Source: Acidobacteriota bacterium
GTDB taxonomy: Bacteria; Acidobacteriota; Terriglobia; Terriglobales; Acidobacteriaceae
NCBI GenBank assembly: GCA_021803035.1
Contig: JAJZME010000006.1
Location: 1 to 64,000 of the forward strand
Direction of reading: 5' to 3'
Length of the DNA stretch: 64,000 bases
Shown here piece by piece: positions 1 through 64,000 of the stretch. Position 1 is the first letter of the stretch. Each line of letters starts with the position of its first letter. Under the pieces are notes generated by a model that saw nothing but the letters and a program-made list of their open reading frames with translations, was not told where the DNA came from and ran no database searches. The position numbers and the translations under genes were made by a program.

Positions 1-100
1 GGAAGTGGCCGGGTCGGTGTCAAGGGTCGAGATGAACGCCAAAGTACGGCGCCCTTGACAGCGCCCCGACCACCGCGGGAAGCCTTGCGCGCTTTTCAGT

Positions 101-121
101 TGACAGGAGTACAAGCTGTCA
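101..121. promoter_or_regulatory. Small inverted repeat TGACAG-N9-CTGTCA, possible operator
   Basis: A perfect 6-bp inverted repeat with a 9-nt spacer lies in non-coding sequence near the left edge. Its shape would suit a dimeric repressor, for example one controlling the sugar-acid genes whose remnant lies to the right, but no intact regulated gene is visible beside it. It may be chance. Confidence 0.2.
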
Positions 122-164
122 TACACGGGGCACAGCTCGGCGTTTTAAGACTCATGAGCAGTTC

Positions 165-237
165 TTCACAGTTGTTGACCGGGCCACCTGCCCTCTCACC
201 GATCCCCTTTACAGTTGTTGACCGGGCCACCTGCCCT
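165..237. repeat. Two tandem copies of a 30-bp direct repeat, 43-bp period
   Basis: Positions 165-194 and 208-237 are the same 30 bases with one mismatch (third base C or T); the core reads TTGTTGACCGGGCCACCTGC. They are separated by 13 bp. The second copy abuts the point where the mannonate dehydratase remnant loses recognisable similarity. With two copies and a 13-bp spacer this is not a CRISPR array. It is more likely scar sequence from a rearrangement that truncated the neighbouring gene. Confidence 0.8.
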
Positions 238-347
238 TTGAAGTAGTCGACCAGATGGGCGATGATGTGGGTGCATCCGGCCTGGACGGCGAAGGCATAG
301 TGCTCCTGGTTGAGCATGTGACGATAGAGGCCAAGACCGAGCTTCAT
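238..347 (-). pseudogene. uxuA: Mannonate dehydratase (UxuA) N-terminal remnant
   Basis: Read leftward from the ATG at 347, the frame begins MKLGLGLYRHML and continues through HIIAHLVDYF. This is the characteristic first strand and start of the TIM barrel of D-mannonate dehydratase, which dehydrates D-mannonate to 2-keto-3-deoxygluconate in glucuronate catabolism. After about 36 residues the similarity stops exactly at the 30-bp direct repeats, and nothing resembling the remaining 300 or more residues follows. The open frame runs on to 96 but encodes unrelated sequence. It is divergent from the SDR dehydrogenase at 462, a partnership typical of uronate loci. I infer a truncated, non-functional gene. 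Confidence 0.7.
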
Positions 348-461
348 GGGACCGGGGACCATCCTTCGGGGGGGTGTGGCTGCTATCTACAGTAAACCGC
401 CGGCGGGCGTTGGCGCTGCCGGCTTCGGCTTGCTCCGGCGCGGCGGGGTAATGTTAAGTTT

Positions 462-1232
462 ATGTGTCTTTTTGATCTTTCCGGTAAATGCGCGGTTGTG
501 GTGGGTGGAACATCGGGCCTGGGCAGGACGATTGCCCTGGCGTTGGCTGAAGCAGGCGCGGACGTGGTGGCGGCATCGCGGCGCACGGCGGAGGCGGAGA
601 GCACCGCCGCGGAGATTGAAGCGCTGGGCAGAAGGTCGCTGCGGGTTACGGTGGATGTGCGCAGCCGCGCGTCGCTGGAAAAGCTGCACGATGCGGTGCT
701 GGGGAGCTTTGGCAAGGTGGATATTCTGGTGAACTCGGCGGGGGTGACGGCGCGGCGGCCCACGATCGAATGCCCGGAACAGGAGTGGACGAATATTCTC
801 GACATCAACCTGACCGGGACATTTCGCGCCTGCCAGGTATTCGGCAGGACCATGCTGGCGCAGAAATTTGGGGCGATTATCAACATTGCGTCGCTGGCCA
901 CGTTTCAGGCGTTTCGCGACGTGGCGGCATATGGGGCCAGCAAGGCCGGGGTGGGCGCACTGACCAAATCGCTTGCCGTGGAATGGGGGCGGGACGGCGT
1001 GAGGGTGAATGCCATTGCGCCGGGGATTTTTCTGACGCCGCTGAACGCCGATCTGGTATGCGGCACGGAGCGCGGCAAGGAGATGCTGATGCGGACGCCG
1101 ATGGCACGGTTTGGCGATCTGGCCGAGGTGGCGGGCGCGGCGGTGTATCTGGCGTCGGACGCGGCCAGCTTTGTCAATGGGCACATTCTGGCGATTGACG
1201 GAGGGTATCTGGCGAGCGGCGTGAATCAGTGA
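462..1232 (+). CDS. SDR-family oxidoreductase, gluconate/2-deoxygluconate dehydrogenase-like
   Basis: This 256-residue protein is a classical short-chain dehydrogenase/reductase. It has the cofactor motif GGTSGLG at residues 15-21, NSAG in the middle, the catalytic pair Y157/K161 in YGASK, and a C-terminal IDGGY. Overall it resembles gluconate 5-dehydrogenase, 2-deoxy-D-gluconate 3-dehydrogenase and KduD-type enzymes that oxidise or reduce sugar acids with NAD(P). The divergent UxuA remnant supports a sugar-acid role, possibly as the mannonate/fructuronate oxidoreductase. The exact substrate cannot be read from sequence. No strong ribosome-binding site precedes the ATG. A terminator hairpin follows at 1288. 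Confidence 0.85.
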   Translation: MCLFDLSGKCAVVVGGTSGLGRTIALALAEAGADVVAASRRTAEAESTAAEIEALGRRSLRVTVDVRSRASLEKLHDAVLGSFGKVDILVNSAGVTARRPTIECPEQEWTNILDINLTGTFRACQVFGRTMLAQKFGAIINIASLATFQAFRDVAAYGASKAGVGALTKSLAVEWGRDGVRVNAIAPGIFLTPLNADLVCGTERGKEMLMRTPMARFGDLAEVAGAAVYLASDAASFVNGHILAIDGGYLASGVNQ

Positions 1233-1287
1233 GGAGGATGCGGCGCTGAGCCCGGGTCCCAAGAGCGGGAGCTTTACCCCAACGCCC

Positions 1288-1323
1288 ATCCGCGTTGGCG
1301 CGCAGACGCGGATTTTTCCTTTT
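1288..1323 (+). terminator. Rho-independent terminator after the SDR gene
   Basis: An 8-bp stem (ATCCGCGT / ACGCGGAT) with a 10-nt loop is followed directly by a T-rich run (TTTTCCTTTT). It lies 55 bp downstream of the SDR stop codon and separates that gene from the corrinoid operon. Confidence 0.65.
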
Positions 1324-1721
1324 GTGCGCAACATTCGACCACTTTCCGACAAGCGGCAAGAAGAATTCGAGGCGCGCGGACTGTAACGTAAAGCGTAGTG
1401 ATGTAGCTCCATTTGGTCGCTTCAGGCGCGCCCTGCCGGTGAGTTACTTCCGAAGACAAAGCCGCCGGAACGCTGGCACGGGCGCGGATTTTTCATGAGG
1501 CTTGCCGAGATTCCGGAGCGAATCGAAAGGCCCATCCGTGATTGAGGCGGAAACTGAAAACGCGGCTCCTGCGCCATGCGTTACCGCTGGTGGAGAAGCC
1601 GCCCTTCCATCGCTTTCCCGCCGCTTTCATGGCATTCTATCCCCAGCATTCAAACCTTCTTTTGGCTCGCGGTCAACGCCAGGTTTCCCGCACCGGCAGG
1701 GATACATAGAGGAGTAGTAGC
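1324..1721. other. Intergenic region upstream of the corrinoid methyltransferase operon
   Basis: About 400 bp without a credible gene. It should hold the promoter of the operon starting at 1722. I looked for a cobalamin riboswitch and found no convincing B12-box or surrounding structure. A strong Shine-Dalgarno sequence (AGAGGAG) sits at the right end just before the ATG at 1722. Confidence 0.5.
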
Positions 1722-2360
1722 ATGGCGCAAATCCAGGAACTATATGACGCAATTCTGCACGGCAACGCCAAGCAGGCGCACGCGGTGACGCAGGCCGCGA
1801 TCGAGGCGGGGGCGGAGCCTTTGCCCCTGATCTCCGAATCGATGATGCCGGCGATGGAGGCGGTGGGCCGGCTGTTTGAAGAGGAAGAATACTTTGTTCC
1901 CGAGCTGCTGCTGGCCGGGCGGGCCATGAAGAGCGCGATGGAGCTGCTGCGCCCGCTGATGACCGCCTCGGGGCAGAAGCTGTCGACGCGGGTGGTGATT
2001 GGAACGGTGAAAGGCGATTTGCACGATATTGGAAAGAACATCGTGGCTTCGATGCTGGAGGGCAGCGGCTTTGAGGTGATTGATCTGGGCGCGGATGTGT
2101 CGCCGGAGAACTTTGTGGCGGCGGTGGAAGAGCGCAAGCCGCAGGTGGTGTGCATGTCGGCGCTGCTGACGGTGACCATGCCGGCGATGAAGACGACGAT
2201 CGAGGCGCTGAAGAATGCGGGGTTGCGGACGCAGGTGAAGGTGCTGATCGGCGGCGCGCCGGTGACGAGCCAGTACGCCAAGGAGATCGGGGCGGACGGA
2301 TACAGCGAGAACGCAAGCGGCGCGGTCAGCGCGGTCAAGAATCTGCTGGCGGTGGCCTGA
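1722..2360 (+). CDS. mtaC: Corrinoid protein of a methanol-type methyltransferase system (MtaC-like)
   Basis: This 212-residue protein has a helical N-terminal B12-binding cap (about residues 1-88) and a Rossmann-like cobalamin-binding domain. The signature is D99-L-H101-D-I-G104, in which the histidine is the lower axial cobalt ligand, followed by SALLT at 146 and GGAPV at 177-181. Length and layout match MtaC/MtbC/MttC-type proteins, which carry the methyl group as methyl-Co(III) between a substrate methyltransferase and an acceptor methyltransferase. The mtaB homologue 35 bp downstream identifies it as the MtaC partner. The start has a strong ribosome-binding site (AGAGGAG). It is the first gene of an apparent five-gene operon. 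Confidence 0.88.
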   Translation: MAQIQELYDAILHGNAKQAHAVTQAAIEAGAEPLPLISESMMPAMEAVGRLFEEEEYFVPELLLAGRAMKSAMELLRPLMTASGQKLSTRVVIGTVKGDLHDIGKNIVASMLEGSGFEVIDLGADVSPENFVAAVEERKPQVVCMSALLTVTMPAMKTTIEALKNAGLRTQVKVLIGGAPVTSQYAKEIGADGYSENASGAVSAVKNLLAVA

Positions 2361-2395
2361 GCCGCAGGTCAAGGTCTTCCGCGCTGAGGAATGAA

Positions 2396-3790
2396 ATGCT
2401 GACAGAACAGACAATCCGGACGTACTCCTCTCTGGAGATTTCCACGGAAGACGGTCTGCTTTACGGCGTCAGCCCGCGTGTGCTGGAGTGCGGGCTGGGG
2501 TTGAAGATCGGGGCGGGCACGGTCTATCCGGAGGTCAACTTCACGCTGCCGGCGATGGATATTGCCGAGGAAACCTGGGCCGAGGTGATGGCGCACTACG
2601 CGCAGATGGGCGACCAGATTTTGCGGCGCGCGGTGTCGCTCGCGGCGCCGGGAATCATGCTGGAGTTCGAGCTGCTGCCGGCGATGACGGAGCGGCCCGA
2701 GTGGGGCGCCGAGATTACCGCGCTGCTCAAACAGCGGCTTATTGCCTGCCATGAGAAGCACGGGCTGCCGTGCGCGCTGCGCGTAACGCCCACCGACATT
2801 CGCGACCAGCGGAAGCCGCCGCTGCTGCGGACGGGCGAGCCGTGGGAGCGGCTGCGGCGCTCGCTGGAGCTTTGCGCCGAGGCCGGCGCGGACATTCTTT
2901 CCATTGAGTCGGTGGGCGGCAAGGAAGTACACGACCAGGCGCTGATGTATGGCGATTTTGCCGGCATTGTGTTTGCGCTGGGCGTGCTGGCGCCGCGCGA
3001 CATGGCGTGGCTGTGGGGCAGGATTCAGGGTATCTGCGCAGCGCATCCGGGCGTGGTTTGCGGCGGCGATTCGGCTTGCGGATTTGCCAACACCGCCATG
3101 CAGCTTGCCCACCAGAAGATGCTGCCGGAGGTGCTGGCGGCGGTGGTACGCGCCATGAGCGCGGTGCGCAGCCTGGCGGCGTTCGAGCAGGGCGCACAGG
3201 GGCCGTCGAAGGATTGCGCCTACGAAGGGCCGGTGCTGAAGGCGATTACGGGCTGTCCGATTGCGATGGAAGGGAAGTCGGCCAGTTGCGCGCACTTCAG
3301 CCCGCTGGGCAATATTGCCGCGGCCATGTGCGACCTGTGGAGCAACGAGTCGGTGCAGAACGTGCGGCTGCTTTCGGGCAATGCGCCGGAGGCGTTTACC
3401 GAGTTGCTTGCTTACGACTGCCGGCTGATGAATGCCGCCGCGGCCAGCGAAGGCGGCGCGCTGCGCATGAGGAACTGGATGACCGCCTCCGACGAATGGC
3501 TTAGCCCGCAGGCGGCGGTGCTTTCGCCTGCGGCGACGATCCGCATTGCGGCTGCGATTGTGGGCGCGGATGGGCCGTATCAGCGTACGTTGGCCGCGGG
3601 CCGCGCCGCCGTGGAGATTATCAAGAACGGAGCCGCGCTGGAGAAGCTGCGCCTTTCGCGCAAGGAGCAGCAGTGGCTGGCGCGCATCGATGAGGCGCTG
3701 GATGGGTTTCCCGCCGGGGAACTGGAGCTAATGCGCGCTGTGGAAGAGCAATATGGCGGTCTTTACGACAAGGCGAGCTATGGGCTGTAG
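2396..3790 (+). CDS. mtaB: Methanol:corrinoid methyltransferase, MtaB-like
   Basis: The 464-residue protein aligns end to end by eye with archaeal MtaB. Shared blocks include LSIESVGGKEV, GDSACGFANTAM, GPSKDCAYEG, EGKSASCAH and CDLWSNESV. MtaB activates methanol on zinc and methylates the cobalt of MtaC. The three zinc ligands known from Methanosarcina (Glu164, Cys220, Cys269) correspond to E171, C228 and C274, and all are present, so a functional methanol-type enzyme is likely. A related methoxylated substrate cannot be excluded. TGAGGA precedes the ATG at 2396; the open frame extends further upstream but overlaps the corrinoid gene. Methanol could come from pectin demethylation, which fits the polysaccharide hydrolases in the window. 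Confidence 0.9.
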   Translation: MLTEQTIRTYSSLEISTEDGLLYGVSPRVLECGLGLKIGAGTVYPEVNFTLPAMDIAEETWAEVMAHYAQMGDQILRRAVSLAAPGIMLEFELLPAMTERPEWGAEITALLKQRLIACHEKHGLPCALRVTPTDIRDQRKPPLLRTGEPWERLRRSLELCAEAGADILSIESVGGKEVHDQALMYGDFAGIVFALGVLAPRDMAWLWGRIQGICAAHPGVVCGGDSACGFANTAMQLAHQKMLPEVLAAVVRAMSAVRSLAAFEQGAQGPSKDCAYEGPVLKAITGCPIAMEGKSASCAHFSPLGNIAAAMCDLWSNESVQNVRLLSGNAPEAFTELLAYDCRLMNAAAASEGGALRMRNWMTASDEWLSPQAAVLSPAATIRIAAAIVGADGPYQRTLAAGRAAVEIIKNGAALEKLRLSRKEQQWLARIDEALDGFPAGELELMRAVEEQYGGLYDKASYGL

Positions 3791-3871
3791 TCAGGGCCGC
3801 GCGATTGCCTGCACTGATGCGGGGCAGCAGAGCCGACGCGCCGGCGCGGGAGGCTCCTGAAGCGAGTGGGT

Positions 3872-4612
3872 ATGCGTCTGAAAGCGATCATTTGCCAGGT
3901 TCTGACGCGGGAGATGGAAGACGCGCTCCGCCGGACGCCGCACGCGGTGGAAGTGGAGACGGTGACCATGGGCCTGCACGATCTGGGCGCGCAGATGCGG
4001 CCGCATCTGCAGCAGCGCATCGATGCGGCGGATGCGGGCGGTTACGACGCCATCGTGATGGGCTATGCGCTGTGCGGGCGGGGTACGGAGGGCCTGCGCG
4101 CCGGCGGAACGCAACTGGTGCTGCCGCGCGCGCATGATTGCATCGGGGTGCTGATGGGCAGCCGCCAGCGGTACCAGGAGTATTTCGAGGGGCATCCGGG
4201 TGTGTACTATCGTTCGCCGGGATGGATCGAGTTTCAAACGCCGGGCAAGCCGCTGGAGCCGGCACTGGCGGCGTCGAAGCGCGTGCTGGGCGAACGGCGC
4301 ACGCTGGAAGAGCTGATCGAACAATACGGCGAGGAGAACGGAAGGTATCTCTTCGAGCAGTTCAGCGCCTATCGGCGGCATTATTCGGGGCTGACTTACA
4401 TTGCCACCGGCGTGGGGGCGGAGAACGGATTTCGCGATCAGGCGCGCGCCGAAGCGGAAAAGCAGGGCTGGACCTTTGAAGAGGTGAAGGGCTCGCTCTC
4501 GTTGCTGCAGCGGTTGATCAATGGCGAGTGGGATGAGGCGGATTTTCTGGTTGTGCCGCCGGGCGCGGCGGTGCGCGCAACCCTGAACGAGCGGATTGTG
4601 GAAGCGGTATGA
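3872..4612 (+). CDS. DUF1638 family protein of the corrinoid operon
   Basis: This protein of about 246 residues matches my memory of the DUF1638 family, which accompanies corrinoid methyltransferase genes in acetogens and methanogens and has no assigned reaction. Visible features are a Rossmann-like start ([12 protein letters not shown]), a glycine/cysteine segment [12 protein letters not shown], the [13 protein letters not shown] block, and a C-terminal FLVVPPG. The cysteines and the RAHDC motif could bind metal or cofactor. Start is uncertain between GTG 3866 and ATG 3872. The stop overlaps the ATG of the next gene by 4 bp, so the two are probably translationally coupled. That suggests work with the activase or the corrinoid protein. 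Confidence 0.75.
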
Positions 4613-6165
4613 GCGCAGAGAGAGTGCGAATCCGGCTGGAACCGCTATCGGTGGAAATTGCGGCGGCGCGCGGCGCACTGCTGATTTCAAGCCTGGCGGA
4701 TCACGGCTTCGAGTTTCCCTGCGGAGGCACGGGCACTTGCGGCGGCTGCGGGGTGCGCGTGCTATCCGGCTCGCTGCCGGTGACGGACGCCGACCGCGAA
4801 GTGTTTGGCGCCGACGAGTTGGCGCAGGGATGGCGGCTGGCGTGCCAGGCGCGGGCCGAGACGGCGCTGGTGCTGGAGTGCGGGCAGTGGCGCATGGATG
4901 TGCTGGCGGATAGCGCCGGTTTGCCGCTGGCGGGCATGCAGGTTGGAGCGGGCAGGCGCGGATTGGGTATTGCCATCGACCTGGGCACCACCACGATTGC
5001 CGCGCAGACGATCGACCTGGGCTCGGGGCAGGTGCTGGGGGTTGAGACCGCGCTGAATCCGCAGGCCGGGTTTGGTGCGGATGTAATGAGCCGGATTCGC
5101 GCGGCATTGCACGGCGCGGACCTGACCGGCGTGATTCGCGCTGCGCTGGGGCAGATGGTTGCGCGGCTCGCGCAGGGGCGCGCCGACGAGATGGTTGCAG
5201 TGATCCTCGTAGGCAACACGGTGATGCACCATTTGTTTTCAGGTTGCAGCGTGGAACCGCTATCGCACGCGCCGTTCGCATCGCCGTATCTGGACGCGGA
5301 AAGCTTCAGCCCCGCGGCATTGGGCTGGGCGCTGCCCGCGAGCTGCACGGTGCGCTTTGTGCAATGTCTGGGCGGCTTCGTGGGCTCGGACATTCTGGCC
5401 GGCATTGTTGCCACAGGCATGACGCGCGGCGAGGATCTGGTGGCGCTGGTGGATCTGGGCACCAACGGCGAGATCGCCATCGGCAACCGGAATGGAGTGG
5501 TGTGCGCCTCGACAGCGGCCGGGCCGGCGTTTGAAGCCGGCACGATCCGCATGGGAATGCGCGCGGCTACGGGGGCTGTTTCGCATGTTGCGCTTGACAA
5601 CGGCGCGCTGAAGGCCACGGTGATCGGCGATGCGGAGCCGCGCGGCATTTGCGGCAGCGGGCTGGTGGATGCGGTGGCGGCGGGGCTGAGCAGCGGGGCG
5701 ATTCGCGCCTCGGGACGCATCGCGGGCGGCAGCAAGAAGCTGCCCGTGGCGGAGCCGGTGGTGCTTTACCAGTCCGATGTGCGCGAGCTGCAGTTGGCAA
5801 AGGGCGCCATCGCGGCGGGATTTCGCCTGCTGCTGAGACGCCTGCGCGCAAGCGCCGGCGATCTGAAGAGCATTTACCTGGCGGGCGCATTCGGCAACTA
5901 TGTGCAGATTGAGAGCGCTGTCCGCATCGGGTTGATGGAGGCTCCGCAGGCGCTGATTCACGCGGCCGGCAACACGGCGCTGCGCGGCGCGAAGCTGCTG
6001 CTTTGGGCGGGCGATGATCCGGCGCTGCCGCCGATTGAGCACATCAGCCTGGCCGCCGAGCCCGGTTTTGAAGACGAATTTGCCAATTGCATGGCATTTC
6101 CTGAGGCGGCGGGTGAGCCGTCCATGTTTGCATCCGGACTTGCATCCGGCGCGCATGCCGGATGA
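4609..6165 (+). CDS. Reductive activator of corrinoid proteins (2Fe-2S plus ASKHA ATPase, DUF4445)
   Basis: This 518-residue protein starts with a plant-type 2Fe-2S ferredoxin domain with ligands C38, C44, C47 and C79. A linker leads to an ASKHA-type ATPase region with [11 protein letters not shown] and [15 protein letters not shown] phosphate-binding motifs and a late YLAGAFGN motif. This is the architecture of RACE proteins, which use ATP to reduce cob(II)alamin back to the active Co(I) state after accidental oxidation. Archaeal RamA does the same job with different iron-sulfur clusters. It overlaps the DUF1638 gene by 4 bp. Its presence shows that the operon carries its own repair system. 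It would act in the cytoplasm on the MtaC-like protein. Confidence 0.88.
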
Positions 6166-6205
6166 GGCCGGCGAGCGGGCGAGTACGACCGAGGGAGCGA
6201 AGAAT

Positions 6206-7483
6206 ATGGCTACGGCAACGGGAACCGTGAAGAGTCGCGAACGGCTCGTAACCACACTCAACCACAAGCAGCCGGATCGCATCCCGATTGATTTTGGCGG
6301 CACGGGTGTGACCGGCATCCACGCAAGCTGCGTGGCGGAGCTGCGTGATTACTACGGGCTCGAAAAGCGGCCGGTGCGCATTCACGAGCCCTTCCAGATG
6401 CTGGGGCTGGTGGAAGAGGACTTGCGCGAAGCCATGGGGTTGGACGTGGTGGGCGTCTTTCCGCGAGGCACGATGTTCGGCTTTCCGGCCGACGAGTGGA
6501 AGAGCTGGCGATTCAATGGGCTTGAGGTGCTGGTGCCGGGCCGGTTCAACGTGACGACCGATACCAAGGGCGACACGCTGATCTATCCGGACGGCGACAC
6601 CAGCGTTCCTCCCAGCGGGCGCATGCCGCAGGGCGGCTACTTTTTTGATTGCATCATCCGCCAGGAGCCGTTTGACGAAGAAAAGCTGAACCCGGAGGAC
6701 AATCTTGAGGAATATAGTCCGGTTTCGCAGGAAGATCTCGACCACCTTGCGCGGGCCACGCAGGCGGCTGCGGCTACGGGGCAGGGCGTGATTGCCAGCC
6801 TTGGCGGCACCGGACTGGGCGATATTGCGTTCGTTCCCGGACCTTCGCTGAAGCATCCCAGGGGAATCCGCGACGTCACGGAGTGGTACATCTCCACCAG
6901 CAGCCGGCAGGATTATGTGCACAAGGTCTTCGAGCGGCAATGCGAGATTGCCATCCAAAACCTGGAGCGCGTGGCCGCCGCGATGAGCGACCGCGTGCAG
7001 GCTGTCTTTCTGTGCGGCACCGATTTTGGAACGCAGACTTCGGCCTTCTGCTCGGTGAAGACCTTTCGTAATTTGTACTTTCCCTACTACAAGCTGCTGT
7101 GCGACTGGATTCACGCGCATACGGGGTGGAAGGTCTTCAAGCACTCCTGCGGCGCGGTCTCAAAATTCGTGCCTTCGTTTATTGAGGCGGGAATCGACAT
7201 TCTCAACCCGGTGCAGTGCTCGGCAACGGGGATGGAACCGGAACAACTGAAGGCGAACTTCGGCGATCAGATTGTATTCTGGGGCGGAGGCGTGGACACG
7301 CAGCGAGTGCTGCCGTTTGCAACGCCTGCCGAGGTTCGCGAGCAGGTGCTGCGCCGCTGCGAGATCTTCGCGCCCGGCGGCGGATTCGTCTTCAACACCA
7401 TTCACAACGTGCAGGCGCAGACGCCGGTGGAAAATATCGTGGCCATGCTCGATGCGGTACACGAATTCAACGGCAGAAAATAG
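6206..7483 (+). CDS. UroD-family methyltransferase (MtaA/MtbA-like relative)
   Basis: The 425-residue protein belongs to the uroporphyrinogen-decarboxylase superfamily that also holds methylcobamide:CoM methyltransferases. The family start (RERLVTTLNHKQPDRIPID) and the H313-x-C315 motif in FKHSCGA are clear. In MtaA a third zinc ligand is a late cysteine; here that region reads FNTIHNVQ (H400) instead, and C338 is another candidate. In this operon it could move the methyl group from the corrinoid protein to an acceptor such as tetrahydrofolate, or be a second substrate enzyme. It is not haem-pathway HemE by sequence style. The frame is open upstream to 6014, but GGGAG before ATG 6206 and overlap with the activase favour the shorter start. 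Confidence 0.8.
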   Translation: MATATGTVKSRERLVTTLNHKQPDRIPIDFGGTGVTGIHASCVAELRDYYGLEKRPVRIHEPFQMLGLVEEDLREAMGLDVVGVFPRGTMFGFPADEWKSWRFNGLEVLVPGRFNVTTDTKGDTLIYPDGDTSVPPSGRMPQGGYFFDCIIRQEPFDEEKLNPEDNLEEYSPVSQEDLDHLARATQAAAATGQGVIASLGGTGLGDIAFVPGPSLKHPRGIRDVTEWYISTSSRQDYVHKVFERQCEIAIQNLERVAAAMSDRVQAVFLCGTDFGTQTSAFCSVKTFRNLYFPYYKLLCDWIHAHTGWKVFKHSCGAVSKFVPSFIEAGIDILNPVQCSATGMEPEQLKANFGDQIVFWGGGVDTQRVLPFATPAEVREQVLRRCEIFAPGGGFVFNTIHNVQAQTPVENIVAMLDAVHEFNGRK

Positions 7484-7567
7484 ACGGCGCGGAGAGAATT
7501 TGCGCTGCGCCGAGGTAATTGACGAAAATCAGGCATTCGATTCTTTGAGGGCAAGGAGTTCTCTGTT

Positions 7568-10075
7568 TTGCGATTCCTGTTGCGCTGCGCGCTCCGCACT
7601 TCGGCTCTTTCGGCGCTGGTTCTCGGCCTTGGCTCTTCGCTTTGGGCGCAGCCCAGCACCATTCCGATCAGGCAGCTCGACCCGGCGCGCAACCCGGCGC
7701 GACTCAAGCCGTTTACGCGGGCTCTGCCGGTTACCGCGCAGTACATTTGGACGCAGGGAGGCGCGCAAACGCCGGCCCGGAACACGATACGGGCGGAAAA
7801 CGCGCAGTGGGAGTTCCGGCGCGTCTTTACGCTGGCGAAAGTTCCGCGCCATGCCACGCTGTACGTTGCCGCATCGGGCGACGTGTCAATCTGGCTCAAC
7901 GGCGAGCGCCTGCTCGGGTATTTCGACAACCGCACGCTGCCGCCGGGCTACACCGTTCACGCGCTGCCTGTGGCGGCAGTTTTGCGCGCGGGCCGCAATG
8001 CGCTGGCTCTTCGCGTGGACCATTTGCATGGCGCGCACCACAGCACGACTGATGCGCTGATTCTGCAATACGTGGGCGGACGGGCGATTGCCGTGAAGCT
8101 GGTTCCGGCGGCGCGCGGCGAGCAGGCAGCTCCGCTGATGGTGAGCGACACAAAGTGGCGCGGCCGGATGATGGACGACGCAGCCGCTGCCGGCAATATG
8201 GCGGCGATTTCAACCGCGCGCTACAACGGCACGGCGTGGCCCGCGGTCTCGTCGATTGGCGGCATTGAAAGCAATATCGATTTTTACCAATGGAACGCGG
8301 ACGCGGGTATGTATGCGTGGCCCGGGTACGTGGGCGCATCGCCGTTTCTGCGCCAGTACACCCTCGATCCGGTGCGCATTGTGAATGTGTATGCGGGCAG
8401 CGCCACGGTGAGCAACATGGAACGGCTCACGCATCCGGCGCAGGATTCCAGCGCGTTTACGGTGCGTCTTTCGCCGCACTCGGCCAGCGAGCTTTCGCCT
8501 GCGCTGATGCTGGATTTCGGCAGGGAGGTTGCGGGACGCATTCGCCTGCGCTCGGACTCGAACAAGCCCATCCTGGTGAGCACCTCGTATGGCGAAAGCG
8601 AAGGCGAGGCGCTGCACCAGCCGTTTCTGGGCGTGCGCACGATCTATATTCCGCCGCATGGGGAAGCATACGGGCCCAAGAGCGGCTTCCGCTATGTGCG
8701 GATTCGCTTTCTGACCAATGCGCGCCTGGCCGCCATTAACGTGGACGGCATTGCCTATCCGGTTGAGTACAAGGGATCGTTTGCTTCGCCCGATGCCATG
8801 CTCAACCGCATCTGGGCCACGGGCGCGTACACGGCGCACCTTTGCATGCAGGATGACATCTGGGACGGCGTGAAGCGCGACCGCGCGCGCTGGGCCGGCG
8901 ATCTGGACGTGAGCGGGCGGGTGATCAATGATGTTTTTGCCGGCCGCGCGCTGATGGAAGATACCTACGCGCGGCTGATTGAGGAAACCGGCGGCACGCG
9001 GGCCGTGAACGGCATCGATGGCTATTCGGCTCTGTGGATCGATGGGCTGGCGGCTTTCTACCGGCACACCGGCGACCATGTCTTTCTGCTGCGCATGCAT
9101 GGCGATTTGCTGGCGCTGTTGCGCACGATGAATCGCGACATTGGCCCGAACGGGCTGTTTGCGCCATTGCCTCACGAGCATTTTTTTGTTGACTGGTCGC
9201 CCGGCTTGAGCGCGAACACGCCGGAGGCGCGCCGCGCCACGGATTTTGAATATGTGCTGGCTTACAAGGAGGCGGCGTGGTTGCTGGGCCAGATGGGCGA
9301 CCGCAGTGCTGCCGCGCAGTATGCCGCGCGATACCGCGATCTGCGCGACAAGGCGCGCATGCTGCTGATGAATCCAGTGACGCACACCTTTGGGGCGACA
9401 TGGCAGACCAACGCCATGGCGGTGCTTTCCGGCGTGGCTACGCCGGCAGATTATGCGGCGCTGTGGAATCGCGTGTTTTCGAACATCGACGATGTGACGC
9501 CCAGCAGCCCGCGGATTACGCCCTACTACGGCTACTACGTGCTTGAAGCAATGTCGAAGATCGGGCACAGCGCCCAGGCGCTGCGCTGGCTGAGCGATTT
9601 CTGGGGCGGGATGATCGATGAGGGCGCCACCAGCTTCTGGGAGGCGTATGATCCGCGCTGGACCAAGCGCCATCCGCACACCGGCCTCGAAGCCGACGGG
9701 GTTACCGGATACTACGTGAGCCTGGCGCACGGGTGGTCGGCAGGACCGACGGCGTGGCTGTCGGACGAGCTGCTGGGCGTGCGCCCCACCGGCGCGGGAT
9801 TCCGGACGGTGACGATTGAGCCGGAGTTGGCGGGCTTGCCGTGGATCGAGGGCTCGGTGCCCACGCCGCACGGAATCATTCATCTGCGCGCGGAGAAGGG
9901 AAGGATTGCGCTGGACTTGCCCTCAGGCGTGGACGCCACGGTGCTGGTGCGCGCTTCAGGCGCAGAGGCAATGCGCGTGAACGGAGCGCCGGTGCGCAGC
10001 GGTCTGGCGCCTGTGGCCGGATATCGGAGCATTCAGATTGACCGGGCCGGTCAGTACGAGATCGTTACGCGCTAA
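7568..10075 (+). CDS. Secreted GH78-type alpha-L-rhamnosidase
   Basis: This 835-residue protein begins with a signal peptide ending in SSLWAQ, has beta-sandwich domains in the first half, then an (alpha/alpha)6 barrel with the GH78-style block DGVKRDRARWAGDL and the downstream YSALWIDGL, and a C-terminal beta domain (EADGVTGYYVS onward). GH78 enzymes release alpha-L-rhamnose from pectic rhamnogalacturonan and plant glycosides; the related unsaturated glucuronyl hydrolases cannot be excluded. The start is TTG: AAGGAG at 7553-7558 is 9 nt before it and no in-frame ATG gives the signal peptide. It follows the corrinoid operon by 84 bp in the same direction. A decayed paralogue lies at 58.2-59.4 kb. 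Confidence 0.82.
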   Translation: MRFLLRCALRTSALSALVLGLGSSLWAQPSTIPIRQLDPARNPARLKPFTRALPVTAQYIWTQGGAQTPARNTIRAENAQWEFRRVFTLAKVPRHATLYVAASGDVSIWLNGERLLGYFDNRTLPPGYTVHALPVAAVLRAGRNALALRVDHLHGAHHSTTDALILQYVGGRAIAVKLVPAARGEQAAPLMVSDTKWRGRMMDDAAAAGNMAAISTARYNGTAWPAVSSIGGIESNIDFYQWNADAGMYAWPGYVGASPFLRQYTLDPVRIVNVYAGSATVSNMERLTHPAQDSSAFTVRLSPHSASELSPALMLDFGREVAGRIRLRSDSNKPILVSTSYGESEGEALHQPFLGVRTIYIPPHGEAYGPKSGFRYVRIRFLTNARLAAINVDGIAYPVEYKGSFASPDAMLNRIWATGAYTAHLCMQDDIWDGVKRDRARWAGDLDVSGRVINDVFAGRALMEDTYARLIEETGGTRAVNGIDGYSALWIDGLAAFYRHTGDHVFLLRMHGDLLALLRTMNRDIGPNGLFAPLPHEHFFVDWSPGLSANTPEARRATDFEYVLAYKEAAWLLGQMGDRSAAAQYAARYRDLRDKARMLLMNPVTHTFGATWQTNAMAVLSGVATPADYAALWNRVFSNIDDVTPSSPRITPYYGYYVLEAMSKIGHSAQALRWLSDFWGGMIDEGATSFWEAYDPRWTKRHPHTGLEADGVTGYYVSLAHGWSAGPTAWLSDELLGVRPTGAGFRTVTIEPELAGLPWIEGSVPTPHGIIHLRAEKGRIALDLPSGVDATVLVRASGAEAMRVNGAPVRSGLAPVAGYRSIQIDRAGQYEIVTR

Positions 10076-10113
10076 AGCGGTTTGTGCTTCGCGCCGTTGC
10101 TAGAAGACGACAC

Positions 10114-11031
10114 TCACTCACCCGTCTCTCGCGGCGCACGCGCAAGGCGGGTGAGGCACTTCCGGGGGCCATGGCCGTAGGCCTGCGCGAAGACCTTGTA
10201 GAACTGCGCATAGCTGCCGAATCCCGCGGCGTAAACGGCATCGGCAATGGTCGTCTTCTCCGGCTGGCGGTACTCCTCAAAAAAACGCGCCAGACGGAGG
10301 GTATTGCGATATTGGTTGAGGGCCACGCCGATCTGCTGGTGGAACATCCGGCTCAGATAGGACTTGCTGACGCCGCAGGCCCGGGCCAGCGAGGCTGCAT
10401 CCTGCTCCGCGTTGCCTTCGCTCAACAGCTTTAAAGCGCGATGGACGGCGGGATGCAGGGCGACGGCGTTGCGCGTGATGTTGCCTTTCAGTTGCAGATC
10501 CCAGCAGAGCAGCAGCAGATAGTGAATGCCCGCATTGAGCGCGTCCGGATTGTGGTGTTCGAAGCGGAAGCCTGATGCCGGGCCGAAACCGGCCTCCCGG
10601 TTCAGCACGTCGGAATCGAGCGAGCCCTGCATGAGCGAGTTCATGATTTTGGAGATCAGGTCGAAGGACGTGGGATCGAGGACCGTGCTCAGGATGTTGT
10701 CCTGCTCCCGGGGCTTGTGTTTCAGACCTTCATAGGCGGGGGCGTGGCACGAGCGGCGGATCAGCGAGGGCTTGAACGCCACGACATAGAAGCGGGCATC
10801 CTCGGAGCGGGCTACCAGCTGGTGTTCCTGCTGGGGGAAAAGCCAGAGCAGCGTCCGGGACGAAAAGGCGAAGCGGCGGCCATTCATCACGTAGGTGACG
10901 GCGCCCTGCACCACCAGGTTCAGCTCCAGCTCAACATGGTGGTGGCTCTCGATTTGCTGCAGATTGCGGGTGGCTTCGGCAAGGTAGAGCAGGCCGTCAT
11001 ATTCCTTGCCGAGCTTGAGGTCTGCCAACAT
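10114..11031 (-). CDS. AraC-family transcriptional regulator
   Basis: The 305-residue protein has an N-terminal cupin-like sensor domain (about 1-110, including the HHHVELELNLVVQG segment) and a C-terminal double helix-turn-helix of AraC type (about 200-295; ARACGVSKSYLSRMF and AVYAAGFGSYAQFYKVF). Such proteins usually activate carbohydrate catabolic genes on binding a sugar. It is divergent from the aldose epimerase gene, with about 70-85 bp between starts, and converges on the GH78 gene. The likely target is the galM-oxygenase-isomerase-transporter set to its right. TGTC-gagaa-GACA at 11062-11074 in the shared upstream region is a weak operator candidate. Confidence 0.85.
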   Translation of the reverse strand: MLADLKLGKEYDGLLYLAEATRNLQQIESHHHVELELNLVVQGAVTYVMNGRRFAFSSRTLLWLFPQQEHQLVARSEDARFYVVAFKPSLIRRSCHAPAYEGLKHKPREQDNILSTVLDPTSFDLISKIMNSLMQGSLDSDVLNREAGFGPASGFRFEHHNPDALNAGIHYLLLLCWDLQLKGNITRNAVALHPAVHRALKLLSEGNAEQDAASLARACGVSKSYLSRMFHQQIGVALNQYRNTLRLARFFEEYRQPEKTTIADAVYAAGFGSYAQFYKVFAQAYGHGPRKCLTRLARAPRETGE

Positions 11032-11116
11032 CCCGACAATATACGATAACTTTTGATCACTTGTCGAGAAGACAGCGGCGTGGCTCGCCTGTACTGTTGA
11101 TGTGAGTCGTGAGCTG

Positions 11117-12181
11117 ATGGCCCCTTCCGTCGCTGTGCGAACTTTCGGTTATCTCCCCGGTGGAGTACCCATTCAAGCCTGGACGCTCAGCGGAGCGGGC
11201 GGTCTCGTCGCCGAAATCATTCCTTACGGCGCGACGGTGACGCGGCTGCTGGCGCCGGACCGGGATGGGCGCCTTGCCGATGTGGTCCTTGGTTTCGACA
11301 ACCTGCAGGCCTACCGCGCCAACCGCGGGTATCTTGGCGCCATGGCGGGCAGGGTGGCGGGACGGATCACGGGGGGACGCTTTTGTCTCGACGGGCGCGT
11401 ATACCAACTGGCCTGCAATGATGGACCAAACCATCTGCACGGCGGGCTGGAGGGATTCGACAAGAAGGTCTGGACAGCGGCTGCGACCAGCGGCGCGGCG
11501 GGCGCGCCTTCGCTGCGCCTGACGTACCACAGTTCCGATGAAGAGGAAGGCTATCCGGGCGCAGTGGACGTAACGGTGACCTACACAGTTACTGATCGCA
11601 ATGTGCTTCTGGCGGAAACCGAGGCCATGGCCGACCGCGCGACTCCGCTGAACCTGACGCACCACTCCTATTTCAACCTGGCGGGCGAGGCGGCGGGTCC
11701 AGTTGCCGATCATGAGCTGCAGATCCACGCTGGCCGCTTTGTCGCCACCGATGAGCACATGACTCTGCTGGGCCGCATGGAGGCGGTGGACGGCCGCGCC
11801 AATGATTTTCGCCAACCGCGCCGGCTGGGTGAAGCCATGCCGGGACTGTTTCAGAATCACGGCGATTTATATCGAATTCGTGAACAGACGGACGGTCATT
11901 CGCACGCAGAGCTCATTCCGGCGGCGCGCCTGATGCATCGGAAGAGTGGGCGGGTGCTGGAAGTATCGACCACGGCTCCCTACTTGCAGCTTTATACGGG
12001 GGCGAGTCTTGACGGATCGCTCATGGGTAAGTCGGGCGTAGTTTATCAGCGTCACGCGGGGGTTTGCCTGGAGTGCGAAGGGTATCCGGATGGGGTAAAC
12101 ACGCCGGCGCTGGGCGATATTATTTTGCGGCCCGGTCAACCGCGGCGCGAGACCACGGCGTATGCCTTCTTATCGGCTTGA
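11117..12181 (+). CDS. galM: Aldose 1-epimerase (mutarotase)
   Basis: The protein of about 354 residues matches galactose mutarotase: FGYLPGG, IIPYGATVTRL, GAMAGRVAGRI, NDGPNHLHGG, a central NLTHHSYFNLAGE with the catalytic histidine, and a late CLECEGYPDGVN with the catalytic glutamate. It interconverts alpha and beta anomers of free aldoses in the cytoplasm. A GTG at 11102 gives five extra residues; the ATG at 11117 is chosen because family members start close to this point. It heads a probable operon with the fused oxygenase 67 bp downstream, which argues that the locus handles a free sugar. Confidence 0.9.
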   Translation: MAPSVAVRTFGYLPGGVPIQAWTLSGAGGLVAEIIPYGATVTRLLAPDRDGRLADVVLGFDNLQAYRANRGYLGAMAGRVAGRITGGRFCLDGRVYQLACNDGPNHLHGGLEGFDKKVWTAAATSGAAGAPSLRLTYHSSDEEEGYPGAVDVTVTYTVTDRNVLLAETEAMADRATPLNLTHHSYFNLAGEAAGPVADHELQIHAGRFVATDEHMTLLGRMEAVDGRANDFRQPRRLGEAMPGLFQNHGDLYRIREQTDGHSHAELIPAARLMHRKSGRVLEVSTTAPYLQLYTGASLDGSLMGKSGVVYQRHAGVCLECEGYPDGVNTPALGDIILRPGQPRRETTAYAFLSA

Positions 12182-12248
12182 TGCCATTGCGTCGCAGCTT
12201 GACTGCGATGACTGATGATGCAAACACTTTCCGGGAGCGATTTCGATT

Positions 12249-14531
12249 ATGGGAACAGATGCGCGAGTTATGCCCGGTTCGCACGCCGGATTGGACTACA
12301 GCCTCACGGGCATTAACGCTACGCTGGCTGTCGAAAAGGGACTGGCCGAAGCGGACTGGTACCAGTGCGCCGTGCCGCGCGGAGTGATGCGCAGCCTTCT
12401 GGAGCGGCGCGACGGCCCGGCGATTCGCGACACGATTCTGTGGTTTGCCCTGATCATCGGCAGCGGCGCGGCCACCTATCTGCTTCGCGGCACCGCCTGG
12501 ATGGCCTTGCCCTATGCGCTCTATGCGGTGCTCTATGCATCTACTTCGGATTCGCGCTGGCATGAGTCAGGCCACGGCACGGCATTCAAGACCGACTGGA
12601 TGAACAATGCTCTTTATGAGATCGCATCCTTTATGGTGATGCGCGAGTCGACGGTCTGGCGCTGGAGCCACAATCGCCACCACAGCGACACGATCATTGT
12701 GGGCCGCGATCCCGAGATTGCCGTTCCGCGCCCGCCCGACATCAAAGCAATTATCCTGTCCTTCTTCAACCTCACGGCTTATCCAAAGTATTTCCGGCGG
12801 ATTCTTCTTCACTCCGCCGGACGCATGGCTGCCGATGAGAAGACTTTTATTCCCGCGGCCGAATTTCCCAAGGTCTATCGCCGCGCGCGGATTTATGTCG
12901 CTATCTATGCCGCTGTGATTGTGCTTGCTATCTATACCCATAGCATTTTGCCGCTGCTGTTTATTGGTCTGCCGAATGTCTTCGGCACGTGGCTTCTGAT
13001 TACTTATGGGTACACGCAACACGCGGGACTGGCCGAGAATGTTCTCGATCATCGTCTTAACTGCCGCACGGTATACATGAATGCGCTGAACCGGTACCTC
13101 TACTGGAACATGAACTATCACGTGGAGCATCACATGTTCCCGCTTGTGCCTTATCATGCGCTTCCGCGGCTGCACGAAGCGGTCAAGGATGATTGCCCTG
13201 TGCCATACCCCGGGCTTGTTGCGGCCTGGCGCGAGATCGTTCCGACGATTCTGCGGCAGGTGAAAGATCCGGCCTATCACGTCAAACGCAAGCTGCCTCC
13301 AGCAAAGCCGAGGCTGAACGGAACAATTCACTCGTCTGCGGCGCAGCCGGATGCGGAAGGATGGCTTGAAGTTTGTCCGGCGGCGGACTTGCACGGCGCG
13401 GATGTGATCCGCTTTGACCACGGCCAAAAGACCTACGCACTTTACCGCGATGCTGAAGGCCGTCTCTTTGCTACCGACGGCGTGTGCACGCATGGCAACA
13501 CGCATCTGTCAGATGGATTGATTGTGGGCAACATGATCGAGTGCGCCAAACACAACGGGCGTTTTTATCTCGCCGACGGCTCGCCGGCGCGCGCACCGGT
13601 TTGCCGCGGCCTGGCTACTTATCCCATTGAAGAGCTTAACGGGCGCCTGCGGATCAACGTGGTTCGCGCCAGCGGCGCGGGCGCCCGCGTACCGGTCAGC
13701 TTGCGCTTCCGCGTGGTCAGCAATCGCAGCGTGGCTACGTTCATCAAGGAGTTAGTACTGGAGCCGGTCGATGAGGGTAGAAAGCTCACCTTTAGCCCTG
13801 GCGATTACCTCCAGTTCGATATTCCGGCTTACGATAAGATTCTCTTCCGCGACTTTGATATTCCTGAACCTTTCGCTACGGTTTGGAAGAATCATCATCT
13901 TTTCGAGCTGGAGGCTGCGAATCCCGTGTCCGGACGGCGCAACAATTATTCGCTTGCCAGTAACATGGCAATCGAGCGCGCACTGCGTTTCAACGTCCGC
14001 ATTGCCATGCCTCCGCCGGGCCAGGATTGCGCGCCGGGCGTGGGATCAAGTTATGTCTTCAGCCTCAAGCCCGGTGATACGGTTTCCGCCATTGGGCCTT
14101 TCGGAGATTTTCATATCAAGCCTACGCAGCGCGAGATGATTTACGTGGGCGGCGGCGCAGGCATGGCTCCGCTGCGCGCCCATATCTCGCACCTTCTTGA
14201 AACGGAGCACGCGGCGCGCAAGGTGAGTTACTGGTACGGGGCAAGGTCCAAGCAGGAGTTGTTCTACGAGGATTATTTCCTTGATTTAGAAGAGAAGCAC
14301 CATAACTTTTCATTTCATGTGGCGCTTTCTTCGCCTTTGCCGGAGGATAACTGGATCGGCAATGCCGGTTTTATCCACGATGTTCTGTTTCGGAATTATC
14401 TCCAGAAACATCCTAATCCGGCTGCCGCTGAATACTATCTCTGCGGGCCGCCGTTGATGATCAAGGCTTGTAAGACCATGCTGGCCGCGCTTGAGGTTCC
14501 GGCGCAGCATATCTCGTACGACGAATTTTAG
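12249..14531 (+). CDS. One-chain MocD-like desaturase/hydroxylase, Rieske ferredoxin and NqrF-like reductase
   Basis: This 760-residue protein joins three redox modules. Residues 1-350 are a membrane di-iron fatty-acid-desaturase fold with three histidine boxes (H105-ESG-H109; H141, H144, H145; H291, H294, H295) and hydrophobic segments at about 62-97 and 215-255; the wording (SDSRWHESGHGTAFKT, WNMNYHVEHHMFP) matches MocD. Residues 370-475 are a Rieske domain with C413-x-H415 and C432-xx-H435. Residues 480-760 are an FAD/NAD reductase of NqrF type (NNYSLAS, VGGGAGMAPLR, YLCGPPLM). In rhizobia MocD, MocE and MocF are separate proteins implicated in O-demethylating the rhizopine 3-O-methyl-scyllo-inosamine. 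Here one protein carries NADH-to-substrate electron flow. O-demethylation of a methylated sugar or cyclitol is the favoured inference; plain hydroxylation or desaturation is the alternative. Confidence 0.85.
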   Translation: MGTDARVMPGSHAGLDYSLTGINATLAVEKGLAEADWYQCAVPRGVMRSLLERRDGPAIRDTILWFALIIGSGAATYLLRGTAWMALPYALYAVLYASTSDSRWHESGHGTAFKTDWMNNALYEIASFMVMRESTVWRWSHNRHHSDTIIVGRDPEIAVPRPPDIKAIILSFFNLTAYPKYFRRILLHSAGRMAADEKTFIPAAEFPKVYRRARIYVAIYAAVIVLAIYTHSILPLLFIGLPNVFGTWLLITYGYTQHAGLAENVLDHRLNCRTVYMNALNRYLYWNMNYHVEHHMFPLVPYHALPRLHEAVKDDCPVPYPGLVAAWREIVPTILRQVKDPAYHVKRKLPPAKPRLNGTIHSSAAQPDAEGWLEVCPAADLHGADVIRFDHGQKTYALYRDAEGRLFATDGVCTHGNTHLSDGLIVGNMIECAKHNGRFYLADGSPARAPVCRGLATYPIEELNGRLRINVVRASGAGARVPVSLRFRVVSNRSVATFIKELVLEPVDEGRKLTFSPGDYLQFDIPAYDKILFRDFDIPEPFATVWKNHHLFELEAANPVSGRRNNYSLASNMAIERALRFNVRIAMPPPGQDCAPGVGSSYVFSLKPGDTVSAIGPFGDFHIKPTQREMIYVGGGAGMAPLRAHISHLLETEHAARKVSYWYGARSKQELFYEDYFLDLEEKHHNFSFHVALSSPLPEDNWIGNAGFIHDVLFRNYLQKHPNPAAAEYYLCGPPLMIKACKTMLAALEVPAQHISYDEF

Positions 14532-14543
14532 GCAGGCATTCTA

Positions 14544-15485
14544 ATGGCATCTACTTCAGGTTTTCTCAACGACGGCACCGCGGAGGCTCCGAAGCTGCGG
14601 GTGTACTTGAATCTCGATACGCTTGTCGATCTGCGCCCCGGCACGGCTTGGCCGGGTTATGAAGGGGAGCAACTCTACCGGCGTTTGCAGGAGGATGGCT
14701 TTGAAGGCGTTCAACTGACGTCAGATGCTCCGGCTCCCGCGGGCGCACTGCTTCCTTACTGCGGGCTGGACCGCATCAATACTCCGCAAGAAGCGGACGC
14801 CATTGCCGGCAAACATGCGGCGCGCGGGGATGCTTGCATTACTGTTCACGCCGGTTGGGGCATGGAAGATGAAGACGAGGCGTTTCGGATTGTCGAAGCC
14901 ATTCTTGCGGCTTCAGAGAAGCACAACCTGCTCACCTTTATCGAGACGCATCGGGCCACGATTACGCAGGACATCTGGCGGACGGCGCAGATCGCCCGAC
15001 ACTTTCCCGAGGTTCGCTTCAACGGCGACTTCAGCCATTACTATTGCGGGCAGGAGCTGGTGTACGGGGACTGGCAGGACAAGCTCGACTTTCTGGAGCC
15101 GGTTTTCAGGCGCGTGGGGTTTCTTCACGGGCGCGTCGCCAGCTCGGGGTGCATGCAGGTTCCTATCGGGGCTGATTGTGCGGCCAGGCCCGCGCAGGCT
15201 CATGGCGTAATCAACTATCTCGATCATTTCAAGGAGCTTTGGACGCGCGCCATGCTTGGTTTTCTGGGGACGGCGCAGGCGGGAGATGTGCTTGTTTTTG
15301 CTCCGGAATTGTTGGCGGGGACGCATTATTATGCGCGGAAGTTTCCTGACGCCGCAGGCCGGCTTGTCGAAGAGACCGATCGCTATGCCGAGGCGCTGCT
15401 CTACAAGGACCTTGCGCGCTCCTGCTTTGCGGAGGCTGTGCGGATACAAGCCGAAGCGCGCCGGAGTGGTGCGGATAGGGCGTGA
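14544..15485 (+). CDS. TIM-barrel sugar isomerase/epimerase (xylose isomerase-like)
   Basis: The 313-residue protein has the AP-endonuclease-2/xylose-isomerase-like barrel style: LTFIETHRATITQD, VRFNGDFSHYYCGQE and late FAPELLAG segments supply acidic and histidine residues expected for a divalent metal site. Such enzymes isomerise or epimerise sugars, inososes and keto-sugars. MocC and IolE/IolI of cyclitol pathways belong to the same broad group. It begins 12 bp after the fused oxygenase gene and its stop overlaps the upstream end of the next frame, so it is clearly in the same operon. The natural reading is that it acts on the product of the oxygenase. Substrate unknown. Confidence 0.72.
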   Translation: MASTSGFLNDGTAEAPKLRVYLNLDTLVDLRPGTAWPGYEGEQLYRRLQEDGFEGVQLTSDAPAPAGALLPYCGLDRINTPQEADAIAGKHAARGDACITVHAGWGMEDEDEAFRIVEAILAASEKHNLLTFIETHRATITQDIWRTAQIARHFPEVRFNGDFSHYYCGQELVYGDWQDKLDFLEPVFRRVGFLHGRVASSGCMQVPIGADCAARPAQAHGVINYLDHFKELWTRAMLGFLGTAQAGDVLVFAPELLAGTHYYARKFPDAAGRLVEETDRYAEALLYKDLARSCFAEAVRIQAEARRSGADRA

Positions 15486-15523
15486 AAGATAAGATGCTTT
15501 TATCTGGCAAGGAGCAGAGCACA

Positions 15524-16888
15524 ATGCATTCGTCCATCAACCGCGGCTATCTTACCTTTCTGGCGGTTACGGGAGCGCTGGGCGGCCTGCTCTTCGGATT
15601 CGACATCGCGATCATTACGGGCGCGGGGCCATTTATTACGCGGCGTTTTGCGCTGAGCGATCTTGGGCTGGGGTGGGCGTTCAGCTCGCTGCTGTTTGGC
15701 TGCGTCATTGGGTGTTTTGTGGCCGGCAGGCTGGCGGACCGCTACGGGCGCAGGAGGCTGCTGGTGCAGGTGGCGGCGCTGTTTGCGCTCACGTCGATTG
15801 CAACGGCACTGGCGGGGAACTTTACGGCGTTTGTGACGGCACGCTTTCTGGGCGGGCTGGCGGTGGGCGGAGTGTCGCTGTTGTCTCCCATGTATGTGGC
15901 GGAGGTGGCTCCGCCTTCGGTGCGCGGCCGCATGGGCACGCTCTATCAACTGTCGATCATTACGGGTGTCATCATCTCCTATGGCATCAACTATCTTTTG
16001 CGGGATACGGGGGCGAATAACTGGCGCTGGATGTTTTTGAGCGGTGTGGTGCCGTCGGCGATCTTTCTGCTCCTGATTTCGATGGCTCCCGAGACTCCGC
16101 GCTTTTTGGCGCTGGCCGGCAAGCGGGAACAGGCTTTCCATGTGCTGGCGCGGATAGGCGGCGCGGCAAGCGCGCATGGCGAAATTGCCGAGATTGAAGC
16201 GAGCATCCGGAAGCAGCCGGGCGCGGTGAGCGGATTCCGGCGGCTCGGCGTGCGGCGCGCGCTTTTGGCCAGCATCGGGCTGGCGATTCTGGTTCAGGTG
16301 TCGGGCATCAACACGATCATGGACTACGCGCCGGCGATCTTTCAGTCGGCGGGGTGGAAGATCAGCGGAGCGCTGGCATCGACATTCATTGTGGGGCTGA
16401 CCGAGTTCGTCTTTACCGTTCTCTCGCTGTGGATGATCGACCGCTTCGGGCGCAAGCCGCTCTATGTCGTGGGCTCGCTGGGCATGACGGTTTCACTGGT
16501 TTTGCTTGTTGCGACGATTGCGGAGGGCCGTTTCCACGGCACGTTTGTTCTGGCCGTGATTCTGGTCTATCTTGCCTTCTTTTCTGCCTGCGTGGGGCCG
16601 GTGTTCTGGACGCTGGTGCCGGAGATTTTTCCCAACGATGTGCGCAGCGCGGCCATGATTGTGCCCGTGCTGATTCAGTGGGTCGCCAATGCGGTGGTGG
16701 TGCTGTTTTTTCCGTTCGCATTTCATGTCATTGGCAAGGCATCTACGTTCAGCTTTCTGGCGGTGATGTCGCTGGCGCAGGGGATCTTTACCCTCTTTTA
16801 CATCCCGGAGACCAAACACAAGCGGCTGGAGGAGATTGAAGCCTATTGGACGGCGCCGAAGAAACAGGCCCTTTCGGTTGAGCCCTGA
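15524..16888 (+). CDS. MFS sugar porter (XylE/AraE/GLUT-type)
   Basis: This 454-residue membrane protein has about 12 transmembrane segments and the sugar-porter signatures GGLLFGFDIAIITGA in helix 1, DRYGRRRLL after helix 2, PETPRF before the central loop, DRFGRKPL in the second half, VPEIFPNDVR, and a closing PETKHKRLEEIE. It probably takes up a monosaccharide with protons. The frame is open from GTG 15482, but AAGGAG at 15509-15514 lies 9 nt before ATG 15524, which fixes the start. It is operonic with the isomerase upstream and would bring in the sugar the locus degrades. Confidence 0.9.
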   Translation: MHSSINRGYLTFLAVTGALGGLLFGFDIAIITGAGPFITRRFALSDLGLGWAFSSLLFGCVIGCFVAGRLADRYGRRRLLVQVAALFALTSIATALAGNFTAFVTARFLGGLAVGGVSLLSPMYVAEVAPPSVRGRMGTLYQLSIITGVIISYGINYLLRDTGANNWRWMFLSGVVPSAIFLLLISMAPETPRFLALAGKREQAFHVLARIGGAASAHGEIAEIEASIRKQPGAVSGFRRLGVRRALLASIGLAILVQVSGINTIMDYAPAIFQSAGWKISGALASTFIVGLTEFVFTVLSLWMIDRFGRKPLYVVGSLGMTVSLVLLVATIAEGRFHGTFVLAVILVYLAFFSACVGPVFWTLVPEIFPNDVRSAAMIVPVLIQWVANAVVVLFFPFAFHVIGKASTFSFLAVMSLAQGIFTLFYIPETKHKRLEEIEAYWTAPKKQALSVEP

Positions 16889-16965
16889 TTCAGACGCGCG
16901 TGCCGGGACTCCTCGATTTCCGGTACACTGCTGGTTACACACAAGCAGCGAGAGGATACCCGCGG

Positions 16966-18444
16966 ATGGCTTATCTCTATGTCGCCATTCTGATTGCGAT
17001 TGTGGTTGCGCTTCTGGCGGTGGCGCTGTACCGGACGTATCTGGTCAAGACCAAGGCCGATTACCTGGTGGCGGGTCGTTCGCTGCCGGCCGCGGTGCTG
17101 GTGCTGACGCTGCTGACGTCGTGGATCGGTGCGGGATCGCTGTTTGCGGGGGCGGAAAACGCCTATTTGAACGGGTTTGCCGCGCTGTGGCAGCCGGCCG
17201 GCGGCTGGCTGGGATTGCTGCTTATCTACTTTATCGCGCCGCGGGCGCGCAAGTTTGCGCAGTTCACGCTGCCTGACCTGCTGGAAGCGCGCTATAACCA
17301 GGCGGCGCGCGTGCTGGGCACGATCGCCATTCTGTTTGCTTTCACGGCCATTACCAGCTATCAGTTTCGCGGCGGCGGCGATGTGCTGCACCTGATCTTT
17401 CCCCAGACCGTTTCGTCGAATATGGGCACGTTGATCATTGCCGCGTTCGTGATTGTGACTACGGCCATGGCGGGGATGTCGTCGGTGGCCTATATGGATG
17501 TGGCGATTGGCTCCATGGTCACGGTGATCTGCATTGTCGCGGTGCCCATGCTGTACGCCAAGGTAGGCGGATGGGCGGGGCTGCACGCGATGCTGCCAAA
17601 GCAGTATTTCGAGGTCTTCGGCAACTACCGGCTCGGTCCGCATCATGTGGAAGAGCCGGCGGCGATGGGCTTTGTGCGCGCTATGGAGTTCCTGGTGCCG
17701 ACGCTGCTGCTGATGCTGGGCAACCAGGTGATGTACCAGAAGTTTTTTTCCGCGCGCAGCGAAAGGGACGCGCGCATCTCGGTGGTGGGCTGGACGCTGG
17801 GGACGATTGTGCTGGAGACGCTGATTATAGCCATCGCCGTGTTTGGGCGCGCGCTTTATCCGGCGGGGGCGGTGGCGCGGGCGCCGCGCGAGATCATTCC
17901 CTACACGGCGCGGCACGGGCTGCCGGCGATTATGGGCGCGCTGCTGCTGGGCGCGATCTTCGCCAAGGTTATCTCGACGGCCTCGAATTATCTGTTTTCG
18001 CCGGCCACCAACCTGGTAAACGACATCTTTGTGCGCTACCTGGCGCCGGAGGCTTCAAACAGGCGCTTGCTGGTTGTTTCGCGGCTGGCGGTGGCGCTGC
18101 TGGGGTGCTGGGCGTTCTACCAGGCGGTGTATGCACAGAGCGTGCTGGAAAAGATGCTCTACGCGTACACGATCTATTCGGCGGCGCTGACCCCGGTGGT
18201 GCTGGCGGCGTTTTATTCCAAGCGCGTGACGGCATGGGGTGCGGTAGCCGCCATCGGCGTGGGGACGGTGGTGACGCTGGCCTGGGATTCGCCGCGCATC
18301 AAGGCGATGATGGATCTTCCGCCGGTGCTGGCGCAGCGCGACGCGATTTTTCCGGCGCTGATTGCCGCGGTGGGCGCGATGATCGTGGTGAGCGCGTTCA
18401 CGCCGAAGCCGGCGGCGGAGCAGTTGGCGCAGTTCGCGGATTAG
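16966..18444 (+). CDS. Sodium:solute symporter (SSS family)
   Basis: This 492-residue protein has about 13 hydrophobic helices and the SSS hallmarks: a start resembling YLVAGRSLPAAVLVLTLLTS, WIGAGSLFAGAENAY, and a late ISTASNYLFSPATNLVNDIF block. SSS proteins drive uptake of sugars, organic acids or amino acids with sodium. The ATG at 16966 follows GAGAGGA; the frame is open from 16900, but the extra residues are not membrane-like. It lies 77 bp after the sugar porter and may have its own promoter (TACACT at 16924-16929). It gives the locus a second importer, perhaps for a different or larger substrate. Confidence 0.88.
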   Translation: MAYLYVAILIAIVVALLAVALYRTYLVKTKADYLVAGRSLPAAVLVLTLLTSWIGAGSLFAGAENAYLNGFAALWQPAGGWLGLLLIYFIAPRARKFAQFTLPDLLEARYNQAARVLGTIAILFAFTAITSYQFRGGGDVLHLIFPQTVSSNMGTLIIAAFVIVTTAMAGMSSVAYMDVAIGSMVTVICIVAVPMLYAKVGGWAGLHAMLPKQYFEVFGNYRLGPHHVEEPAAMGFVRAMEFLVPTLLLMLGNQVMYQKFFSARSERDARISVVGWTLGTIVLETLIIAIAVFGRALYPAGAVARAPREIIPYTARHGLPAIMGALLLGAIFAKVISTASNYLFSPATNLVNDIFVRYLAPEASNRRLLVVSRLAVALLGCWAFYQAVYAQSVLEKMLYAYTIYSAALTPVVLAAFYSKRVTAWGAVAAIGVGTVVTLAWDSPRIKAMMDLPPVLAQRDAIFPALIAAVGAMIVVSAFTPKPAAEQLAQFAD

Positions 18445-18482
18445 GTCCTCGCTACGCGGTCTGGAGCCTGAGAATTGCCAAT

Positions 18483-18502
18483 TCCCGATGCCAGAATCGG
18501 GA
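18483..18502. repeat. REP-like hairpin, copy 1
   Basis: A 7-bp perfect stem (TCCCGAT / ATCGGGA) with a 6-nt loop lies 38 bp after the symporter stop. The right arm and flank (AATCGGGACCCCGG) resemble the hairpin at 37951-37976 (AATCGGGACCTGGG), so both probably belong to one interspersed repeat family. It could also serve as a transcription end, though no T-run follows. Confidence 0.5.
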
Positions 18503-18615
18503 CCCCGGCACCCACCTTGGTACAAGTTCAAGCTTGCAGAGCCGTGCGCGGGAAGAAAAAGTCTATCCATAAGGAGTAATTGGGCTTACACTGGCGGGGG
18601 AAATCCGGAGCCGTT

Positions 18616-18912
18616 ATGCCCGTTGCCCAACTTACGCTGGAATTGCGCATCGAGCACGCCCAGTCGCTCAAGGACCGCAGGCAGGTGGTGCGCTCGCTCA
18701 AGGACCAACTGCGGCAGGGCTTTAATGTGTCGGTGGCGGAGATGGATGAGGCCGTCACCTGGCAGTCGGCTACGGTGGGCGTGGTTGCCATCTCCCGCTC
18801 GCGCGATTACCTGCATGGGCTGATCGAAGAGGTGGAACGCAACGCCCGGCGCATGGCCAACGAGCTGGGCGCCGATCTGTCCGATTCGTTCTGGGAGTAT
18901 CTGGAGAGCTGA
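18616..18912 (+). CDS. DUF503 / YlxP-like protein
   Basis: This 98-residue protein carries the DUF503 pattern: a first strand LTLELRIEHAQSLKDRRQVV, then VSVAEMDEAVTWQSA and VVAISRSRDYL. The family often sits next to rbfA and infB in bacteria and is thought to help ribosome maturation, though its reaction is not established. Here rbfA follows 125 bp later and nrnA after that, which is the standard gene order. CCGGAG 5 nt before ATG 18616 sets the start. TACACT at 18587-18592 is a possible -10 box. Confidence 0.88.
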   Translation: MPVAQLTLELRIEHAQSLKDRRQVVRSLKDQLRQGFNVSVAEMDEAVTWQSATVGVVAISRSRDYLHGLIEEVERNARRMANELGADLSDSFWEYLES

Positions 18913-19037
18913 ACCGGCGTAGCCGATTGCAAGTCGCTGAAGAGCTGTGCCTTTATGCTGCCGGCGGCGGGAGGCGCGCAGGCCAGCCTGCGCGGCTCTG
19001 CTATCCTGATGGGTTTACCCCTAACCGGGAGGACTTT

Positions 19038-19463
19038 ATGCCGGAGCATCGAGGGCGAAAACATCACGAGGAGCGGGTGGCGGAGACGCTGCGTCTGGAG
19101 ATTGGAACGATGATCGAGGGCGAGCTTTCCGACCCGCGCATTGGTCTTTGCCATGTCAGCGAGGTGACGCTGAACCCGGGCGGTAAGTCGGCGCGGGTCT
19201 ATGTGGCCGTTGACAGCGGGGCAAAGGATATTGCCCAGGCCGAAGCCGACACCGTGGCCGGACTGGAAGCCGCCAAGGGCTACATTCGCCACGAGTTGAA
19301 GGAGCGCATGGGCGTGCGCCATGTGCCCGACCTGAGCTTTCTGGCTGACCGTTCTGGGCGCTTCCAGACGCGCATCGAGGAGCTGATGGAGAGGTCGCGG
19401 AAGCGACAAAAGCGGCCGGCGGGCCACACTTTGCCGGTGGAACGGGGGGCCGGGCCGGAATAG
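19038..19463 (+). CDS. rbfA: 30S ribosome-binding factor A
   Basis: The 141-residue protein matches RbfA: HHEERVAETLRLEIGTMIEGE at the start, DPRIGLCHVSEVTLNPGGKSARVYV in the centre, and HVPDLSFLADRS near the end, all in a type-II KH fold. RbfA binds the small-subunit precursor and supports 16S rRNA end processing and cold adaptation. GGGAGG 8 nt before ATG 19038 gives the start; the open frame begins earlier but without a matching signal. The C-terminus is basic (SRKRQKRPAG), as usual. Confidence 0.95.
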   Translation: MPEHRGRKHHEERVAETLRLEIGTMIEGELSDPRIGLCHVSEVTLNPGGKSARVYVAVDSGAKDIAQAEADTVAGLEAAKGYIRHELKERMGVRHVPDLSFLADRSGRFQTRIEELMERSRKRQKRPAGHTLPVERGAGPE

Positions 19464-19469
19464 GCCTGC

Positions 19470-20543
19470 ATGGATCGCCCTTTGACCAATCCGGAGTTTG
19501 TGGTGCCAGCGGAGATCCCCCGGGAGTCTTGTGCCGGCGCGGGCCGCATGGCGACTGCGAGCTTGGCAGAGGATCCGGCCGCCGCGATCCTTGAGGTATT
19601 GCGCGAGGGGGAGCGGTTTCTGGTCTGCTCCCACTCCCGGCCCGACGGCGATGCGGTGGGCAGTGTGCTGGCCATGGGAATGCTGCTGGAACAGATGGGC
19701 AAGCAGGCCGATATGGTGACCGCCGACCGGATTCCAACCATCTATCGGGGGCTGCCGCGCGCTGAGTCCATGCGCACGGCGTTGCGCGTGCACGGGCCTT
19801 ATGACGCGGCGATACTGCTGGAGTGCGACGGGATCGAGCGCTCCAAACTGCTGGGACTCGAGCGGCTGTTCCTGATTAACATCGATCACCACGCGAGCGC
19901 CCGCTCCTATGCCAATCTGAACTGGATCGATTACGGCGCGGCCAGCGTGGGCGAGCTTGTCTACCGGCTGGTGAAAATGGCCGGGGCAAGCGTAACACCG
20001 GAGATGGCGACCTGCCTTTATACGACGGTGCTCACCGATACCGGCGGCTTCTGCTACGGCGCCACGGGGGCGTCGACTTTCGAACTGGCGCGGGAGTTGG
20101 TTGTGGCCGGCGCCGATCCCGTCGCCATCGCGCGGGAGGTGTGTTTTTCGACGCCCACGGCGAAGATGCTGCTTTTGGCCGCGGCGCTTGCCAATCTGAA
20201 GCGCGAGGGACGGCTTGCCTGGCTGTGGGTGACGCATCAGGATATGGTGCGCACGTGCGCCGCGGAAGAAGACTGCGAGGGGATCGTAAATTTTGCCTTG
20301 TGCATCTCAGGGGTTGAGGCGGCGGTGTTTCTGCGCGAACTACCCGACCGGCACATCCGGCTCAGCCTGCGCAGCAAAGGCAAGGTGAACGTGGCCGCAA
20401 TTGCCACACGGATGGGTGGCGGAGGACACGAAGCCGCGGCGGGATGCACGCTCGACGGACCCATCACGAGTGCGCTGGAAGAAATACTGGCCGAACTGCG
20501 CAACGGCTTGTCCTGTTTTGGCGGCGGCACGCAGCCGGCGTGA
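19470..20543 (+). CDS. nrnA: DHH-family oligoribonuclease / pAp phosphatase NrnA
   Basis: The protein of up to 357 residues is a DHH/DHHA1 phosphoesterase. Motifs in order are SHSRPDGDAVGS, NIDHHASA (the DHH triad), DTGGFCYGAT, and the DHHA1 signature MGGGGHEAAAG at the end. NrnA degrades 2-5 nt RNA and dephosphorylates 3'-phosphoadenosine 5'-phosphate with manganese. It starts 7 bp after rbfA, as in many genomes. ATG 19470 lacks a good ribosome-binding site. The ATG at 19548 would remove 26 residues that are not conserved, so the true start may be the later one. Confidence 0.92.
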   Translation: MDRPLTNPEFVVPAEIPRESCAGAGRMATASLAEDPAAAILEVLREGERFLVCSHSRPDGDAVGSVLAMGMLLEQMGKQADMVTADRIPTIYRGLPRAESMRTALRVHGPYDAAILLECDGIERSKLLGLERLFLINIDHHASARSYANLNWIDYGAASVGELVYRLVKMAGASVTPEMATCLYTTVLTDTGGFCYGATGASTFELARELVVAGADPVAIAREVCFSTPTAKMLLLAAALANLKREGRLAWLWVTHQDMVRTCAAEEDCEGIVNFALCISGVEAAVFLRELPDRHIRLSLRSKGKVNVAAIATRMGGGGHEAAAGCTLDGPITSALEEILAELRNGLSCFGGGTQPA

Positions 20544-20672
20544 AAGACCGGGACAATCTGTTAGCCTTGTGCATGTTGAAACTAGAGCACAATCTTCGCG
20601 CCGTGGTGGCGCGGATGATAAACGGGCCGGATCAGCTTCCGCCCATCCGAGTGAATGCCTGATGGAGATCCC

Positions 20673-22529
20673 ATGCGCGGGATTGAACAGGCCGCATTTG
20701 CAGATATGCCGGAAGTGGAAATAACTCGGGATTCGCCGGCTCCGGATTCGCCGGCGCGCTGGCGCAGATTGCTGCCTCATGGGGCCACCATCGGCGAAGT
20801 CTCCGTATTTCTCTTCTTTGCCATCTTTTTTCTGGCGTACGGGGTTACGCCGTACCTGGGCGGGGACGGACTGGGGCTGGTGGGCGCCGACGAGCCCCGC
20901 TATGCCGAGATTGCGCGCGAGATGCTGGCCCGATTCAACCGCGCGCACACCGTTCTGGGCAAGCTGAGCGCCTGCGTCACGCCATATCTTTACGGCCAGC
21001 CCTGGCTGGAAAAGCCCGCGCTCTATTATTGGCGCGCCATGTTCCTGTTTCATGATTTCGGGGTGCACGACTGGAGCGCCCGGCTGCCTTCGGTCACCTT
21101 TGCCTTCGTCATGGTGGGTCTTATTTACCTGCACATGCGGCGATTCCGTCCCGGCGGTCATCTGGACGCGGCGCTGATCACGGTCATGTGCGCGGCCATC
21201 ATCGGTTTTGCGCGTGGTGCCTCGACGGATATGCAACTGGCGGCGCCGCTGTGCATCGGCCTGCTGGGCTGGTATGCGTGGTATGAAACCGGCTCGAAGT
21301 TCTGGCTCTACGACATCTACTTTTTCACCGGCCTGGCGACGCTGGCCAAAGGTCCGGTGGCGCCGTTTCTGGCCCTGCTGATCGTGACCGCCTTTGCTTT
21401 TCTGCGCCGCGAATGGTCCATTATTCCCAAGTCGTTGTGGTGGCCGGGAGTCGCGCTCTACTTTGCCATTGTGCTGCCGTGGTTTGTGGCCGTGCAGCAT
21501 CAGAACCCGACGTTCTTCCGGGAATTTTTTCTCCAGCAGAACCTGCAGCGCTTTGCCACAAACCGTTATCACCACGAACAGCCCTTCTGGTATTACCTGG
21601 TGGTGGTGGTTCTGTCCACCATGCCGTGGTCGGTGGTGGCTATCCGCGCGCTGGTGGATGGCGCGCGGACTTCGGTAGCGGAGTGGCGGCTGCGCCATTC
21701 CCGCCCGGACAAGCCCGCTCCCAGCGCCGTCGGTGACGCGTTTCCGGAGTTCCTGGTGCTGTGGGCGCTGCTTCCCATCGTCTTTTTCTCGCTTTCGCAG
21801 TCCAAGCTGCCGGGATACATTCTGCCGTCGATTCCGCCCATTGCCATCCTCACCGGCGACTACTTGTACCGGAGGCGAAAGCCGGGCCTGAACCGCTGGA
21901 TCCTGCTCGGTCATTGCGTGGTATGCGGCATCCTGACGGCTACGGTGATGCTACTGCCGTGGTTTGTGGCGCATGGCGCCAAGATGCCGCCTACGCGCGC
22001 CGCGGTTGCGGCAGGGGTGGCAGCGACCGGCGCCGCCCTGCTCATCCTGATCGTAACCACCGTCTTCGGCGTGGCGCGGATGCGGCTGGTGACAAGTTGC
22101 GTGCTGGTGGTGCTCATGCTGTTCCTGTATGGAGTCGGCCCGTTTTTCGGCATTCCCGGCATTCCAGCCACCAAGCATGTGATTCATCTGCTCGACGACA
22201 CCTATTCGGCGCGCCCGCTGGCGGAGAAGCTGGCTACGGAGGCCCCGCTGAATGAGACAGTAGCGGTCTTTCGGGTTACGCGCGAAACGGCCTACGGTCT
22301 TTCGTTCTATCGCAAGCGCCAGGTGGTGAACTACGAGCAAAGCGGCGTTCCCGCCGGGCAGCATCTGCTGGTGGCGCGGGTCACGGGCCACCGCGGAGTG
22401 GATCTGCACACGCAGTCCGCGCTGAAGGAGTATCTGGCAGGCCGACACTACGAGCAGCTTTTCAGTTGGCCGGAACAGGGATTGGTCGTCTATTTAGTTG
22501 GGGCTCGCGAGACCGCCCCGGGCCGGTAG
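20673..22529 (+). CDS. ArnT/PMT-like membrane glycosyltransferase (GT39/GT83 type)
   Basis: This protein of about 618 residues has a cytoplasmic start, then roughly 11-12 membrane helices and a soluble C-terminus. The DEPRYAEIAREM motif after the first helix is the hallmark of ArnT-like polyprenyl-phosphate-sugar transferases, its acidic residues binding the donor phosphate. Other family features are the PWLEKPALYYW loop and LSQSKLPGYILP. Such enzymes move a sugar from an undecaprenyl or polyprenyl carrier to lipid A, protein or other periplasmic acceptors. The acceptor is unknown. TGGAGA 4 nt before ATG 20673 supports this start over ATG 20655. Confidence 0.85.
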   Translation: MRGIEQAAFADMPEVEITRDSPAPDSPARWRRLLPHGATIGEVSVFLFFAIFFLAYGVTPYLGGDGLGLVGADEPRYAEIAREMLARFNRAHTVLGKLSACVTPYLYGQPWLEKPALYYWRAMFLFHDFGVHDWSARLPSVTFAFVMVGLIYLHMRRFRPGGHLDAALITVMCAAIIGFARGASTDMQLAAPLCIGLLGWYAWYETGSKFWLYDIYFFTGLATLAKGPVAPFLALLIVTAFAFLRREWSIIPKSLWWPGVALYFAIVLPWFVAVQHQNPTFFREFFLQQNLQRFATNRYHHEQPFWYYLVVVVLSTMPWSVVAIRALVDGARTSVAEWRLRHSRPDKPAPSAVGDAFPEFLVLWALLPIVFFSLSQSKLPGYILPSIPPIAILTGDYLYRRRKPGLNRWILLGHCVVCGILTATVMLLPWFVAHGAKMPPTRAAVAAGVAATGAALLILIVTTVFGVARMRLVTSCVLVVLMLFLYGVGPFFGIPGIPATKHVIHLLDDTYSARPLAEKLATEAPLNETVAVFRVTRETAYGLSFYRKRQVVNYEQSGVPAGQHLLVARVTGHRGVDLHTQSALKEYLAGRHYEQLFSWPEQGLVVYLVGARETAPGR

Positions 22530-22595
22530 TTTGAAATTGCGCGCGGCGCGATCTCGTGTCAAAGTGGGCAGGAGGGGTGTTAGCCCCTGTTCGGG

Positions 22596-23657
22596 GTGAT
22601 TCCCGGACCGAACCGGGCCGCATGGCTCGCCAGCAGCATGAGGAGGAGCGTGGCATCTGCCACTTCCATCGAGATTCTCGATCTCCGGCACTTCGCGGCG
22701 CCGATGCTTCGTCCTGTCATCGAGGCGGAAGGCGAGCTGTGGAGGCAGCGGCTGCACTGGGATTACCGCACCTCCGCCAAGCTGCTGATGCAGTATCTCG
22801 ACAACGGCTCCCTGCCCGGGTATGTGGCTCTGGAGGGGGACCGGGTGGTCGGCTACGCCTTCTGTGTCTACGAGGAGAGCAAGGCGATCGTCGGGGATGT
22901 GTTTGCGCTCGACGTGCGTTCTCCGGCGGCGCACGATGCGCCATGCCCGGCCCCGGAGATCGAGAGGACGCTGCTCAAGCACCTGTTTGAGACGCTGCTC
23001 AACTCGCCCCAGGTGAACCGCGTGGAGTCGCAACTGCTGCTGCACCCATCAGGCTCGCACACCGCCATCTTCCAGGCCAATGGCTTTCGCATCTTCCGGC
23101 GCCTCTTCATGGTCAAGTCACTGACGGAGATGGGGAGCGCGCCGCTGGGGAAGCTGACAGGCGATCTGGAGCTGCGCGTCTGGCGCGACGACGATCTGAA
23201 CGGCGCCGCGCACCTCATCGCCGAAGCCTACCGCGGCCATCCCGACAGCCTGATCAACGACCAGTACTGCTCGGCACACGGTTCGCAGCGCTTTCTGCAC
23301 AACATCGTTCGCTACTCGGGATGCGGTTCATTTTCGCAACCGGCGTCGTTTGTGGTGGTGCATCGGCCCAGCCATGAGCTGGTGGCTTTGATTCTGGGTT
23401 CGCGGGTCAGCGCGCTGTGCGGACACATAACGCAGGTCTGCGTTCACCCGCAGTACCGGCGGCGCGGCCTGGCGCGGCTGTTGCTGGCCATGTCTGCTCA
23501 GAGTTTCCTGCGTCAGGGCGCGGGTGAGATTTCATTGACTGTGACGGAAGCCAACAGCCAGGCCATCGATCTCTATCGGGACGAAGGCTATGAATGCGCG
23601 CACGTTTTCGACGCGGCGGTGTGGCAGCGGGACGTGGGGACGGCTACGGCGAGATGA
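22596..23657 (+). CDS. GNAT-family N-acetyltransferase, two-domain
   Basis: The protein of up to 353 residues has two GNAT-like halves. The C-terminal half is clear, with the acetyl-CoA motif ITQVCVHPQYRRRGLARLLL and a following NSQAIDLYRDEGY. The N-terminal half (about 25-165) looks like a degenerate or recognition copy (LHWDYRTSAKLLMQYLDNG). The acetyl acceptor is unknown. The start is uncertain: GTG 22596 gives the longest form, while ATG 22638 and GTG 22650 are closer to the conserved part and follow or overlap AGGAGGAG. The stop overlaps the 3' end of the small convergent membrane-protein gene by 14 bp. Confidence 0.8.
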   Translation: MIPGPNRAAWLASSMRRSVASATSIEILDLRHFAAPMLRPVIEAEGELWRQRLHWDYRTSAKLLMQYLDNGSLPGYVALEGDRVVGYAFCVYEESKAIVGDVFALDVRSPAAHDAPCPAPEIERTLLKHLFETLLNSPQVNRVESQLLLHPSGSHTAIFQANGFRIFRRLFMVKSLTEMGSAPLGKLTGDLELRVWRDDDLNGAAHLIAEAYRGHPDSLINDQYCSAHGSQRFLHNIVRYSGCGSFSQPASFVVVHRPSHELVALILGSRVSALCGHITQVCVHPQYRRRGLARLLLAMSAQSFLRQGAGEISLTVTEANSQAIDLYRDEGYECAHVFDAAVWQRDVGTATAR

Positions 23658-23823
23658 AGTACATCACCCAGCTACAAACGATCACCGAGACGACGAAGAG
23701 CAGGAAGCAGTAAGCGCCGTAGCGGAACATGCGCCGGGGGGTCTCGCGCATGGTGATGCCAAAGACCGTAGAGGCGAACAGAGCGAATAAAAGCACCGCT
23801 GTAAATTGGGAAGGCTGGAACAC
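23644..23823 (-). CDS. Small two-helix membrane protein, hypothetical
   Basis: This 59-residue frame begins VFQPSQFTAVLLFALFAS and has two hydrophobic segments (about 8-20 and 33-55) separated by a basic loop (RETPRRMFRYG), as in small inner-membrane proteins. The GTG start shares its G with the TAG of the upstream gene (TAGTG), and GGGAGGA lies just before, which indicates translational coupling. It ends overlapping the convergent GNAT gene. I do not recognise a family. Position after cydAB and another membrane protein suggests a membrane-associated partner role. Confidence 0.55.
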   Translation of the reverse strand: MFQPSQFTAVLLFALFASTVFGITMRETPRRMFRYGAYCFLLFVVSVIVCSWVMYFISP

Positions 23824-24233
23824 TAAGACTTCCTCCCGGTGCGGAGGTTGTGCGCGTCCACAGCGGCGATGACGTTCAGCAGTCCGGCGACCACCATGAA
23901 CTTGGTGCCGTAGTCGGCGGTGGTCATGCGGACGTGGTGGGCGCCGATGCCAAAGAATTTGCACACGAAAAACATCAGGCCGTTGCCCAAGTCGCCCACA
24001 AGGCCCAGCATGTCGAGGACATCCTGCGCGCTGGAGTAAAGCTTGCCCCGCATGGCCATGCCCAGCGCAAACATGCAGATGATAGAGGCGGCCAGCAGCG
24101 TGCCGCGGATCCATTTGCGGAGCAGGAAGTGTCCAGCGCCGGGCACCAGCCAGCCCGCAATAAGGGGAAGATAGACAAACCCCTCCTGCGTCTTCTTGTT
24201 TGTGCTTGTGTCTTTGCTCGGCGTCGTTGCCAT
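23823..24233 (-). CDS. Small integral membrane protein (DUF6677-like), hypothetical
   Basis: This 136-residue protein has a polar Lys/Thr-rich start, then LPLIAGWLVPGAGHFLLRKW, two or three further hydrophobic stretches, and a short basic C-terminus. The P-G-A-G-H-F-L-L-x-K/R-W pattern is shared with small membrane proteins I associate with DUF6677 in Acidobacteriota and loosely with TM2-like proteins; no function is known. It lies 63 bp downstream of cydB in the same direction and is coupled to the 59-residue protein after it, so all four may be cotranscribed. Confidence 0.65.
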   Translation of the reverse strand: MATTPSKDTSTNKKTQEGFVYLPLIAGWLVPGAGHFLLRKWIRGTLLAASIICMFALGMAMRGKLYSSAQDVLDMLGLVGDLGNGLMFFVCKFFGIGAHHVRMTTADYGTKFMVVAGLLNVIAAVDAHNLRTGRKS

Positions 24234-24296
24234 TCCTTCTTGACTATACCGTACCGGGCCGGGTAGCTGTGGCCGGGTAACGTTGTGCGCCGGCTG

Positions 24297-25355
24297 TCAG
24301 GAAGCTGCGCCGTGACCGTTTGCCGCGCCTGGGCCGGTCTTGCCCCGGAAGCGGGTATAAACAAAGACAATATAGGCAACGGCCAGGGCCATGCCCAGAC
24401 TCCACCAGATGAGTCCTACCGACAGGGTGTAAGGGCCCGAAATGGCGCGATTGATGGTGATGCTGTTGGCCGCGCCCGTGGTGGCGGGCAACAGGTCGGG
24501 ATAAAGCCCCCAGACGCCGCCGGCCAGCATCAGGAAGAGATAGCTGGCGGAGGCCAGGAATGCCTTGAGCGGCTGCATGCGCCGGTTCCAGAACCAGATG
24601 GCGGCCAGCGCCGCCGCCACGCCCACCGGAACGATGAAGGTAGCGGGATAGTTGAAGTAGTTGTCCAGGTTGGCGGGGCGCACGTAGATGGTGGCGAAGA
24701 GGCTGATCACGGTGAGCGCGACGAGCAGGAACCAGAGCGGCGTGACTACGCGGCGGGCGCGCTGCTCCAGCTCGCCGGAGGTCTTGACGGTGAGCCACAG
24801 GGCGCCGTGCTGCATGAGCGCCACCAGCGCCACCAGGCCGCCGATTACCGTGTACCAGTCGAGGACGCCGGGGTAGGTGCCTGGCAGCCAGTTGGTCCAC
24901 AGGGGCAGGAAGAAATAGCCGTCAGGCTGAAGCGAAACGCCGCGCAGCACATTGGCGAAGGCCGCGCCAAAGAAGATGCAGAGCAGGGCGCTGGCCAGCC
25001 CGAAGACGCCGTCCAGCAGTGCGCGCCACACGCCCAGGTCAAGGTGGCTGCGCAGTTCCAGGCTTACGCCGCGCAAAACCAGCAGCCACAGCACGATCAT
25101 CAGGGGCAGATAAAAGCCCGAGAAGGCCGAGGCATAGAGGAGCGGAAAGGCGAAGTACAGCGTGCCGCCGCCGGCCAGCAGCCACACCTCGTTGCCGTCC
25201 CAGACCGGCCCGATGCTGCCCAGCGTGGCGCGGCGCTCAGACTCGTTGCGCGTGAGAAAAAGATGCAGCACGCCCACGCCCAGATCAAAGCCGTCGAGCA
25301 CCACGTAGCCCACGATCATAATGGCGACCAGCCAGAACCAGACGAAACCCATCAT
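24297..25355 (-). CDS. cydB: Cytochrome bd ubiquinol oxidase subunit II
   Basis: This 352-residue membrane protein is CydB: the start FVWFWLVAIMIVGYVVLDGFDLGVG is diagnostic, followed by GPVWDGNEVWLLAGGGTLYFAFP, and about 8-9 helices follow. CydB pairs with CydA in the cytoplasmic membrane to oxidise quinol and reduce oxygen with high affinity without proton pumping. It lies 39 bp after cydA in the same direction. No typical cydX follows. Confidence 0.96.
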   Translation of the reverse strand: MMGFVWFWLVAIMIVGYVVLDGFDLGVGVLHLFLTRNESERRATLGSIGPVWDGNEVWLLAGGGTLYFAFPLLYASAFSGFYLPLMIVLWLLVLRGVSLELRSHLDLGVWRALLDGVFGLASALLCIFFGAAFANVLRGVSLQPDGYFFLPLWTNWLPGTYPGVLDWYTVIGGLVALVALMQHGALWLTVKTSGELEQRARRVVTPLWFLLVALTVISLFATIYVRPANLDNYFNYPATFIVPVGVAAALAAIWFWNRRMQPLKAFLASASYLFLMLAGGVWGLYPDLLPATTGAANSITINRAISGPYTLSVGLIWWSLGMALAVAYIVFVYTRFRGKTGPGAANGHGAAS

Positions 25356-25394
25356 GGACGAACCTCCTTCCGCGAGGCTGAAAGTGACGAACGA

Positions 25395-26741
25395 TCAGGC
25401 GGTGTGCTCCGCCGCGGCATGTGCCATCGCCGCCGGCCCGCGGTTGATTTCGCGGTACATCAGAACCGTGAAGAGCAGACTGAGAAGCGCGTAAAGCCCC
25501 ATGAAGCCGAGCAGCGTGAACAGGCCGTTGCCTGCCGAAACCATGCTGGAGTAGCCCTGGCTGGTGCGCATCAGCCCATAGATGAGCCACGGCTGGCGGC
25601 CGAGCTCGGCCGTCAGCCAGCCGGCGGTGTTGGCAATGTAGGGCAGCGGGAAGCTCAGTAGCAGCGCCCAGAGCGCCCAGCGCGCGTTGTAGAGCCGCTC
25701 GCGCCACAACAAAAACGCGGCTACCACCATCAGCAAGACGAACCACGTCCCCAGCCCGGCCATGATGTGATAGGCGTAAAACAACAGCGGCTGCGCCGTG
25801 GGCCAGTCCTTGCGTGGGAACTGGTCCAGCCCCGCCACTTCGGCCTTGGTGGTTCCGTAGATGAGGAAGCTCAGCATATCGTTGACCACGATCGGGTTGT
25901 CGATGTGCCCGGTCTGCTCGTTGGGCTGGCCCACGAGCACGATGCCCGCGCCCGTCTGGCTTCTGAACAGGCCCTCCATGGCAGCTATGGCAGCCGGCTG
26001 GTTTCGTGCCACATACTTGCCCGCCATATCGCCGGTGGGGAAGATGATGAGGATGGTGGAGATCAAGCCGGCAATCACGCCCACCTTCACGAAGATCTGG
26101 CCGAATTCGCGGTGACGCCCATCCAGCAGGTAAAACGCGCCCACGGCCGCCATCACAAACGCGCCGGTCACCACCGCGCCGGTCATGTTGTGCGCGTATT
26201 GCCGGAGTCCCCAGGGATTGGTGAGCAGCCCCCAGAAGCTGGTGAGCTCAAACTGGCCGCCAGGCGCATGGGTATAGGCCACCGGGTGCTGCATCCAGGC
26301 GTCAGTCATGATGATGAAGAAGCCCGAGATCCACGAGCCTATGAAGACCATCACGGCCGAGAACCAGTGCAGGGCTTTCGAGAGGCGGTTTTCGCCGTAC
26401 AGGAACAGGCCCAGGAAGGCCGACTCCAGGAAGAAGCTGAAGACACCCTCCATGGCCAGGGGCTGGCCAATGACGCCGCCGGAGACCCTCGAGAACTGCG
26501 CCCAATTGGTGCCGAACTCGAATTCCATGGGAATGCCGGTTACTACGCCGAAGACGAAGTTGATGGCGAAGATACGGCCCCAGAACTTCGCGGCGCGATT
26601 CCATGTTTCGTCGTGTGTTTTGAGCGCCACGGTCTTGAGCACAACAATCAGCAGCGCCAGCCCCATGGTGAGCTGAGGGAACAGGTAGTGGAAAGTGACG
26701 GTGAAGGCAAATTGAAGACGATCAATCAGCTCACTGCTCAT
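25395..26741 (-). CDS. cydA: Cytochrome bd ubiquinol oxidase subunit I
   Basis: The 448-residue protein is CydA. H18 in TVTFHYLFP and H184 in QYAHNMTG correspond to haem ligands, and E98 and E106 in AMEGVFSFFLESAFLGLFL to the conserved glutamates of the proton/oxygen path. It is shorter than E. coli CydA (522 residues), so it has the short Q-loop found in cyanide-insensitive and many non-enterobacterial oxidases; GRQPW in the C-terminal part fits that type. With cydB it forms the quinol oxidase used at low oxygen or under stress. A CRP/FNR-type palindrome at 26888-26903 lies upstream, shared with the divergent hemY. Confidence 0.96.
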   Translation of the reverse strand: MSSELIDRLQFAFTVTFHYLFPQLTMGLALLIVVLKTVALKTHDETWNRAAKFWGRIFAINFVFGVVTGIPMEFEFGTNWAQFSRVSGGVIGQPLAMEGVFSFFLESAFLGLFLYGENRLSKALHWFSAVMVFIGSWISGFFIIMTDAWMQHPVAYTHAPGGQFELTSFWGLLTNPWGLRQYAHNMTGAVVTGAFVMAAVGAFYLLDGRHREFGQIFVKVGVIAGLISTILIIFPTGDMAGKYVARNQPAAIAAMEGLFRSQTGAGIVLVGQPNEQTGHIDNPIVVNDMLSFLIYGTTKAEVAGLDQFPRKDWPTAQPLLFYAYHIMAGLGTWFVLLMVVAAFLLWRERLYNARWALWALLLSFPLPYIANTAGWLTAELGRQPWLIYGLMRTSQGYSSMVSAGNGLFTLLGFMGLYALLSLLFTVLMYREINRGPAAMAHAAAEHTA

Positions 26742-26887
26742 GGAGCATCTCCTTCAGTGGCTTGCACGCGAAAACAGTCGCAAGCCGCCATGAGTTGGAA
26801 AGCCGGAAATTGGATTCAGGGCCCGGTTGCAGACAAAATTAGCCTAAGACACTCCGATAAGCGTATAAAAACACGTAGCATTTTCTT

Positions 26888-26903
26888 CGTGATTTACGTC
26901 ACA
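26888..26903. promoter_or_regulatory. CRP/FNR-family binding site between cydA and hemY
   Basis: CGTGA-TTTACG-TCACA is close to the TGTGA-N6-TCACA consensus of the CRP/FNR superfamily. It lies in the 292-bp divergent region between cydA (ATG at 26741) and hemY (ATG at 27034). On the cydA side a -10-like TTTATAC at about 26862-26868 would place the site centre near -40, the class II activator position. Regulator identity is inferred only from the palindrome. Confidence 0.5.
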
Positions 26904-27033
26904 TGCAACAGAAAGTGGCTGGTTAGACTCTAACCATACGTAAGTGTGCATGCTGGGGAGGCTGCATGTTTCCTGAGACATGCAGCAGCGACGCAACGAG
27001 AGCCGCTCCAAAATAACGGGATGATGTCAACAG

Positions 27034-28515
27034 ATGCGGATAGCGATTGTCGGAGGCGGCATCTCGGGGCTGGCAGCCGCCTTTGAACTGGAAAAAGCCC
27101 GCAGGGATGGCACACAAGTTGAGTATGCGCTTTATGAGGCGCGTAATCGGCTGGGTGGATCACTGGCTTCGGAGATCGTCAATGGGGCGGTCCTGGAGTG
27201 CGGCCCCGATTCCTTTCTGACCGAGAAACCGGCCGCGGCCGAGCTATGCCGCGAACTGGGGCTTGGCGGTGATCTGCTGCCTTCGAACGACGCCGCGCGC
27301 AAGACTTATGTAGTTCTCCGTGACCGTCTGGTGGCGCTGCCTGATGGCCTGATGTTCCTGGTGCCAACCAAGCTGCTTCCAACCGCACTGTCGCCGCTGT
27401 TCAGCTTTTCGGCCAAGATGCGCATGGCTCTTGAGCTGCTGCACCCTCCATCGCGGAACGGGCTCTACGACGAGTCGGTTGCGGCGCTGGTGAAAAGGCA
27501 TTATGGCGCCGAAATCGTGGATCGGCTGGCCGATCCGTTACTGTCCGGCATTTACGGAGGCGAAGCGGCGCAACTGAGCGCGCAGACGGTGTTGCCCCGG
27601 CTGGTGCAGATGGAATCGCAGTACGGCTCGCTTACGCGGGGGATGTTGGCGGCGCACCGGCAGATGCGCGCCCGCAGCGAGAGTTCCGCGCCGGGTAACG
27701 GCCAGACCCAAGCGGCGCCGCGCGCCCTGTTTACCGCGCTTCGTGGCGGCATGCAGCAGCTGGTAGACGCGCTGGCCGAGTACTTAGACCGGACTGCCGT
27801 ACATCTGGCCGCGCCGATCAGCTCCATTGAAAGAGATGCGGATGGGTGGCGGCTTGAGTCGGAAGGCTTCGTTGGCATCTACGACGCGCTGATTATGGCA
27901 TTGCCTGCCTGGGCTACGAGCGTGCTGCTCAATTCCGTTGATGAGACGCTTGCCGAGGAACTGGCCGCCATTCCCTACTCCTCCTCGATCACCGTCAACC
28001 TGGTCTATGACGAGACCCGTCTGCCCCGGCTTCCCGAAGGATTCGGCTTTCTGGTGCCGCCGAGCGAGGGCCGCGCCATGCTGGCCTGCACCTTTGTTCA
28101 TCGCAAGTTTCTGGGCCGCACGCCGCCGGGAAAAGCCGTCTTTCGCGCCTTCCTGGGCGGCATGAAGAATGAGGCTCTGCTGGCCGAAAGCAATGCGGCT
28201 CTCATCGCTCTGGTCCGGCGCGAGCTGCGCGAGATTCTGGGCGAAAGAACCTTTGGCCACGCCGACGAACCCGAGCACGTGCAGGTTTCGCGCTGGCGCC
28301 GCGCCATGGCGCAATACACCGTGGGTCACAAGGAGCGAATGGGGCGCATCGCGGCGCGTGTGCAGGCGCTGCCTGGCTTGCGCCTGGCCGGCAATGCCTA
28401 CGACGGCATCGGCGTACCCGATTGCATCCGGCTGGGACGTCAGGCCGCGCGCGAGCTGTTGACGCTCGGAGTCAAGGCTCCATCCGCCGTGGCGTTAGAA
28501 TCGCTGCGGCGCTGA
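27034..28515 (+). CDS. hemY: Protoporphyrinogen oxidase (oxygen-dependent, HemY type)
   Basis: The 493-residue FAD protein begins with IVGGGISGLAAAFELEK, the dinucleotide-binding motif, and continues with GGSLASE and LECGPDSFLTEKP. The C-terminus holds the second FAD motif LRLAGNAYDGIGVPDCIRLG. HemY (now also HemG/PgoX) oxidises protoporphyrinogen IX, or coproporphyrinogen III in some lineages, with oxygen in haem synthesis. It is divergent from cydAB, whose product needs three haems, so co-regulation makes sense. Whether it uses the protoporphyrin or the coproporphyrin route cannot be decided from this window. Confidence 0.92.
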   Translation: MRIAIVGGGISGLAAAFELEKARRDGTQVEYALYEARNRLGGSLASEIVNGAVLECGPDSFLTEKPAAAELCRELGLGGDLLPSNDAARKTYVVLRDRLVALPDGLMFLVPTKLLPTALSPLFSFSAKMRMALELLHPPSRNGLYDESVAALVKRHYGAEIVDRLADPLLSGIYGGEAAQLSAQTVLPRLVQMESQYGSLTRGMLAAHRQMRARSESSAPGNGQTQAAPRALFTALRGGMQQLVDALAEYLDRTAVHLAAPISSIERDADGWRLESEGFVGIYDALIMALPAWATSVLLNSVDETLAEELAAIPYSSSITVNLVYDETRLPRLPEGFGFLVPPSEGRAMLACTFVHRKFLGRTPPGKAVFRAFLGGMKNEALLAESNAALIALVRRELREILGERTFGHADEPEHVQVSRWRRAMAQYTVGHKERMGRIAARVQALPGLRLAGNAYDGIGVPDCIRLGRQAARELLTLGVKAPSAVALESLRR

Positions 28516-28836
28516 CGGCATTGGTTGCGGCGCCGCGCCGACTAACGAATTCCCTTGCAAATCTTCTCCGCCTGCAAACGACTTCGTCCTGTCGGCACGG
28601 ATCAGGGCCGGGTCTGGAAATACCTTGCTCGCGCACGTTGCGATGGCGTTTGCCGCCGCGCAGGGAAGGACCGATCGGGAGCCGTCCATCATGATGCATA
28701 GGTGGCCGAATCCCAAGCAAGCAGACCGGTTCATCCAAGTCGGATTTACTTATTGAGGTTGCACATTTAGAGGCGCAGCGGCCGCCGGGAAAGCTGCGCG
28801 GACCGGGAGAAGCGCGATCCGCGCCGGCAAGCAGGA
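28516..28836. other. Intergenic gap between convergent hemY and cytochrome c genes
   Basis: About 320 bp with no credible reading frame; open frames here are short and compositionally unlike the flanking genes. I see no strong hairpin with a T-run, no tRNA and no repeat shared with the rest of the window. Confidence 0.4.
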
Positions 28837-29412
28837 TTACATTTTCTTCATATTCTTTTTCTTGGCTGCTGTTGGCGCCGTGGGGGGCTGTTGCCCGCTC
28901 ACCAGCGCCATGACTTCCGGCGGGAGCTGGCTGTGGGCATTGTGCAGCAGGATGCTGACCTGCCACATCTGCTGCGTTGTCAAAATGTGGTCAAAGGCAG
29001 GCATACCGGTAAGCCGGATGCCGTTGTACACCTTCCAATAAGTCACGCCAGTTGGGTCATTGCTGACCCCAACCGCAGTGCCGTTATCGTGCAACTGCCA
29101 GAGCTGCGGCACCGTGGGGTACATATTGCGACCGATTGTTGATGGTTTGCCGTAAAAACCGTGGCAGAAAGCGCACTTTTCCACGTAGATATGTGCGCCC
29201 GCCATGAAGTTGGCTTCCGTTGCCTGGATGGGCGGCGTATGCACCATCTGGCGGTGAATGCGAGCCATAAGAGGAATATGGACAATCTGTTTTTCGAACG
29301 GGAAGGGGTGGTCAGCGACAGCAACCGGAGGATTGCCCCACCGAAACCAAGCCAGTACCAAAACAGGCACCAGCACAAGGCACGCAACGATCCCTAAAAA
29401 GAAACGTCCCAT
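28837..29412 (-). CDS. Membrane-anchored mono-haem cytochrome c
   Basis: The protein of about 191 residues has one N-terminal membrane helix (FFLGIVACLVLVPVLVLAW) and a periplasmic cytochrome c domain with a single haem site CAFCH. A later methionine in LTGMPAFD is the probable sixth ligand. The tail is Lys-rich (AAKKKNMKKM). It probably shuttles electrons near a membrane enzyme, but no partner oxidase is adjacent. GGAGG lies 12 nt before ATG 29412; an in-frame TTG at 29424 adds four residues and is possible. It is divergent from the outer-membrane-like protein gene. Confidence 0.85.
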   Translation of the reverse strand: MGRFFLGIVACLVLVPVLVLAWFRWGNPPVAVADHPFPFEKQIVHIPLMARIHRQMVHTPPIQATEANFMAGAHIYVEKCAFCHGFYGKPSTIGRNMYPTVPQLWQLHDNGTAVGVSNDPTGVTYWKVYNGIRLTGMPAFDHILTTQQMWQVSILLHNAHSQLPPEVMALVSGQQPPTAPTAAKKKNMKKM

Positions 29413-29595
29413 TTCTATATGCAACCTCCAATGAACTACATCCTACGGCATCGAGGAGCCTTTTGCCCGGCTGTGCGTCCAATCCTTGCTGGTTCACCCA
29501 CAAAGTCTCCCTCCAGATGATTTAATACCTAATGGGGGGAGCGCGCTCGAAATCGTGGCGTGCTTCCGCACTCCCGTGGAGGAATCCCTATCACG

Positions 29596-30336
29596 ATGCG
29601 TTCTTTTGTCCGTATTGCACTTCTGCTGGCGCTGGTGTATTCCGCCGCGCAGATCGTTCCGGCCCAGACTTCAAGCAGCAGTTCCCAGTCCACGACGCAG
29701 GGACAATCGCAGGCACAGCAGACGCCCAATCTTTCTCAGCAGGAGCAGGCGGTGCAGGAGCGCATCCACGAGAGGATGTTGCAACGCCGCGAGGAAGCGG
29801 TACGCGAAGTGTATTCGCACCGCTATGACGCTTTCGTCGGCATGGGCTATCTGCGCTTCACGCCGGGCCCGTCGTTGCAGAAAGTCACCCTTTATGCCTG
29901 GGACGTTGGCTTTACGCGCTATAGCAATATGCACTTTGGCGTCACCTTCGACGGCCGCGGCTACTACGGCACGACGTATGTGGGACTGAACTTTACAAAC
30001 TTTACGAAGCCGGCCATCAGCCAGTACGACATGCTGGTCGGGCCCACCTACCGATTTCGCCTTCGTCCCAAGACTGCGCTCGAGGTTCAGGCATTGGGCG
30101 GATACGCGCACATTAACACGGCCGGCGACACGAATGGCTACGGCGCCAAACCGCTGGGTCTCTATTCCCCCGGCGCAAGCTTTGCCATTTCCCCGGCCAT
30201 TCTCGGCGTCTACAACCTGTCTCCCGGCTTTGCTCTGCGCCTGGGCGCCAACGACTTTGTGACCGGCTTCGGTTCGTCGGTTCAGAACGCGCCTGGTTTC
30301 ACGGGCGGATTTGTTCTTCGGCTCGGCAAGCAGTGA
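29596..30336 (+). CDS. Secreted outer-membrane beta-barrel-like protein, hypothetical
   Basis: This 246-residue protein has a signal peptide (MRSFVRIALLLALVYSAAQ, cleavage near PAQ), a low-complexity Ser/Gln/Thr stretch, then a charged coiled-coil-like helix (EQAVQERIHERMLQRREEAV). The rest is rich in alternating aromatic and small residues, as in 8- or 10-strand outer-membrane barrels, and ends in GFVLRLGKQ. Such small barrels are common in Acidobacteriota and mostly uncharacterised. GTGGAGGA before ATG 29596 sets the start. Function unknown. Confidence 0.65.
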   Translation: MRSFVRIALLLALVYSAAQIVPAQTSSSSSQSTTQGQSQAQQTPNLSQQEQAVQERIHERMLQRREEAVREVYSHRYDAFVGMGYLRFTPGPSLQKVTLYAWDVGFTRYSNMHFGVTFDGRGYYGTTYVGLNFTNFTKPAISQYDMLVGPTYRFRLRPKTALEVQALGGYAHINTAGDTNGYGAKPLGLYSPGASFAISPAILGVYNLSPGFALRLGANDFVTGFGSSVQNAPGFTGGFVLRLGKQ

Positions 30337-31421
30337 GAAAGACACGGACGCAGGGGCCGGGAGTATGCCGGGCCTAGCGTTTATGCCAAGGCTCATCCAG
30401 CGGTTGGCTGGGCAGGCCTGGCGACTGGATGGCGTGTCGAGTCGTCAACTGCCGCATGGCGCGTCTTATAGCATACTTCTCCCGCAATGTGGATCGGGCG
30501 GTGGGAGCGATTTCGGGGCATGGATCAATGGCCTGAAACACGCGCGGTGATTCGTGCTGCCGAATCCTGGGAGATACCGGATGCCTGGATGGACGATTCC
30601 GACGCGCCACCGTCGTTGATGCGCAGGCTGCATCGCCTCCTCAAGCGGATCGCCGTGGAGTACAAGAGCGCAGACAGAATGATGCACTCCGGGAAAGTTG
30701 TGGTTCTTATACCGCCCTGCGTTTCTTGACACGATCCGATGCGAACGGCAGCTTTCAGCTTGCAACTCTCCGCTGCCGCTTTTGCTGGAGACGCTGGCGA
30801 AGGTTGATGCCCGGCTGACGCCCGCGAGGAAGAGCTGGCATACCGCAATATGGAAAGGCGGAGATCCGGATCTGCGTTTTTCGCGGGAAACGAAATTGCC
30901 TGCAAAAAATCTGTGGGGAAGAAAAATATTTTGAGGGGGGTGGTGCACGTCGGTCCGTCGGCTCGGGTCGCGGAGCGCGATTTGCACCGCTTGAGCGGCG
31001 GCCCGTTTGCCGACAGTCACGCGCTCGACAGGAACGAGCGAGGCGATTGGATTTTCAGATGAAGCAAACAGGATTGGCTCGGTCATGCTGGTGTTCTCCA
31101 CGGGGAGGCGCCGTTGTTTTGATTGTATGCGGCGGGGCGGAAATTGCCTGCAAACGCAAGTTGATGGATTTGCAGGGGTTGGGGAGCATGGGGCTTGACT
31201 GCTTTGGGGTCAGAGCTTGTATTGCTGCCAGACGGCAGGGGCTGAGCCCACGCCCTCTTACCAGTCACAAGAGACGGGATTTGCGGCGGCGTACACAGGG
31301 TATCCCGCAGTGCGCGCAGATCCCTGTGCACAAAGCCTTCGCCTTTGAACAGGATGAGATCGCGTCTTACGCGGGCCGGCGCATAGCTGGCGCAATTGCC
31401 AAGGTTCACCGCATGCCCTAA
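30337..31421. other. Gene-poor interval
   Basis: About 1.1 kb without a gene I can defend. A plus-strand frame at 30487-30729 (80 codons; contains WEIPDAWMDDSDAPPSLMRR) has protein-like composition in its middle but no ribosome-binding site, and a minus-strand frame at 30466-31101 is Arg/Ser/His-rich and looks like noise. A 15-bp direct repeat GAAATTGCCTGCAAA occurs at 30892-30906 and 31140-31154. The interval may hold eroded genes. Confidence 0.4.
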
Positions 31422-31548
31422 CAGCCTGTGGTGAAAGTTGAAATCGGGAGAAACCCATCCCTCAGGGGCTGAAGCCCGATTGATTTTGCGGCACTTAGGG
31501 CACGACTAAAGTCGTGCCCTTTCAAAACAGGACTTTTACCACAGGCTG
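31422..31548. repeat. MITE/REP-like palindromic element with 17-bp terminal inverted repeats
   Basis: A 127-bp unit is bounded by inverted repeats CAGCCTGTGGTGAAAGT (31422-31438) and its complement with one mismatch (31532-31548). Inside are a GGGCT-ga-AGCCC hairpin near 31465 and a perfect 11-bp hairpin AGGGCACGACT-aa-AGTCGTGCCCT at 31497-31520. It has no coding capacity. Nested symmetry with matching ends suggests a short non-autonomous mobile or REPIN-type element. It ends 13 bp before the YpdA-like start, so it probably influences or contains that gene's leader. Confidence 0.65.
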
Positions 31549-31561
31549 CTAAGCTAGAGCC

Positions 31562-32563
31562 ATGAGCCTGGGCACGCCGGCAGCGGCGGACACCGTCTTC
31601 GATCTTCTGGTCATCGGCGCCGGACCCACCGGCCTGGCCTGCGCCATCGAGGCGCAGAAGGCTGGATTTCGTGCGGTGCTGGTGGACAAGGGCTGCGTGT
31701 GCAACTCCATTTACCACTATCCCTCGCACATGACCTTTTTCACGACCTCGGAGCTGCTGGAGATCGGCGGCATTCCCTTTCCCAGTCCCAACGCCAAGCC
31801 CACCCGCAATGAGGCGCTTGAATACTACCGTCAGGTGGCGGCCTATTACCGGCTCGACATCCGCCAGTATCAGCTTGTCGAGCGGATCGACGGCTCTGAT
31901 GGCGATTTCACCGCGCATATCTCGGACCGCTTCGGCAGGCCCGGCCAGCTCCGCGCGCGCAAGCTGGCCATCGCCACGGGCTACTATGACCTGCCTAACA
32001 TGCTGGGGATTCCGGGCGAAGAGTTGAGCAAGGTGCATCACTATTACGACGATCCGCACCCCTACTTCGGGAATGACGTGCTGGTGATCGGCGGCAAGAA
32101 CTCCGCCGCCATTGCCGCATTGGAGCTGTGGCGGCACGGAGCCCGCGTGACGCTGGTTCATCGCGGCGCCGAGATGCACCGGCACGTGAAGTATTGGATC
32201 AAGCCGGACATTGAAAACCGCATCAAGCACGGCGAGATCGCCGCCTACTTTGGCGCCAGGGTTCTGGAGATCATGGCGGACAGGGTGCTTCTCGAAACCC
32301 GGCAAGGCCGCGAAACGATCAAGAACGACTTCGTCTTCGCGCTGACCGGCTATCATCCCGACTTCAAGTTTCTTGAGAGTCTGGGCATTGCCTTCGAGGG
32401 CCCCGACCGCCTTCCGGTCTGCAACAAGGACACGCTGGAAAGCAATGCGCCGGGTATTTATCTGGCGGGAGTTATCGTCGCCGGTTCGCGCACTAATGAA
32501 ATATTCATCGAAAATGGCCGTTTTCATGGACGTCAGATCGCGACGGCTCTTGCCTCCAAATAA
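31562..32563 (+). CDS. ypdA: YpdA/Bdr-like FAD pyridine-nucleotide disulfide reductase
   Basis: The 333-residue protein aligns by eye with YpdA (bacillithiol disulfide reductase) along its whole length: LVIGAGPTGLACAIEA for FAD, YHYPSHMTFFTTSELLEIG, HPYFGNDVLVIGGKNSAAIA for NADPH, FALTGYHPDFKFL, and a closing AGVIVAGSRTNEIFIENGRFHG. It lacks the CxxC of thioredoxin reductase, as YpdA does. The conserved Cys14 reported as important in Staphylococcus YpdA (GGPCG) is threonine here (GPT23G), with C27 four residues later. Role: probable NADPH reductase for a low-molecular-weight disulfide, with the chemistry uncertain because of that substitution. Confidence 0.82.
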   Translation: MSLGTPAAADTVFDLLVIGAGPTGLACAIEAQKAGFRAVLVDKGCVCNSIYHYPSHMTFFTTSELLEIGGIPFPSPNAKPTRNEALEYYRQVAAYYRLDIRQYQLVERIDGSDGDFTAHISDRFGRPGQLRARKLAIATGYYDLPNMLGIPGEELSKVHHYYDDPHPYFGNDVLVIGGKNSAAIAALELWRHGARVTLVHRGAEMHRHVKYWIKPDIENRIKHGEIAAYFGARVLEIMADRVLLETRQGRETIKNDFVFALTGYHPDFKFLESLGIAFEGPDRLPVCNKDTLESNAPGIYLAGVIVAGSRTNEIFIENGRFHGRQIATALASK

Positions 32564-32627
32564 TTGACTTACTGGTTTTGAACCGATATCCGGTACACTG
32601 GGGTTACCGGATTCCGGAGGACTGGCT

Positions 32628-34541
32628 TTGCATATGCGCTGGTGGCCGCGTACTATCCGCTGGCAGATGCTGGCAGGGCTACTGCTGCTTGAAGTGCTTT
32701 CGCTGGGCCTCTTTTCAGCCGTACTTGTTCATCAGCAGACGCGGAGAGTCTATGAGCATGCGCGGAAGAGACTGGCGTACGATTCCACGTTCCTCGCGAT
32801 GCAGGCCTCGGAGGCGATTGGGCAGCAGCGGTGGGCGCAACTGATTTCCGACGTCAAGCTGACCGTCGCGTCGCCTACGGTGGAGACCGCCATTGTCACC
32901 GACCCGGCCGGCAATGTGCTTGCCGCTAGCAGCATATTCCCGAATCATCGCTCCCTCCTGCCGCCGGAGCGCGCGCAGATTCCGCTGATCAAGGCGGGGC
33001 AATCCAGGGTCTTTCGCTACGAAGGCAACCACTGGGAGGGCGTTCACGGTGTTTACATCGACAACGTATTGCGTGGCTATGCCTGGGTCCAGTTCGACCG
33101 CGGCGAGGCCCGGCGGCAGATCGGTGGGCTGTTGAGCGATCTTTCCGTCTTCGGCTTCATCTGGATTGCGGCCTCGGTGGTGCTGGTGCTGATCATGGCG
33201 CGCACCATAGCCCGGCCGCTGGCGGTTCTGCATGGAGGCACACGCGCGCTGATGACCGCGCCGGAGAGCACCGGAGGCTTTCCGCTGCCCGTCACCGTGC
33301 AGAATGAATTGGGCGACCTGATCGAAGCGTTCAACGGCATGGTTGCGTCGATTGCCGAACAGCGCGCGGGGCTCAATGACACGCTTTCGCTGCTGGATTC
33401 CATGCTTGCGAATGCGCCCATCGGTCTGGCGTTTTTCGACCGCCGTTGCCGGTTTGTGCGCGTCAACCAGGTGTTTGCGTCGATGACCGGCGTGCCGCTG
33501 AGCCGGCACCTGGGCCGCACGCTGCCCGAACTGCTGCCGCAGCCGGTGGCGCAGGTGCTCGAAGATACGGTATTGCGGGTCTTCGCGGAAGAACAGCCTG
33601 TCCGCAATCTGGAATTGAACGGCCATGGCAGCAAGACGAGTCAGTCCTGGACGTGGCTGGCCAGCGCTTATCCGGTGTGGACCAATCCGCAGCAGGTGCG
33701 CTGGGTGGGTGTGATCGTGCTTGATGCCAGCGAGCGCAAGCGCAACGAAGAGGCTTTGCGCAAGACCGAGAAGCTGGCCGCGACGGGCCGCCTTGCCGCT
33801 TCCATCGCCCACGAGATCAACAACCCGCTTGAGGCCATTACCAATCTGCTGTTTCTGCTGCGCAACTTCTGCCAGTTGCAGAACCCGGCGCTGGAATACG
33901 TGACCATGGCCGAGCACGAGGCCCGTCGCATCTCCGAGATTACGCAGCAGACGCTCCGCTTCTATCGCCAATCCACCATGCCCACGCGCGCCAGCATGGC
34001 GGAGATTCTTGATTCCGTGGTCAGCCTGTATCAGGGCCGTCTGAACTCTCTGAACATTCAGGTAGAGCGCAAATACGATCAGGAGATGAATCTGTTCTGT
34101 TTCTCCGGCGAGCTGCGGCAGGTATTTGCCAACCTGGTGGGAAACGCCATCGACGCCACCAGCGCCGGCGGGCGGATTGTCATTCGCGCCCGCCGGTCAC
34201 GTAACTGGAAGGATGCGGCGCAGCCGGGAATCCGCTTTGCCATCGCCGACACCGGAACGGGCATGGACGCGGCGGTGCGGGAACATGCATTTGAGGCCTT
34301 TTTTACCACCAAAGAGGTTACCGGCACCGGCCTCGGGCTATGGGTCAGCCAGGAGATCATCGTCAAACACCGCGGCGTGGTCCATTTGCGCAGCAGGACG
34401 GCGAAGTCGGATAAACCCTCCGGCACCGTTTTTCAGGTGTTCATTCCCGACGACCCCAATTTGTCCGCGGCGGACCGCCCGGTCTTGACTGTTGCTGAAA
34501 ATGGCAACCGCGAAGAGCCGGTTTCTTTACCCCAGTCGTAA
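32628..34541 (+). CDS. Membrane sensor histidine kinase (HAMP-PAS-HisKA-HATPase)
   Basis: The 637-residue protein has an N-terminal helix (about 12-32), a periplasmic sensor region, a second helix (about 172-192), HAMP (to about 245), PAS (about 250-370), HisKA with phospho-accepting H395 in SIAHEINNPLEA, and a HATPase domain (N box NLVGNAIDAT, G1 ADTGTGMD, G2 GTGLGLWVSQEI). No response regulator is adjacent, so it is an orphan or pairs elsewhere. TTG 32628 lies 7 nt after GGAGG, a better fit than ATG 32634 at 13 nt, so TTG is the likely start. TACACT at 32594-32599 is a possible -10 box. Confidence 0.9.
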   Translation: MHMRWWPRTIRWQMLAGLLLLEVLSLGLFSAVLVHQQTRRVYEHARKRLAYDSTFLAMQASEAIGQQRWAQLISDVKLTVASPTVETAIVTDPAGNVLAASSIFPNHRSLLPPERAQIPLIKAGQSRVFRYEGNHWEGVHGVYIDNVLRGYAWVQFDRGEARRQIGGLLSDLSVFGFIWIAASVVLVLIMARTIARPLAVLHGGTRALMTAPESTGGFPLPVTVQNELGDLIEAFNGMVASIAEQRAGLNDTLSLLDSMLANAPIGLAFFDRRCRFVRVNQVFASMTGVPLSRHLGRTLPELLPQPVAQVLEDTVLRVFAEEQPVRNLELNGHGSKTSQSWTWLASAYPVWTNPQQVRWVGVIVLDASERKRNEEALRKTEKLAATGRLAASIAHEINNPLEAITNLLFLLRNFCQLQNPALEYVTMAEHEARRISEITQQTLRFYRQSTMPTRASMAEILDSVVSLYQGRLNSLNIQVERKYDQEMNLFCFSGELRQVFANLVGNAIDATSAGGRIVIRARRSRNWKDAAQPGIRFAIADTGTGMDAAVREHAFEAFFTTKEVTGTGLGLWVSQEIIVKHRGVVHLRSRTAKSDKPSGTVFQVFIPDDPNLSAADRPVLTVAENGNREEPVSLPQS

Positions 34542-34586
34542 AATGCGCTCCGCTGTCCTAAGATGGGATTGAACCGGAATGAGACG

Positions 34587-35240
34587 ATGAGGGCTTGGAG
34601 CGCCAAGTTCAGGGCAAGTCTCAAGATCTGCGGCAGACGGTGGAGAAGCCGATGCTTGCCAGCAGTCTTCATTTGCATTTGCACTCTAGCCTCGGCCCAG
34701 ATGGGCATCGATCTCGCCGCCTTGAATGAATCCGGTCAGATCGTAATTGGCGGCCATTCGACTCCCTACCTTATTCGCCACCTGCCCCCCAGTTCATTTC
34801 CGCAACTTCCCATGGTCATTCAGGACGAACTGACTGACCGCGGTTGTCTCATTCCCCAGACGTATGAAGCGCACCGGCCGGAAAATGTGATTCACGGCAG
34901 CTTTGAGGGGCCGGGCACATCGGACTGGGCGGTTCTTTGCTCGGTGCACGGAATGGTCTCTCTGCTGGTTTTCTTCGGCTCCAACCCGGAGCATCCATAT
35001 ACGCTGGCATCGGAGCCGGAGACCGAGCGGCTGCAGACGTACGATCTCAGCCAATCCCTGGGCTTCAACTGGGGCATCGACCGGGCTTCACCGGGGGATG
35101 TGAGCGAGTCGCAGACGCGCATTTTTCCGCCGCCGCCGCCGCTGACCCACGATGCCATAGCGGATTCGGTGGTCGAGCACAGCACCATCTATCATTACTA
35201 TTCACACGGCGCGTGGACGCTGGTGCAAACCCAAAACTGA
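34587..35240 (+). CDS. Secreted hypothetical protein
   Basis: The protein of about 217 residues has a basic n-region and a hydrophobic stretch (CLPAVFICICTLASAQ) consistent with a signal peptide cut near SAQ. The mature part shows LPMVIQDELTDRGCLIPQTY, WAVLCSVHGMVSLLVFFG, a proline run (FPPPPPPL) and a closing VEHSTIYHYYSHGAWTLVQ. I do not recognise a named family. It may be a periplasmic protein peculiar to this phylum. The start could also be ATG 34563. It lies 45 bp after the kinase gene in the same direction, so the two may be cotranscribed. Confidence 0.6.
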   Translation: MRAWSAKFRASLKICGRRWRSRCLPAVFICICTLASAQMGIDLAALNESGQIVIGGHSTPYLIRHLPPSSFPQLPMVIQDELTDRGCLIPQTYEAHRPENVIHGSFEGPGTSDWAVLCSVHGMVSLLVFFGSNPEHPYTLASEPETERLQTYDLSQSLGFNWGIDRASPGDVSESQTRIFPPPPPLTHDAIADSVVEHSTIYHYYSHGAWTLVQTQN

Positions 35241-35286
35241 GTCCTTGCGGGCGGGAAAAGATCAAACCAGAAGAGGAGCAGATCCC

Positions 35287-36471
35287 ATGCCGGAAGCTGT
35301 GCTTGTCAGCGCCGTCCGGACCCCGGTCGGCCGCGCTCCCAAAGGCGCACTTTCCACTACTCGTCCTGACGATCTGGCCGCGATTGCGTTAAGCGCGACT
35401 TTGGAGCGCGTTCCGGGGCTGGATAGATCCGAAATCGACGATGTGATTCTGGGTTGCGCCCAGCCCGAAGGCGAGCAGGGGATGAATATCGCCCGCATGG
35501 CCGCTTTGCGCGCCGGATTCCCGGTGGAGATTCCCGGAGTGACGGTCAACCGGCTCTGTTCTTCGGGACTGGAGGCCATCGCGCAGGGTGATTTGCGCAT
35601 CCGGGCGGGCGGTGTACACACGGTCATCGCCGGCGGAGTTGAATCCATGAGCCTGATTCCCATGGGTGGCGCCAAACCCAGCCTCAATCCCTGGCTGGCC
35701 GAGCATTATCCGGCCTCGCTGCTGACCATGGGCCTGACCGCCGAGCGCGTGGCGCGGCATTACGGGGTGAGCCGCGAAGATCAGGACGCTTTCGCGCTGG
35801 CCAGCCACCGGAAGGCCCTGGCCGCGCAGGCCGGCGGGCGCTTTGCCGAAGAACTGATACCGGTTCCGATCACCCGCACCGTGCCCGGCGACAAGCCCGG
35901 CAAACCGGTGGTGACCGAGACGATCTTTGCCGCCGATGAAGGCCCGCGCGCCGACACTTCCGCCGATGCGCTGGCCAGGCTGAAGCCGGTGTTTCACGCG
36001 CAGGGAACGGTGACCGCCGGCAATGCGTCGCAAACTTCAGACGGCGCCGCGGCTGTTGTGCTGATGGAAGCCGGCAGGGCACGCGAATTGGGAATCGCGC
36101 CGCTGGCGCGCCTGGTTGCCTATGCCGCCGTGGGCTGCCTGCCGGAAGAGATGGGCATGGGCCCGGTCACCGCCGTTCCCAAAGTGCTGCGGCTGGCAGG
36201 GCTGAAGCTCGACGACATGGGCGTAATCGAGCTGAACGAGGCCTTTGCGGCGCAGGCGCTGGCGGTGATTCGCGAACTGGACCTCGATCCGGAGCGGGTG
36301 AACGTGAATGGCGGCGCCATTGCCCTCGGCCATCCGCTGGGCTGCACGGGCGCCAAGCTGACGGCGACGCTGCTGGCCGAGATGCGCCGGCGCAAGGCGC
36401 GGTTCGGCATGGTGACCATGTGCGTGGGCGGCGGCATGGGCGCGGCGGGCATCTTCGAGCGGCTGGATTAG
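35287..36471 (+). CDS. Acetyl-CoA acyltransferase (thiolase)
   Basis: The 394-residue protein is a thiolase II: acyl-accepting cysteine in [23 protein letters not shown] in the loop region, the histidine motif [11 protein letters not shown], and the second cysteine in [11 protein letters not shown]. It cleaves 3-ketoacyl-CoA or condenses two acetyl-CoA in fatty acid or ketone-body metabolism; MSLIPMGG favours a FadA-type ketoacyl thiolase. AGAGGAG before ATG 35287 fixes the start over the longer open frame from 35245. A perfect palindromic terminator follows. Confidence 0.93.
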
Positions 36472-36489
36472 CAGGAGCCGGAGGCTGGA

Positions 36490-36531
36490 GAAACAGCAAC
36501 AGCCGGGAGCGCTCCCGGCTGTTGCTGTTTC
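36490..36531. terminator. 42-bp perfect palindrome, bidirectional terminator
   Basis: Two 21-base arms (left arm begins GAAACAGCAACAGCC, right arm ends TGTTGCTGTTTC) form one uninterrupted palindrome between the convergent thiolase and rpsT genes. Any loop must come from the central bases (GAGCGCTC). The GC-rich inner part and A/T-bearing ends suit a transcription terminator acting on both strands. Confidence 0.75.
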
Positions 36532-36559
36532 CATGCTGCTTCAAAAAAGCTGCGGCGAA

Positions 36560-36835
36560 CTATGCCTTGGCTGTGGCCAGGGCCTTCAGCCGCGCATTCA
36601 GACGGCTCTTGTAACGGGACGCTGTGTTGTCGTGGAGAACGCCCTTTTGCACGCTCTTGTCGAGGGCGGAGACCGTTTCGCGATACTGTGCCTGGGCGGC
36701 CTGGGCATCGCCCTTGGCCAGCGCCTCGCGCATGGCGCGCAGGCTGCCGCGCATGCGGCTGCGGTTGGCGCGGTTCACTTCCGTGCGTTTCTCGGTCTGG
36801 CGGGCGCGCTTCAGCGCAGATACGTGGTTTGCCAT
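36560..36835 (-). CDS. rpsT: 30S ribosomal protein S20
   Basis: This 91-residue, strongly basic protein matches S20: [20 protein letters not shown] at the start, [16 protein letters not shown], and [18 protein letters not shown] near the end. S20 binds 16S rRNA in the body of the small subunit and joins early in assembly. It stands alone, converging on the thiolase across the 42-bp palindrome, with its promoter in the 36836-36968 interval. Confidence 0.97.
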
Positions 36836-36968
36836 GATGCTTCCTTAATTTCAATCAGGATGATGCGGTAAAGAATGCAAGCCGAGCCGCATCCCTCGCA
36901 ATTTCTTAGTCTATGGGAAACGCGGGCGAGGGTCAATGGCGGGTTGGATCCGCAGTGGCTCGCCGACG

Positions 36969-37820
36969 TCAAGCCGGGTTGAGCAGGCCGAGATTTTTCC
37001 ACAGCCGCATTGTGGGTTCGGCCTGGTTGATGGTGTAGAAGTGCAGTCCCGGCGCGCCGTTGCGCAGCAGTGTTTGGCAGAGGCGGGTCACCACCTCCAC
37101 ACCGAAGTCCACCAGCGCCTGCTTGTCGTCCTGCAACTGCTCAAGCCGGAGCCGGACCCAGCGGGGTAAATCGGCACCGCAGCCGTTACAAAAGCGCACC
37201 GTGTTGGCATAGCCGGTGATGGGCATGATGCCGGGCACCACGGGCACGCGGATGCCGGCCCTGGCGCAGCGGTCCATGAAGTCGAAGTAGGCGTCGGCGT
37301 TGTAGAACAGTTGCGTAATCGCTCCGTCCGCGCCGGCCTCGACCTTGCGGCAAAAATGCTCGAAGTCCACCGCGGGGCTGGACGCCTGCGGGTGCATCTC
37401 GGGATAGGCGGCCACTTCGATTCTGAAGGCGTCGCCGTGGGTCTCGCGGATAAAGCGCACCAGCTCGATGGCGTAGCGAAACTCGCCCGGCGCCGCGGTG
37501 CTGAGCGCAGTTGCGGGCAGATCGCCGCGCAGGGCCACAATGCGCTTGATGCCCGCCGCACGGTAGCGGTCCAAGAGCGCAGCCACATGCGCGCGCGTCG
37601 AGCCCACGCAGGTGAGGTGTGGCGCCGCCTCAATGCCGGACTGCTCTACCACTTTCATCAGCGTCTGGTAGGTCCCGTCCTGCGTGGAGCCGCCCGCGCC
37701 GTAGGTCACGGAGAAATAATCCGGCCGCAGCGAGGCAAGCTGGTCGATTACGGCCGGCAGCCTGGCGGCACTCTCGGGCGTGCGCGGAGGGAAAAGCTCG
37801 AAGGAAAAGCTATGCGGCAT
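36969..37820 (-). CDS. metF: Methylenetetrahydrofolate reductase
   Basis: The protein of 283 residues matches MetF: FSFELFPPRTPES with the catalytic glutamate, SVTYGAGGSTQDGT, HLTCVGSTRAHVAALLDRYR, IKRIVALRGDLP, and ITQLFYNADAYFDFMDRC. It is an FAD enzyme reducing 5,10-methylene-THF to 5-methyl-THF for methionine synthesis. The frame stays open upstream to 37964, but the family start is MPHSFSFELFPP at 37820. It lies 224 bp downstream of ahcY in the same direction, with two hairpins between them, so co-transcription is uncertain. It could also link folate to the corrinoid methyltransferase operon. Confidence 0.94.
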   Translation of the reverse strand: MPHSFSFELFPPRTPESAARLPAVIDQLASLRPDYFSVTYGAGGSTQDGTYQTLMKVVEQSGIEAAPHLTCVGSTRAHVAALLDRYRAAGIKRIVALRGDLPATALSTAAPGEFRYAIELVRFIRETHGDAFRIEVAAYPEMHPQASSPAVDFEHFCRKVEAGADGAITQLFYNADAYFDFMDRCARAGIRVPVVPGIMPITGYANTVRFCNGCGADLPRWVRLRLEQLQDDKQALVDFGVEVVTRLCQTLLRNGAPGLHFYTINQAEPTMRLWKNLGLLNPA

Positions 37821-37866
37821 GGTGAAGCACCCGTCTTCCAGACATCGGCATGAAATCAATACACCA

Positions 37867-37893
37867 GGCGCGGACCAATCGAAGGTCCGCGCC
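37867..37893. repeat. GC-rich hairpin in the metF leader
   Basis: A perfect 10-bp stem GGCGCGGACC / GGTCCGCGCC with a 7-nt loop lies 47 bp before the metF start. On the plus strand it is followed by GATTTT; on the minus strand, the direction of ahcY and metF, no T-run follows. It may be an attenuator or partial terminator between ahcY and metF. Confidence 0.45.
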
Positions 37894-37950
37894 GATTTTA
37901 AAGCCTTTAGGCCAGCAGCTCGTACCGTGTCCGCGTAGAAATTGTTAGCT

Positions 37951-37976
37951 CCCAGGTCCCACAATCGGGACCTGGG
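37951..37976. repeat. REP-like hairpin, copy 2
   Basis: A perfect 10-bp stem CCCAGGTCCC / GGGACCTGGG with a 6-nt loop. Together with the following GCGCCCA it resembles the hairpin at 18483-18502 and its flank, marking a small interspersed family. Confidence 0.55.
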
Positions 37977-38044
37977 GCGCCCAAATCCGCGGAGTTAATT
38001 CCGAAGACATGAGGACGCGGCACGCGGAGCTAATAGCTGCCAGT

Positions 38045-39475
38045 TCAGTATCTGTAATGCTCGGCCTTGAACGGCCCGTCGACCGGCACGCCGATGTAGT
38101 CGGCCTGCTTCTGGCTCAGCTTTGTCAGCTTGACGCCGATCTTCTCCAGGTGCAGCCGCGCCACCTCTTCGTCCAGCTTCTTCGGCAGCGTATAGACGGC
38201 CGGCTTGTAACTGTCGCGGTTCTTCCATAGATCGATCTGCGCCAGCGTCTGGTTGGCAAAGCTGTTGCTCATTACAAAGCTGGGGTGGCCGGTGGCGCAG
38301 CCCAGGTTCACCAGCCGCCCTTCGGCCAGGATGAAGATGCTGTGTCCGTCAGGGAAGGTGTATTTGTCCACCTGCGGCTTGATGTTGATCTTCTCGACGC
38401 CCGGCTCGGAGTTCAGGCGGTCCATCTGGATTTCGTTGTCGAAGTGGCCGATGTTGCAGACGATGGCCTGGTCCTTCATGCCTTTCATGTGCTCCAGGGT
38501 GATGATGTCGGTATTGCCGGTGCAGGTGACGTAGATGTCGCCGCGGCCCAGCGTATCCTCGACGGTCGCGACCTCGAAGCCCTCCATCGCCGCCTGCAGA
38601 GCATTGATGGGGTCGATCTCCGTGACGATGATCCTTGCTCCCATGCCGCGCAGCGAGTGGCTCGAGCCTTTGCCCACGTCGCCGTAGCCGCAGATGACCG
38701 CAATCTTGCCGGCCATCATTACGTCCGTGGCGCGCTTGATGCCGTCGGCCAGCGATTCGCGGCAGCCGTACAGGTTGTCGAACTTGCTCTTGGTGACCGA
38801 ATCGTTGACGTTGATGGCGGGAATCAGCAGTGTGCCCTGCTCCATCATCTTGTAGAGCCGGTGCACGCCGGTGGTCGTTTCCTCGCTGACGCCGCGCCAC
38901 TCCTTCACCACCTTGTGCCAGTGCTGCGGGTCTTCGGCGTGGACCTTTTTCAGCAGGTCCTTGATTACCTGCTCCTCGTGGTTGCCGCTGGGCGAGTCCA
39001 CCCACTTGTCGCCGTTTTCCAGCTCGTATCCCTTGTGGATCAGCAGCGTCGCGTCGCCGCCGTCGTCCACTACCAGTTGCGGGCCTTTGCCGCCCTTGTG
39101 GCTCAGCGCCTGGTAGGTGCACCACCAATAGTCCTCCAGTGTTTCGCCCTTCCAGGCAAACACCGGCACGCCCGCCGCCGCAATCGCCGCCGCCGCATGG
39201 TCCTGGGTGGAGAAGATGTTGCAGCTTGCCCAGCGCACCTCCGCGCCCAGGCTTACCAGCGTCTCAATCAGCACCGCCGTCTGAATCGTCATGTGCAGCG
39301 AGCCGGTTATACGCACGCCAGCCAGGGGCTTTTCCCCCGCATACTTGTTGCGGATTGCCATCAGGCCCGGCATCTCCTGCTCGGCGATGATGATCTCCTT
39401 GCGTCCCCAATCGACCAGGGACATATCGGCCACTTTGTAGGCCAATTCTTTCGCTTCCAGCGTCGAGCTTGCCAT
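38045..39475 (-). CDS. ahcY: Adenosylhomocysteinase
   Basis: The 476-residue protein is S-adenosylhomocysteine hydrolase: [18 protein letters not shown] and [15 protein letters not shown] near the start, NAD motif [12 protein letters not shown] in the middle, and a closing [11 protein letters not shown]. It splits S-adenosylhomocysteine into adenosine and homocysteine, removing the product inhibitor of SAM methyltransferases. The insertion [18 protein letters not shown] is normal for bacterial forms. It is divergent from a SahR-like regulator-methyltransferase gene across about 40-75 bp with a palindrome (39489-39508), suggesting feedback control by S-adenosylhomocysteine. Confidence 0.97.
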
Positions 39476-39488
39476 GCGGATTCTCCTT

Positions 39489-39508
39489 ATATCGTGCTAT
39501 CGTGATAT
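39489..39508. promoter_or_regulatory. ArsR-type operator candidate upstream of ahcY
   Basis: ATATC-N10-GATAT, an imperfect palindrome that also contains the direct repeat TATCGTG, lies 13 bp before the ahcY start and just upstream of the ArsR-type gene. ATATC/GATAT half sites are typical for ArsR-family dimers. It is the obvious site for the divergent regulator. Confidence 0.5.
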
Positions 39509-39550
39509 GTTGATGTGTATCAGAAACATCCGGAGCCGTCAACCATTTCC

Positions 39551-40498
39551 ATGCCCCGCCTTGTGAAGGTTCTTCGCGTCGCAGCCGATCCCAACCGGCT
39601 GCGCATTTTGGTGCTTCTGCGCGCCGAGCCGCTTTCCGTGGCCGAGCTGCAGGAGATTCTCGGCATGGGGCAAAGCACCATCTCCACGCACCTTTCGCAG
39701 CTCAAGCAGGCGGGCCTTGTGGAAGACCGGCGCAGCGGCAAGAGCAGCCTCTACCGCCTTGCCGCGATTCCTGAGGCCTTTGCTCCGGCCAGAGACGGGT
39801 TATTGGACAACCTTCTGGACCACGCCGCGGCGGAAATTCCCGAAGCACCGGGCGACCGGGCTGCCATGCTGCGCGTGCTGCGCAAGCGCCAGGACCGGAT
39901 GCGCGCTTTCTTCGACTCGGTGGCCGGCCGGCTGGGCCGCGATTACGTCCCGGGCAAGTCGTGGAAGAGCCTGGCGGAAGCTTTGTTGCGGCTGATGCCG
40001 CCGCTCACCATTGCCGATCTCGGTTCGGGCGAGGGCTCTTTTGCGCTGCTGCTGGCCCAGCGCGCGAAAAGAGTGATTGCTGTCGACAGTTCCGCCCGCA
40101 TGATCGATGTCGGCCGCGAGCAGGCCGTCCGCCACGGTGTCGTCAGCGTCGAGTTCCGCCTCGGCGACATCGAGGAGGTGCCCATTGGCGACGGGGAAGT
40201 GGATCTGGTCTTCTTTTCGCAGTCGCTGCATCACGCTCTGCATCCCGAGCGCGCCTTGGAGGAAGCCTGGCGCATTCTCGTTCCCGGCGGCCGCATCGCC
40301 GTTCTGGACCTGCTCAAGCACCGCTTTGAAGAAGCCCGCGAGCTTTACGCCGACCAGTGGCTGGGCTTCAGCGAAGCCGAGCTGGAAAGCATGCTGGAAG
40401 ATGCCGGATTTAGCAGCGTGCAGGCTTCGGTGGTGGACAAGGAGCCGGAAACGCCGCAGTTTCAGACGCTGCTGGCGGTGGGGGACAAGGCGGGTTAG
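39551..40498 (+). CDS. ArsR-type regulator fused to a SAM methyltransferase domain (SahR-like)
   Basis: This protein of about 315 residues starts with a winged helix (residues 5-75; RILVLLRAEPLSVAELQEIL and GQSTISTHLSQLKQAGLV), followed by a linker and a class I methyltransferase domain (about 140-305; IADLGSGEGSFALLLA with the SAM glycines, SSARMIDVGREQA, SQSLHHALHPERAL). ArsR-methyltransferase fusions next to ahcY resemble SahR, which senses S-adenosylhomocysteine and controls the SAM cycle. The SAM/SAH pocket could be the sensor. It is divergent from ahcY. Start could be GTG 39515, adding 12 residues. It lacks the cysteines of metal-sensing ArsR in the helix, supporting a non-metal ligand. 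Confidence 0.85.
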   Translation: MPRLVKVLRVAADPNRLRILVLLRAEPLSVAELQEILGMGQSTISTHLSQLKQAGLVEDRRSGKSSLYRLAAIPEAFAPARDGLLDNLLDHAAAEIPEAPGDRAAMLRVLRKRQDRMRAFFDSVAGRLGRDYVPGKSWKSLAEALLRLMPPLTIADLGSGEGSFALLLAQRAKRVIAVDSSARMIDVGREQAVRHGVVSVEFRLGDIEEVPIGDGEVDLVFFSQSLHHALHPERALEEAWRILVPGGRIAVLDLLKHRFEEARELYADQWLGFSEAELESMLEDAGFSSVQASVVDKEPETPQFQTLLAVGDKAG

Positions 40499-40642
40499 CC
40501 CGGGAGCGGGCAGTTGGTGCGAGGGCGCTTCGATTGATTGACGGTACTCGATTGATAGTTGCGCGGCGGCAATCCATCTTCGAAGGCGGCTTGCAGATCA
40601 TTTTCGGCTGCAACAGCGAAAAATGCTTCATGCCCATGCGGC

Positions 40643-41824
40643 TCAGGTGGCCAGGTTTGCAGTCGGGATGTCGTGCCCGACTCTTCTTCGCATCGCGTAG
40701 AGATACCAGCCGAGCCAAGCTGGAGCGGTCCAGAGATAAAGGGGCGACGGCATTTGAACGTGGGCCAGCGCGCAGGCCAATCCCGCACCGGCGATCAGGC
40801 CAAAGAGGACCAGTGCGCGCAGGGACTTTTCTGCCTGATACAGCCCGGCGAGGATGGCAGGCCACAAGATGGTTTGATCGCTGTACCACGCATAGGGTGT
40901 GCAAACAACCGAGACCAGCAGGAGCAGCAGGCCATGACTCCGCCAATCCCAGCGGTCGCGGTGCGCGCGAAAATACCACACGGCCCAGATGCAGCCGGCC
41001 GCCTCGGGCAGGAATTCAAGCCACCGGGCGTGGCGATCGATAAGAAATCGCATGGTGACGCCGACAGTCGGCAGGTACACATCCATAACACGCGTTGACT
41101 GCATCATCTGCGCGTATTGCGTCCAGACCTGTGGGGCCAGGCAGAGAGTGAGTGCGCAGGAGGCAGCGAGGGCGACCAGAAAGCCGGCAATGACGCGGAA
41201 CTCGCGCCGGTGCACCGACCAAAGTAGCAGCACGACGGCGCAGAGCAGGAAGAGGTGGGGCTTGAGCACCGTGAGGACCAGTCCCGCGCCTGCCAGCCAA
41301 GGCCGTGACTTATAGAGCCAAAGAAAAATCACGACGTCGAACAGGAGGAAGATGCCGATCTGCCCGGCCATCAAACTTGCCAGCGCGGGCGGGAAGACAT
41401 AGGCGATCAGATGGATGCGACTTTTCGGCCGGCCCCGTAGCTGCACGAGCATTGCGGCGGACACCCCCAGGCAGCCAAGCGACGCGAGCGACCACAGTAT
41501 CAGTCCAATTTTGGCGCTGAGGTAACCCAGTGGCCAGGCCAGGAGCAAAATAATAGGAGGACTAAACGTAACCTTAGGCGAGTTTCCCAGGAGTCCGGCA
41601 CTTTTTTCCAGAAGCAGGATTGCACGCGGATCATAAGGATTTCCGCCGTGCGCAACCTGTTGTCCCGCGGCCCAATACTGGATGAAATCTCGCTTGGTAG
41701 CACTCCGGTTTGTCAGGCCGATTGCATAAAGCAGAGTCACGATGCACACGCCGGAGGCGACGATGCCGGCCGCGGCAAGCACGCGCAAAGGATCTCTGCT
41801 TCGACGCACGGTCTCTCCAGTCAT
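40643..41824 (-). CDS. GT87-type (DUF2029) membrane mannosyltransferase-like protein
   Basis: The protein of about 393 residues has roughly 10 hydrophobic helices, an early acidic motif in KRDFIQYWAAG, and a loop GGNPYDPRAILLLEK, a layout shared with GT87/DUF2029 polyprenyl-phosphate mannosyltransferases (PimE-like). Later segments include VLTVLKPHLFLLCAVVLLLW and VCTPYAWYSDQTIL. It probably adds a sugar from a lipid carrier at the outer face of the inner membrane; the acceptor is unknown. ATG 41824 is used because the longer open frame adds a non-family N-terminus. It follows ada in the same direction after a 22-bp palindrome. Confidence 0.8.
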   Translation of the reverse strand: MTGETVRRSRDPLRVLAAAGIVASGVCIVTLLYAIGLTNRSATKRDFIQYWAAGQQVAHGGNPYDPRAILLLEKSAGLLGNSPKVTFSPPIILLLAWPLGYLSAKIGLILWSLASLGCLGVSAAMLVQLRGRPKSRIHLIAYVFPPALASLMAGQIGIFLLFDVVIFLWLYKSRPWLAGAGLVLTVLKPHLFLLCAVVLLLWSVHRREFRVIAGFLVALAASCALTLCLAPQVWTQYAQMMQSTRVMDVYLPTVGVTMRFLIDRHARWLEFLPEAAGCIWAVWYFRAHRDRWDWRSHGLLLLLVSVVCTPYAWYSDQTILWPAILAGLYQAEKSLRALVLFGLIAGAGLACALAHVQMPSPLYLWTAPAWLGWYLYAMRRRVGHDIPTANLAT

Positions 41825-41866
41825 AAACGGATTGTCGCAAATCTCCGGGCTACTACACCACCAGAG

Positions 41867-41888
41867 CCGCCTTGCCGCGGCAAGGCGG
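41867..41888. repeat. 22-bp perfect palindrome between ada and the GT87 gene
   Basis: CCGCCTTGCCGCGGCAAGG plus CGG at 41867-41888 is fully self-complementary. It sits 49 bp after the ada stop in the direction of transcription and may form a terminator-like hairpin or be a repeat; no T-run follows on the minus strand. Confidence 0.5.
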
Positions 41889-41936
41889 GGGCTATCGCTA
41901 CACAGCATTCAGCGCTGGCAGGTGCCTTTGAGTGCT

Positions 41937-43046
41937 TCAGGCGCGCTCGGCCGCGAGTAGTTGCCGCTTGCGCTCGACGCCCCAGCGATAGCCGGTGAGC
42001 GCGCCGTTGGCGCCCACGACGCGATGACAGGGCACCAGCAGGGCTACGCGGTTGGCGGCGCAGGCCCGCGCTACGGCGCGCGTGGCGTTGGGCGCGCCCA
42101 GTTCCCGGGCCAACTGGCTGTAGGTTCGTGTCTCGCCATGGGGGATCCGGCACAGCGCCTGCCAGACACGCAGTTGGAACGCTGTTCCGCGCAGGTCGAG
42201 TTCTGCACCGGGCTGCCTGGGAAGGGGTGAAGGGCCGCCACGAACACTGGCGACGGCCGCGTCTACCGAGCGGTTGAGCGACGGATCGCGGCGCAGCGTG
42301 GCTGCGGGAAACTCGGCGCGCAGGCTGGCTTCGGCTTCGTCCCTGGTGGCGGCGAGCGCCAGCCAGCACAGACCGCGCGCTGTAGCGCCCACAATCAGCC
42401 AGCCGAACGGCGAGCGCGCCGTTGTGTAGCCGATATGCTCACCACGCCCACCCTGCGCGAAGCGCGCCGGCGTCATACCCAACGATGCGCCCTCGTATGC
42501 GCGGCTCGACGAGCCGAAGCCGGCGCTGTAGATTGCATCGGTGACGGCAGCGCCCTGCTTAAGCGCGCCGCGCAAAGCGGTTGCCCGCAGCGCGCGCTGG
42601 TAGGCAAGCGGGCTGACGCCCATCTGGCGCTTGAAGAGCCGCTGCACGGTGAAGGGGCTGAGCTTGGCCACGCGGCCCAGTTCTGCGAGGCGGACCGGCC
42701 GGTTGAGATTGCGCTCGATGTGCTGGCGGAGCTGGTCGAGCGGATTGTGGCGTGGCGTGGCAGGTGCACAGACGCGGCACGGCCGAAAGCCAGCGGCGAT
42801 GGCGGCTTGCGCGGTGGGAAAAAAGCGCACGTTAACCCGCAGCGGCCGGCGGCTGGTGCAGCAGGGCCGGCAGAAGATGCCGGTGGTGACAACGGCATAG
42901 ACAAATGTGGCCGCCGGGTCGCGGGCCAGCACCTGCTTCCACGCAGTCTCCGCATCGATGTGCGGAGATGCCGCATGCGAAGACGGGGAAGCGGCGATGG
43001 CGGGGGCCGGTTGGGTTCTTTTGCTCATGGCAACATGGTCGCGCAT
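41937..43046 (-). CDS. ada: Ada-type regulator and methylated-DNA-cysteine methyltransferase
   Basis: The 369-residue protein carries all Ada domains. The zinc-bound N-terminal domain has cysteines C59, C63, C90 and C93 (FCRPCC, FRPCRVC); C59 would correspond to the methyl-accepting Cys38 of E. coli Ada. Then come an AraC-type helix-turn-helix (about 105-185) and a C-terminal O6-methylguanine-DNA methyltransferase domain with PCHRV (active C340). It repairs O6-methylguanine and methylphosphotriesters and, once methylated, activates its own regulon. The serine normally before C63 is cysteine. Start could be ATG 43028. Useful in a cell that handles many methyl groups, but it is common and not specific evidence for that. 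Confidence 0.92.
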   Translation of the reverse strand: MRDHVAMSKRTQPAPAIAASPSSHAASPHIDAETAWKQVLARDPAATFVYAVVTTGIFCRPCCTSRRPLRVNVRFFPTAQAAIAAGFRPCRVCAPATPRHNPLDQLRQHIERNLNRPVRLAELGRVAKLSPFTVQRLFKRQMGVSPLAYQRALRATALRGALKQGAAVTDAIYSAGFGSSSRAYEGASLGMTPARFAQGGRGEHIGYTTARSPFGWLIVGATARGLCWLALAATRDEAEASLRAEFPAATLRRDPSLNRSVDAAVASVRGGPSPLPRQPGAELDLRGTAFQLRVWQALCRIPHGETRTYSQLARELGAPNATRAVARACAANRVALLVPCHRVVGANGALTGYRWGVERKRQLLAAERA

Positions 43047-43146
43047 GAACGGCCAGCCGCGCTATCCGGTTCTTGCGCGCAATTCGGCTTTCCGGCGGAT
43101 TGGCTGCCAGGGCTGGCGCTTTTATGGCGCCGGGATCAATGCTGGG

Positions 43147-43581
43147 TCAGCGGACGATGTTGAAGGTGGAAGGTCCCGGCGGGGGCGTGCTGAAGTCGGC
43201 GTCAAAGCCCAACTGCAGCTTGGCGGCCTCCGACATCATGCCCGGGTTCCACGGGGGGTCGAAGACAACGTCAACACGAACGGTGCTGACACCGGGCAGC
43301 GCCGCCAGCTTGCGCTCGACCTCGGCTTTGATGAACTCGCTCATGCCGCAACCGGGAGCGGTGAGCGACATGCGAACCTCAATGCGCGCGCCGCCTTCGC
43401 CGGCAACGGCTTGGGCGGAGTAGATCAGGCCGAGATCTGCGATGTTGACGGGGATTTCAGGATCGTAAATGGTGCGGAGTTGCTCCCAGATTGCCTCTTC
43501 GCGGAAAGCTTCGGACGCGGATGCGCCTGGCTGGCTTACCTCACTGCCGGGGTTCGGATTGGTGGAGTGATTGGAAGTCAT
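43147..43581 (-). CDS. sufT: SufT-like MIP18 family protein (DUF59)
   Basis: The 144-residue protein has a variable Ser/Pro-rich start of about 25 residues and then the DUF59 domain: LRTIYDPEIPVNIADLGLIY, TAPGCGMSEFI with the conserved cysteine, and VVFDPPWNPGMMSEAAK. SufT/MIP18 proteins help mature or transfer iron-sulfur clusters to targets. It is the last gene of the suf operon, 45 bp after sufU, which fixes the assignment. Confidence 0.9.
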   Translation of the reverse strand: MTSNHSTNPNPGSEVSQPGASASEAFREEAIWEQLRTIYDPEIPVNIADLGLIYSAQAVAGEGGARIEVRMSLTAPGCGMSEFIKAEVERKLAALPGVSTVRVDVVFDPPWNPGMMSEAAKLQLGFDADFSTPPPGPSTFNIVR

Positions 43582-43626
43582 AAGTTATCCATGGCTTGAA
43601 CATTCGCGGCTCAAAAAATTACCGCT

Positions 43627-44082
43627 TCACTCGTCTTCAGTGGAAACAGGCTTTTGATCGCCTTCAAGCGCCGACTGCAGCGTGTGCCATGCCAAGGTGG
43701 CGCACTTCACGCGCGCGGGAAATCTCGAGACGCCGGAGAAGACCGCCAGCTTGCCGAGTTCGGAGTTGGCCGCTGTGTTGTGCCCGCCGGTCACCAGGCT
43801 GTGAAACTGCTCGAAGAGGCGTGCCGCTTCGGCCTTGGTTTTGCCTTTCACGCTCTGCGTCATCATGGACGCGGATGCTTTGGAGATGGCGCAGCCGGAG
43901 CCCTGGAAGCCGATGTCGCGGATGGCGTCGCCGTCCATGTCGAGAAAGACGGTGAAGTGGTCGCCGCAAAGCGGGTTGTAGCCCTCGGCAGTGTGGTTTG
44001 CACTGGCGGGCCGGCGATAGTTGCGCGGCGCCTTGCTATGTTCCAGGATGACTTCCTGGTATAAGTCGTTAAGTTCACTCAT
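43627..44082 (-). CDS. sufU: Iron-sulfur scaffold/sulfur carrier SufU
   Basis: The 151-residue protein matches SufU: LYQEVILEHSKAPRNYR, NPLCGDHFTVFL with C39 and the following aspartate, GSGCAISKASASMM, and VKCATLAWHTL with the third cysteine. The three cysteines plus aspartate bind zinc and accept sulfur from SufS. Its start overlaps the sufS stop by 4 bp (ATGA), indicating coupling. It replaces SufE, which is absent here. Confidence 0.94.
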   Translation of the reverse strand: MSELNDLYQEVILEHSKAPRNYRRPASANHTAEGYNPLCGDHFTVFLDMDGDAIRDIGFQGSGCAISKASASMMTQSVKGKTKAEAARLFEQFHSLVTGGHNTAANSELGKLAVFSGVSRFPARVKCATLAWHTLQSALEGDQKPVSTEDE

Positions 44083-45374
44083 TGGCCAAATACCTTTCGC
44101 GCCTTTTTGATGCCTTCGACCAGCACGTCGATTTCTTCGCGCGTGTTGTAAACGGCAAACGACGCACGTGTGGTGGCAGGAATGCCGAAACGCGCCATGA
44201 GAGGCTGCGCGCAGTGGTGGCCGGCGCGGACGGCGATCCCATCGCCGTCGAGAATGGTGCCCAGGTCGTGCGGATGCACGTCATCGAGCACAAATGAAAG
44301 CACTCCGGCGCGGTGGCTGGCCGTGCCGATCAGGCGAATGGTGGGGATGGCGCCGACTTTTTCCGTGGCGTACTCGAGCAGGTCGTGCTCATGGGCCGCG
44401 ATGCGGTCGATGCCAAGACCGGTGACGTAATCGAGCGCCACGCCGAGGGCGATGGCGCCGCCGATGTCGGGCGTGCCGGCCTCAAATTTGGAAGGCGATT
44501 TTTTGTAGGTGGTCTTTTCAAAGGTTACCGAGGCGATCATGTCGCCGCCGCCCTGGTAGGGCGGCATGGCGTCGAGCAGTGCGGCTTTGCCGTAGAGCAC
44601 GCCGATGCCGGTTGGTCCGTAGACTTTGTGGCCGGAGAAGACGTAGAAGTCGCAATCGAGATGCTGCACATCGACGGACAGATGCGGCGCGGCTTGCGCG
44701 CCGTCAAGCAGAACGGGAACACCACGGCTGTGCGCCATGGCGATCAGTTCGCGGACGGGGTTGACGGTTCCCAGCACATTGGAAACATGAGTTACGGCCA
44801 CGATGCGCGTGCGGGGGCCGATGAGCTTCTGAAATTCATCGACCAACAGCTGACCGCGATCGTCGATGGGCGCGACTTTGAGATGCGCGCCTTTCTCTTC
44901 GCAAAGCATCTGCCAGGGCACGATGTTGGAGTGGTGCTCCATGGCGGTGATCAGCACCTCGTCGCCGGCCGCGACGTGGGTACGGCCGAAGGTCTGGGCT
45001 ACGAGATTGATGGCTTCGGTGGCACCGCGGACGAAGACGATCTCGCTTTCGCGCCGGGCGTTCAGGAATCGCTGTACGCTGCGGCGCGCGGCGTCGTGCT
45101 CTTCGGTGGCCTGGACGGAAAGCCAATGCACGCCGCGGTGGATATTGGCATTTTCCTGCTCGTAATAGCGCGCGAGGGCGCGAATGACGGCGCGCGGTTT
45201 CTGTGAAGTGGCGGCGTTGTCAAGGTAGACGAGCCTGCGGCCGTTGATCGTGCGCGAGAGGATGGGGAACTCGGCGCGGATGGCAGCAATGTCGAGGCCG
45301 TGGTCCTGCGGCAGCGCGCGGGATGGCGCGAATGCTTGCGGCTCGACTTGCAGGCGATCGGCGAATGTCGTCAT
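44079..45374 (-). CDS. sufS: Cysteine desulfurase SufS
   Basis: The 431-residue PLP enzyme has the class II cysteine desulfurase features: LVYLDNAATSQKPRAVI, TAMEHHSNIVPWQ, DFYVFSGHKVYGPTGIGVLY with the PLP lysine, and the short active loop AVRAGHHCAQPLM with the catalytic cysteine. It takes sulfur from cysteine for cluster assembly. A 35-residue N-terminal extension precedes the usual start. Its ATG overlaps the sufD stop. Confidence 0.96.
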   Translation of the reverse strand: MTTFADRLQVEPQAFAPSRALPQDHGLDIAAIRAEFPILSRTINGRRLVYLDNAATSQKPRAVIRALARYYEQENANIHRGVHWLSVQATEEHDAARRSVQRFLNARRESEIVFVRGATEAINLVAQTFGRTHVAAGDEVLITAMEHHSNIVPWQMLCEEKGAHLKVAPIDDRGQLLVDEFQKLIGPRTRIVAVTHVSNVLGTVNPVRELIAMAHSRGVPVLLDGAQAAPHLSVDVQHLDCDFYVFSGHKVYGPTGIGVLYGKAALLDAMPPYQGGGDMIASVTFEKTTYKKSPSKFEAGTPDIGGAIALGVALDYVTGLGIDRIAAHEHDLLEYATEKVGAIPTIRLIGTASHRAGVLSFVLDDVHPHDLGTILDGDGIAVRAGHHCAQPLMARFGIPATTRASFAVYNTREEIDVLVEGIKKARKVFGQ

Positions 45375-46753
45375 GCGACCTCCTCGGGACTGGCGTCTGC
45401 CCGTGCTTCTTGCGAAGACGGCGATGCCTGCTGTTCCGCATTGGCAATCTCACGCAGGCGCTTTTGGATGAGTTCTTCAACGAAGTCGCGCGCGGGCTGC
45501 TCCATCATGCGGTCCAGGCACTCAGCGGCGAAGGCGTAAAGCAGCAGATTGCGCGCCGAGCGCTCATCGAGGCCGCGCGAACGCAGGTAGAAAAGCGGCT
45601 CGTCTTCAATGCGGCCGATGGTTGCGCCGTGCGTACACTTGACGTCGTCGGCGCGAATCTCCAACTGCGGCTTGGTGTCGATACGCGCATCGTCGGAGAG
45701 CAGCAGATTGCGGTTGGTCTGCTTGGCGTCGGTCTTCTGCGCGTCCTTGTGCACGACGATGCGGCCGTGAAAGACGCCGCGCGCCTGCTGGTCAAGGATG
45801 CCGTTGTAGAACTGGCGGCTGCTGCCGTTGGGGCTGGCGTGTTCGACGAGCATGTAGTTATCGAGGTGCTGGCGGCCGGCGCCGACAAAGAGGCCATTGA
45901 TAAGGCACTCCGCGCCCGGGCCGTTGAGTACAGGATGGACATTGTTTCGCACCAGGCCGCCGCCCAGCAGGATGGAGTGCGAGGAAACATTGGCTCCGCG
46001 CGCCTGCTCGATGCGCAGGGTGGAGACATTGAAGGAATCATAGTTTTCGCGCTCGACGAGGTAGTGCGAAACGATGGCATCGCCGGCGGCAACCAGTTCG
46101 GTGACGGAGTTCGAGAAAGCGGCGCCGTTGCCGGATGAAACGTAATCTTCGACGATCACCGCCTGGCTTGCGGGCTCGGCAACGATCAGCGTGCGGGGGT
46201 GCGTCATCGTGGGTGCGCCGCCGGTGGTTGACAGAAACAAGAGGTGCACCGGCTGCTCGATGCGCGCGCCGCGCCGGATACGGATGTAAGCGCCGTCTTC
46301 CCAGAGCGCGGTGTTCAGGGCGGCAAAGGCATCGCGGCGCAGATTGACATAACGGCCGAGATGCTGCTCGGCGCCACCGGTCTTGTCGCCGAGCGCCTGC
46401 ACAAGGCTGCTGACCTGGAGGCCGGCGGGAAGATTGCCGGTAGCAGAGAGCCCGGGCGCGAAGCGGCCGTTCACAAACACCAGCCGGCAGGCTGCGCCGG
46501 ACAGATGAAGCGCTTCAATGCCGGGGATGAGGTCATCGGCCGCAGTAGCGCGGCGGAATGGGGTTCGGGTGAGCGGCGCGAGACTGGTAAAGCGCCAGTC
46601 TTCGTCGCGGACAGTGGGAAAACCGTTGGCGGAAAAGGACGCCCAGCCTTCGCTGCGCAACTGGTGCAGCCACACGGGCTCGCTCGCTTCACCACGGGCT
46701 TCCATCTCATTGAAAGCTTCGAAATAGTTCTGCAATTTCGCCGTAGTTGCCAT
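45371..46753 (-). CDS. sufD: Fe-S assembly protein SufD
   Basis: The 460-residue protein is SufD: EDWRFTSLAPLTRTPF near the start, a beta-helix core, VNNVHPVLNGPGAEC-like repeats (here VRNNVHPVLNGPGAECLING), KCTHGATIGRIEDEPLFYLR and RDFVEELIQKRL near the end. With SufB and SufC it forms the SufBC2D scaffold on which clusters are assembled. It lies 12 bp after sufC and overlaps sufS. Confidence 0.95.
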   Translation of the reverse strand: MATTAKLQNYFEAFNEMEARGEASEPVWLHQLRSEGWASFSANGFPTVRDEDWRFTSLAPLTRTPFRRATAADDLIPGIEALHLSGAACRLVFVNGRFAPGLSATGNLPAGLQVSSLVQALGDKTGGAEQHLGRYVNLRRDAFAALNTALWEDGAYIRIRRGARIEQPVHLLFLSTTGGAPTMTHPRTLIVAEPASQAVIVEDYVSSGNGAAFSNSVTELVAAGDAIVSHYLVERENYDSFNVSTLRIEQARGANVSSHSILLGGGLVRNNVHPVLNGPGAECLINGLFVGAGRQHLDNYMLVEHASPNGSSRQFYNGILDQQARGVFHGRIVVHKDAQKTDAKQTNRNLLLSDDARIDTKPQLEIRADDVKCTHGATIGRIEDEPLFYLRSRGLDERSARNLLLYAFAAECLDRMMEQPARDFVEELIQKRLREIANAEQQASPSSQEARADASPEEVA

Positions 46754-46765
46754 TCATCCCCCGTC

Positions 46766-47536
46766 TCAGGCAGGCAATGCCTGTTGCGTTGCCGGCTCAG
46801 CCCAGCCGTATCCCGTCTCTTCAAGCTCCCGCGCCAGCTCCGGCCCGCCGGAGCGCGCGATCTGCCCATCCACAAGCACGTGAACGAAGTCAGGGACGAT
46901 GTAATTCAACAGCCTCTGATAGTGGGTGATGACCAGCATGGAGCGCTCGGGGCCGCGCAGGGCATTGACGCCCCTGGCGACGATCTTCAACGCGTCGATG
47001 TCGAGGCCGGAATCGGTTTCGTCGAGGATGGCGAGTTTGGGCTGCAGCATCGCCATCTGCAGGATCTCGTTGCGCTTCTTTTCGCCGCCGGAAAAGCCCT
47101 CGTTGACCGAGCGGTTCATCAGCTTTTCGTCCATCTCCAGCAGCTTCAGGTTCTCGCGGAAGAGCGGGAGAAAATCCATGGCATCCATCTCATCTTCACC
47201 GCGATATTTGCGGATGGCGTTGATGGCCGAGCGCAAAAAGTACGCGTTGCCGATGCCGGGAATTTCAACCGGATACTGGAAGGCCAGGAAGACGCCCTCG
47301 CAGGCGGCTTCTTCGGGCTTCATCCGCAGCAGGTCCTTGCCGTTATAGAGAATCTCGCCGCCGGTCACCTCGAAGGTGTCGCGGCGCGCCAGCACCTGCG
47401 CCAGCGTGCTCTTGCCTGAGCCGTTCGGCCCCATGATGGAATGCACTTCGCCGGGGTTGATGGTCAGGTTCACGCCCTTCAGAATTTCGTGGCCTTCCAC
47501 GGCCGCGCGCAGGTTTTTGATCTCAAGCAAACTCAT
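46766..47536 (-). CDS. sufC: Fe-S assembly ATPase SufC
   Basis: The 256-residue ABC-type ATPase has Walker A MGPNGSGKSTLAQVL, the Q-loop FLAFQYPVEIPG, the signature FSGGEKKRNEILQ, Walker B LAILDETDSGLDIDAL, and the switch histidine in LVITHYQRLL. It binds SufB and SufD and powers scaffold rearrangement. The frame is open well upstream of the ATG at 47536, but the family start is MSLLEIKNLRA, with a GGAGAA ribosome-binding site. Confidence 0.97.
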   Translation of the reverse strand: MSLLEIKNLRAAVEGHEILKGVNLTINPGEVHSIMGPNGSGKSTLAQVLARRDTFEVTGGEILYNGKDLLRMKPEEAACEGVFLAFQYPVEIPGIGNAYFLRSAINAIRKYRGEDEMDAMDFLPLFRENLKLLEMDEKLMNRSVNEGFSGGEKKRNEILQMAMLQPKLAILDETDSGLDIDALKIVARGVNALRGPERSMLVITHYQRLLNYIVPDFVHVLVDGQIARSGGPELARELEETGYGWAEPATQQALPA

Positions 47537-47586
47537 CTGTGCTCTTCTCCTTGATTCAAGGCCCTGTTCATGGCTCCGGGCGCCGG

Positions 47587-49047
<1,461 letters not shown>

Positions 49048-49159
49048 TTTACCTCCCGGATTTCGCTCCCGATCTTTCGCAAAAGCCCTACACTCAACAG
49101 CTTGGGGAAATCCTGGCAACTGCCTGCAATGCTCCTGCGGTACCGGGCCGCGATTCCGA

Positions 49160-49188
49160 CAATATAGGACTGATTTAGTCCTATATTG
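49160..49188. promoter_or_regulatory. IscR/Rrf2-type operator upstream of sufB
   Basis: A 29-bp perfect palindrome has 12-bp arms and a 5-nt centre; the core is ATATAGGACT, then GATTT, then AGTCCTATAT. It keeps the ATA...GACT-N5-AGTC...TAT pattern and the 25-bp length of the type 1 IscR motif, the site of a [2Fe-2S] Rrf2 regulator. It overlaps AT-rich promoter-like sequence upstream of sufB. No Rrf2 gene is in the window, so the regulator must be elsewhere. Confidence 0.75.
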
Positions 49189-49643
49189 CCAATATACTCC
49201 CAGTACCGCCGGTTTTCAAGCATCGAGCTGGAATTGCGAGCGTAAGGAGCGCGCGTCCGCCAGATAGGGAAATCGCTCTATGCGCAGGCGGTAGCGCGGC
49301 TGTGGCGGCAAGAGGCTGGGGCGGCTGATGGTCTTCTGCGCGGCGTTGCTGCCGACTGCAGAGGAAAACGGTAAGCTCAGCCTCAACTGATGAAAGAGAT
49401 GATTCACGGCCGGGGCGGGATGCAGGCACTTGAGCGCGGCGTGCGGTGACAACCGGGGCCGATCCGCGCCGCGCCGATCAGCGGAAGTTGCAGCTGCTGC
49501 TTGACATTTCCCCCATGCGCGCTTGAAGATGGCTGACGCGGCTGCGTTGGTCTGACCACTTGGCGTCGTAGCTGCGGCGTACGCGCCGGTTCTTGCGTGC
49601 GCAGCTCGTCGAGTCAATGAACACAATCGAAGGGACTGATTCC
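49189..49643. other. Intergenic region between divergent sufB and GH28 genes
   Basis: About 450 bp to the right of the suf operator. A minus-strand frame covers much of it but is Arg/Ser/Ala-rich and matches no family I know. No tRNA, repeat or clear terminator. The GH28 promoter should lie in the right part. Confidence 0.35.
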
Positions 49644-51077
49644 ATGAAACAGGCAATGGGGCGGAGGCGCTTTCTAAAAAGCGCGGCTCAGGGCGCGGTG
49701 GCGGCGCCGATGCTGGCATCGCTGAACAATCTTGGATTTGCACAAACAGACAAGCCGGGGCATATGCCGGCAGCGGCGCCGTGTGCGGCCGAGGCCGCGC
49801 CGGCCGGGCCCAAGGTCACGCTGAATGTGCGCGATTACGGCGCCACGGGCGACGGCAAGACCAACGACACGAAGGCGCTGCAACTGACCATTGAGCGCTG
49901 TTCGGTTCTGGGCGGCGGCACGGTGGTGGTTCCGGCCGGCAATTATTCGACCGGCGCACTGGTGCTCTACAGCGACGTAGCGCTGCACATTGAGGAGGGC
50001 GCGAGCCTGTTGGGCACGGATGATCTGACTCAATATCCGGTCTCGGAAATTCGCTGGCAGGGTCACTGGAGCAAGGGCTACAGCGCGCTGATTTCCTCGC
50101 GGGACAGCAACAACATCAGCATCACCGGTCCGGGCAGGATTGTGGGGAACCCGGCGATTGTGGGGCGCATTCAGAGGTCGACCCACCTGCGGCTGCCCGC
50201 GCTGCTGGAATTTATCAACTGCCGCAATCTGCGCGTGGAGAACTGCTGGACCAGCAATGGCGGCATGTGGTCCATCCACCCCACTTACTGCGAAGACGTA
50301 CTTTTCAAGAACGTTGTTGTAAACAGCGGCGCGGATGGCATCGACGTAGACTCCTGCAGGCACGTGACCATCGACGGCTGCACCTTCAAGACTCACGACG
50401 ACTGCATTTCGCTCAAGTCGGGCCGCGGCGAAGAAGGCTTTACCATCAATCGTCCCACCGAAGACGTGCACATCCTGAACTGCACTTTTTACGATTTTGT
50501 ATGGGCCTGCATCGGCATCGGCAGCGAGACCTCAGCCGGCGTTCGCAATGCGCGCGTGGAAAACTGCAAATGCGTGGGAGCGGGGACCTATGCCATTTAC
50601 ATCAAGACACGAGTCGGACGCGGTGCGTTTATTGAGGACATCTCCATGGACGGCCTCGACGTGTCCGGCACGCGGCTGGGATTTCTGCACTTCAACTTCA
50701 TCAGCAGCGGCAATCACGACAGATTTCCCGTGCCCGGCGATGTTGGCATTCCGAGCGTCAGGAACCTGCGCTTCAGCAACATTCGCGTGCACGATGTACC
50801 GGTGCTGGTGATGGCCACGGACATTGATCCCATCAAGCCCCTCACGGGATTTTCGCTGGCGAACGTGACCGGCACGTGCAAGAGGGGAATTTTCCTGGCG
50901 AACATCAAGGACGCCGCGCTGAGCGACATTCACGTTACCGGCTATTCGGGGCCGCTGCTTAGCATTGACAACGTGACCGGCACCGGGCTTGGCGGCGCGG
51001 CGAAGCTGGAGGCGGCGATGATGCCCAAAGTGCCAAGTCCGTTTCCGGCGCCGGCAACACCGTACCGCCTGCACTGA
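49644..51077 (+). CDS. Exported GH28 polygalacturonase-like glycosidase
   Basis: The 477-residue protein has a twin-arginine signal (GRRRFLKSAAQG), then a start NVRDYGATGDGKTNDTKALQ common to GH28 and related beta-helix enzymes. Catalytic features are D252/D253 in THDDCISLKSG, IGIGSE in place of the usual GHG-linked segment, and YIKTRVGRG for the RIK-type site. The first aspartate (NTD in fungal enzymes) lies in ADGIDVDS. Such bacterial proteins cut galacturonan or rhamnogalacturonan, often from chain ends. ATG 49644 is preferred over the upstream open frame because it gives the export signal. Confidence 0.88.
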   Translation: MKQAMGRRRFLKSAAQGAVAAPMLASLNNLGFAQTDKPGHMPAAAPCAAEAAPAGPKVTLNVRDYGATGDGKTNDTKALQLTIERCSVLGGGTVVVPAGNYSTGALVLYSDVALHIEEGASLLGTDDLTQYPVSEIRWQGHWSKGYSALISSRDSNNISITGPGRIVGNPAIVGRIQRSTHLRLPALLEFINCRNLRVENCWTSNGGMWSIHPTYCEDVLFKNVVVNSGADGIDVDSCRHVTIDGCTFKTHDDCISLKSGRGEEGFTINRPTEDVHILNCTFYDFVWACIGIGSETSAGVRNARVENCKCVGAGTYAIYIKTRVGRGAFIEDISMDGLDVSGTRLGFLHFNFISSGNHDRFPVPGDVGIPSVRNLRFSNIRVHDVPVLVMATDIDPIKPLTGFSLANVTGTCKRGIFLANIKDAALSDIHVTGYSGPLLSIDNVTGTGLGGAAKLEAAMMPKVPSPFPAPATPYRLH

Positions 51078-51240
51078 TTGGATCAGCACGGGCGGCGCAA
51101 TAGCGAGGTTGGGATTTTGCGCCGGCACTGCTCTTAGCCAAGTCAGTGCCGGCCATTTTTGCAGCCGGAGTCCGCCGTTCAACATCTTCGTGCCGCACGG
51201 GATGAGAGAGTTACCATGAATCCGGAGTGGGGAAGGGGCG

Positions 51241-52596
51241 ATGGAACCATACCGTATTCATGTTTTCGTTTGTACGCAGCAAAAGCCGGAGGGTGTTTCT
51301 TCATGCCCGGCTCGCGGCTCGCTTGCGGTTCTCGACAGGCTGGATAAGGAAGTGCAGGCGCGCGGGCTGGCCGGCGAAATTCAGGTGACGACAAGCGGCT
51401 GTATGGGCCTGTGTGACGAAGGGCCCATCATGGTTGTGTATCCGGAAGGGCTTTGGTACCGGCATGTAGGGCCGGCCGACGCCGCCGAAATTGTTGACCG
51501 GCATCTTTGTAACGGCAAGCCCGTCGAGCGGCTGGCGTGGAATGATGCTGCGGCGATGAAAGCCATGTCGGTGGAGCATGGGGAAAAGTTTCGCGCGGCC
51601 GTGGCGGCACGCGAGAAGGCCGGTGTGCTGCCCGATCATCTCATGCAGATGATCCGCAGCTACATGCCGAGCCGTTGCATTCTGACGGCGCTTGAGCTGG
51701 ATGTCTTTACCGCCGTTGGGAATGGCGCCAGCGCGGAGCAGGTTGGGACGCGGATTGAAGCGAATGTGCGCGCGGTGGGCATGCTGCTGAATGCGCTGGT
51801 GGCTATCGGGCTGCTGACCAAAGATGGCGACCAGTACAGGAACACGCCTGATTCAGCGCGCTTCTTTGTGCAAGGCTCGCCGCACAATCGCCGCGGCGGG
51901 CTGCTGCATACCGCCGACATCTGGCATCGCTGGAGCACGCTGACCGAAGCCGTGCGGCGCGGGGCACGCCTGGCGCGCGAAGAAGCGGAGGTCGAAGAGT
52001 GGACGCGCAACTTCATTGCGGGCATGCAGCATAATGCGAGGGATCGGGCACCGCAGGTGGTGCGCGCTTTGGGTACCGGAGGGGTCCGCCGCATTCTTGA
52101 CCTGGGCGGCGGTTCCGGCATTTATTCCATCGCCTTTGCCAAAGCCTCGCCGGAGATTCATTGCGAGATTCTCGATCTGCCTGAAGTTGTGCCTCTGACC
52201 AGCGACTATGTGCGCCACGCGGGCCTGTCGGCTCAGATCAGCCTCCGCGCCGGAGACATGCTGCATGACGATTTGGGCTCCGGCTACGATCTTGTGATGC
52301 TGAATGCCATCTGCCACATGTTTTCCGAAGAGCAGAACAAGGATCTTTTCCGCCGTGCGCGGCAGGCGCTGGCGCCGAATGGCCGCCTGGCCGTGCAGGA
52401 TTTCATTCTCAATCCCGACAAGACGGGGCCGCAGCAGGCGGTGCTGTTTTCGCTCAATATGCTGGTCGGAACCGAAGCGGGCGCCAGCTACAGCGAGCGC
52501 GAGTATGCCGCGTGGATGGAGGCCGCGGGATTGACGGATGTGCAGCGAATTCATCTGGTGGGTCCAAGCGACCTGATTGTGGGGCGGGCGCGCTGA
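51241..52596 (+). CDS. Thioredoxin-like 2Fe-2S ferredoxin fused to an O-methyltransferase
   Basis: The 451-residue protein has two parts. Residues 1-85 are a thioredoxin-fold 2Fe-2S ferredoxin (VFVCTQQKP, SSCPARG, TSGCMGLCDEGPIMVVYP, WYRHVGPADAAEIV) with four cysteines in the order C, C, C-x3-C. Residues 125-451 are a class I SAM methyltransferase of the plant-type/acetylserotonin O-methyltransferase layout: a winged dimerisation domain (ALELDVFTAV, LVAIGLLTKDGD) and a SAM site RRILDLGGGSGIYSIAFAKA. The substrate is unknown. Fusing a redox protein to a small-molecule methyltransferase is unusual; the ferredoxin may regulate or recruit it. SDR follows 13 bp downstream. Confidence 0.85.
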   Translation: MEPYRIHVFVCTQQKPEGVSSCPARGSLAVLDRLDKEVQARGLAGEIQVTTSGCMGLCDEGPIMVVYPEGLWYRHVGPADAAEIVDRHLCNGKPVERLAWNDAAAMKAMSVEHGEKFRAAVAAREKAGVLPDHLMQMIRSYMPSRCILTALELDVFTAVGNGASAEQVGTRIEANVRAVGMLLNALVAIGLLTKDGDQYRNTPDSARFFVQGSPHNRRGGLLHTADIWHRWSTLTEAVRRGARLAREEAEVEEWTRNFIAGMQHNARDRAPQVVRALGTGGVRRILDLGGGSGIYSIAFAKASPEIHCEILDLPEVVPLTSDYVRHAGLSAQISLRAGDMLHDDLGSGYDLVMLNAICHMFSEEQNKDLFRRARQALAPNGRLAVQDFILNPDKTGPQQAVLFSLNMLVGTEAGASYSEREYAAWMEAAGLTDVQRIHLVGPSDLIVGRAR

Positions 52597-52609
52597 AGGA
52601 CGATCAGCT

Positions 52610-53368
52610 ATGCAAATGCAGGGGAACACGATCTTCATTACCGGCGGAACGTCGGGCATCGGCAGGGGATTGGCCGAAGCATTTTTCCAGCGCGGCAATC
52701 AGGTGATTATCACCGGCCGCCGCGAAGAGCGCCTGAAGGCAATCTGTGCGCGGCATCCGGGCATGTATTCCTACGTGCTGGATGTGACGAACCCGGCAGC
52801 GATTCAAGCCGTGGCGCGGCGGGCGATTGACGAGTTCCCGTCGATCAACTGCGTTATCAATAACGCCGGCGTGCAGATGCGCCTGAATTTTGTGCCGGGA
52901 ACAGAATTTGACCCGGCAGGCATGGAGACGCAAATCAGCACGAACCTGCTGGGGCCGATGCGCGTGGCGATGGCGTTTCTGCCACATCTGGCAGGCCAGT
53001 CCGGCGCAACGCTGGTGAATGTCTCCTCGGGGCTCGCATTTGTTCCATCGGCGCGCTTTCCGGTCTATTGCGCGACCAAGGCCGCGATTCACGCCTGGAC
53101 GCTTTCTCTGCGCCACCAGTTGCGCCGGTCTGGAATCAAGGTGATTGAGTTGATTCCGCCTTATGTCGCCACTGAACTGGGAGGGCCGGGGAAGCCGGCG
53201 GTTCCTGCCGGCGGCCGTGGTCCGATGGCGCTGGACGCATTTATCGCCGAGACTATGCGGGAGTTGGAGCCGGATGTGGAAGAGGTGGCCGTTGGCAGTG
53301 CGAAGAGGCTGGTGGCAGCCGCGGCGCTCGATGAGGTGAAGAAGGCTTTTGTGGCCATGAACGGCTAA
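52610..53368 (+). CDS. SDR-family oxidoreductase (DltE/YdfG-like)
   Basis: The 252-residue protein has FITGGTSGIGRGLAEAFF for the cofactor, VINNAGVQMRL, the catalytic serine in VNVSSGLAFVPS, and YCATKAAIH for Tyr/Lys. The DltE-like subgroup reduces small ketones or aldehydes; the role is undefined. It follows the ferredoxin-methyltransferase gene by 13 bp with GAAGGA before the ATG, so the two probably act on one pathway, perhaps reduction plus O-methylation of a secondary metabolite. Confidence 0.85.
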   Translation: MQMQGNTIFITGGTSGIGRGLAEAFFQRGNQVIITGRREERLKAICARHPGMYSYVLDVTNPAAIQAVARRAIDEFPSINCVINNAGVQMRLNFVPGTEFDPAGMETQISTNLLGPMRVAMAFLPHLAGQSGATLVNVSSGLAFVPSARFPVYCATKAAIHAWTLSLRHQLRRSGIKVIELIPPYVATELGGPGKPAVPAGGRGPMALDAFIAETMRELEPDVEEVAVGSAKRLVAAAALDEVKKAFVAMNG

Positions 53369-53436
53369 AGATGCCACGCAATGACCACCGCATGTTGCTG
53401 CGGCAGGCGAAAGCAAGCTGCCGGGCGGCTTCCTCG

Positions 53437-53477
53437 CTGCCCGCGCAAGCCTTGTGCGCCAGAATCTGCGCGGGCAG
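53437..53477. terminator. Hairpin between convergent SDR and citrate synthase genes
   Basis: Perfect 11-bp arms CTGCCCGCGCA (53437-53447) and TGCGCGGGCAG (53467-53477) with a 19-nt loop lie between two converging genes. No T-run is adjacent, so this is a structural barrier or factor-dependent terminator at best. Confidence 0.4.
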
Positions 53478-53517
53478 TTCCTCCGAGGAAAATCCGATCC
53501 GGGCGGGCGGCTGTGCG

Positions 53518-54828
53518 CTATGCACTCACCGCGCCGGCGACAGCGCGCTCTTCCATGGGAATGAATGTACGGGTGCGCTCGCCGGTGTAGATCTGGCGCG
53601 GACGCGCGATCTTGCGCTCCGGGTCCCGATGCATCTCTTCCCATTGAGCCAGCCAGCCCACGGAACGCGGAATGGCAAAGAGGACAGTAAACAGCTCCGG
53701 CTTGAACCCGACGGCCTGATAGATGATTCCGGAATAAAAGTCGACGTTGGGATACAGTTTCCGGTCGACGAAGTACTCATCTTCGAGCGCAATTCTTTCC
53801 AATTCGAGAGCGATGTCGAGTTGGGGATTTGATCCGGTAACCTGAAATACCTGTTCGGCGGTCCGTTTGATGATCTTGGCGCGCGGGTCGTAGTTCTTGT
53901 AGACACGGTGTCCGAATCCCATCAGCTTGATGTGCCCCTCTTTCACCTTCCGAATGTAAGCGGGGACCTTATCCTTGGAGCCGATCTCATTGAGCATCTT
54001 GAGAACCTCTTCGTTTGCGCCCCCGTGCAGCGGCCCGGATAATGCGGCCGCGGCCGAGGCGACAGCGAGATACGGATCCGCCAGGGAGCTTCCCACTGAA
54101 CGCATGGTGTTGGTGCTGCAGTTCTGCTCATGGTCGGCATGGAGAATGAAGAGCACGTCGAGCGCACGGGCCAGCACCGGGTTGGCCGCGTATTTAGGTT
54201 CCACCATCCGCCAAAGCATGTTCATGAAGTTTTCGGTATAGCTGAGGTCATTGTCCGGGTAGACGTAGGGAAAACCGACGTTGTGGCGATAGGACATGGC
54301 GGCCATGGTCGGCATTTTTGCAATCAGCCGTTTGATCTGGCGCAAACGGTTGGCGGGATCCTGAACGTTCTTGGCTTCCGGATAGACGGTGGACAGCGCC
54401 GCGACGGTGCTCACCAGCATGGCCATGGGATGGGCATCGTAGCGGAAGCCTTCCATGAATTTCCTTGTCGTCTCGTGCAGCATGGTGTGGTGCGTGATTT
54501 CATACACCCAGGCGTTCAGCTCCGACTTATTGGGGAGCTTGCCGAAGAGCAATAAATAAGCGACCTCAAGAAATGTGCAATTTTCCGCCAGCACCTCAAT
54601 GGGATAGCCGCGATACTCGAGAATGCCACGCTCGCCATCGATAAAAGTGACACTGCTCCGGCAGGATGCGGTGTTGACGAAGGCCGGATCGTACATCATG
54701 AGCCCAAAGTCGTCTTCGCCGGTGCGGATTTGGCGCATATCCAGGGATCGCACTGTGCCATCTTCAATGGGCAGCGTGTAGGTGCGGCCGGTGCGATTGT
54801 CGGTGATTGTGAGCGTATTTGATGCCAT
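53518..54828 (-). CDS. gltA: Citrate synthase (type II)
   Basis: The 436-residue protein is citrate synthase: FVNTASCRSSVTFIDGERGI and LEYRGYPIEVLAE near the start, VLFILHADHEQNCSTNTMR with a catalytic histidine, ALSGPLHGGANEEVLKML with the second, and MGFGHRVYKNYDPRAKIIK. It condenses oxaloacetate and acetyl-CoA in the TCA cycle. The length and NADH-sensitive-type start suggest the hexameric Gram-negative class. ATG 54828 is chosen because conservation begins there; the frame is open further upstream. Confidence 0.96.
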   Translation of the reverse strand: MASNTLTITDNRTGRTYTLPIEDGTVRSLDMRQIRTGEDDFGLMMYDPAFVNTASCRSSVTFIDGERGILEYRGYPIEVLAENCTFLEVAYLLLFGKLPNKSELNAWVYEITHHTMLHETTRKFMEGFRYDAHPMAMLVSTVAALSTVYPEAKNVQDPANRLRQIKRLIAKMPTMAAMSYRHNVGFPYVYPDNDLSYTENFMNMLWRMVEPKYAANPVLARALDVLFILHADHEQNCSTNTMRSVGSSLADPYLAVASAAAALSGPLHGGANEEVLKMLNEIGSKDKVPAYIRKVKEGHIKLMGFGHRVYKNYDPRAKIIKRTAEQVFQVTGSNPQLDIALELERIALEDEYFVDRKLYPNVDFYSGIIYQAVGFKPELFTVLFAIPRSVGWLAQWEEMHRDPERKIARPRQIYTGERTRTFIPMEERAVAGAVSA

Positions 54829-55284
54829 GTCCGAATCCCCCTTTGTCTCCTCTGCTCGTGTCTGAGCTGGTTGTACTCGTTGTACGGCTAACATCTCATC
54901 TCCGCCGTCTAGGGAACGCGGGCCCACCGAGGCTGGAGCCGAGCACTCCTATTCGTAGATTTCCAGTGTTCCAAATAACAGTTGTCTGTGATCATGGTCA
55001 CCACCAAGAATACCTGTTACGACCTCGAAGCCTCATCTCTGGGGAAAAGAAGGTCTTGCGGCTGCTTCAATGCCTTCAGCCGCCAAGCTGGATGCGCGCG
55101 GTTTTAAGCGGCGGTGTTTGCTCGGATGGCGCAATTCTGCCGCGCGCATGCAATCTGTCTGAAGGCTGCCGGCTCTGCCGCGTGGATTCTTTTGCCCCGC
55201 CCCGCAGGCGATCTGCTATTCTCGCCTTGCTCCGGTAAATCGCTTTTTAGAGCAGCGTAAAGGCGGGCTGGAGGGCCACTTCGG
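54829..55284. other. Divergent regulatory region between gltA and the GH3 gene, with a CRP-like site
   Basis: This 456-bp interval has no credible gene. TGTGA-TCATGG-TCACC at 54987-55002 fits the CRP/FNR superfamily half-site spacing with one base off consensus. TATTCT near 55212-55217 is a weak -10 candidate for the GH3 gene. Both flanking genes are plausible targets of carbon regulation. Confidence 0.3.
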
Positions 55285-57933
55285 ATGGAGTTCTCCATGG
55301 AAGCAGAAGAGCGTGAAAAGAGCAGGGCGCCGGGATTGCTATCCCGGCGCGAGTTTCTTGCCGCTTCGGCGGCACTTGTAGCCGTAGCGGCCTTTGACAG
55401 CCGCGCCATGGCTGATCCGGCAGACGGCGAGGGTGGTTCGATTACAGGCGAAGCCTTTGAGCAGGCGCGGCGGAGGGCTTCCGCACTGGTCGATCGCATG
55501 ACGGTGGAAGAGGTTGTGGGACAGGCCGGCAACGTTACTCCGGCCCTGCCGCACCTGGGCCTGAAACGCTATAACTACTGGACCGAAGGGCTTCATGGCG
55601 TGGTGGTGAACGGACCCATCACCTCTTTTCCGCAGCCCATTGCGCTGGGATGCACATGGAATCCGGAGCTGATCCACCAGGTTTACACCGCCGTATCCGA
55701 CGAAGCGCGCGCTTATCACAACAAGACCGGCCACCCGCTGGCATTCTTTTCGCCCTCAACCGTCAATATGGGTTTGCGCGACCCGCGCTGGGGACGCGTT
55801 GAAGAGAACTTTAGTGAAGATCCGTGGCTGGTGCAGACGCTCGCCGTCGAAACCATCCGCGGCATGCAGGGAGACAACCCGAAATATCTGAAAACCGTGG
55901 CCTGCGCCAAGCACTTCATCTGCAACGACACCGACTCCGACCGTATGTATGCCAATGCCACGCCGGACCACCGCAGCTTCTGGGAATATTACACGCGCGG
56001 CTTTGAGGCGGCCGTTACTCGCGGTCATGTTTTCAGCGTGATGGCCGCTTACAACGAGCTATGGGGAATTCCGTGCCCGGCCAATCACATGCTTCTTACC
56101 GGCATTCTGCGGGATCGCTGGGGATTCAAGGGCTACGTGGTCTCCGATTGCGACGCCATTGCCAACATCTACACCACGCACCACTACGTGGAAACCGGCG
56201 CTGAAGCTTCTGCCGCTGCCATCAAGGCCGGGTCGGATCTGAACTGCGGAAGAACGCTCCAGAATTTTCTGATGGCTTCCATACGCAGCAATCTCGTGAG
56301 TGAGGCGGAGGTTCGCGCGGCGCTGGTGCGCGTGATTACGGGGCGCTTTCTGCTTGGCGAGTTCGATCCCCCCGACGCAGTTCCGTGGAGCAAGATTTCG
56401 CCGTCGATCCTTGAAGATCGCCCGCATCGCGAGTTGGCGCGCGAAGCGGCTCGCCAGTCGCTGGTGCTGCTCAAGAACGAAGGCAATCTTCTGCCGCTCG
56501 ATAAAGAGAAGATCAAGAGCGTAGCCGTGATTGGACCGATGGCCGGATCCTGCCATCTGGGCGGCTACAGCGGCGTTGCCACACATCTGGTCTCGCCCTA
56601 TGAGGGCATTGCGGCGGCGCTGGGCGTCACACTGTTTGCCAACGGCGTGCCGGCCGGAGAATATCTGAACAGCTCCATCTTTCGCGGTCCGCGCTTCGAG
56701 GGACCTGCCGTGGGATTCTCTGAAGATGGGCAAGAATTTCTTACCGACATCAAGAACGGTGCCTGGGCCCAGTACGGGCCGCTCGATTTTACCGGCAAAA
56801 CATCCATCGAATTCGATATCGCCAGCATCGCCGATGGGGCGATCAATCTGCATCTCGATAGTCTTGACGCGGGTCCATTTTTGACCGTCAAGATTCCGTC
56901 AACCGGCAGCTTCGGCGCATGGAAGACCGTCAGTGCGCAGCTCAGCGGCATTACGGGGCGGCACATCGTATTCCTCCGCTTTACCACTGCCGTTGCCAAA
57001 TACTTTCTCCGGCTGCGGAGCTTCAAGTTACTTCCCGCTCCACCCGCCGAGCCGCCTTCGGTGAAGGTCACCTATGCCCCCGGTTGTTCCATCGCCGGAT
57101 CGAAGATCGACGCTCTCTTCAATGCTGCCGTGAAAGCGGCCTCCGAGGCCGATGTGGCAATTGTCTTCGCCGGCGACAACCAATCGATTGACCGTGAAGC
57201 GCACGACCGCTACTTCCTTCATCTTCCTGGCGTGCAACATGATCTGATTAGGGCCGTAGTGGCTGCGAATCAGCGGGCGATTCTCGTGGTGAACTCCAAC
57301 TGCCCGGTCGCCATCAATGCTGAGCAGGAGACGGTGCCGGCCATTCTTTGCGCGCTCTTTGGTGGTGAGCAGCAGGGAAATGCGATAGCCGATGCTCTGT
57401 TTGGCGCCTGCAACCCCGGAGGCAAACTGGCTTCCACCTGGTATCGCAGCGTCGACCAACTGCCGAATTTTCATGACTACGACATCAAGCACGGCAGAAC
57501 TTATATGTATTTCCGTGGCGATCCGCTTTATCCCTTTGGCCACGGCCTGAGCTACACGAGTTTCAGCTACCGGAACCTTCGCGTGGACGGCGAAAAGCTT
57601 TCGCCGGGCGGGTCGATCCGGTTGACCGTTGACATCGAAAATTCCGGCCGCATCGCCGGCGACGAGATCGTGCAATTTTATGTGCACGCCGGCGGGCCGG
57701 TTCAGCGGCCCATCAAGCAGCTTGCCGCATTTCGCCGCATTTCGCTGCGGCCCGGAGAGACGCAGACGGTCGCGTTCCGGCTTCCCCACGATCACATGGC
57801 GCTCCGGTACTGGGACGAGGCCAAGCACGAATTTACCTGCGCGCCCGGCAATGTAGATCTGCTGGTTGGCTCGTCCAGCGCGGATATCCGCCTGCGCGGC
57901 AAGGTGATGCTCATCCAGGAAGATGCGGGATGA
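55285..57933 (+). CDS. Exported GH3 beta-glucosidase/beta-xylosidase with a CBM6-like insertion
   Basis: The 882-residue protein has a twin-arginine signal (LSRREFLAASAALVAVAAF), the GH3 barrel (about 55-345) with the nucleophile D288 in VVSDCDAI, the (alpha/beta)6 domain (FAGDNQSIDREAHDR is the loop region), and a fibronectin-type C-terminal domain (FPFGHGLSYTSF-like, here YPFGHGLSYTSFSYRNL). Between the two halves an insertion at about 480-585 (GKTSIEFDIAS, GRHIVFLRFTTA) resembles a CBM6 carbohydrate-binding module. It likely removes xylose or glucose from the ends of xylo- or gluco-oligosaccharides in the periplasm or outside. Confidence 0.9.
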   Translation: MEFSMEAEEREKSRAPGLLSRREFLAASAALVAVAAFDSRAMADPADGEGGSITGEAFEQARRRASALVDRMTVEEVVGQAGNVTPALPHLGLKRYNYWTEGLHGVVVNGPITSFPQPIALGCTWNPELIHQVYTAVSDEARAYHNKTGHPLAFFSPSTVNMGLRDPRWGRVEENFSEDPWLVQTLAVETIRGMQGDNPKYLKTVACAKHFICNDTDSDRMYANATPDHRSFWEYYTRGFEAAVTRGHVFSVMAAYNELWGIPCPANHMLLTGILRDRWGFKGYVVSDCDAIANIYTTHHYVETGAEASAAAIKAGSDLNCGRTLQNFLMASIRSNLVSEAEVRAALVRVITGRFLLGEFDPPDAVPWSKISPSILEDRPHRELAREAARQSLVLLKNEGNLLPLDKEKIKSVAVIGPMAGSCHLGGYSGVATHLVSPYEGIAAALGVTLFANGVPAGEYLNSSIFRGPRFEGPAVGFSEDGQEFLTDIKNGAWAQYGPLDFTGKTSIEFDIASIADGAINLHLDSLDAGPFLTVKIPSTGSFGAWKTVSAQLSGITGRHIVFLRFTTAVAKYFLRLRSFKLLPAPPAEPPSVKVTYAPGCSIAGSKIDALFNAAVKAASEADVAIVFAGDNQSIDREAHDRYFLHLPGVQHDLIRAVVAANQRAILVVNSNCPVAINAEQETVPAILCALFGGEQQGNAIADALFGACNPGGKLASTWYRSVDQLPNFHDYDIKHGRTYMYFRGDPLYPFGHGLSYTSFSYRNLRVDGEKLSPGGSIRLTVDIENSGRIAGDEIVQFYVHAGGPVQRPIKQLAAFRRISLRPGETQTVAFRLPHDHMALRYWDEAKHEFTCAPGNVDLLVGSSSADIRLRGKVMLIQEDAG

Positions 57934-58171
57934 GCGCCCGATGGAGCCGTGGGCCGGTCATCGCATCGGGCACATGGATCCGCGATGAATGGTCTGCGGT
58001 GCGATGGCAGCATGGCCCCATCATGTATTGCAGAGTGGCTGTCGGGCGATGCGAGCATGACAGGCGAGGGCGCTTATCGCTTCACAAAGGCGTAAGTTCC
58101 GGCTTTGCGCAGCATGATGCGCGTGCGCCCGCCGTAACCGGCACGGCTTTAACAGCAGCGCCGTTTTGCAG

Positions 58172-59378
58172 CTATTGGCAGGCAGGCAACAGCAGGATCG
58201 CCGCTGTTCCCGCGGGGATCTCGACTTGCACGCTGGCACTGCTTGCGCGCACGCGCACCGCGCCGCGTATCCATTTCAGGCCGGCCAGTTCGGGGCGTAT
58301 CTGCATCCTGCTGAAGCTGGGATCGATGGCTTTCACGCCCAGCAACTGCTGCAGGAGCCATGAAGCGGGGCCGCTCGACCAGCCATGCGCCATGCTGACG
58401 AAATAGCCGGTGGTGCCATCGGCCTCGAGGTAACTGACCAGAACCCGGGCTTCGCAGCCGCAGGCCGATTTGATCAGCACGCGACCTGCCACTTCGCGGC
58501 CAAAGTCCAGCAGCAGGCCGGGGGCTTTACTTGCGGTTGTCTCCGCGGGAAAGCGGACGGTGAATTGATGGGCAGAAGCAGAACTCATCAGCGCATTCAC
58601 ATGTTCAAGTTGGCCGGCGCGATGCGTGATTGCCGAAGCGCGCAGACTATATGTGCGGAGATAGGGTGACATGCCCCTGTAGCCGGGCCAGTCGTAGAGT
58701 CCGGCATCGAGATTCCACTGGAAGAAATCCGGCGAACTTTCGATGGCTCCGAGCGCCTGTACGCGCGGCTAACTGCGATCGTCGAAGGCGGGCGATTGCC
58801 AGCCCTGCGGTGCGGCGACCACGCTGCGCCACACCGGTAATCACCAGCGGCTTGGCGTTGACTCCCCATGCGGCGGGAACGATTTTGGCGACGATTATTT
58901 TGCCATGAGCCAACTGATGGATTGCTGGCACATCGCTGGCCGCGACAGCTCCCCAGCCTCGCACCGCTTGGATGGCGAGGAGATTGCGGCCGATCCGCAA
59001 GGCGGAATGGACGTTGGCGCTGAAGACGTGGCCGGCTACCCGCGACGTCGGCTTGAAGCTGGTATCGAGAACCACCTTTCCGTTCCGATAAGTCTTCATG
59101 CTGCGCGGCCCAGCGACATACAGAGTTGCGGCGGGAATTCGGCTCAACCGAAATGTGCCGCGAAAGGCATGCGCTGCAATCTTGCTTTTGTGCTGGCGCG
59201 AGGCGGAGTTTGCGCGATTGGTACGCAGCGCCGCGGCATGAGCGGTGGTCCAAATGCACTGTTCCGGCAATGGTGCCTGTGCAACGCGGTGAAGTCCGGC
59301 CGGATTGCGTGCCGGATCCAAGTTGCTGCTGATTGCGGCGCCTTGGGCGTGGAGTGCAGTTGTAGTTGCCGCCAGCAA
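58172..59378 (-). pseudogene. Decayed GH78 rhamnosidase paralogue
   Basis: Read leftward from 59378, the translation resembles the intact GH78 protein at 7568-10075: signal-like start, NLDPARNPAGLHR, PAATLYVAG, KIVPAAWGVNAKPLVITGV. Near 58830 the frame shifts by one base; the continuing frame (WRSVVAAPQGWQSP) meets a TAG at 58769-58771, then resumes with SPDFFQWNLDAGLYDWPGY and LLLDFGREVAGRV. At about 58428 it jumps from the LVSY segment straight to LEADGTTGYFVSMAHGWSS, which in the intact gene lies about 1.1 kb further on, so the whole catalytic barrel is missing. It ends in the normal C-terminal beta domain. Non-functional. Confidence 0.8.
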
Positions 59379-59614
59379 CAGCGTTGCGAGCTATGCCGTC
59401 TTCCTTGAGGATGTGCGTTCTTCGCGCGGATGCGCGCTTCGGCTGCCGTTTGCCATCTCACAGAGTATCCTGCCCGCCTTCGGGGGGGCAGTGCGTTGCG
59501 ACAAGGCGCAGCCGCTGCTTCGTTCGGCGAACTTGTCTGCCTTCTGCAATGCATCTGATTCAGCGTGTGCTTTGTCGGAGGCCGGAACCTGTCCGCTTCG
59601 TCCTGGCGCGCGGA

Positions 59615-60475
59615 TTATGCGGCGCCCGCGGCTATCGATTCGGGAGTGGAGGCGGCAAAGCCAAAAACGGCCGCATTTGCAACAATTTCCTCTTCCAACT
59701 GTCCGTGGTGCGCGAAAGGCTCGAGCACCTTCCTGATTTCCGCTGCAAATTCCGCTTGCCGGTCTCCCATGAAGGCGCGCGACGTGGTGGATCTTGAAAA
59801 CGCCCTGCCCACGAGATCGTCAATGGTCACATGCCGGGTTGCGGTTACAAGAATCTGCTCAACGGCGCGAAACCGCGATCCGGCGAACCATTCATCGGTG
59901 TTTACGCGATAGCGCTTGCGCTCGGGATCTTCAGACCAGGAGTGACAAAGCTTCTGGTATGGCTTTACCCACGGAGTGTTGGGAGTTTCGACGGAGGTAG
60001 GCCGGCAGATCAGCACCCACCCTTTGGCAGAAACGATCTTTTCCAGCACTGCCAATGCGACCGGACGATCCAGCCAATGCAAAGCTCGACCTATGGTAAT
60101 AATGTCGAACGATTCGCTGGTCGCAAAATCCTCAATGCGTCCAAGCTGGAACGCGACCTGCGCTTGTGCTTGCGCCGCCGCCTCTTTGGCGGCTTCGATC
60201 ATCCCTGGCTCAGGATCAAGCCCTGTGCACTGCTTTACGAACGGGGCGAAGCCGATAGCCAGGAGGCCTGGTCCGCAGCCGACATCAAGCAGGGCTTCGT
60301 GCCCGTCCAAGCCGAGACGTTCTGCCACCGCGCGGAAGAACTCCGGCAAGTAAGGCTCACGATATTGCGCGTAAAATTCGACGGTTGAAGCGAAGCGCCC
60401 CACGACCCAAGTGTTGCATGCAGCGACCCGGTCGATCAAGTCTCGTTTTCGCGTAGCAGTACCGGAAGCGGTCAT
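59615..60475 (-). CDS. Class I SAM-dependent methyltransferase
   Basis: The protein of 286 residues has the SAM motif ALLDVGCGPGLLAIGFA, an acidic post-I motif (TGLDPEPGMIEAAKEAA), IITIGRALHWLDRP, and a C-terminal substrate region (HVTIDDLVGRAFSRSTT). HALHW-type motifs as here (RALHWLDRP) occur in UbiE/TAM-like enzymes that methylate small acids or metabolites, but the substrate is unknown. ATG 60475 is preferred; the open frame begins at 60493. It is beside the acyltransferase remnant on the same strand. Confidence 0.82.
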   Translation of the reverse strand: MTASGTATRKRDLIDRVAACNTWVVGRFASTVEFYAQYREPYLPEFFRAVAERLGLDGHEALLDVGCGPGLLAIGFAPFVKQCTGLDPEPGMIEAAKEAAAQAQAQVAFQLGRIEDFATSESFDIITIGRALHWLDRPVALAVLEKIVSAKGWVLICRPTSVETPNTPWVKPYQKLCHSWSEDPERKRYRVNTDEWFAGSRFRAVEQILVTATRHVTIDDLVGRAFSRSTTSRAFMGDRQAEFAAEIRKVLEPFAHHGQLEEEIVANAAVFGFAASTPESIAAGAA

Positions 60476-60774
60476 GAGAAAAGAGAGGAGCAAAGCTTCG
60501 ATGGTTCGACGTGCTCGCCGTCGCCCAGCCCCACAAAGCGGATTGGCCGTTTGCCCGCGATCCCCACGAAAATTGAATTGAGGTGTGTTGTCTGATTGAT
60601 GGCCCGCAGGGCAGGCCCGGGCGAGGGAATCTTCTCCAAGCCGGCGATGCTTAGCTTGCTGCTCCAGATGTGCCGTATGAGTGCGCGCATACGGCGCTGG
60701 GCAAGGCCATAGAGTCCAACCGCATGGCCCTCGCGTTCAAGACGTTTCAATGAGCATGAACGATCCCATATCAT
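60472..60774 (-). pseudogene. Lysophosphatidate acyltransferase (PlsC) N-terminal remnant
   Basis: Translation from about 60774 gives LYGLAQRRMRALIRHI, then SIAGLEKIPSPGPALRAI, NQTTHLNSIFVGIAGKRP and IRFVG. This is the start of a PlsC-type 1-acyl-glycerol-3-phosphate acyltransferase, whose motif I is NHxxxxD. Here both catalytic residues are changed (H to Q, D to N), and the protein stops about 20 residues later, without motifs II-IV. It touches the start of the methyltransferase gene on the left. A dead fragment. Confidence 0.6.
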
Positions 60775-61106
60775 GGCGTCTTCCGATTGATCTTTGAGCC
60801 TATTAGCTGGACTCGGACTCCCCTTTCTACACGTGACAGGAAATTTACGTCCTGCGGAGCATTTGTCCCACGACCGCGGCAACGGTTTGTGTGAAGTTGA
60901 GGCTGTGATGCAAGCATGATTGCTGACGCACCGCTGCAAATCGGCATGTTGGGGCAACTACAAGGTTATGTACCGCACGCGGCGCGGAGCGCTGGCGGGG
61001 CTTATTTTCGGATACGCGGGGCGACAGAACAATATAGGCGTCTCATGGCTGGCACTCAGATTTTCCAAGTATTGTTCCTGTAACGAACATGTTGCTGCGC
61101 GGATTT

Positions 61107-61122
61107 ACTCTTTATATAGAGT
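61107..61122. promoter_or_regulatory. AT-rich palindrome ACTCT-ttatat-AGAGT, promoter/operator candidate
   Basis: A perfect 5-bp inverted repeat around TTATAT lies 74 bp before the methyltransferase gene at 61196. TATATA could serve as a -10 box with the palindrome as operator. A second palindrome CCTGCGCGCAGG follows at 61137-61148. Confidence 0.3.
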
Positions 61123-61195
61123 GCAAGCAGCGCGCGCCTGCGCGCAGGCCCGGTAGCGCTTCGTCAGCCGACGGGGCAAAGAGCACAGGAGGTAC

Positions 61196-61789
61196 ATGCA
61201 ACAAATGTCTCACGAGAGGCGATTCAATGCGTCAATGGCGAGCATGCTGGAGAAGGCGGAGCGGCTGGAGTGGCTGCCGCCGGCGGAAGTTATTGCAGCG
61301 TTGGCCGTGCCGCCCGGTCAGGTGATCGCAGATATAGGTGCGGGAACGGGCTATTTTGCCCTGCCGCTGGCCCAGGCAACGGGACCGAAAGGCAAGGTTT
61401 ACGCCATCGACGCGCAGGCTGAGATGCTTTCGCTGCTTGCCGGGAAGGTGCGGGATTCCGGCCTTGATAACGTGGAGTTGATTCGCGCCGAGGCCGATGC
61501 AACAGGTCTGGCGCGGAAAAGCTGCGATTTCGTTTTTATGGCCAACGTGTGGCATGAGTTCGATGATCGCGCCGCTGTGCTCGACGAGGCAATGCGTCTG
61601 CTGCGGTCCCAAGGCCGCATCGGCATCCTCGATTGGCGTCCGGATGTGGAGCCCGATCACGGCCCGCCCATCGAACATCGTCTGCGTCCCGATGATGCCG
61701 TGGCTGCTATGCGGTCCGCCGGCGCCGCGCCGCTTGCCTCCGTCAATGTCGGCAAGTATGCGTGGCTCGTCACGGGCGTTGCCCCATAG
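61196..61789 (+). CDS. UbiE-like SAM-dependent methyltransferase
   Basis: The 197-residue protein is a compact class I methyltransferase. It begins RRFNASMASMLEKAERLEWL, then SAM motif VIADIGAGTGYFALPLAQ, YAIDAQAEMLSLLAGKV, FVFMANVWHEFDDR and GILDWRP. The family includes arsenite and small-molecule methyltransferases annotated as UbiE/COQ5-like; no substrate-specific cysteines for arsenite are seen. AGGAGG lies 3 nt before ATG 61196 and 12 nt before ATG 61205, so either could be used. Confidence 0.85.
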   Translation: MQQMSHERRFNASMASMLEKAERLEWLPPAEVIAALAVPPGQVIADIGAGTGYFALPLAQATGPKGKVYAIDAQAEMLSLLAGKVRDSGLDNVELIRAEADATGLARKSCDFVFMANVWHEFDDRAAVLDEAMRLLRSQGRIGILDWRPDVEPDHGPPIEHRLRPDDAVAAMRSAGAAPLASVNVGKYAWLVTGVAP

Positions 61790-61817
61790 AAATTGGCGAG
61801 CGGTTGGGCGGAGGCTT

Positions 61818-64000
61818 TTACTGCAGCAGCGTCCCCTGTTCGTCGTGGTTGTTGCCGTTCAGCTCTTCGGGCGGAATGATGACCGCGGCGGCTATCTTGT
61901 CGCCGTCTTCGAGACTGAGCAGGCGCACGCCCTGCGTGGCGCGGCCAGCGGCGCGGACCTGCTTCGTATCGATGCGGATGATCTTGCCGAACTGGCTGAT
62001 GACCATCAGCTCCGATGTGTCGTCGACCAGTTGAATGCTGTTCACGCGGCCAATGCGCTCGGTGACGGCCATATTCTTGACGCCTTTGCCGCCGCGCGTC
62101 TGCAGACGGTATTGCTCAACGTCGGTGCGCTTGCCGAAGCCGTTTTCGGTGACGGAAAGTATGCGATAGGCGCCCGCCTCGTGCTCCTTTGGCGTGACAG
62201 CGACGCCGACCACATAGTCGTTTTTCGCAAGCGAAATGCCGCGTACGCCGGCAGCCGGCCGGCCCATCGAGCGCACATCACCTTCATCAAAGCGGATGCC
62301 CATGCCCAGGTGCGTGGCGAGGAAGATCAGCTGTGAGCCGTCGGTGATGCGCGCCGCCACCAGCTCGTCTTCCTTGCCGATATTGATGGCGATGATGCCA
62401 CGCGACATGACGTTGGAGAAGTCCTTGAGCGGTGTCTTCTTCACCGTGCCCTGCTGCGTGGCGAAGAAAATGAATTTGCCCTCTTCTTCCAGGTCGCGCA
62501 CGGGCAGAATGGCGCGAACATTTTCGCCCGATTGTAACGCCAGCAGACTCTGGATGGACTTGCCCTTGCCCGCGGCGCCCACATCGGGAATCTCGTAGAT
62601 CTTGAACCAGTAAACGCGGCCGGTGTTGGTAAAGCAGAGCAGGTAGGCGTGCGTTGAGTCCACGATGAGCTGCGAGACAAAGTCCTCTTCGCGCGTCTTC
62701 ATGCCCATGCGTCCCGAGCCGCCGCGGCGCTGCTGGCGATAAATCGAGATGGGCGTGCGCTTCAGGTAGCCCTGGTGGCTGACCGTCACGGCCACCTGCT
62801 CGTCGGCGATCAGGTCTTCAAGCTGCAACTCGGCGCTTTCGTCCACGATCTCGGTGCGGCGCTCGTCGCCGTACTTGTCACGAACCTCTTCAAGCTCCTT
62901 GACAATGACCGAGCGCAGCTTTTTTTCGCTGGCCAGGATCGACTCATACTCGGCGATATTCTCGCGCACCTGTTTCAGTTCGTTGAGCAGTTCATCGATC
63001 GAGAGCTGGGTGAGCCGGTAGAGTTGCAGTTCCAGGATGGCGTCGATCTGGCGCAGCGTGAGGCCGCGTTCCTCGTGCGGCAGGCGTTCGCGGTCCAGAT
63101 TGATGATGATTTCGCTGCCCTTGCCCCAGGCGTACAGGTTCTCGCGCGCTTCGGCCCGCGAACTCGATGCCCGGATGATGCGGATAACGGTGTCGAGGTT
63201 ATCGAGCGCAACCTTGAGGCCTTCGAGGATGTGCTCGCGCTCCCGGGCCTTGCGCAGCAGGAAGACGGTGCGCCGCTGCACCACGTCGATGCGGTGATCG
63301 ATGAAGACGTGGATGGCGTCGTCCAGCCCCAATTCCCGCGGCTGGCCGTTGACCACCGCGAGAAAGATCATGGAGAAGCTCTCCTGCATCTGCGTGTGCT
63401 TGTAGAGCTGGTTGAGCACGATTTCAGGCTGCGCGCCGCGCTTGAGCTCGATCACAATGCGCATGCCGTCGCGATCGCTTTCGTCGCGCACGTCGCCGAT
63501 GTCGTCGATGACCTTCTCATTCGTCAGGTCGGCAATGCGCTCGATGAGCTTGGCCTTATTCACCTGATAGGGAATCTCAGTGACGACCAGAGCCTGCTTT
63601 TCCTTGGTCAGGTTCTCCGTAGCCACTCGCGCGCGCATCATGAACCGGCCGCGGCCAGTTTTGTACGCCTGCGCAATGCCGCCTTTGCCGTAGAGGAATC
63701 CGCCGGTAGGGAAATCAGGACCCTGTACATGCTTTAGCACTTCGGCCAGGCCGGCGGTAGGATTCTTCACCAGAGCAATGGCCGCGTTTGCCACTTCTGT
63801 CAGGTTGTGGGGCGGGATGTTGGTCGCCATGCCGACGGCGATGCCATTGGATCCATTGACGATAAGCGTGGGAATGCGCGTGGGCAGAACCACCGGCTCG
63901 GTGGTGGTCTCATCGAAATTGGGCGCCATGTCGACGGTTTCCATTTCGATGTCGGCCATCATCTCTTCGGCAATGCGCTCCAGCCGGCATTCCGTATAGC
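61818..64000 (-). CDS. gyrA: DNA gyrase subunit A, 3' part (partial, runs off the right edge)
   Basis: Read leftward from the window edge, about 727 residues of GyrA are visible: NFDETTTEPVVLPTRIPTLI, NGSNGIAVGMATNIPPHNL, QAYKTGRGRFMMRAR, LDAILELQLYRLTQL, then the C-terminal beta-pinwheel with its GyrA box (QRRGGSGRMGMKTREEDFV; canonical QRRGGKG) and tail DEQGTLLQ. The catalytic tyrosine and the quinolone region lie beyond the edge. The GyrA box supports gyrase over topoisomerase IV. It introduces negative supercoils. The gene converges on the methyltransferase gene at 61196 with 28 bp between stops. Confidence 0.96.
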   Translation of the reverse strand, partial: YTECRLERIAEEMMADIEMETVDMAPNFDETTTEPVVLPTRIPTLIVNGSNGIAVGMATNIPPHNLTEVANAAIALVKNPTAGLAEVLKHVQGPDFPTGGFLYGKGGIAQAYKTGRGRFMMRARVATENLTKEKQALVVTEIPYQVNKAKLIERIADLTNEKVIDDIGDVRDESDRDGMRIVIELKRGAQPEIVLNQLYKHTQMQESFSMIFLAVVNGQPRELGLDDAIHVFIDHRIDVVQRRTVFLLRKAREREHILEGLKVALDNLDTVIRIIRASSSRAEARENLYAWGKGSEIIINLDRERLPHEERGLTLRQIDAILELQLYRLTQLSIDELLNELKQVRENIAEYESILASEKKLRSVIVKELEEVRDKYGDERRTEIVDESAELQLEDLIADEQVAVTVSHQGYLKRTPISIYRQQRRGGSGRMGMKTREEDFVSQLIVDSTHAYLLCFTNTGRVYWFKIYEIPDVGAAGKGKSIQSLLALQSGENVRAILPVRDLEEEGKFIFFATQQGTVKKTPLKDFSNVMSRGIIAINIGKEDELVAARITDGSQLIFLATHLGMGIRFDEGDVRSMGRPAAGVRGISLAKNDYVVGVAVTPKEHEAGAYRILSVTENGFGKRTDVEQYRLQTRGGKGVKNMAVTERIGRVNSIQLVDDTSELMVISQFGKIIRIDTKQVRAAGRATQGVRLLSLEDGDKIAAAVIIPPEELNGNNHDEQGTLLQ

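Follow-up and report, generated by a model that had tools for sequence, protein, structure and literature searches.

A methanol-type corrinoid methyltransferase operon in an acidobacterium that carries genes for oxygen respiration raises the question of which methyl donor it serves and where the methyl group goes. We analyzed the 64,000-nucleotide stretch that contains it (the window), the remainder of the genome, and related loci and genomes. The explanation that we tentatively prefer, at a confidence a little short of even, is that its genes specify a corrinoid-based methyl-transfer pathway for methanol or another small O-methyl donor, which is kept active in air and passes the methyl group to homocysteine.

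Table 1. Window features discussed in the text and the matches behind their assignment
Feature	Positions	Strand	Evidence
MtaC-like corrinoid protein (P0001)	1722..2360	+	Pfam B12-binding 109.5 bits, B12-binding_2 77.3 bits
MtaB-family zinc corrinoid methyltransferase (P0002)	2396..3790	+	Pfam MtaB PF12176
DUF1638 protein (P0003)	3866..4612	+	Pfam DUF1638 124.9 bits
2Fe-2S/ASKHA corrinoid reductive activase, RACo/RamA type (P0004)	4609..6165	+	Fer2, Raco_middle, RACo_C_ter
UroD-fold protein (P0005, U5)	6206..7483	+	Pfam URO-D 62 bits
alpha-L-rhamnosidase-type (GH78-like) glycosidase	7568..10075	+	Bac_rhamnosid6H and Bac_rhamnosid_C; 84 bases after U5
aldose 1-epimerase-type protein	11102..12181	+	NCBIfam galM_Leloir 253.6 bits, under its cut-off
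fatty-acid-desaturase, Rieske, and NqrF-like reductase fusion	12249..14531	+	domain matches
uncharacterized 313-aa protein	14544..15485	+	no Pfam or PDB match
sugar-porter MFS transporter	15482..16888	+	TIGR00879 351.6 bits, above its cut-off
cytochrome bd I and II	24297-26741		
MetF	36969-37964		

Five same-strand genes occupy positions 1722-7483, and their spacings of 35, 75, −4, and 40 bases are those of an operon. An earlier note on this DNA had recognized a corrinoid methyltransferase operon here, which the intact reading frames and motifs confirm. P0002 matches PF12176 with 504.2 bits (cut-off 25) over positions 2-449 of 460. The glutamate and two cysteines that we, like the earlier note, take to be its zinc ligands (E171, C228, and C274) are intact and were numbered correctly; they are kept in all 79 of 79 aligned MtaB rows. 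Among the bacterial rows, 84 of the 112 positions that are at least 95% conserved, zinc ligands included, are the same in Methanosarcina barkeri MtaB (2i2x_A). Against the NCBIfam methanol MtaB equivalog NF040651, P0002 scores 411.1 bits, under the cut-off of 720; the name of this model, MtaB_Meth, suggests that it is based on methanogens. The corrinoid protein P0001 likewise retains the histidine noted before, as axial H101 in a DLHDIG motif, and its best PDB match is 1y80, which is presumably a Moorella corrinoid protein (193.7 bits versus 109.2 bits for M. barkeri MtaC, 2i2x_B).

MtaB relatives are widespread. A tree of 73 of the 80 MtaB loci together with the window MtaB, 2i2x_A, and L008-L011 spans 14 phylum-level groups (L036, L047, L052, L061, L067, L074, and L087 were omitted as partial or redundant); its sole experimentally known MtaB is that of M. 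barkeri, which is distant, and it holds no acetogen MtaB. The earlier suggestion that MtaB would be unexpected outside methanogens and acetogens is not borne out in that form, given that acidobacterial mtaB expression is reported in the available part of PMC10805028 and that at least 553 MtaB relatives occur among the matches listed (553 of the 596 pattern matches listed in genome contigs encode one). Within a draw of 398 genomes from the family, 11 contain MtaB, G511 by a fragment only; several of these genome entries and of the locus entries are the same contigs (e.g., L013 is G740:C46 and L056 is G648:C81), so that the two sets are not independent.

The activase P0004 carries the ferredoxin-motif cysteines C38, C44, C47, and C79 in addition to the RACo middle and C-terminal domains, in agreement with the earlier description of an intact dedicated activase, and matches PDB entry 3zyy with 217.9 bits. 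The DUF1638 protein starts with GTG, with an in-frame ATG two codons downstream, and its residues C10, C70, H90, and C92 are invariant across an alignment of 14 sequences. Sequence-profile comparison with the PDB gave nothing credible for it, and a fold search returned no match at E ≤ 0.001 (best 5e-3, TM about 0.2). As far as the accessible text of PMC5764234 goes, a DUF1638 protein is required for methionine synthesis in Phaeobacter, and fitness data from mutants of a bacterium grown aerobically show its pairing with a RamA-like protein. The same aerobic module, DUF1638 plus a RACo/RamA-like activase, is encoded here with a corrinoid protein. The text of the earlier note mentions neither the DUF1638 gene nor the UroD-like gene with which the interval ends.

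This last protein, U5, contains an H-x-C...H motif (H313, C315, and H400, numbered from Met); its counterpart in MtaA-like relatives is H-x-C...C, and U5 has a histidine at the position of the third MtaA zinc cysteine. Its profile matches MtaA best among PDB entries (4ay7, E 1.6e-11) and also CdmB (9rui, E 2.4e-6). The predicted fold (mean pLDDT 80) retrieves UroD, MtaA, and MetE structures alike and thus does not separate these roles. A search with U5 matched 61 of the 398 genomes, of which 13 were counted, the threshold being 64% identity or more across 136 or more residues (the matches in G527 and G598 are fragments); G419 and G405 (81% over 31 residues) and all weaker matches were dropped. 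U5-type genes recur with DUF1638 and activase genes at loci without MtaB. The genome encodes a second UroD-type protein outside the operon, P0007, which shares 72% identity with the product of a UroD gene that lies between mtaC and mtaB in L016. Its search matched 11 of 388 genomes, and eight full-length matches (63-100%) were counted, leaving out two fragments (G702 and G699) and a 33% match (G476); G740 is absent despite an 85% match in L156 and was probably outside that draw. The genome has four URO-D matches, namely HemE (408.8 bits, cut-off 303), U5, P0007, and one more distant protein. The three non-HemE proteins reach at most 48 bits against MtaA and CmuA models (cut-offs at least 235), and no close MtaA was found in the genome.

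These scores bear on a possible kinship with type 1 mlp gene clusters, which follow the same logic of UroD-fold proteins combined with a corrinoid protein and a Ram activase but no folate methylase (PMC10418091, in part). We consider this kinship very unlikely, because an mlp cluster has two or more Mlps and such clusters are reported, in the portion of that source available, from anaerobes only, whereas MtaB is central here and the operon encodes a single distant UroD-like protein, U5, that is weakly MtaA-like (43 bits, cut-off 244).

The surroundings of the operon are partly conserved. The GH78-like glycosidase gene possibly shares the operon transcript; a terminator-like stem at 7547-7563 between it and U5 is one of nine in the region, against 8.1 expected, and promoter and terminator scans are at chance level. 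Rfam (gathering threshold on the window; E-value 1 on 1200-1760) detected neither a B12 riboswitch nor any other credible RNA, and no tRNAs were found in the window. Further downstream, MtaB operons in both L018 and L063 adjoin homologues of the epimerase (65% identity across 181 residues and 44%, respectively), and the desaturase fusion and the 313-aa protein have counterparts of 73% and 70% identity next to the MtaB operon in L018. An assembly chimera or a decayed relic could be suspected, as 1.7 kb separates the start of the operon from one end of the contig, which is 68 kb long; the intact frames and motifs, a composition like that of the rest of the window, and the joining in L018 of the same operon to the same epimerase-desaturase-313aa-porter block make this scarcely credible. 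Composition gave no signal of foreign origin either, with the operon's GC content and codon usage falling inside the range of 29 other window genes.

Regarding the host, aerobic-type respiration genes accompany the MtaB system as had been proposed, comprising cytochrome bd I and II in the window and a haem-copper oxidase in the genome (COX1, 515.8 bits). Of the individual neighbours named in the earlier note, the cytochrome bd and the oxygenase (the desaturase-Rieske-reductase fusion) were recovered; the supposed HemY has only general Amino_oxidase/FAD Pfam matches. The reported lack of Wood-Ljungdahl genes extends to the genome, where searches found neither acetyl-CoA synthase (CdhC) nor FTHFS. 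In six genomes searched, this one (G000) and five same-genus MtaB relatives, CdhC was found in none and FTHFS in two (G608 and G708).

Two candidate acceptors are considered here. The same MtaB/MtaC step could be followed by transfer to tetrahydrofolate through U5, P0007, or MetH, with reversed MetF feeding C1 oxidation or assimilation, a path like that of methylotrophic acetogens except that it lacks the final Wood-Ljungdahl part. We regard this folate route as somewhat unlikely. It would be in keeping with MetF in the window, with an HMT/MetF fusion on contig C17, with the methyl-THF end of acetogen methanol systems (PMC13391211, in part), and with the FTHFS of G608 and G708, the latter of which also encodes, within a single stretch that includes its FTHFS and an HMT, a methyl-THF:corrinoid methyltransferase (326 bits, cut-off 259). 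That no FTHFS was found in this genome argues against it, as does the failure to find a stand-alone pterin-binding methyltransferase: the two Pterin_bind matches in the genome are dihydropteroate synthase and MetH, and none of the 80 MtaB loci contains such a transferase by the search that detected the one in G708. To our knowledge, moreover, no UroD-fold methylcorrinoid:THF transferase is known.

Transfer to homocysteine, which we prefer, is suggested by stand-alone homocysteine methyltransferases (HMTs). Such genes lie in 7 of the 80 MtaB loci, from four phyla (L022, L038, L039, L064, L075, L077, and L085), and not in the examined stretch of the other 73, the scan having covered up to about 9 kb on each side of mtaB and many stretches being short. 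P0006, a stand-alone HMT with C211, C276, and C277, is encoded on another contig of this genome, away from the MtaB operon; it shares 60% identity with the L022 HMT and belongs to a clade of 11 rows (support 100/98), 7 of which adjoin corrinoid-system genes. Its type is present in 10 of the 398 genomes, counting only matches of at least 72% identity, since the search matched 389 genomes and includes MetH and HMT/MetF fusions. MtaB and the P0006 type co-occur in six genomes (one-sided Fisher 1.7e-8, relatedness ignored), two of which (G738 and G644) have divergent MtaBs with 50 and 53% identity to P0002; the P0006 type is missing from 5 of the 11 genomes with MtaB and present in 4 of the 387 that have none. 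Enzymes of the Pfam family to which these HMTs belong accept other methyl donors as well. Furthermore, the genome encodes a complete MetH with its activation domain as well as the fusion, so methionine needs no extra route, and the genes in G608 and G708 imply that acceptors may differ between species. The complete MetH here and the G708 transferase led us to weight the homocysteine reading slightly down and the folate route slightly up.

For the methyl source, the pectin-derived methanol proposed in the earlier note finds weak support, as one GH28-type gene lies 42 kb off and a rhamnosidase-type glycosidase and a sugar porter are nearer. Acidobacteria are rich in glycosidases. In selected neighbours of MtaB and U5 relatives run against Pfam, sugar genes recur: U5-type genes are found beside GH78-like and GH59 genes (L133), beside a GH36-like gene and a sugar porter (L128), and near RhaT (L156, identical to L013); U5 here adjoins the GH78-like gene, and sugar porters of 69-82% identity to that of the window adjoin mtaB or U5 in varying order in L012, L018, L019, and L128. 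The true substrates might accordingly be O-methylated sugars or methyl glycosides, with U5 and perhaps MtaB as corrinoid O-demethylases and methanol incidental, and the accessible part of PMC13222342 places the O-demethylases MtvB, OdmB, and MtoB in the UroD superfamily. The residues shared with M. barkeri MtaB, zinc ligands among them, argue against this idea; other U5-type genes adjoin housekeeping genes (L129 and L131), and the sugar-neighbour tally has no matched control in a phylum so rich in glycosidases. We think it distinctly unlikely. In the literature searched, mostly at title level, we recognized no description of corrinoid demethylation of methylated sugars or of MtaB and methanol linked with homocysteine.

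Under the preferred homocysteine reading, the MtaB zinc would activate methanol or another small O-methyl donor, released during plant or moss carbohydrate breakdown, and methylate Co(I) on MtaC. RACo would spend ATP to re-reduce the corrinoid after oxygen or side reactions give Co(II), and DUF1638 would assist in this. U5 and P0007 could be additional methyltransferases that work with this corrinoid protein and serve other donors or the outgoing step. The methyl group would then reach homocysteine via P0006 and, as comparison with relatives suggests, may end in methionine rather than in coenzyme M or acetyl-CoA, and so outside methane- or acetate-making. A bolder version, which we hold to be unlikely, is a folate-free and CoM-free hub in oxygen-respiring bacteria, in which MtaB and H-x-C...H UroD-fold demethylases load methyl groups from methanol and from O-methylated sugars of plants or mosses onto a single corrinoid protein; DUF1638 and RACo would hold that protein in its reduced state under air, and the stand-alone HMT would deliver methionine. 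Metagenome studies of peat and soil use mtaB to indicate methanol methylotrophy, and transcripts of acidobacterial mtaB have been interpreted as a sign of competition with methanogens (PMC10805028, in part). Should homocysteine be the acceptor and carbohydrate-bound methyl the source, mtaB would instead mark methyl salvage in aerobic sugar degraders rather than C1 energy metabolism. The operon also offers a second, MtaB-linked setting for learning the role of DUF1638.

Several known systems resemble this operon in part. The Methanosarcina MtaB/MtaC/MtaA system (2i2x) has the same MtaB family, E/C/C zinc site, and MtaC axial-His motif; here MtaB is 40% identical, no close MtaA was found, the NCBIfam methanol-MtaB cut-off is not reached, and genes for oxygen respiration are present. 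Acetogen MtaABC systems (Moorella, Acetobacterium, and Eubacterium) share MtaB and MtaC, with 1y80 as the best match of P0001, but pass the methyl to THF and the Wood-Ljungdahl pathway in the available account (PMC13391211); the searches of this genome turned up no acetyl-CoA synthase, no FTHFS, and no stand-alone pterin methyltransferase. The MtgBCDE system of Ruegeria and Phaeobacter (PMC12478193 and PMC5764234, both in part) is similar in its corrinoid demethylation in aerobes, its DUF1638 and RamA-like activase, and a proposed tie to homocysteine methylation; its donor enzyme is MtgB for glycine betaine, with the folate-side MtgD, whereas this genome has MtaB and a separate complete MetH, and Pfam on the operon revealed no MtgB (MttB-type) enzyme within it. 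Acidobacteriota from Stordalen Mire express mtaB, the same gene in the same phylum, which was read as methanol demethylation (PMC10805028, in part). In type 1 mlp clusters the methyl may likewise return to methionine, but S/Se donors are proposed and MtaB falls outside their definition as given in the accessible text (PMC10418091). Finally, U5 resembles the UroD-superfamily demethylases CdmB, MtvB, OdmB, and MtoB (PMC13222342, in part) through its CdmB match, although MtaA matches better and its motif is H-x-C...H. Compared with these systems, the new observations are the lack of a stand-alone folate transferase and of a close MtaA in the genome search, the contrast across mtaB loci between folate transferases (0/80) and stand-alone HMTs (7/80), a relative of which is encoded elsewhere in this genome, the recurrence of sugar genes near MtaB and U5 loci, and the histidine that replaces the third zinc cysteine of MtaA in U5, a protein that recurs with DUF1638 and the activase without MtaB; the operon thereby points to H-x-C...H UroD-fold proteins as candidate demethylases.

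The MtaB-family corrinoid system is real and intact, and the facts that the earlier note gave for the operon hold overall. The Pfam MtaB profile covers the whole length of the operon's MtaB (P0002) with 504 bits. Its zinc ligands had been named correctly as E171, C228 and C274, and all 79 aligned rows, M. barkeri among them, share these residues. The histidine of the MtaC-like protein (H101) is present, and the dedicated activase is intact in its ferredoxin-motif cysteines. GC content and codon use of the operon are ordinary for the window.

Positions of the features discussed (L numbers, loci of relatives; HMT, homocysteine methyltransferase)
Feature	Position	Remarks
Corrinoid protein, MtaB, DUF1638, 2Fe-2S/ASKHA activase, UroD-fold protein (U5)	window 1722-7483	one strand, five genes filling the interval
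Fatty-acid desaturase, Rieske and NqrF-like reductase fusion	window 12249-14531	73% identical protein adjoins the MtaB operon at L018
Thioredoxin-like 2Fe-2S domain fused with O-methyltransferase	window 51241-52596	
Family of ~777 aa proteins	L057:10411-12744 and relatives	
DUF6580-type protein	L014:7209-7766 and four other loci	directly 5' of mtaC; one member run against Pfam
Stand-alone HMT at MtaB loci	L022, L038; L039; L064; L075, L077, L085	Acidobacteriota; Verrucomicrobiota; Bacteroidota; Armatimonadota

The occurrence of MtaB is rare and patchy: a draw of 396 genomes across the phylum gave one carrier, and a draw of 398 within the family gave 11; a scan of named genomes gave at least 553 relatives. 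In a tree of 79 rows that spans 14 phylum-level groups, the window's MtaB lies within a clade of mostly Acidobacteriota, and its nearest named relatives among the matches listed are MAGs of Acidobacteriota, for the most part under the title Acidobacteriaceae. This tree leaves methanol specificity undecided, given the great length of the M. barkeri branch and a sampling that covers no acetogen sequence. One fen MAG (G740) carries a fragment of MtaB in addition to three full copies (L013, L014 and L018) that are 78-81% identical to the window's.

Our best reading, which we advance tentatively, is that homocysteine would receive the methyl group, which the system would take from methanol or from some other small, carbohydrate-derived donor. 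No classic second methyltransferase was found in the genome by pterin-binding and URO-D searches: the two pterin-binding matches correspond to dihydropteroate synthase and to a complete MetH that includes its activation domain, and the four URO-D matches are HemE, U5, P0007 (encoded elsewhere) and one more distant protein. A stand-alone HMT is present in 7 of 80 MtaB loci. At L039 the gene row reads MtaA-like, U5, MtaC, MtaB, DUF1638, activase and HMT; at L022, MtaC and MtaB share one strand and the activase, UroD (204.7 bits), DUF1638, HMT and U5 lie on the other, all within 9 kb. The genome's own stand-alone HMT (P0006, contig C2; cysteines C211, C276 and C277) is 60% identical to that of L022. 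It belongs to a clade of 11 in the HMT tree (support 100/98), seven of which adjoin corrinoid-system genes (L022, L075, L077, L085, L150, L151 and L152); the members away from such genes are this genome's copy, L153, L154 and L155. P0006-type genes (at least 72% identity) occur in 10 of the 398 family genomes, six of these among the 11 with MtaB, and the overlap of the two within the 50 same-genus genomes listed is 5/6 versus 4/44; both counts ignore relatedness.

Two observations count against homocysteine. The genome also encodes MetH and an HMT/MetF fusion, and one stretch of the mtaB-positive genome G708 (L149, contig C119) holds a methyl-THF:corrinoid methyltransferase, formate-THF ligase (FTHFS) and HMT, which speaks for a folate route in this species. 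For the window's system folate is the second, less likely candidate acceptor; a phmmer search with a MetH domain query found a pterin transferase in none of the 80 MtaB loci, and this search did recover the G708 enzyme. A second corrinoid cluster, without MtaB, occurs in G627, G643 and G007 (L146, L147 and L148), comprising UroD-like, MtaC-like (45-47%) and RACo-like (31-33%) proteins and a stand-alone HMT of its own clade.

U5 and P0007 may act on either the donor or the acceptor side. The best profile match of U5 among PDB chains is MtaA, and its motif is HSC...TIH versus HIC...GC in MtaA-like relatives; of 12 aligned rows, which comprise U5-type and more distant sequences, 10 have histidine at the third position. 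U5-type genes (at least 64% identity over at least 136 residues) occur in 13 of 398 genomes, six of them with MtaB. Three genomes (G577, G598 and G728) combine U5, DUF1638 and activase with no MtaB match in the genome, so that U5 goes with the corrinoid module more closely than with MtaB. The U5 site also holds an MtaA-like gene in G577 and G598, and a corrinoid protein in G577 and on contig C93 of G738. At L131 (G643:C114) the U5-type match is reported with a single in-frame stop and may be a decaying copy. P0007 (contig C66; H245, C247 and C332) shares 72% identity with the UroD gene sitting between mtaC and mtaB in L016, an arrangement seen for genes of this kind at five named loci, of which one is short; P0007 itself is found in 8 of 388 genomes, five with MtaB.

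A possible link of sugar genes to U5 and MtaB is a lead. Genes 3' of U5 encode a rhamnosidase-type and an aldose-epimerase-type protein, then the desaturase-Rieske-reductase fusion, the uncharacterised 313-aa protein and a sugar porter. The epimerase-to-porter block adjoins, inverted, the MtaB operon of L018 (65-74% identity), and counterparts of the porter (69-82%) lie next to mtaB at L012 and L019 and next to U5 at L128. Other U5 or MtaB genes are flanked by GH59 and GH78-like (L133), GH36-like (L128) or RhaT (L156, same contig as L013) genes; further U5 copies adjoin housekeeping genes. The ~777 aa family, whose tested member had no Pfam, NCBIfam or PDB match, forms an ORF community in 12 MtaB loci, often directly 3' of mtaB in Ignavibacteriota and Bacteroidota, with a glycerate-kinase-type community nearby in seven loci. 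At the place of the DUF6580-type gene 5' of mtaC, the window has no plus-strand ORF of at least 100 aa.

The genome measures 3.86 Mb (98.5% complete), and the window takes up the initial 64 kb of one of its contigs (68 kb). The description of this bacterium as apparently aerobic is supported at the level of gene content, because a COX1-type oxidase is encoded in the genome and cytochrome bd in the window, and a genome search found neither FTHFS nor acetyl-CoA synthase. Among six mtaB-positive genomes searched, FTHFS occurs in two and CdhC in none. BLAST located DUF1638 in 14 of the 80 named MtaB loci and the activase in 16. Residues C10, C70, H90 and C92 are invariant in 14 aligned DUF1638 sequences and could, judging from this conservation, form a metal site; a comparison of the predicted fold (mean pLDDT 82) with the PDB gave no significant match. 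The earlier note found such a system surprising in the presence of oxygen, a combination for which there is precedent. Acidobacteriota were already reported to express mtaB in a mire (PMC10805028). By analogy, the best available answer to the oxygen puzzle would be the DUF1638 and RamA-like module: judged by mutant fitness, Phaeobacter growing aerobically required both proteins to make methionine by the B12-dependent route (PMC5764234), and both were more abundant in Ruegeria on nitrogenous osmolytes (PMC12478193).
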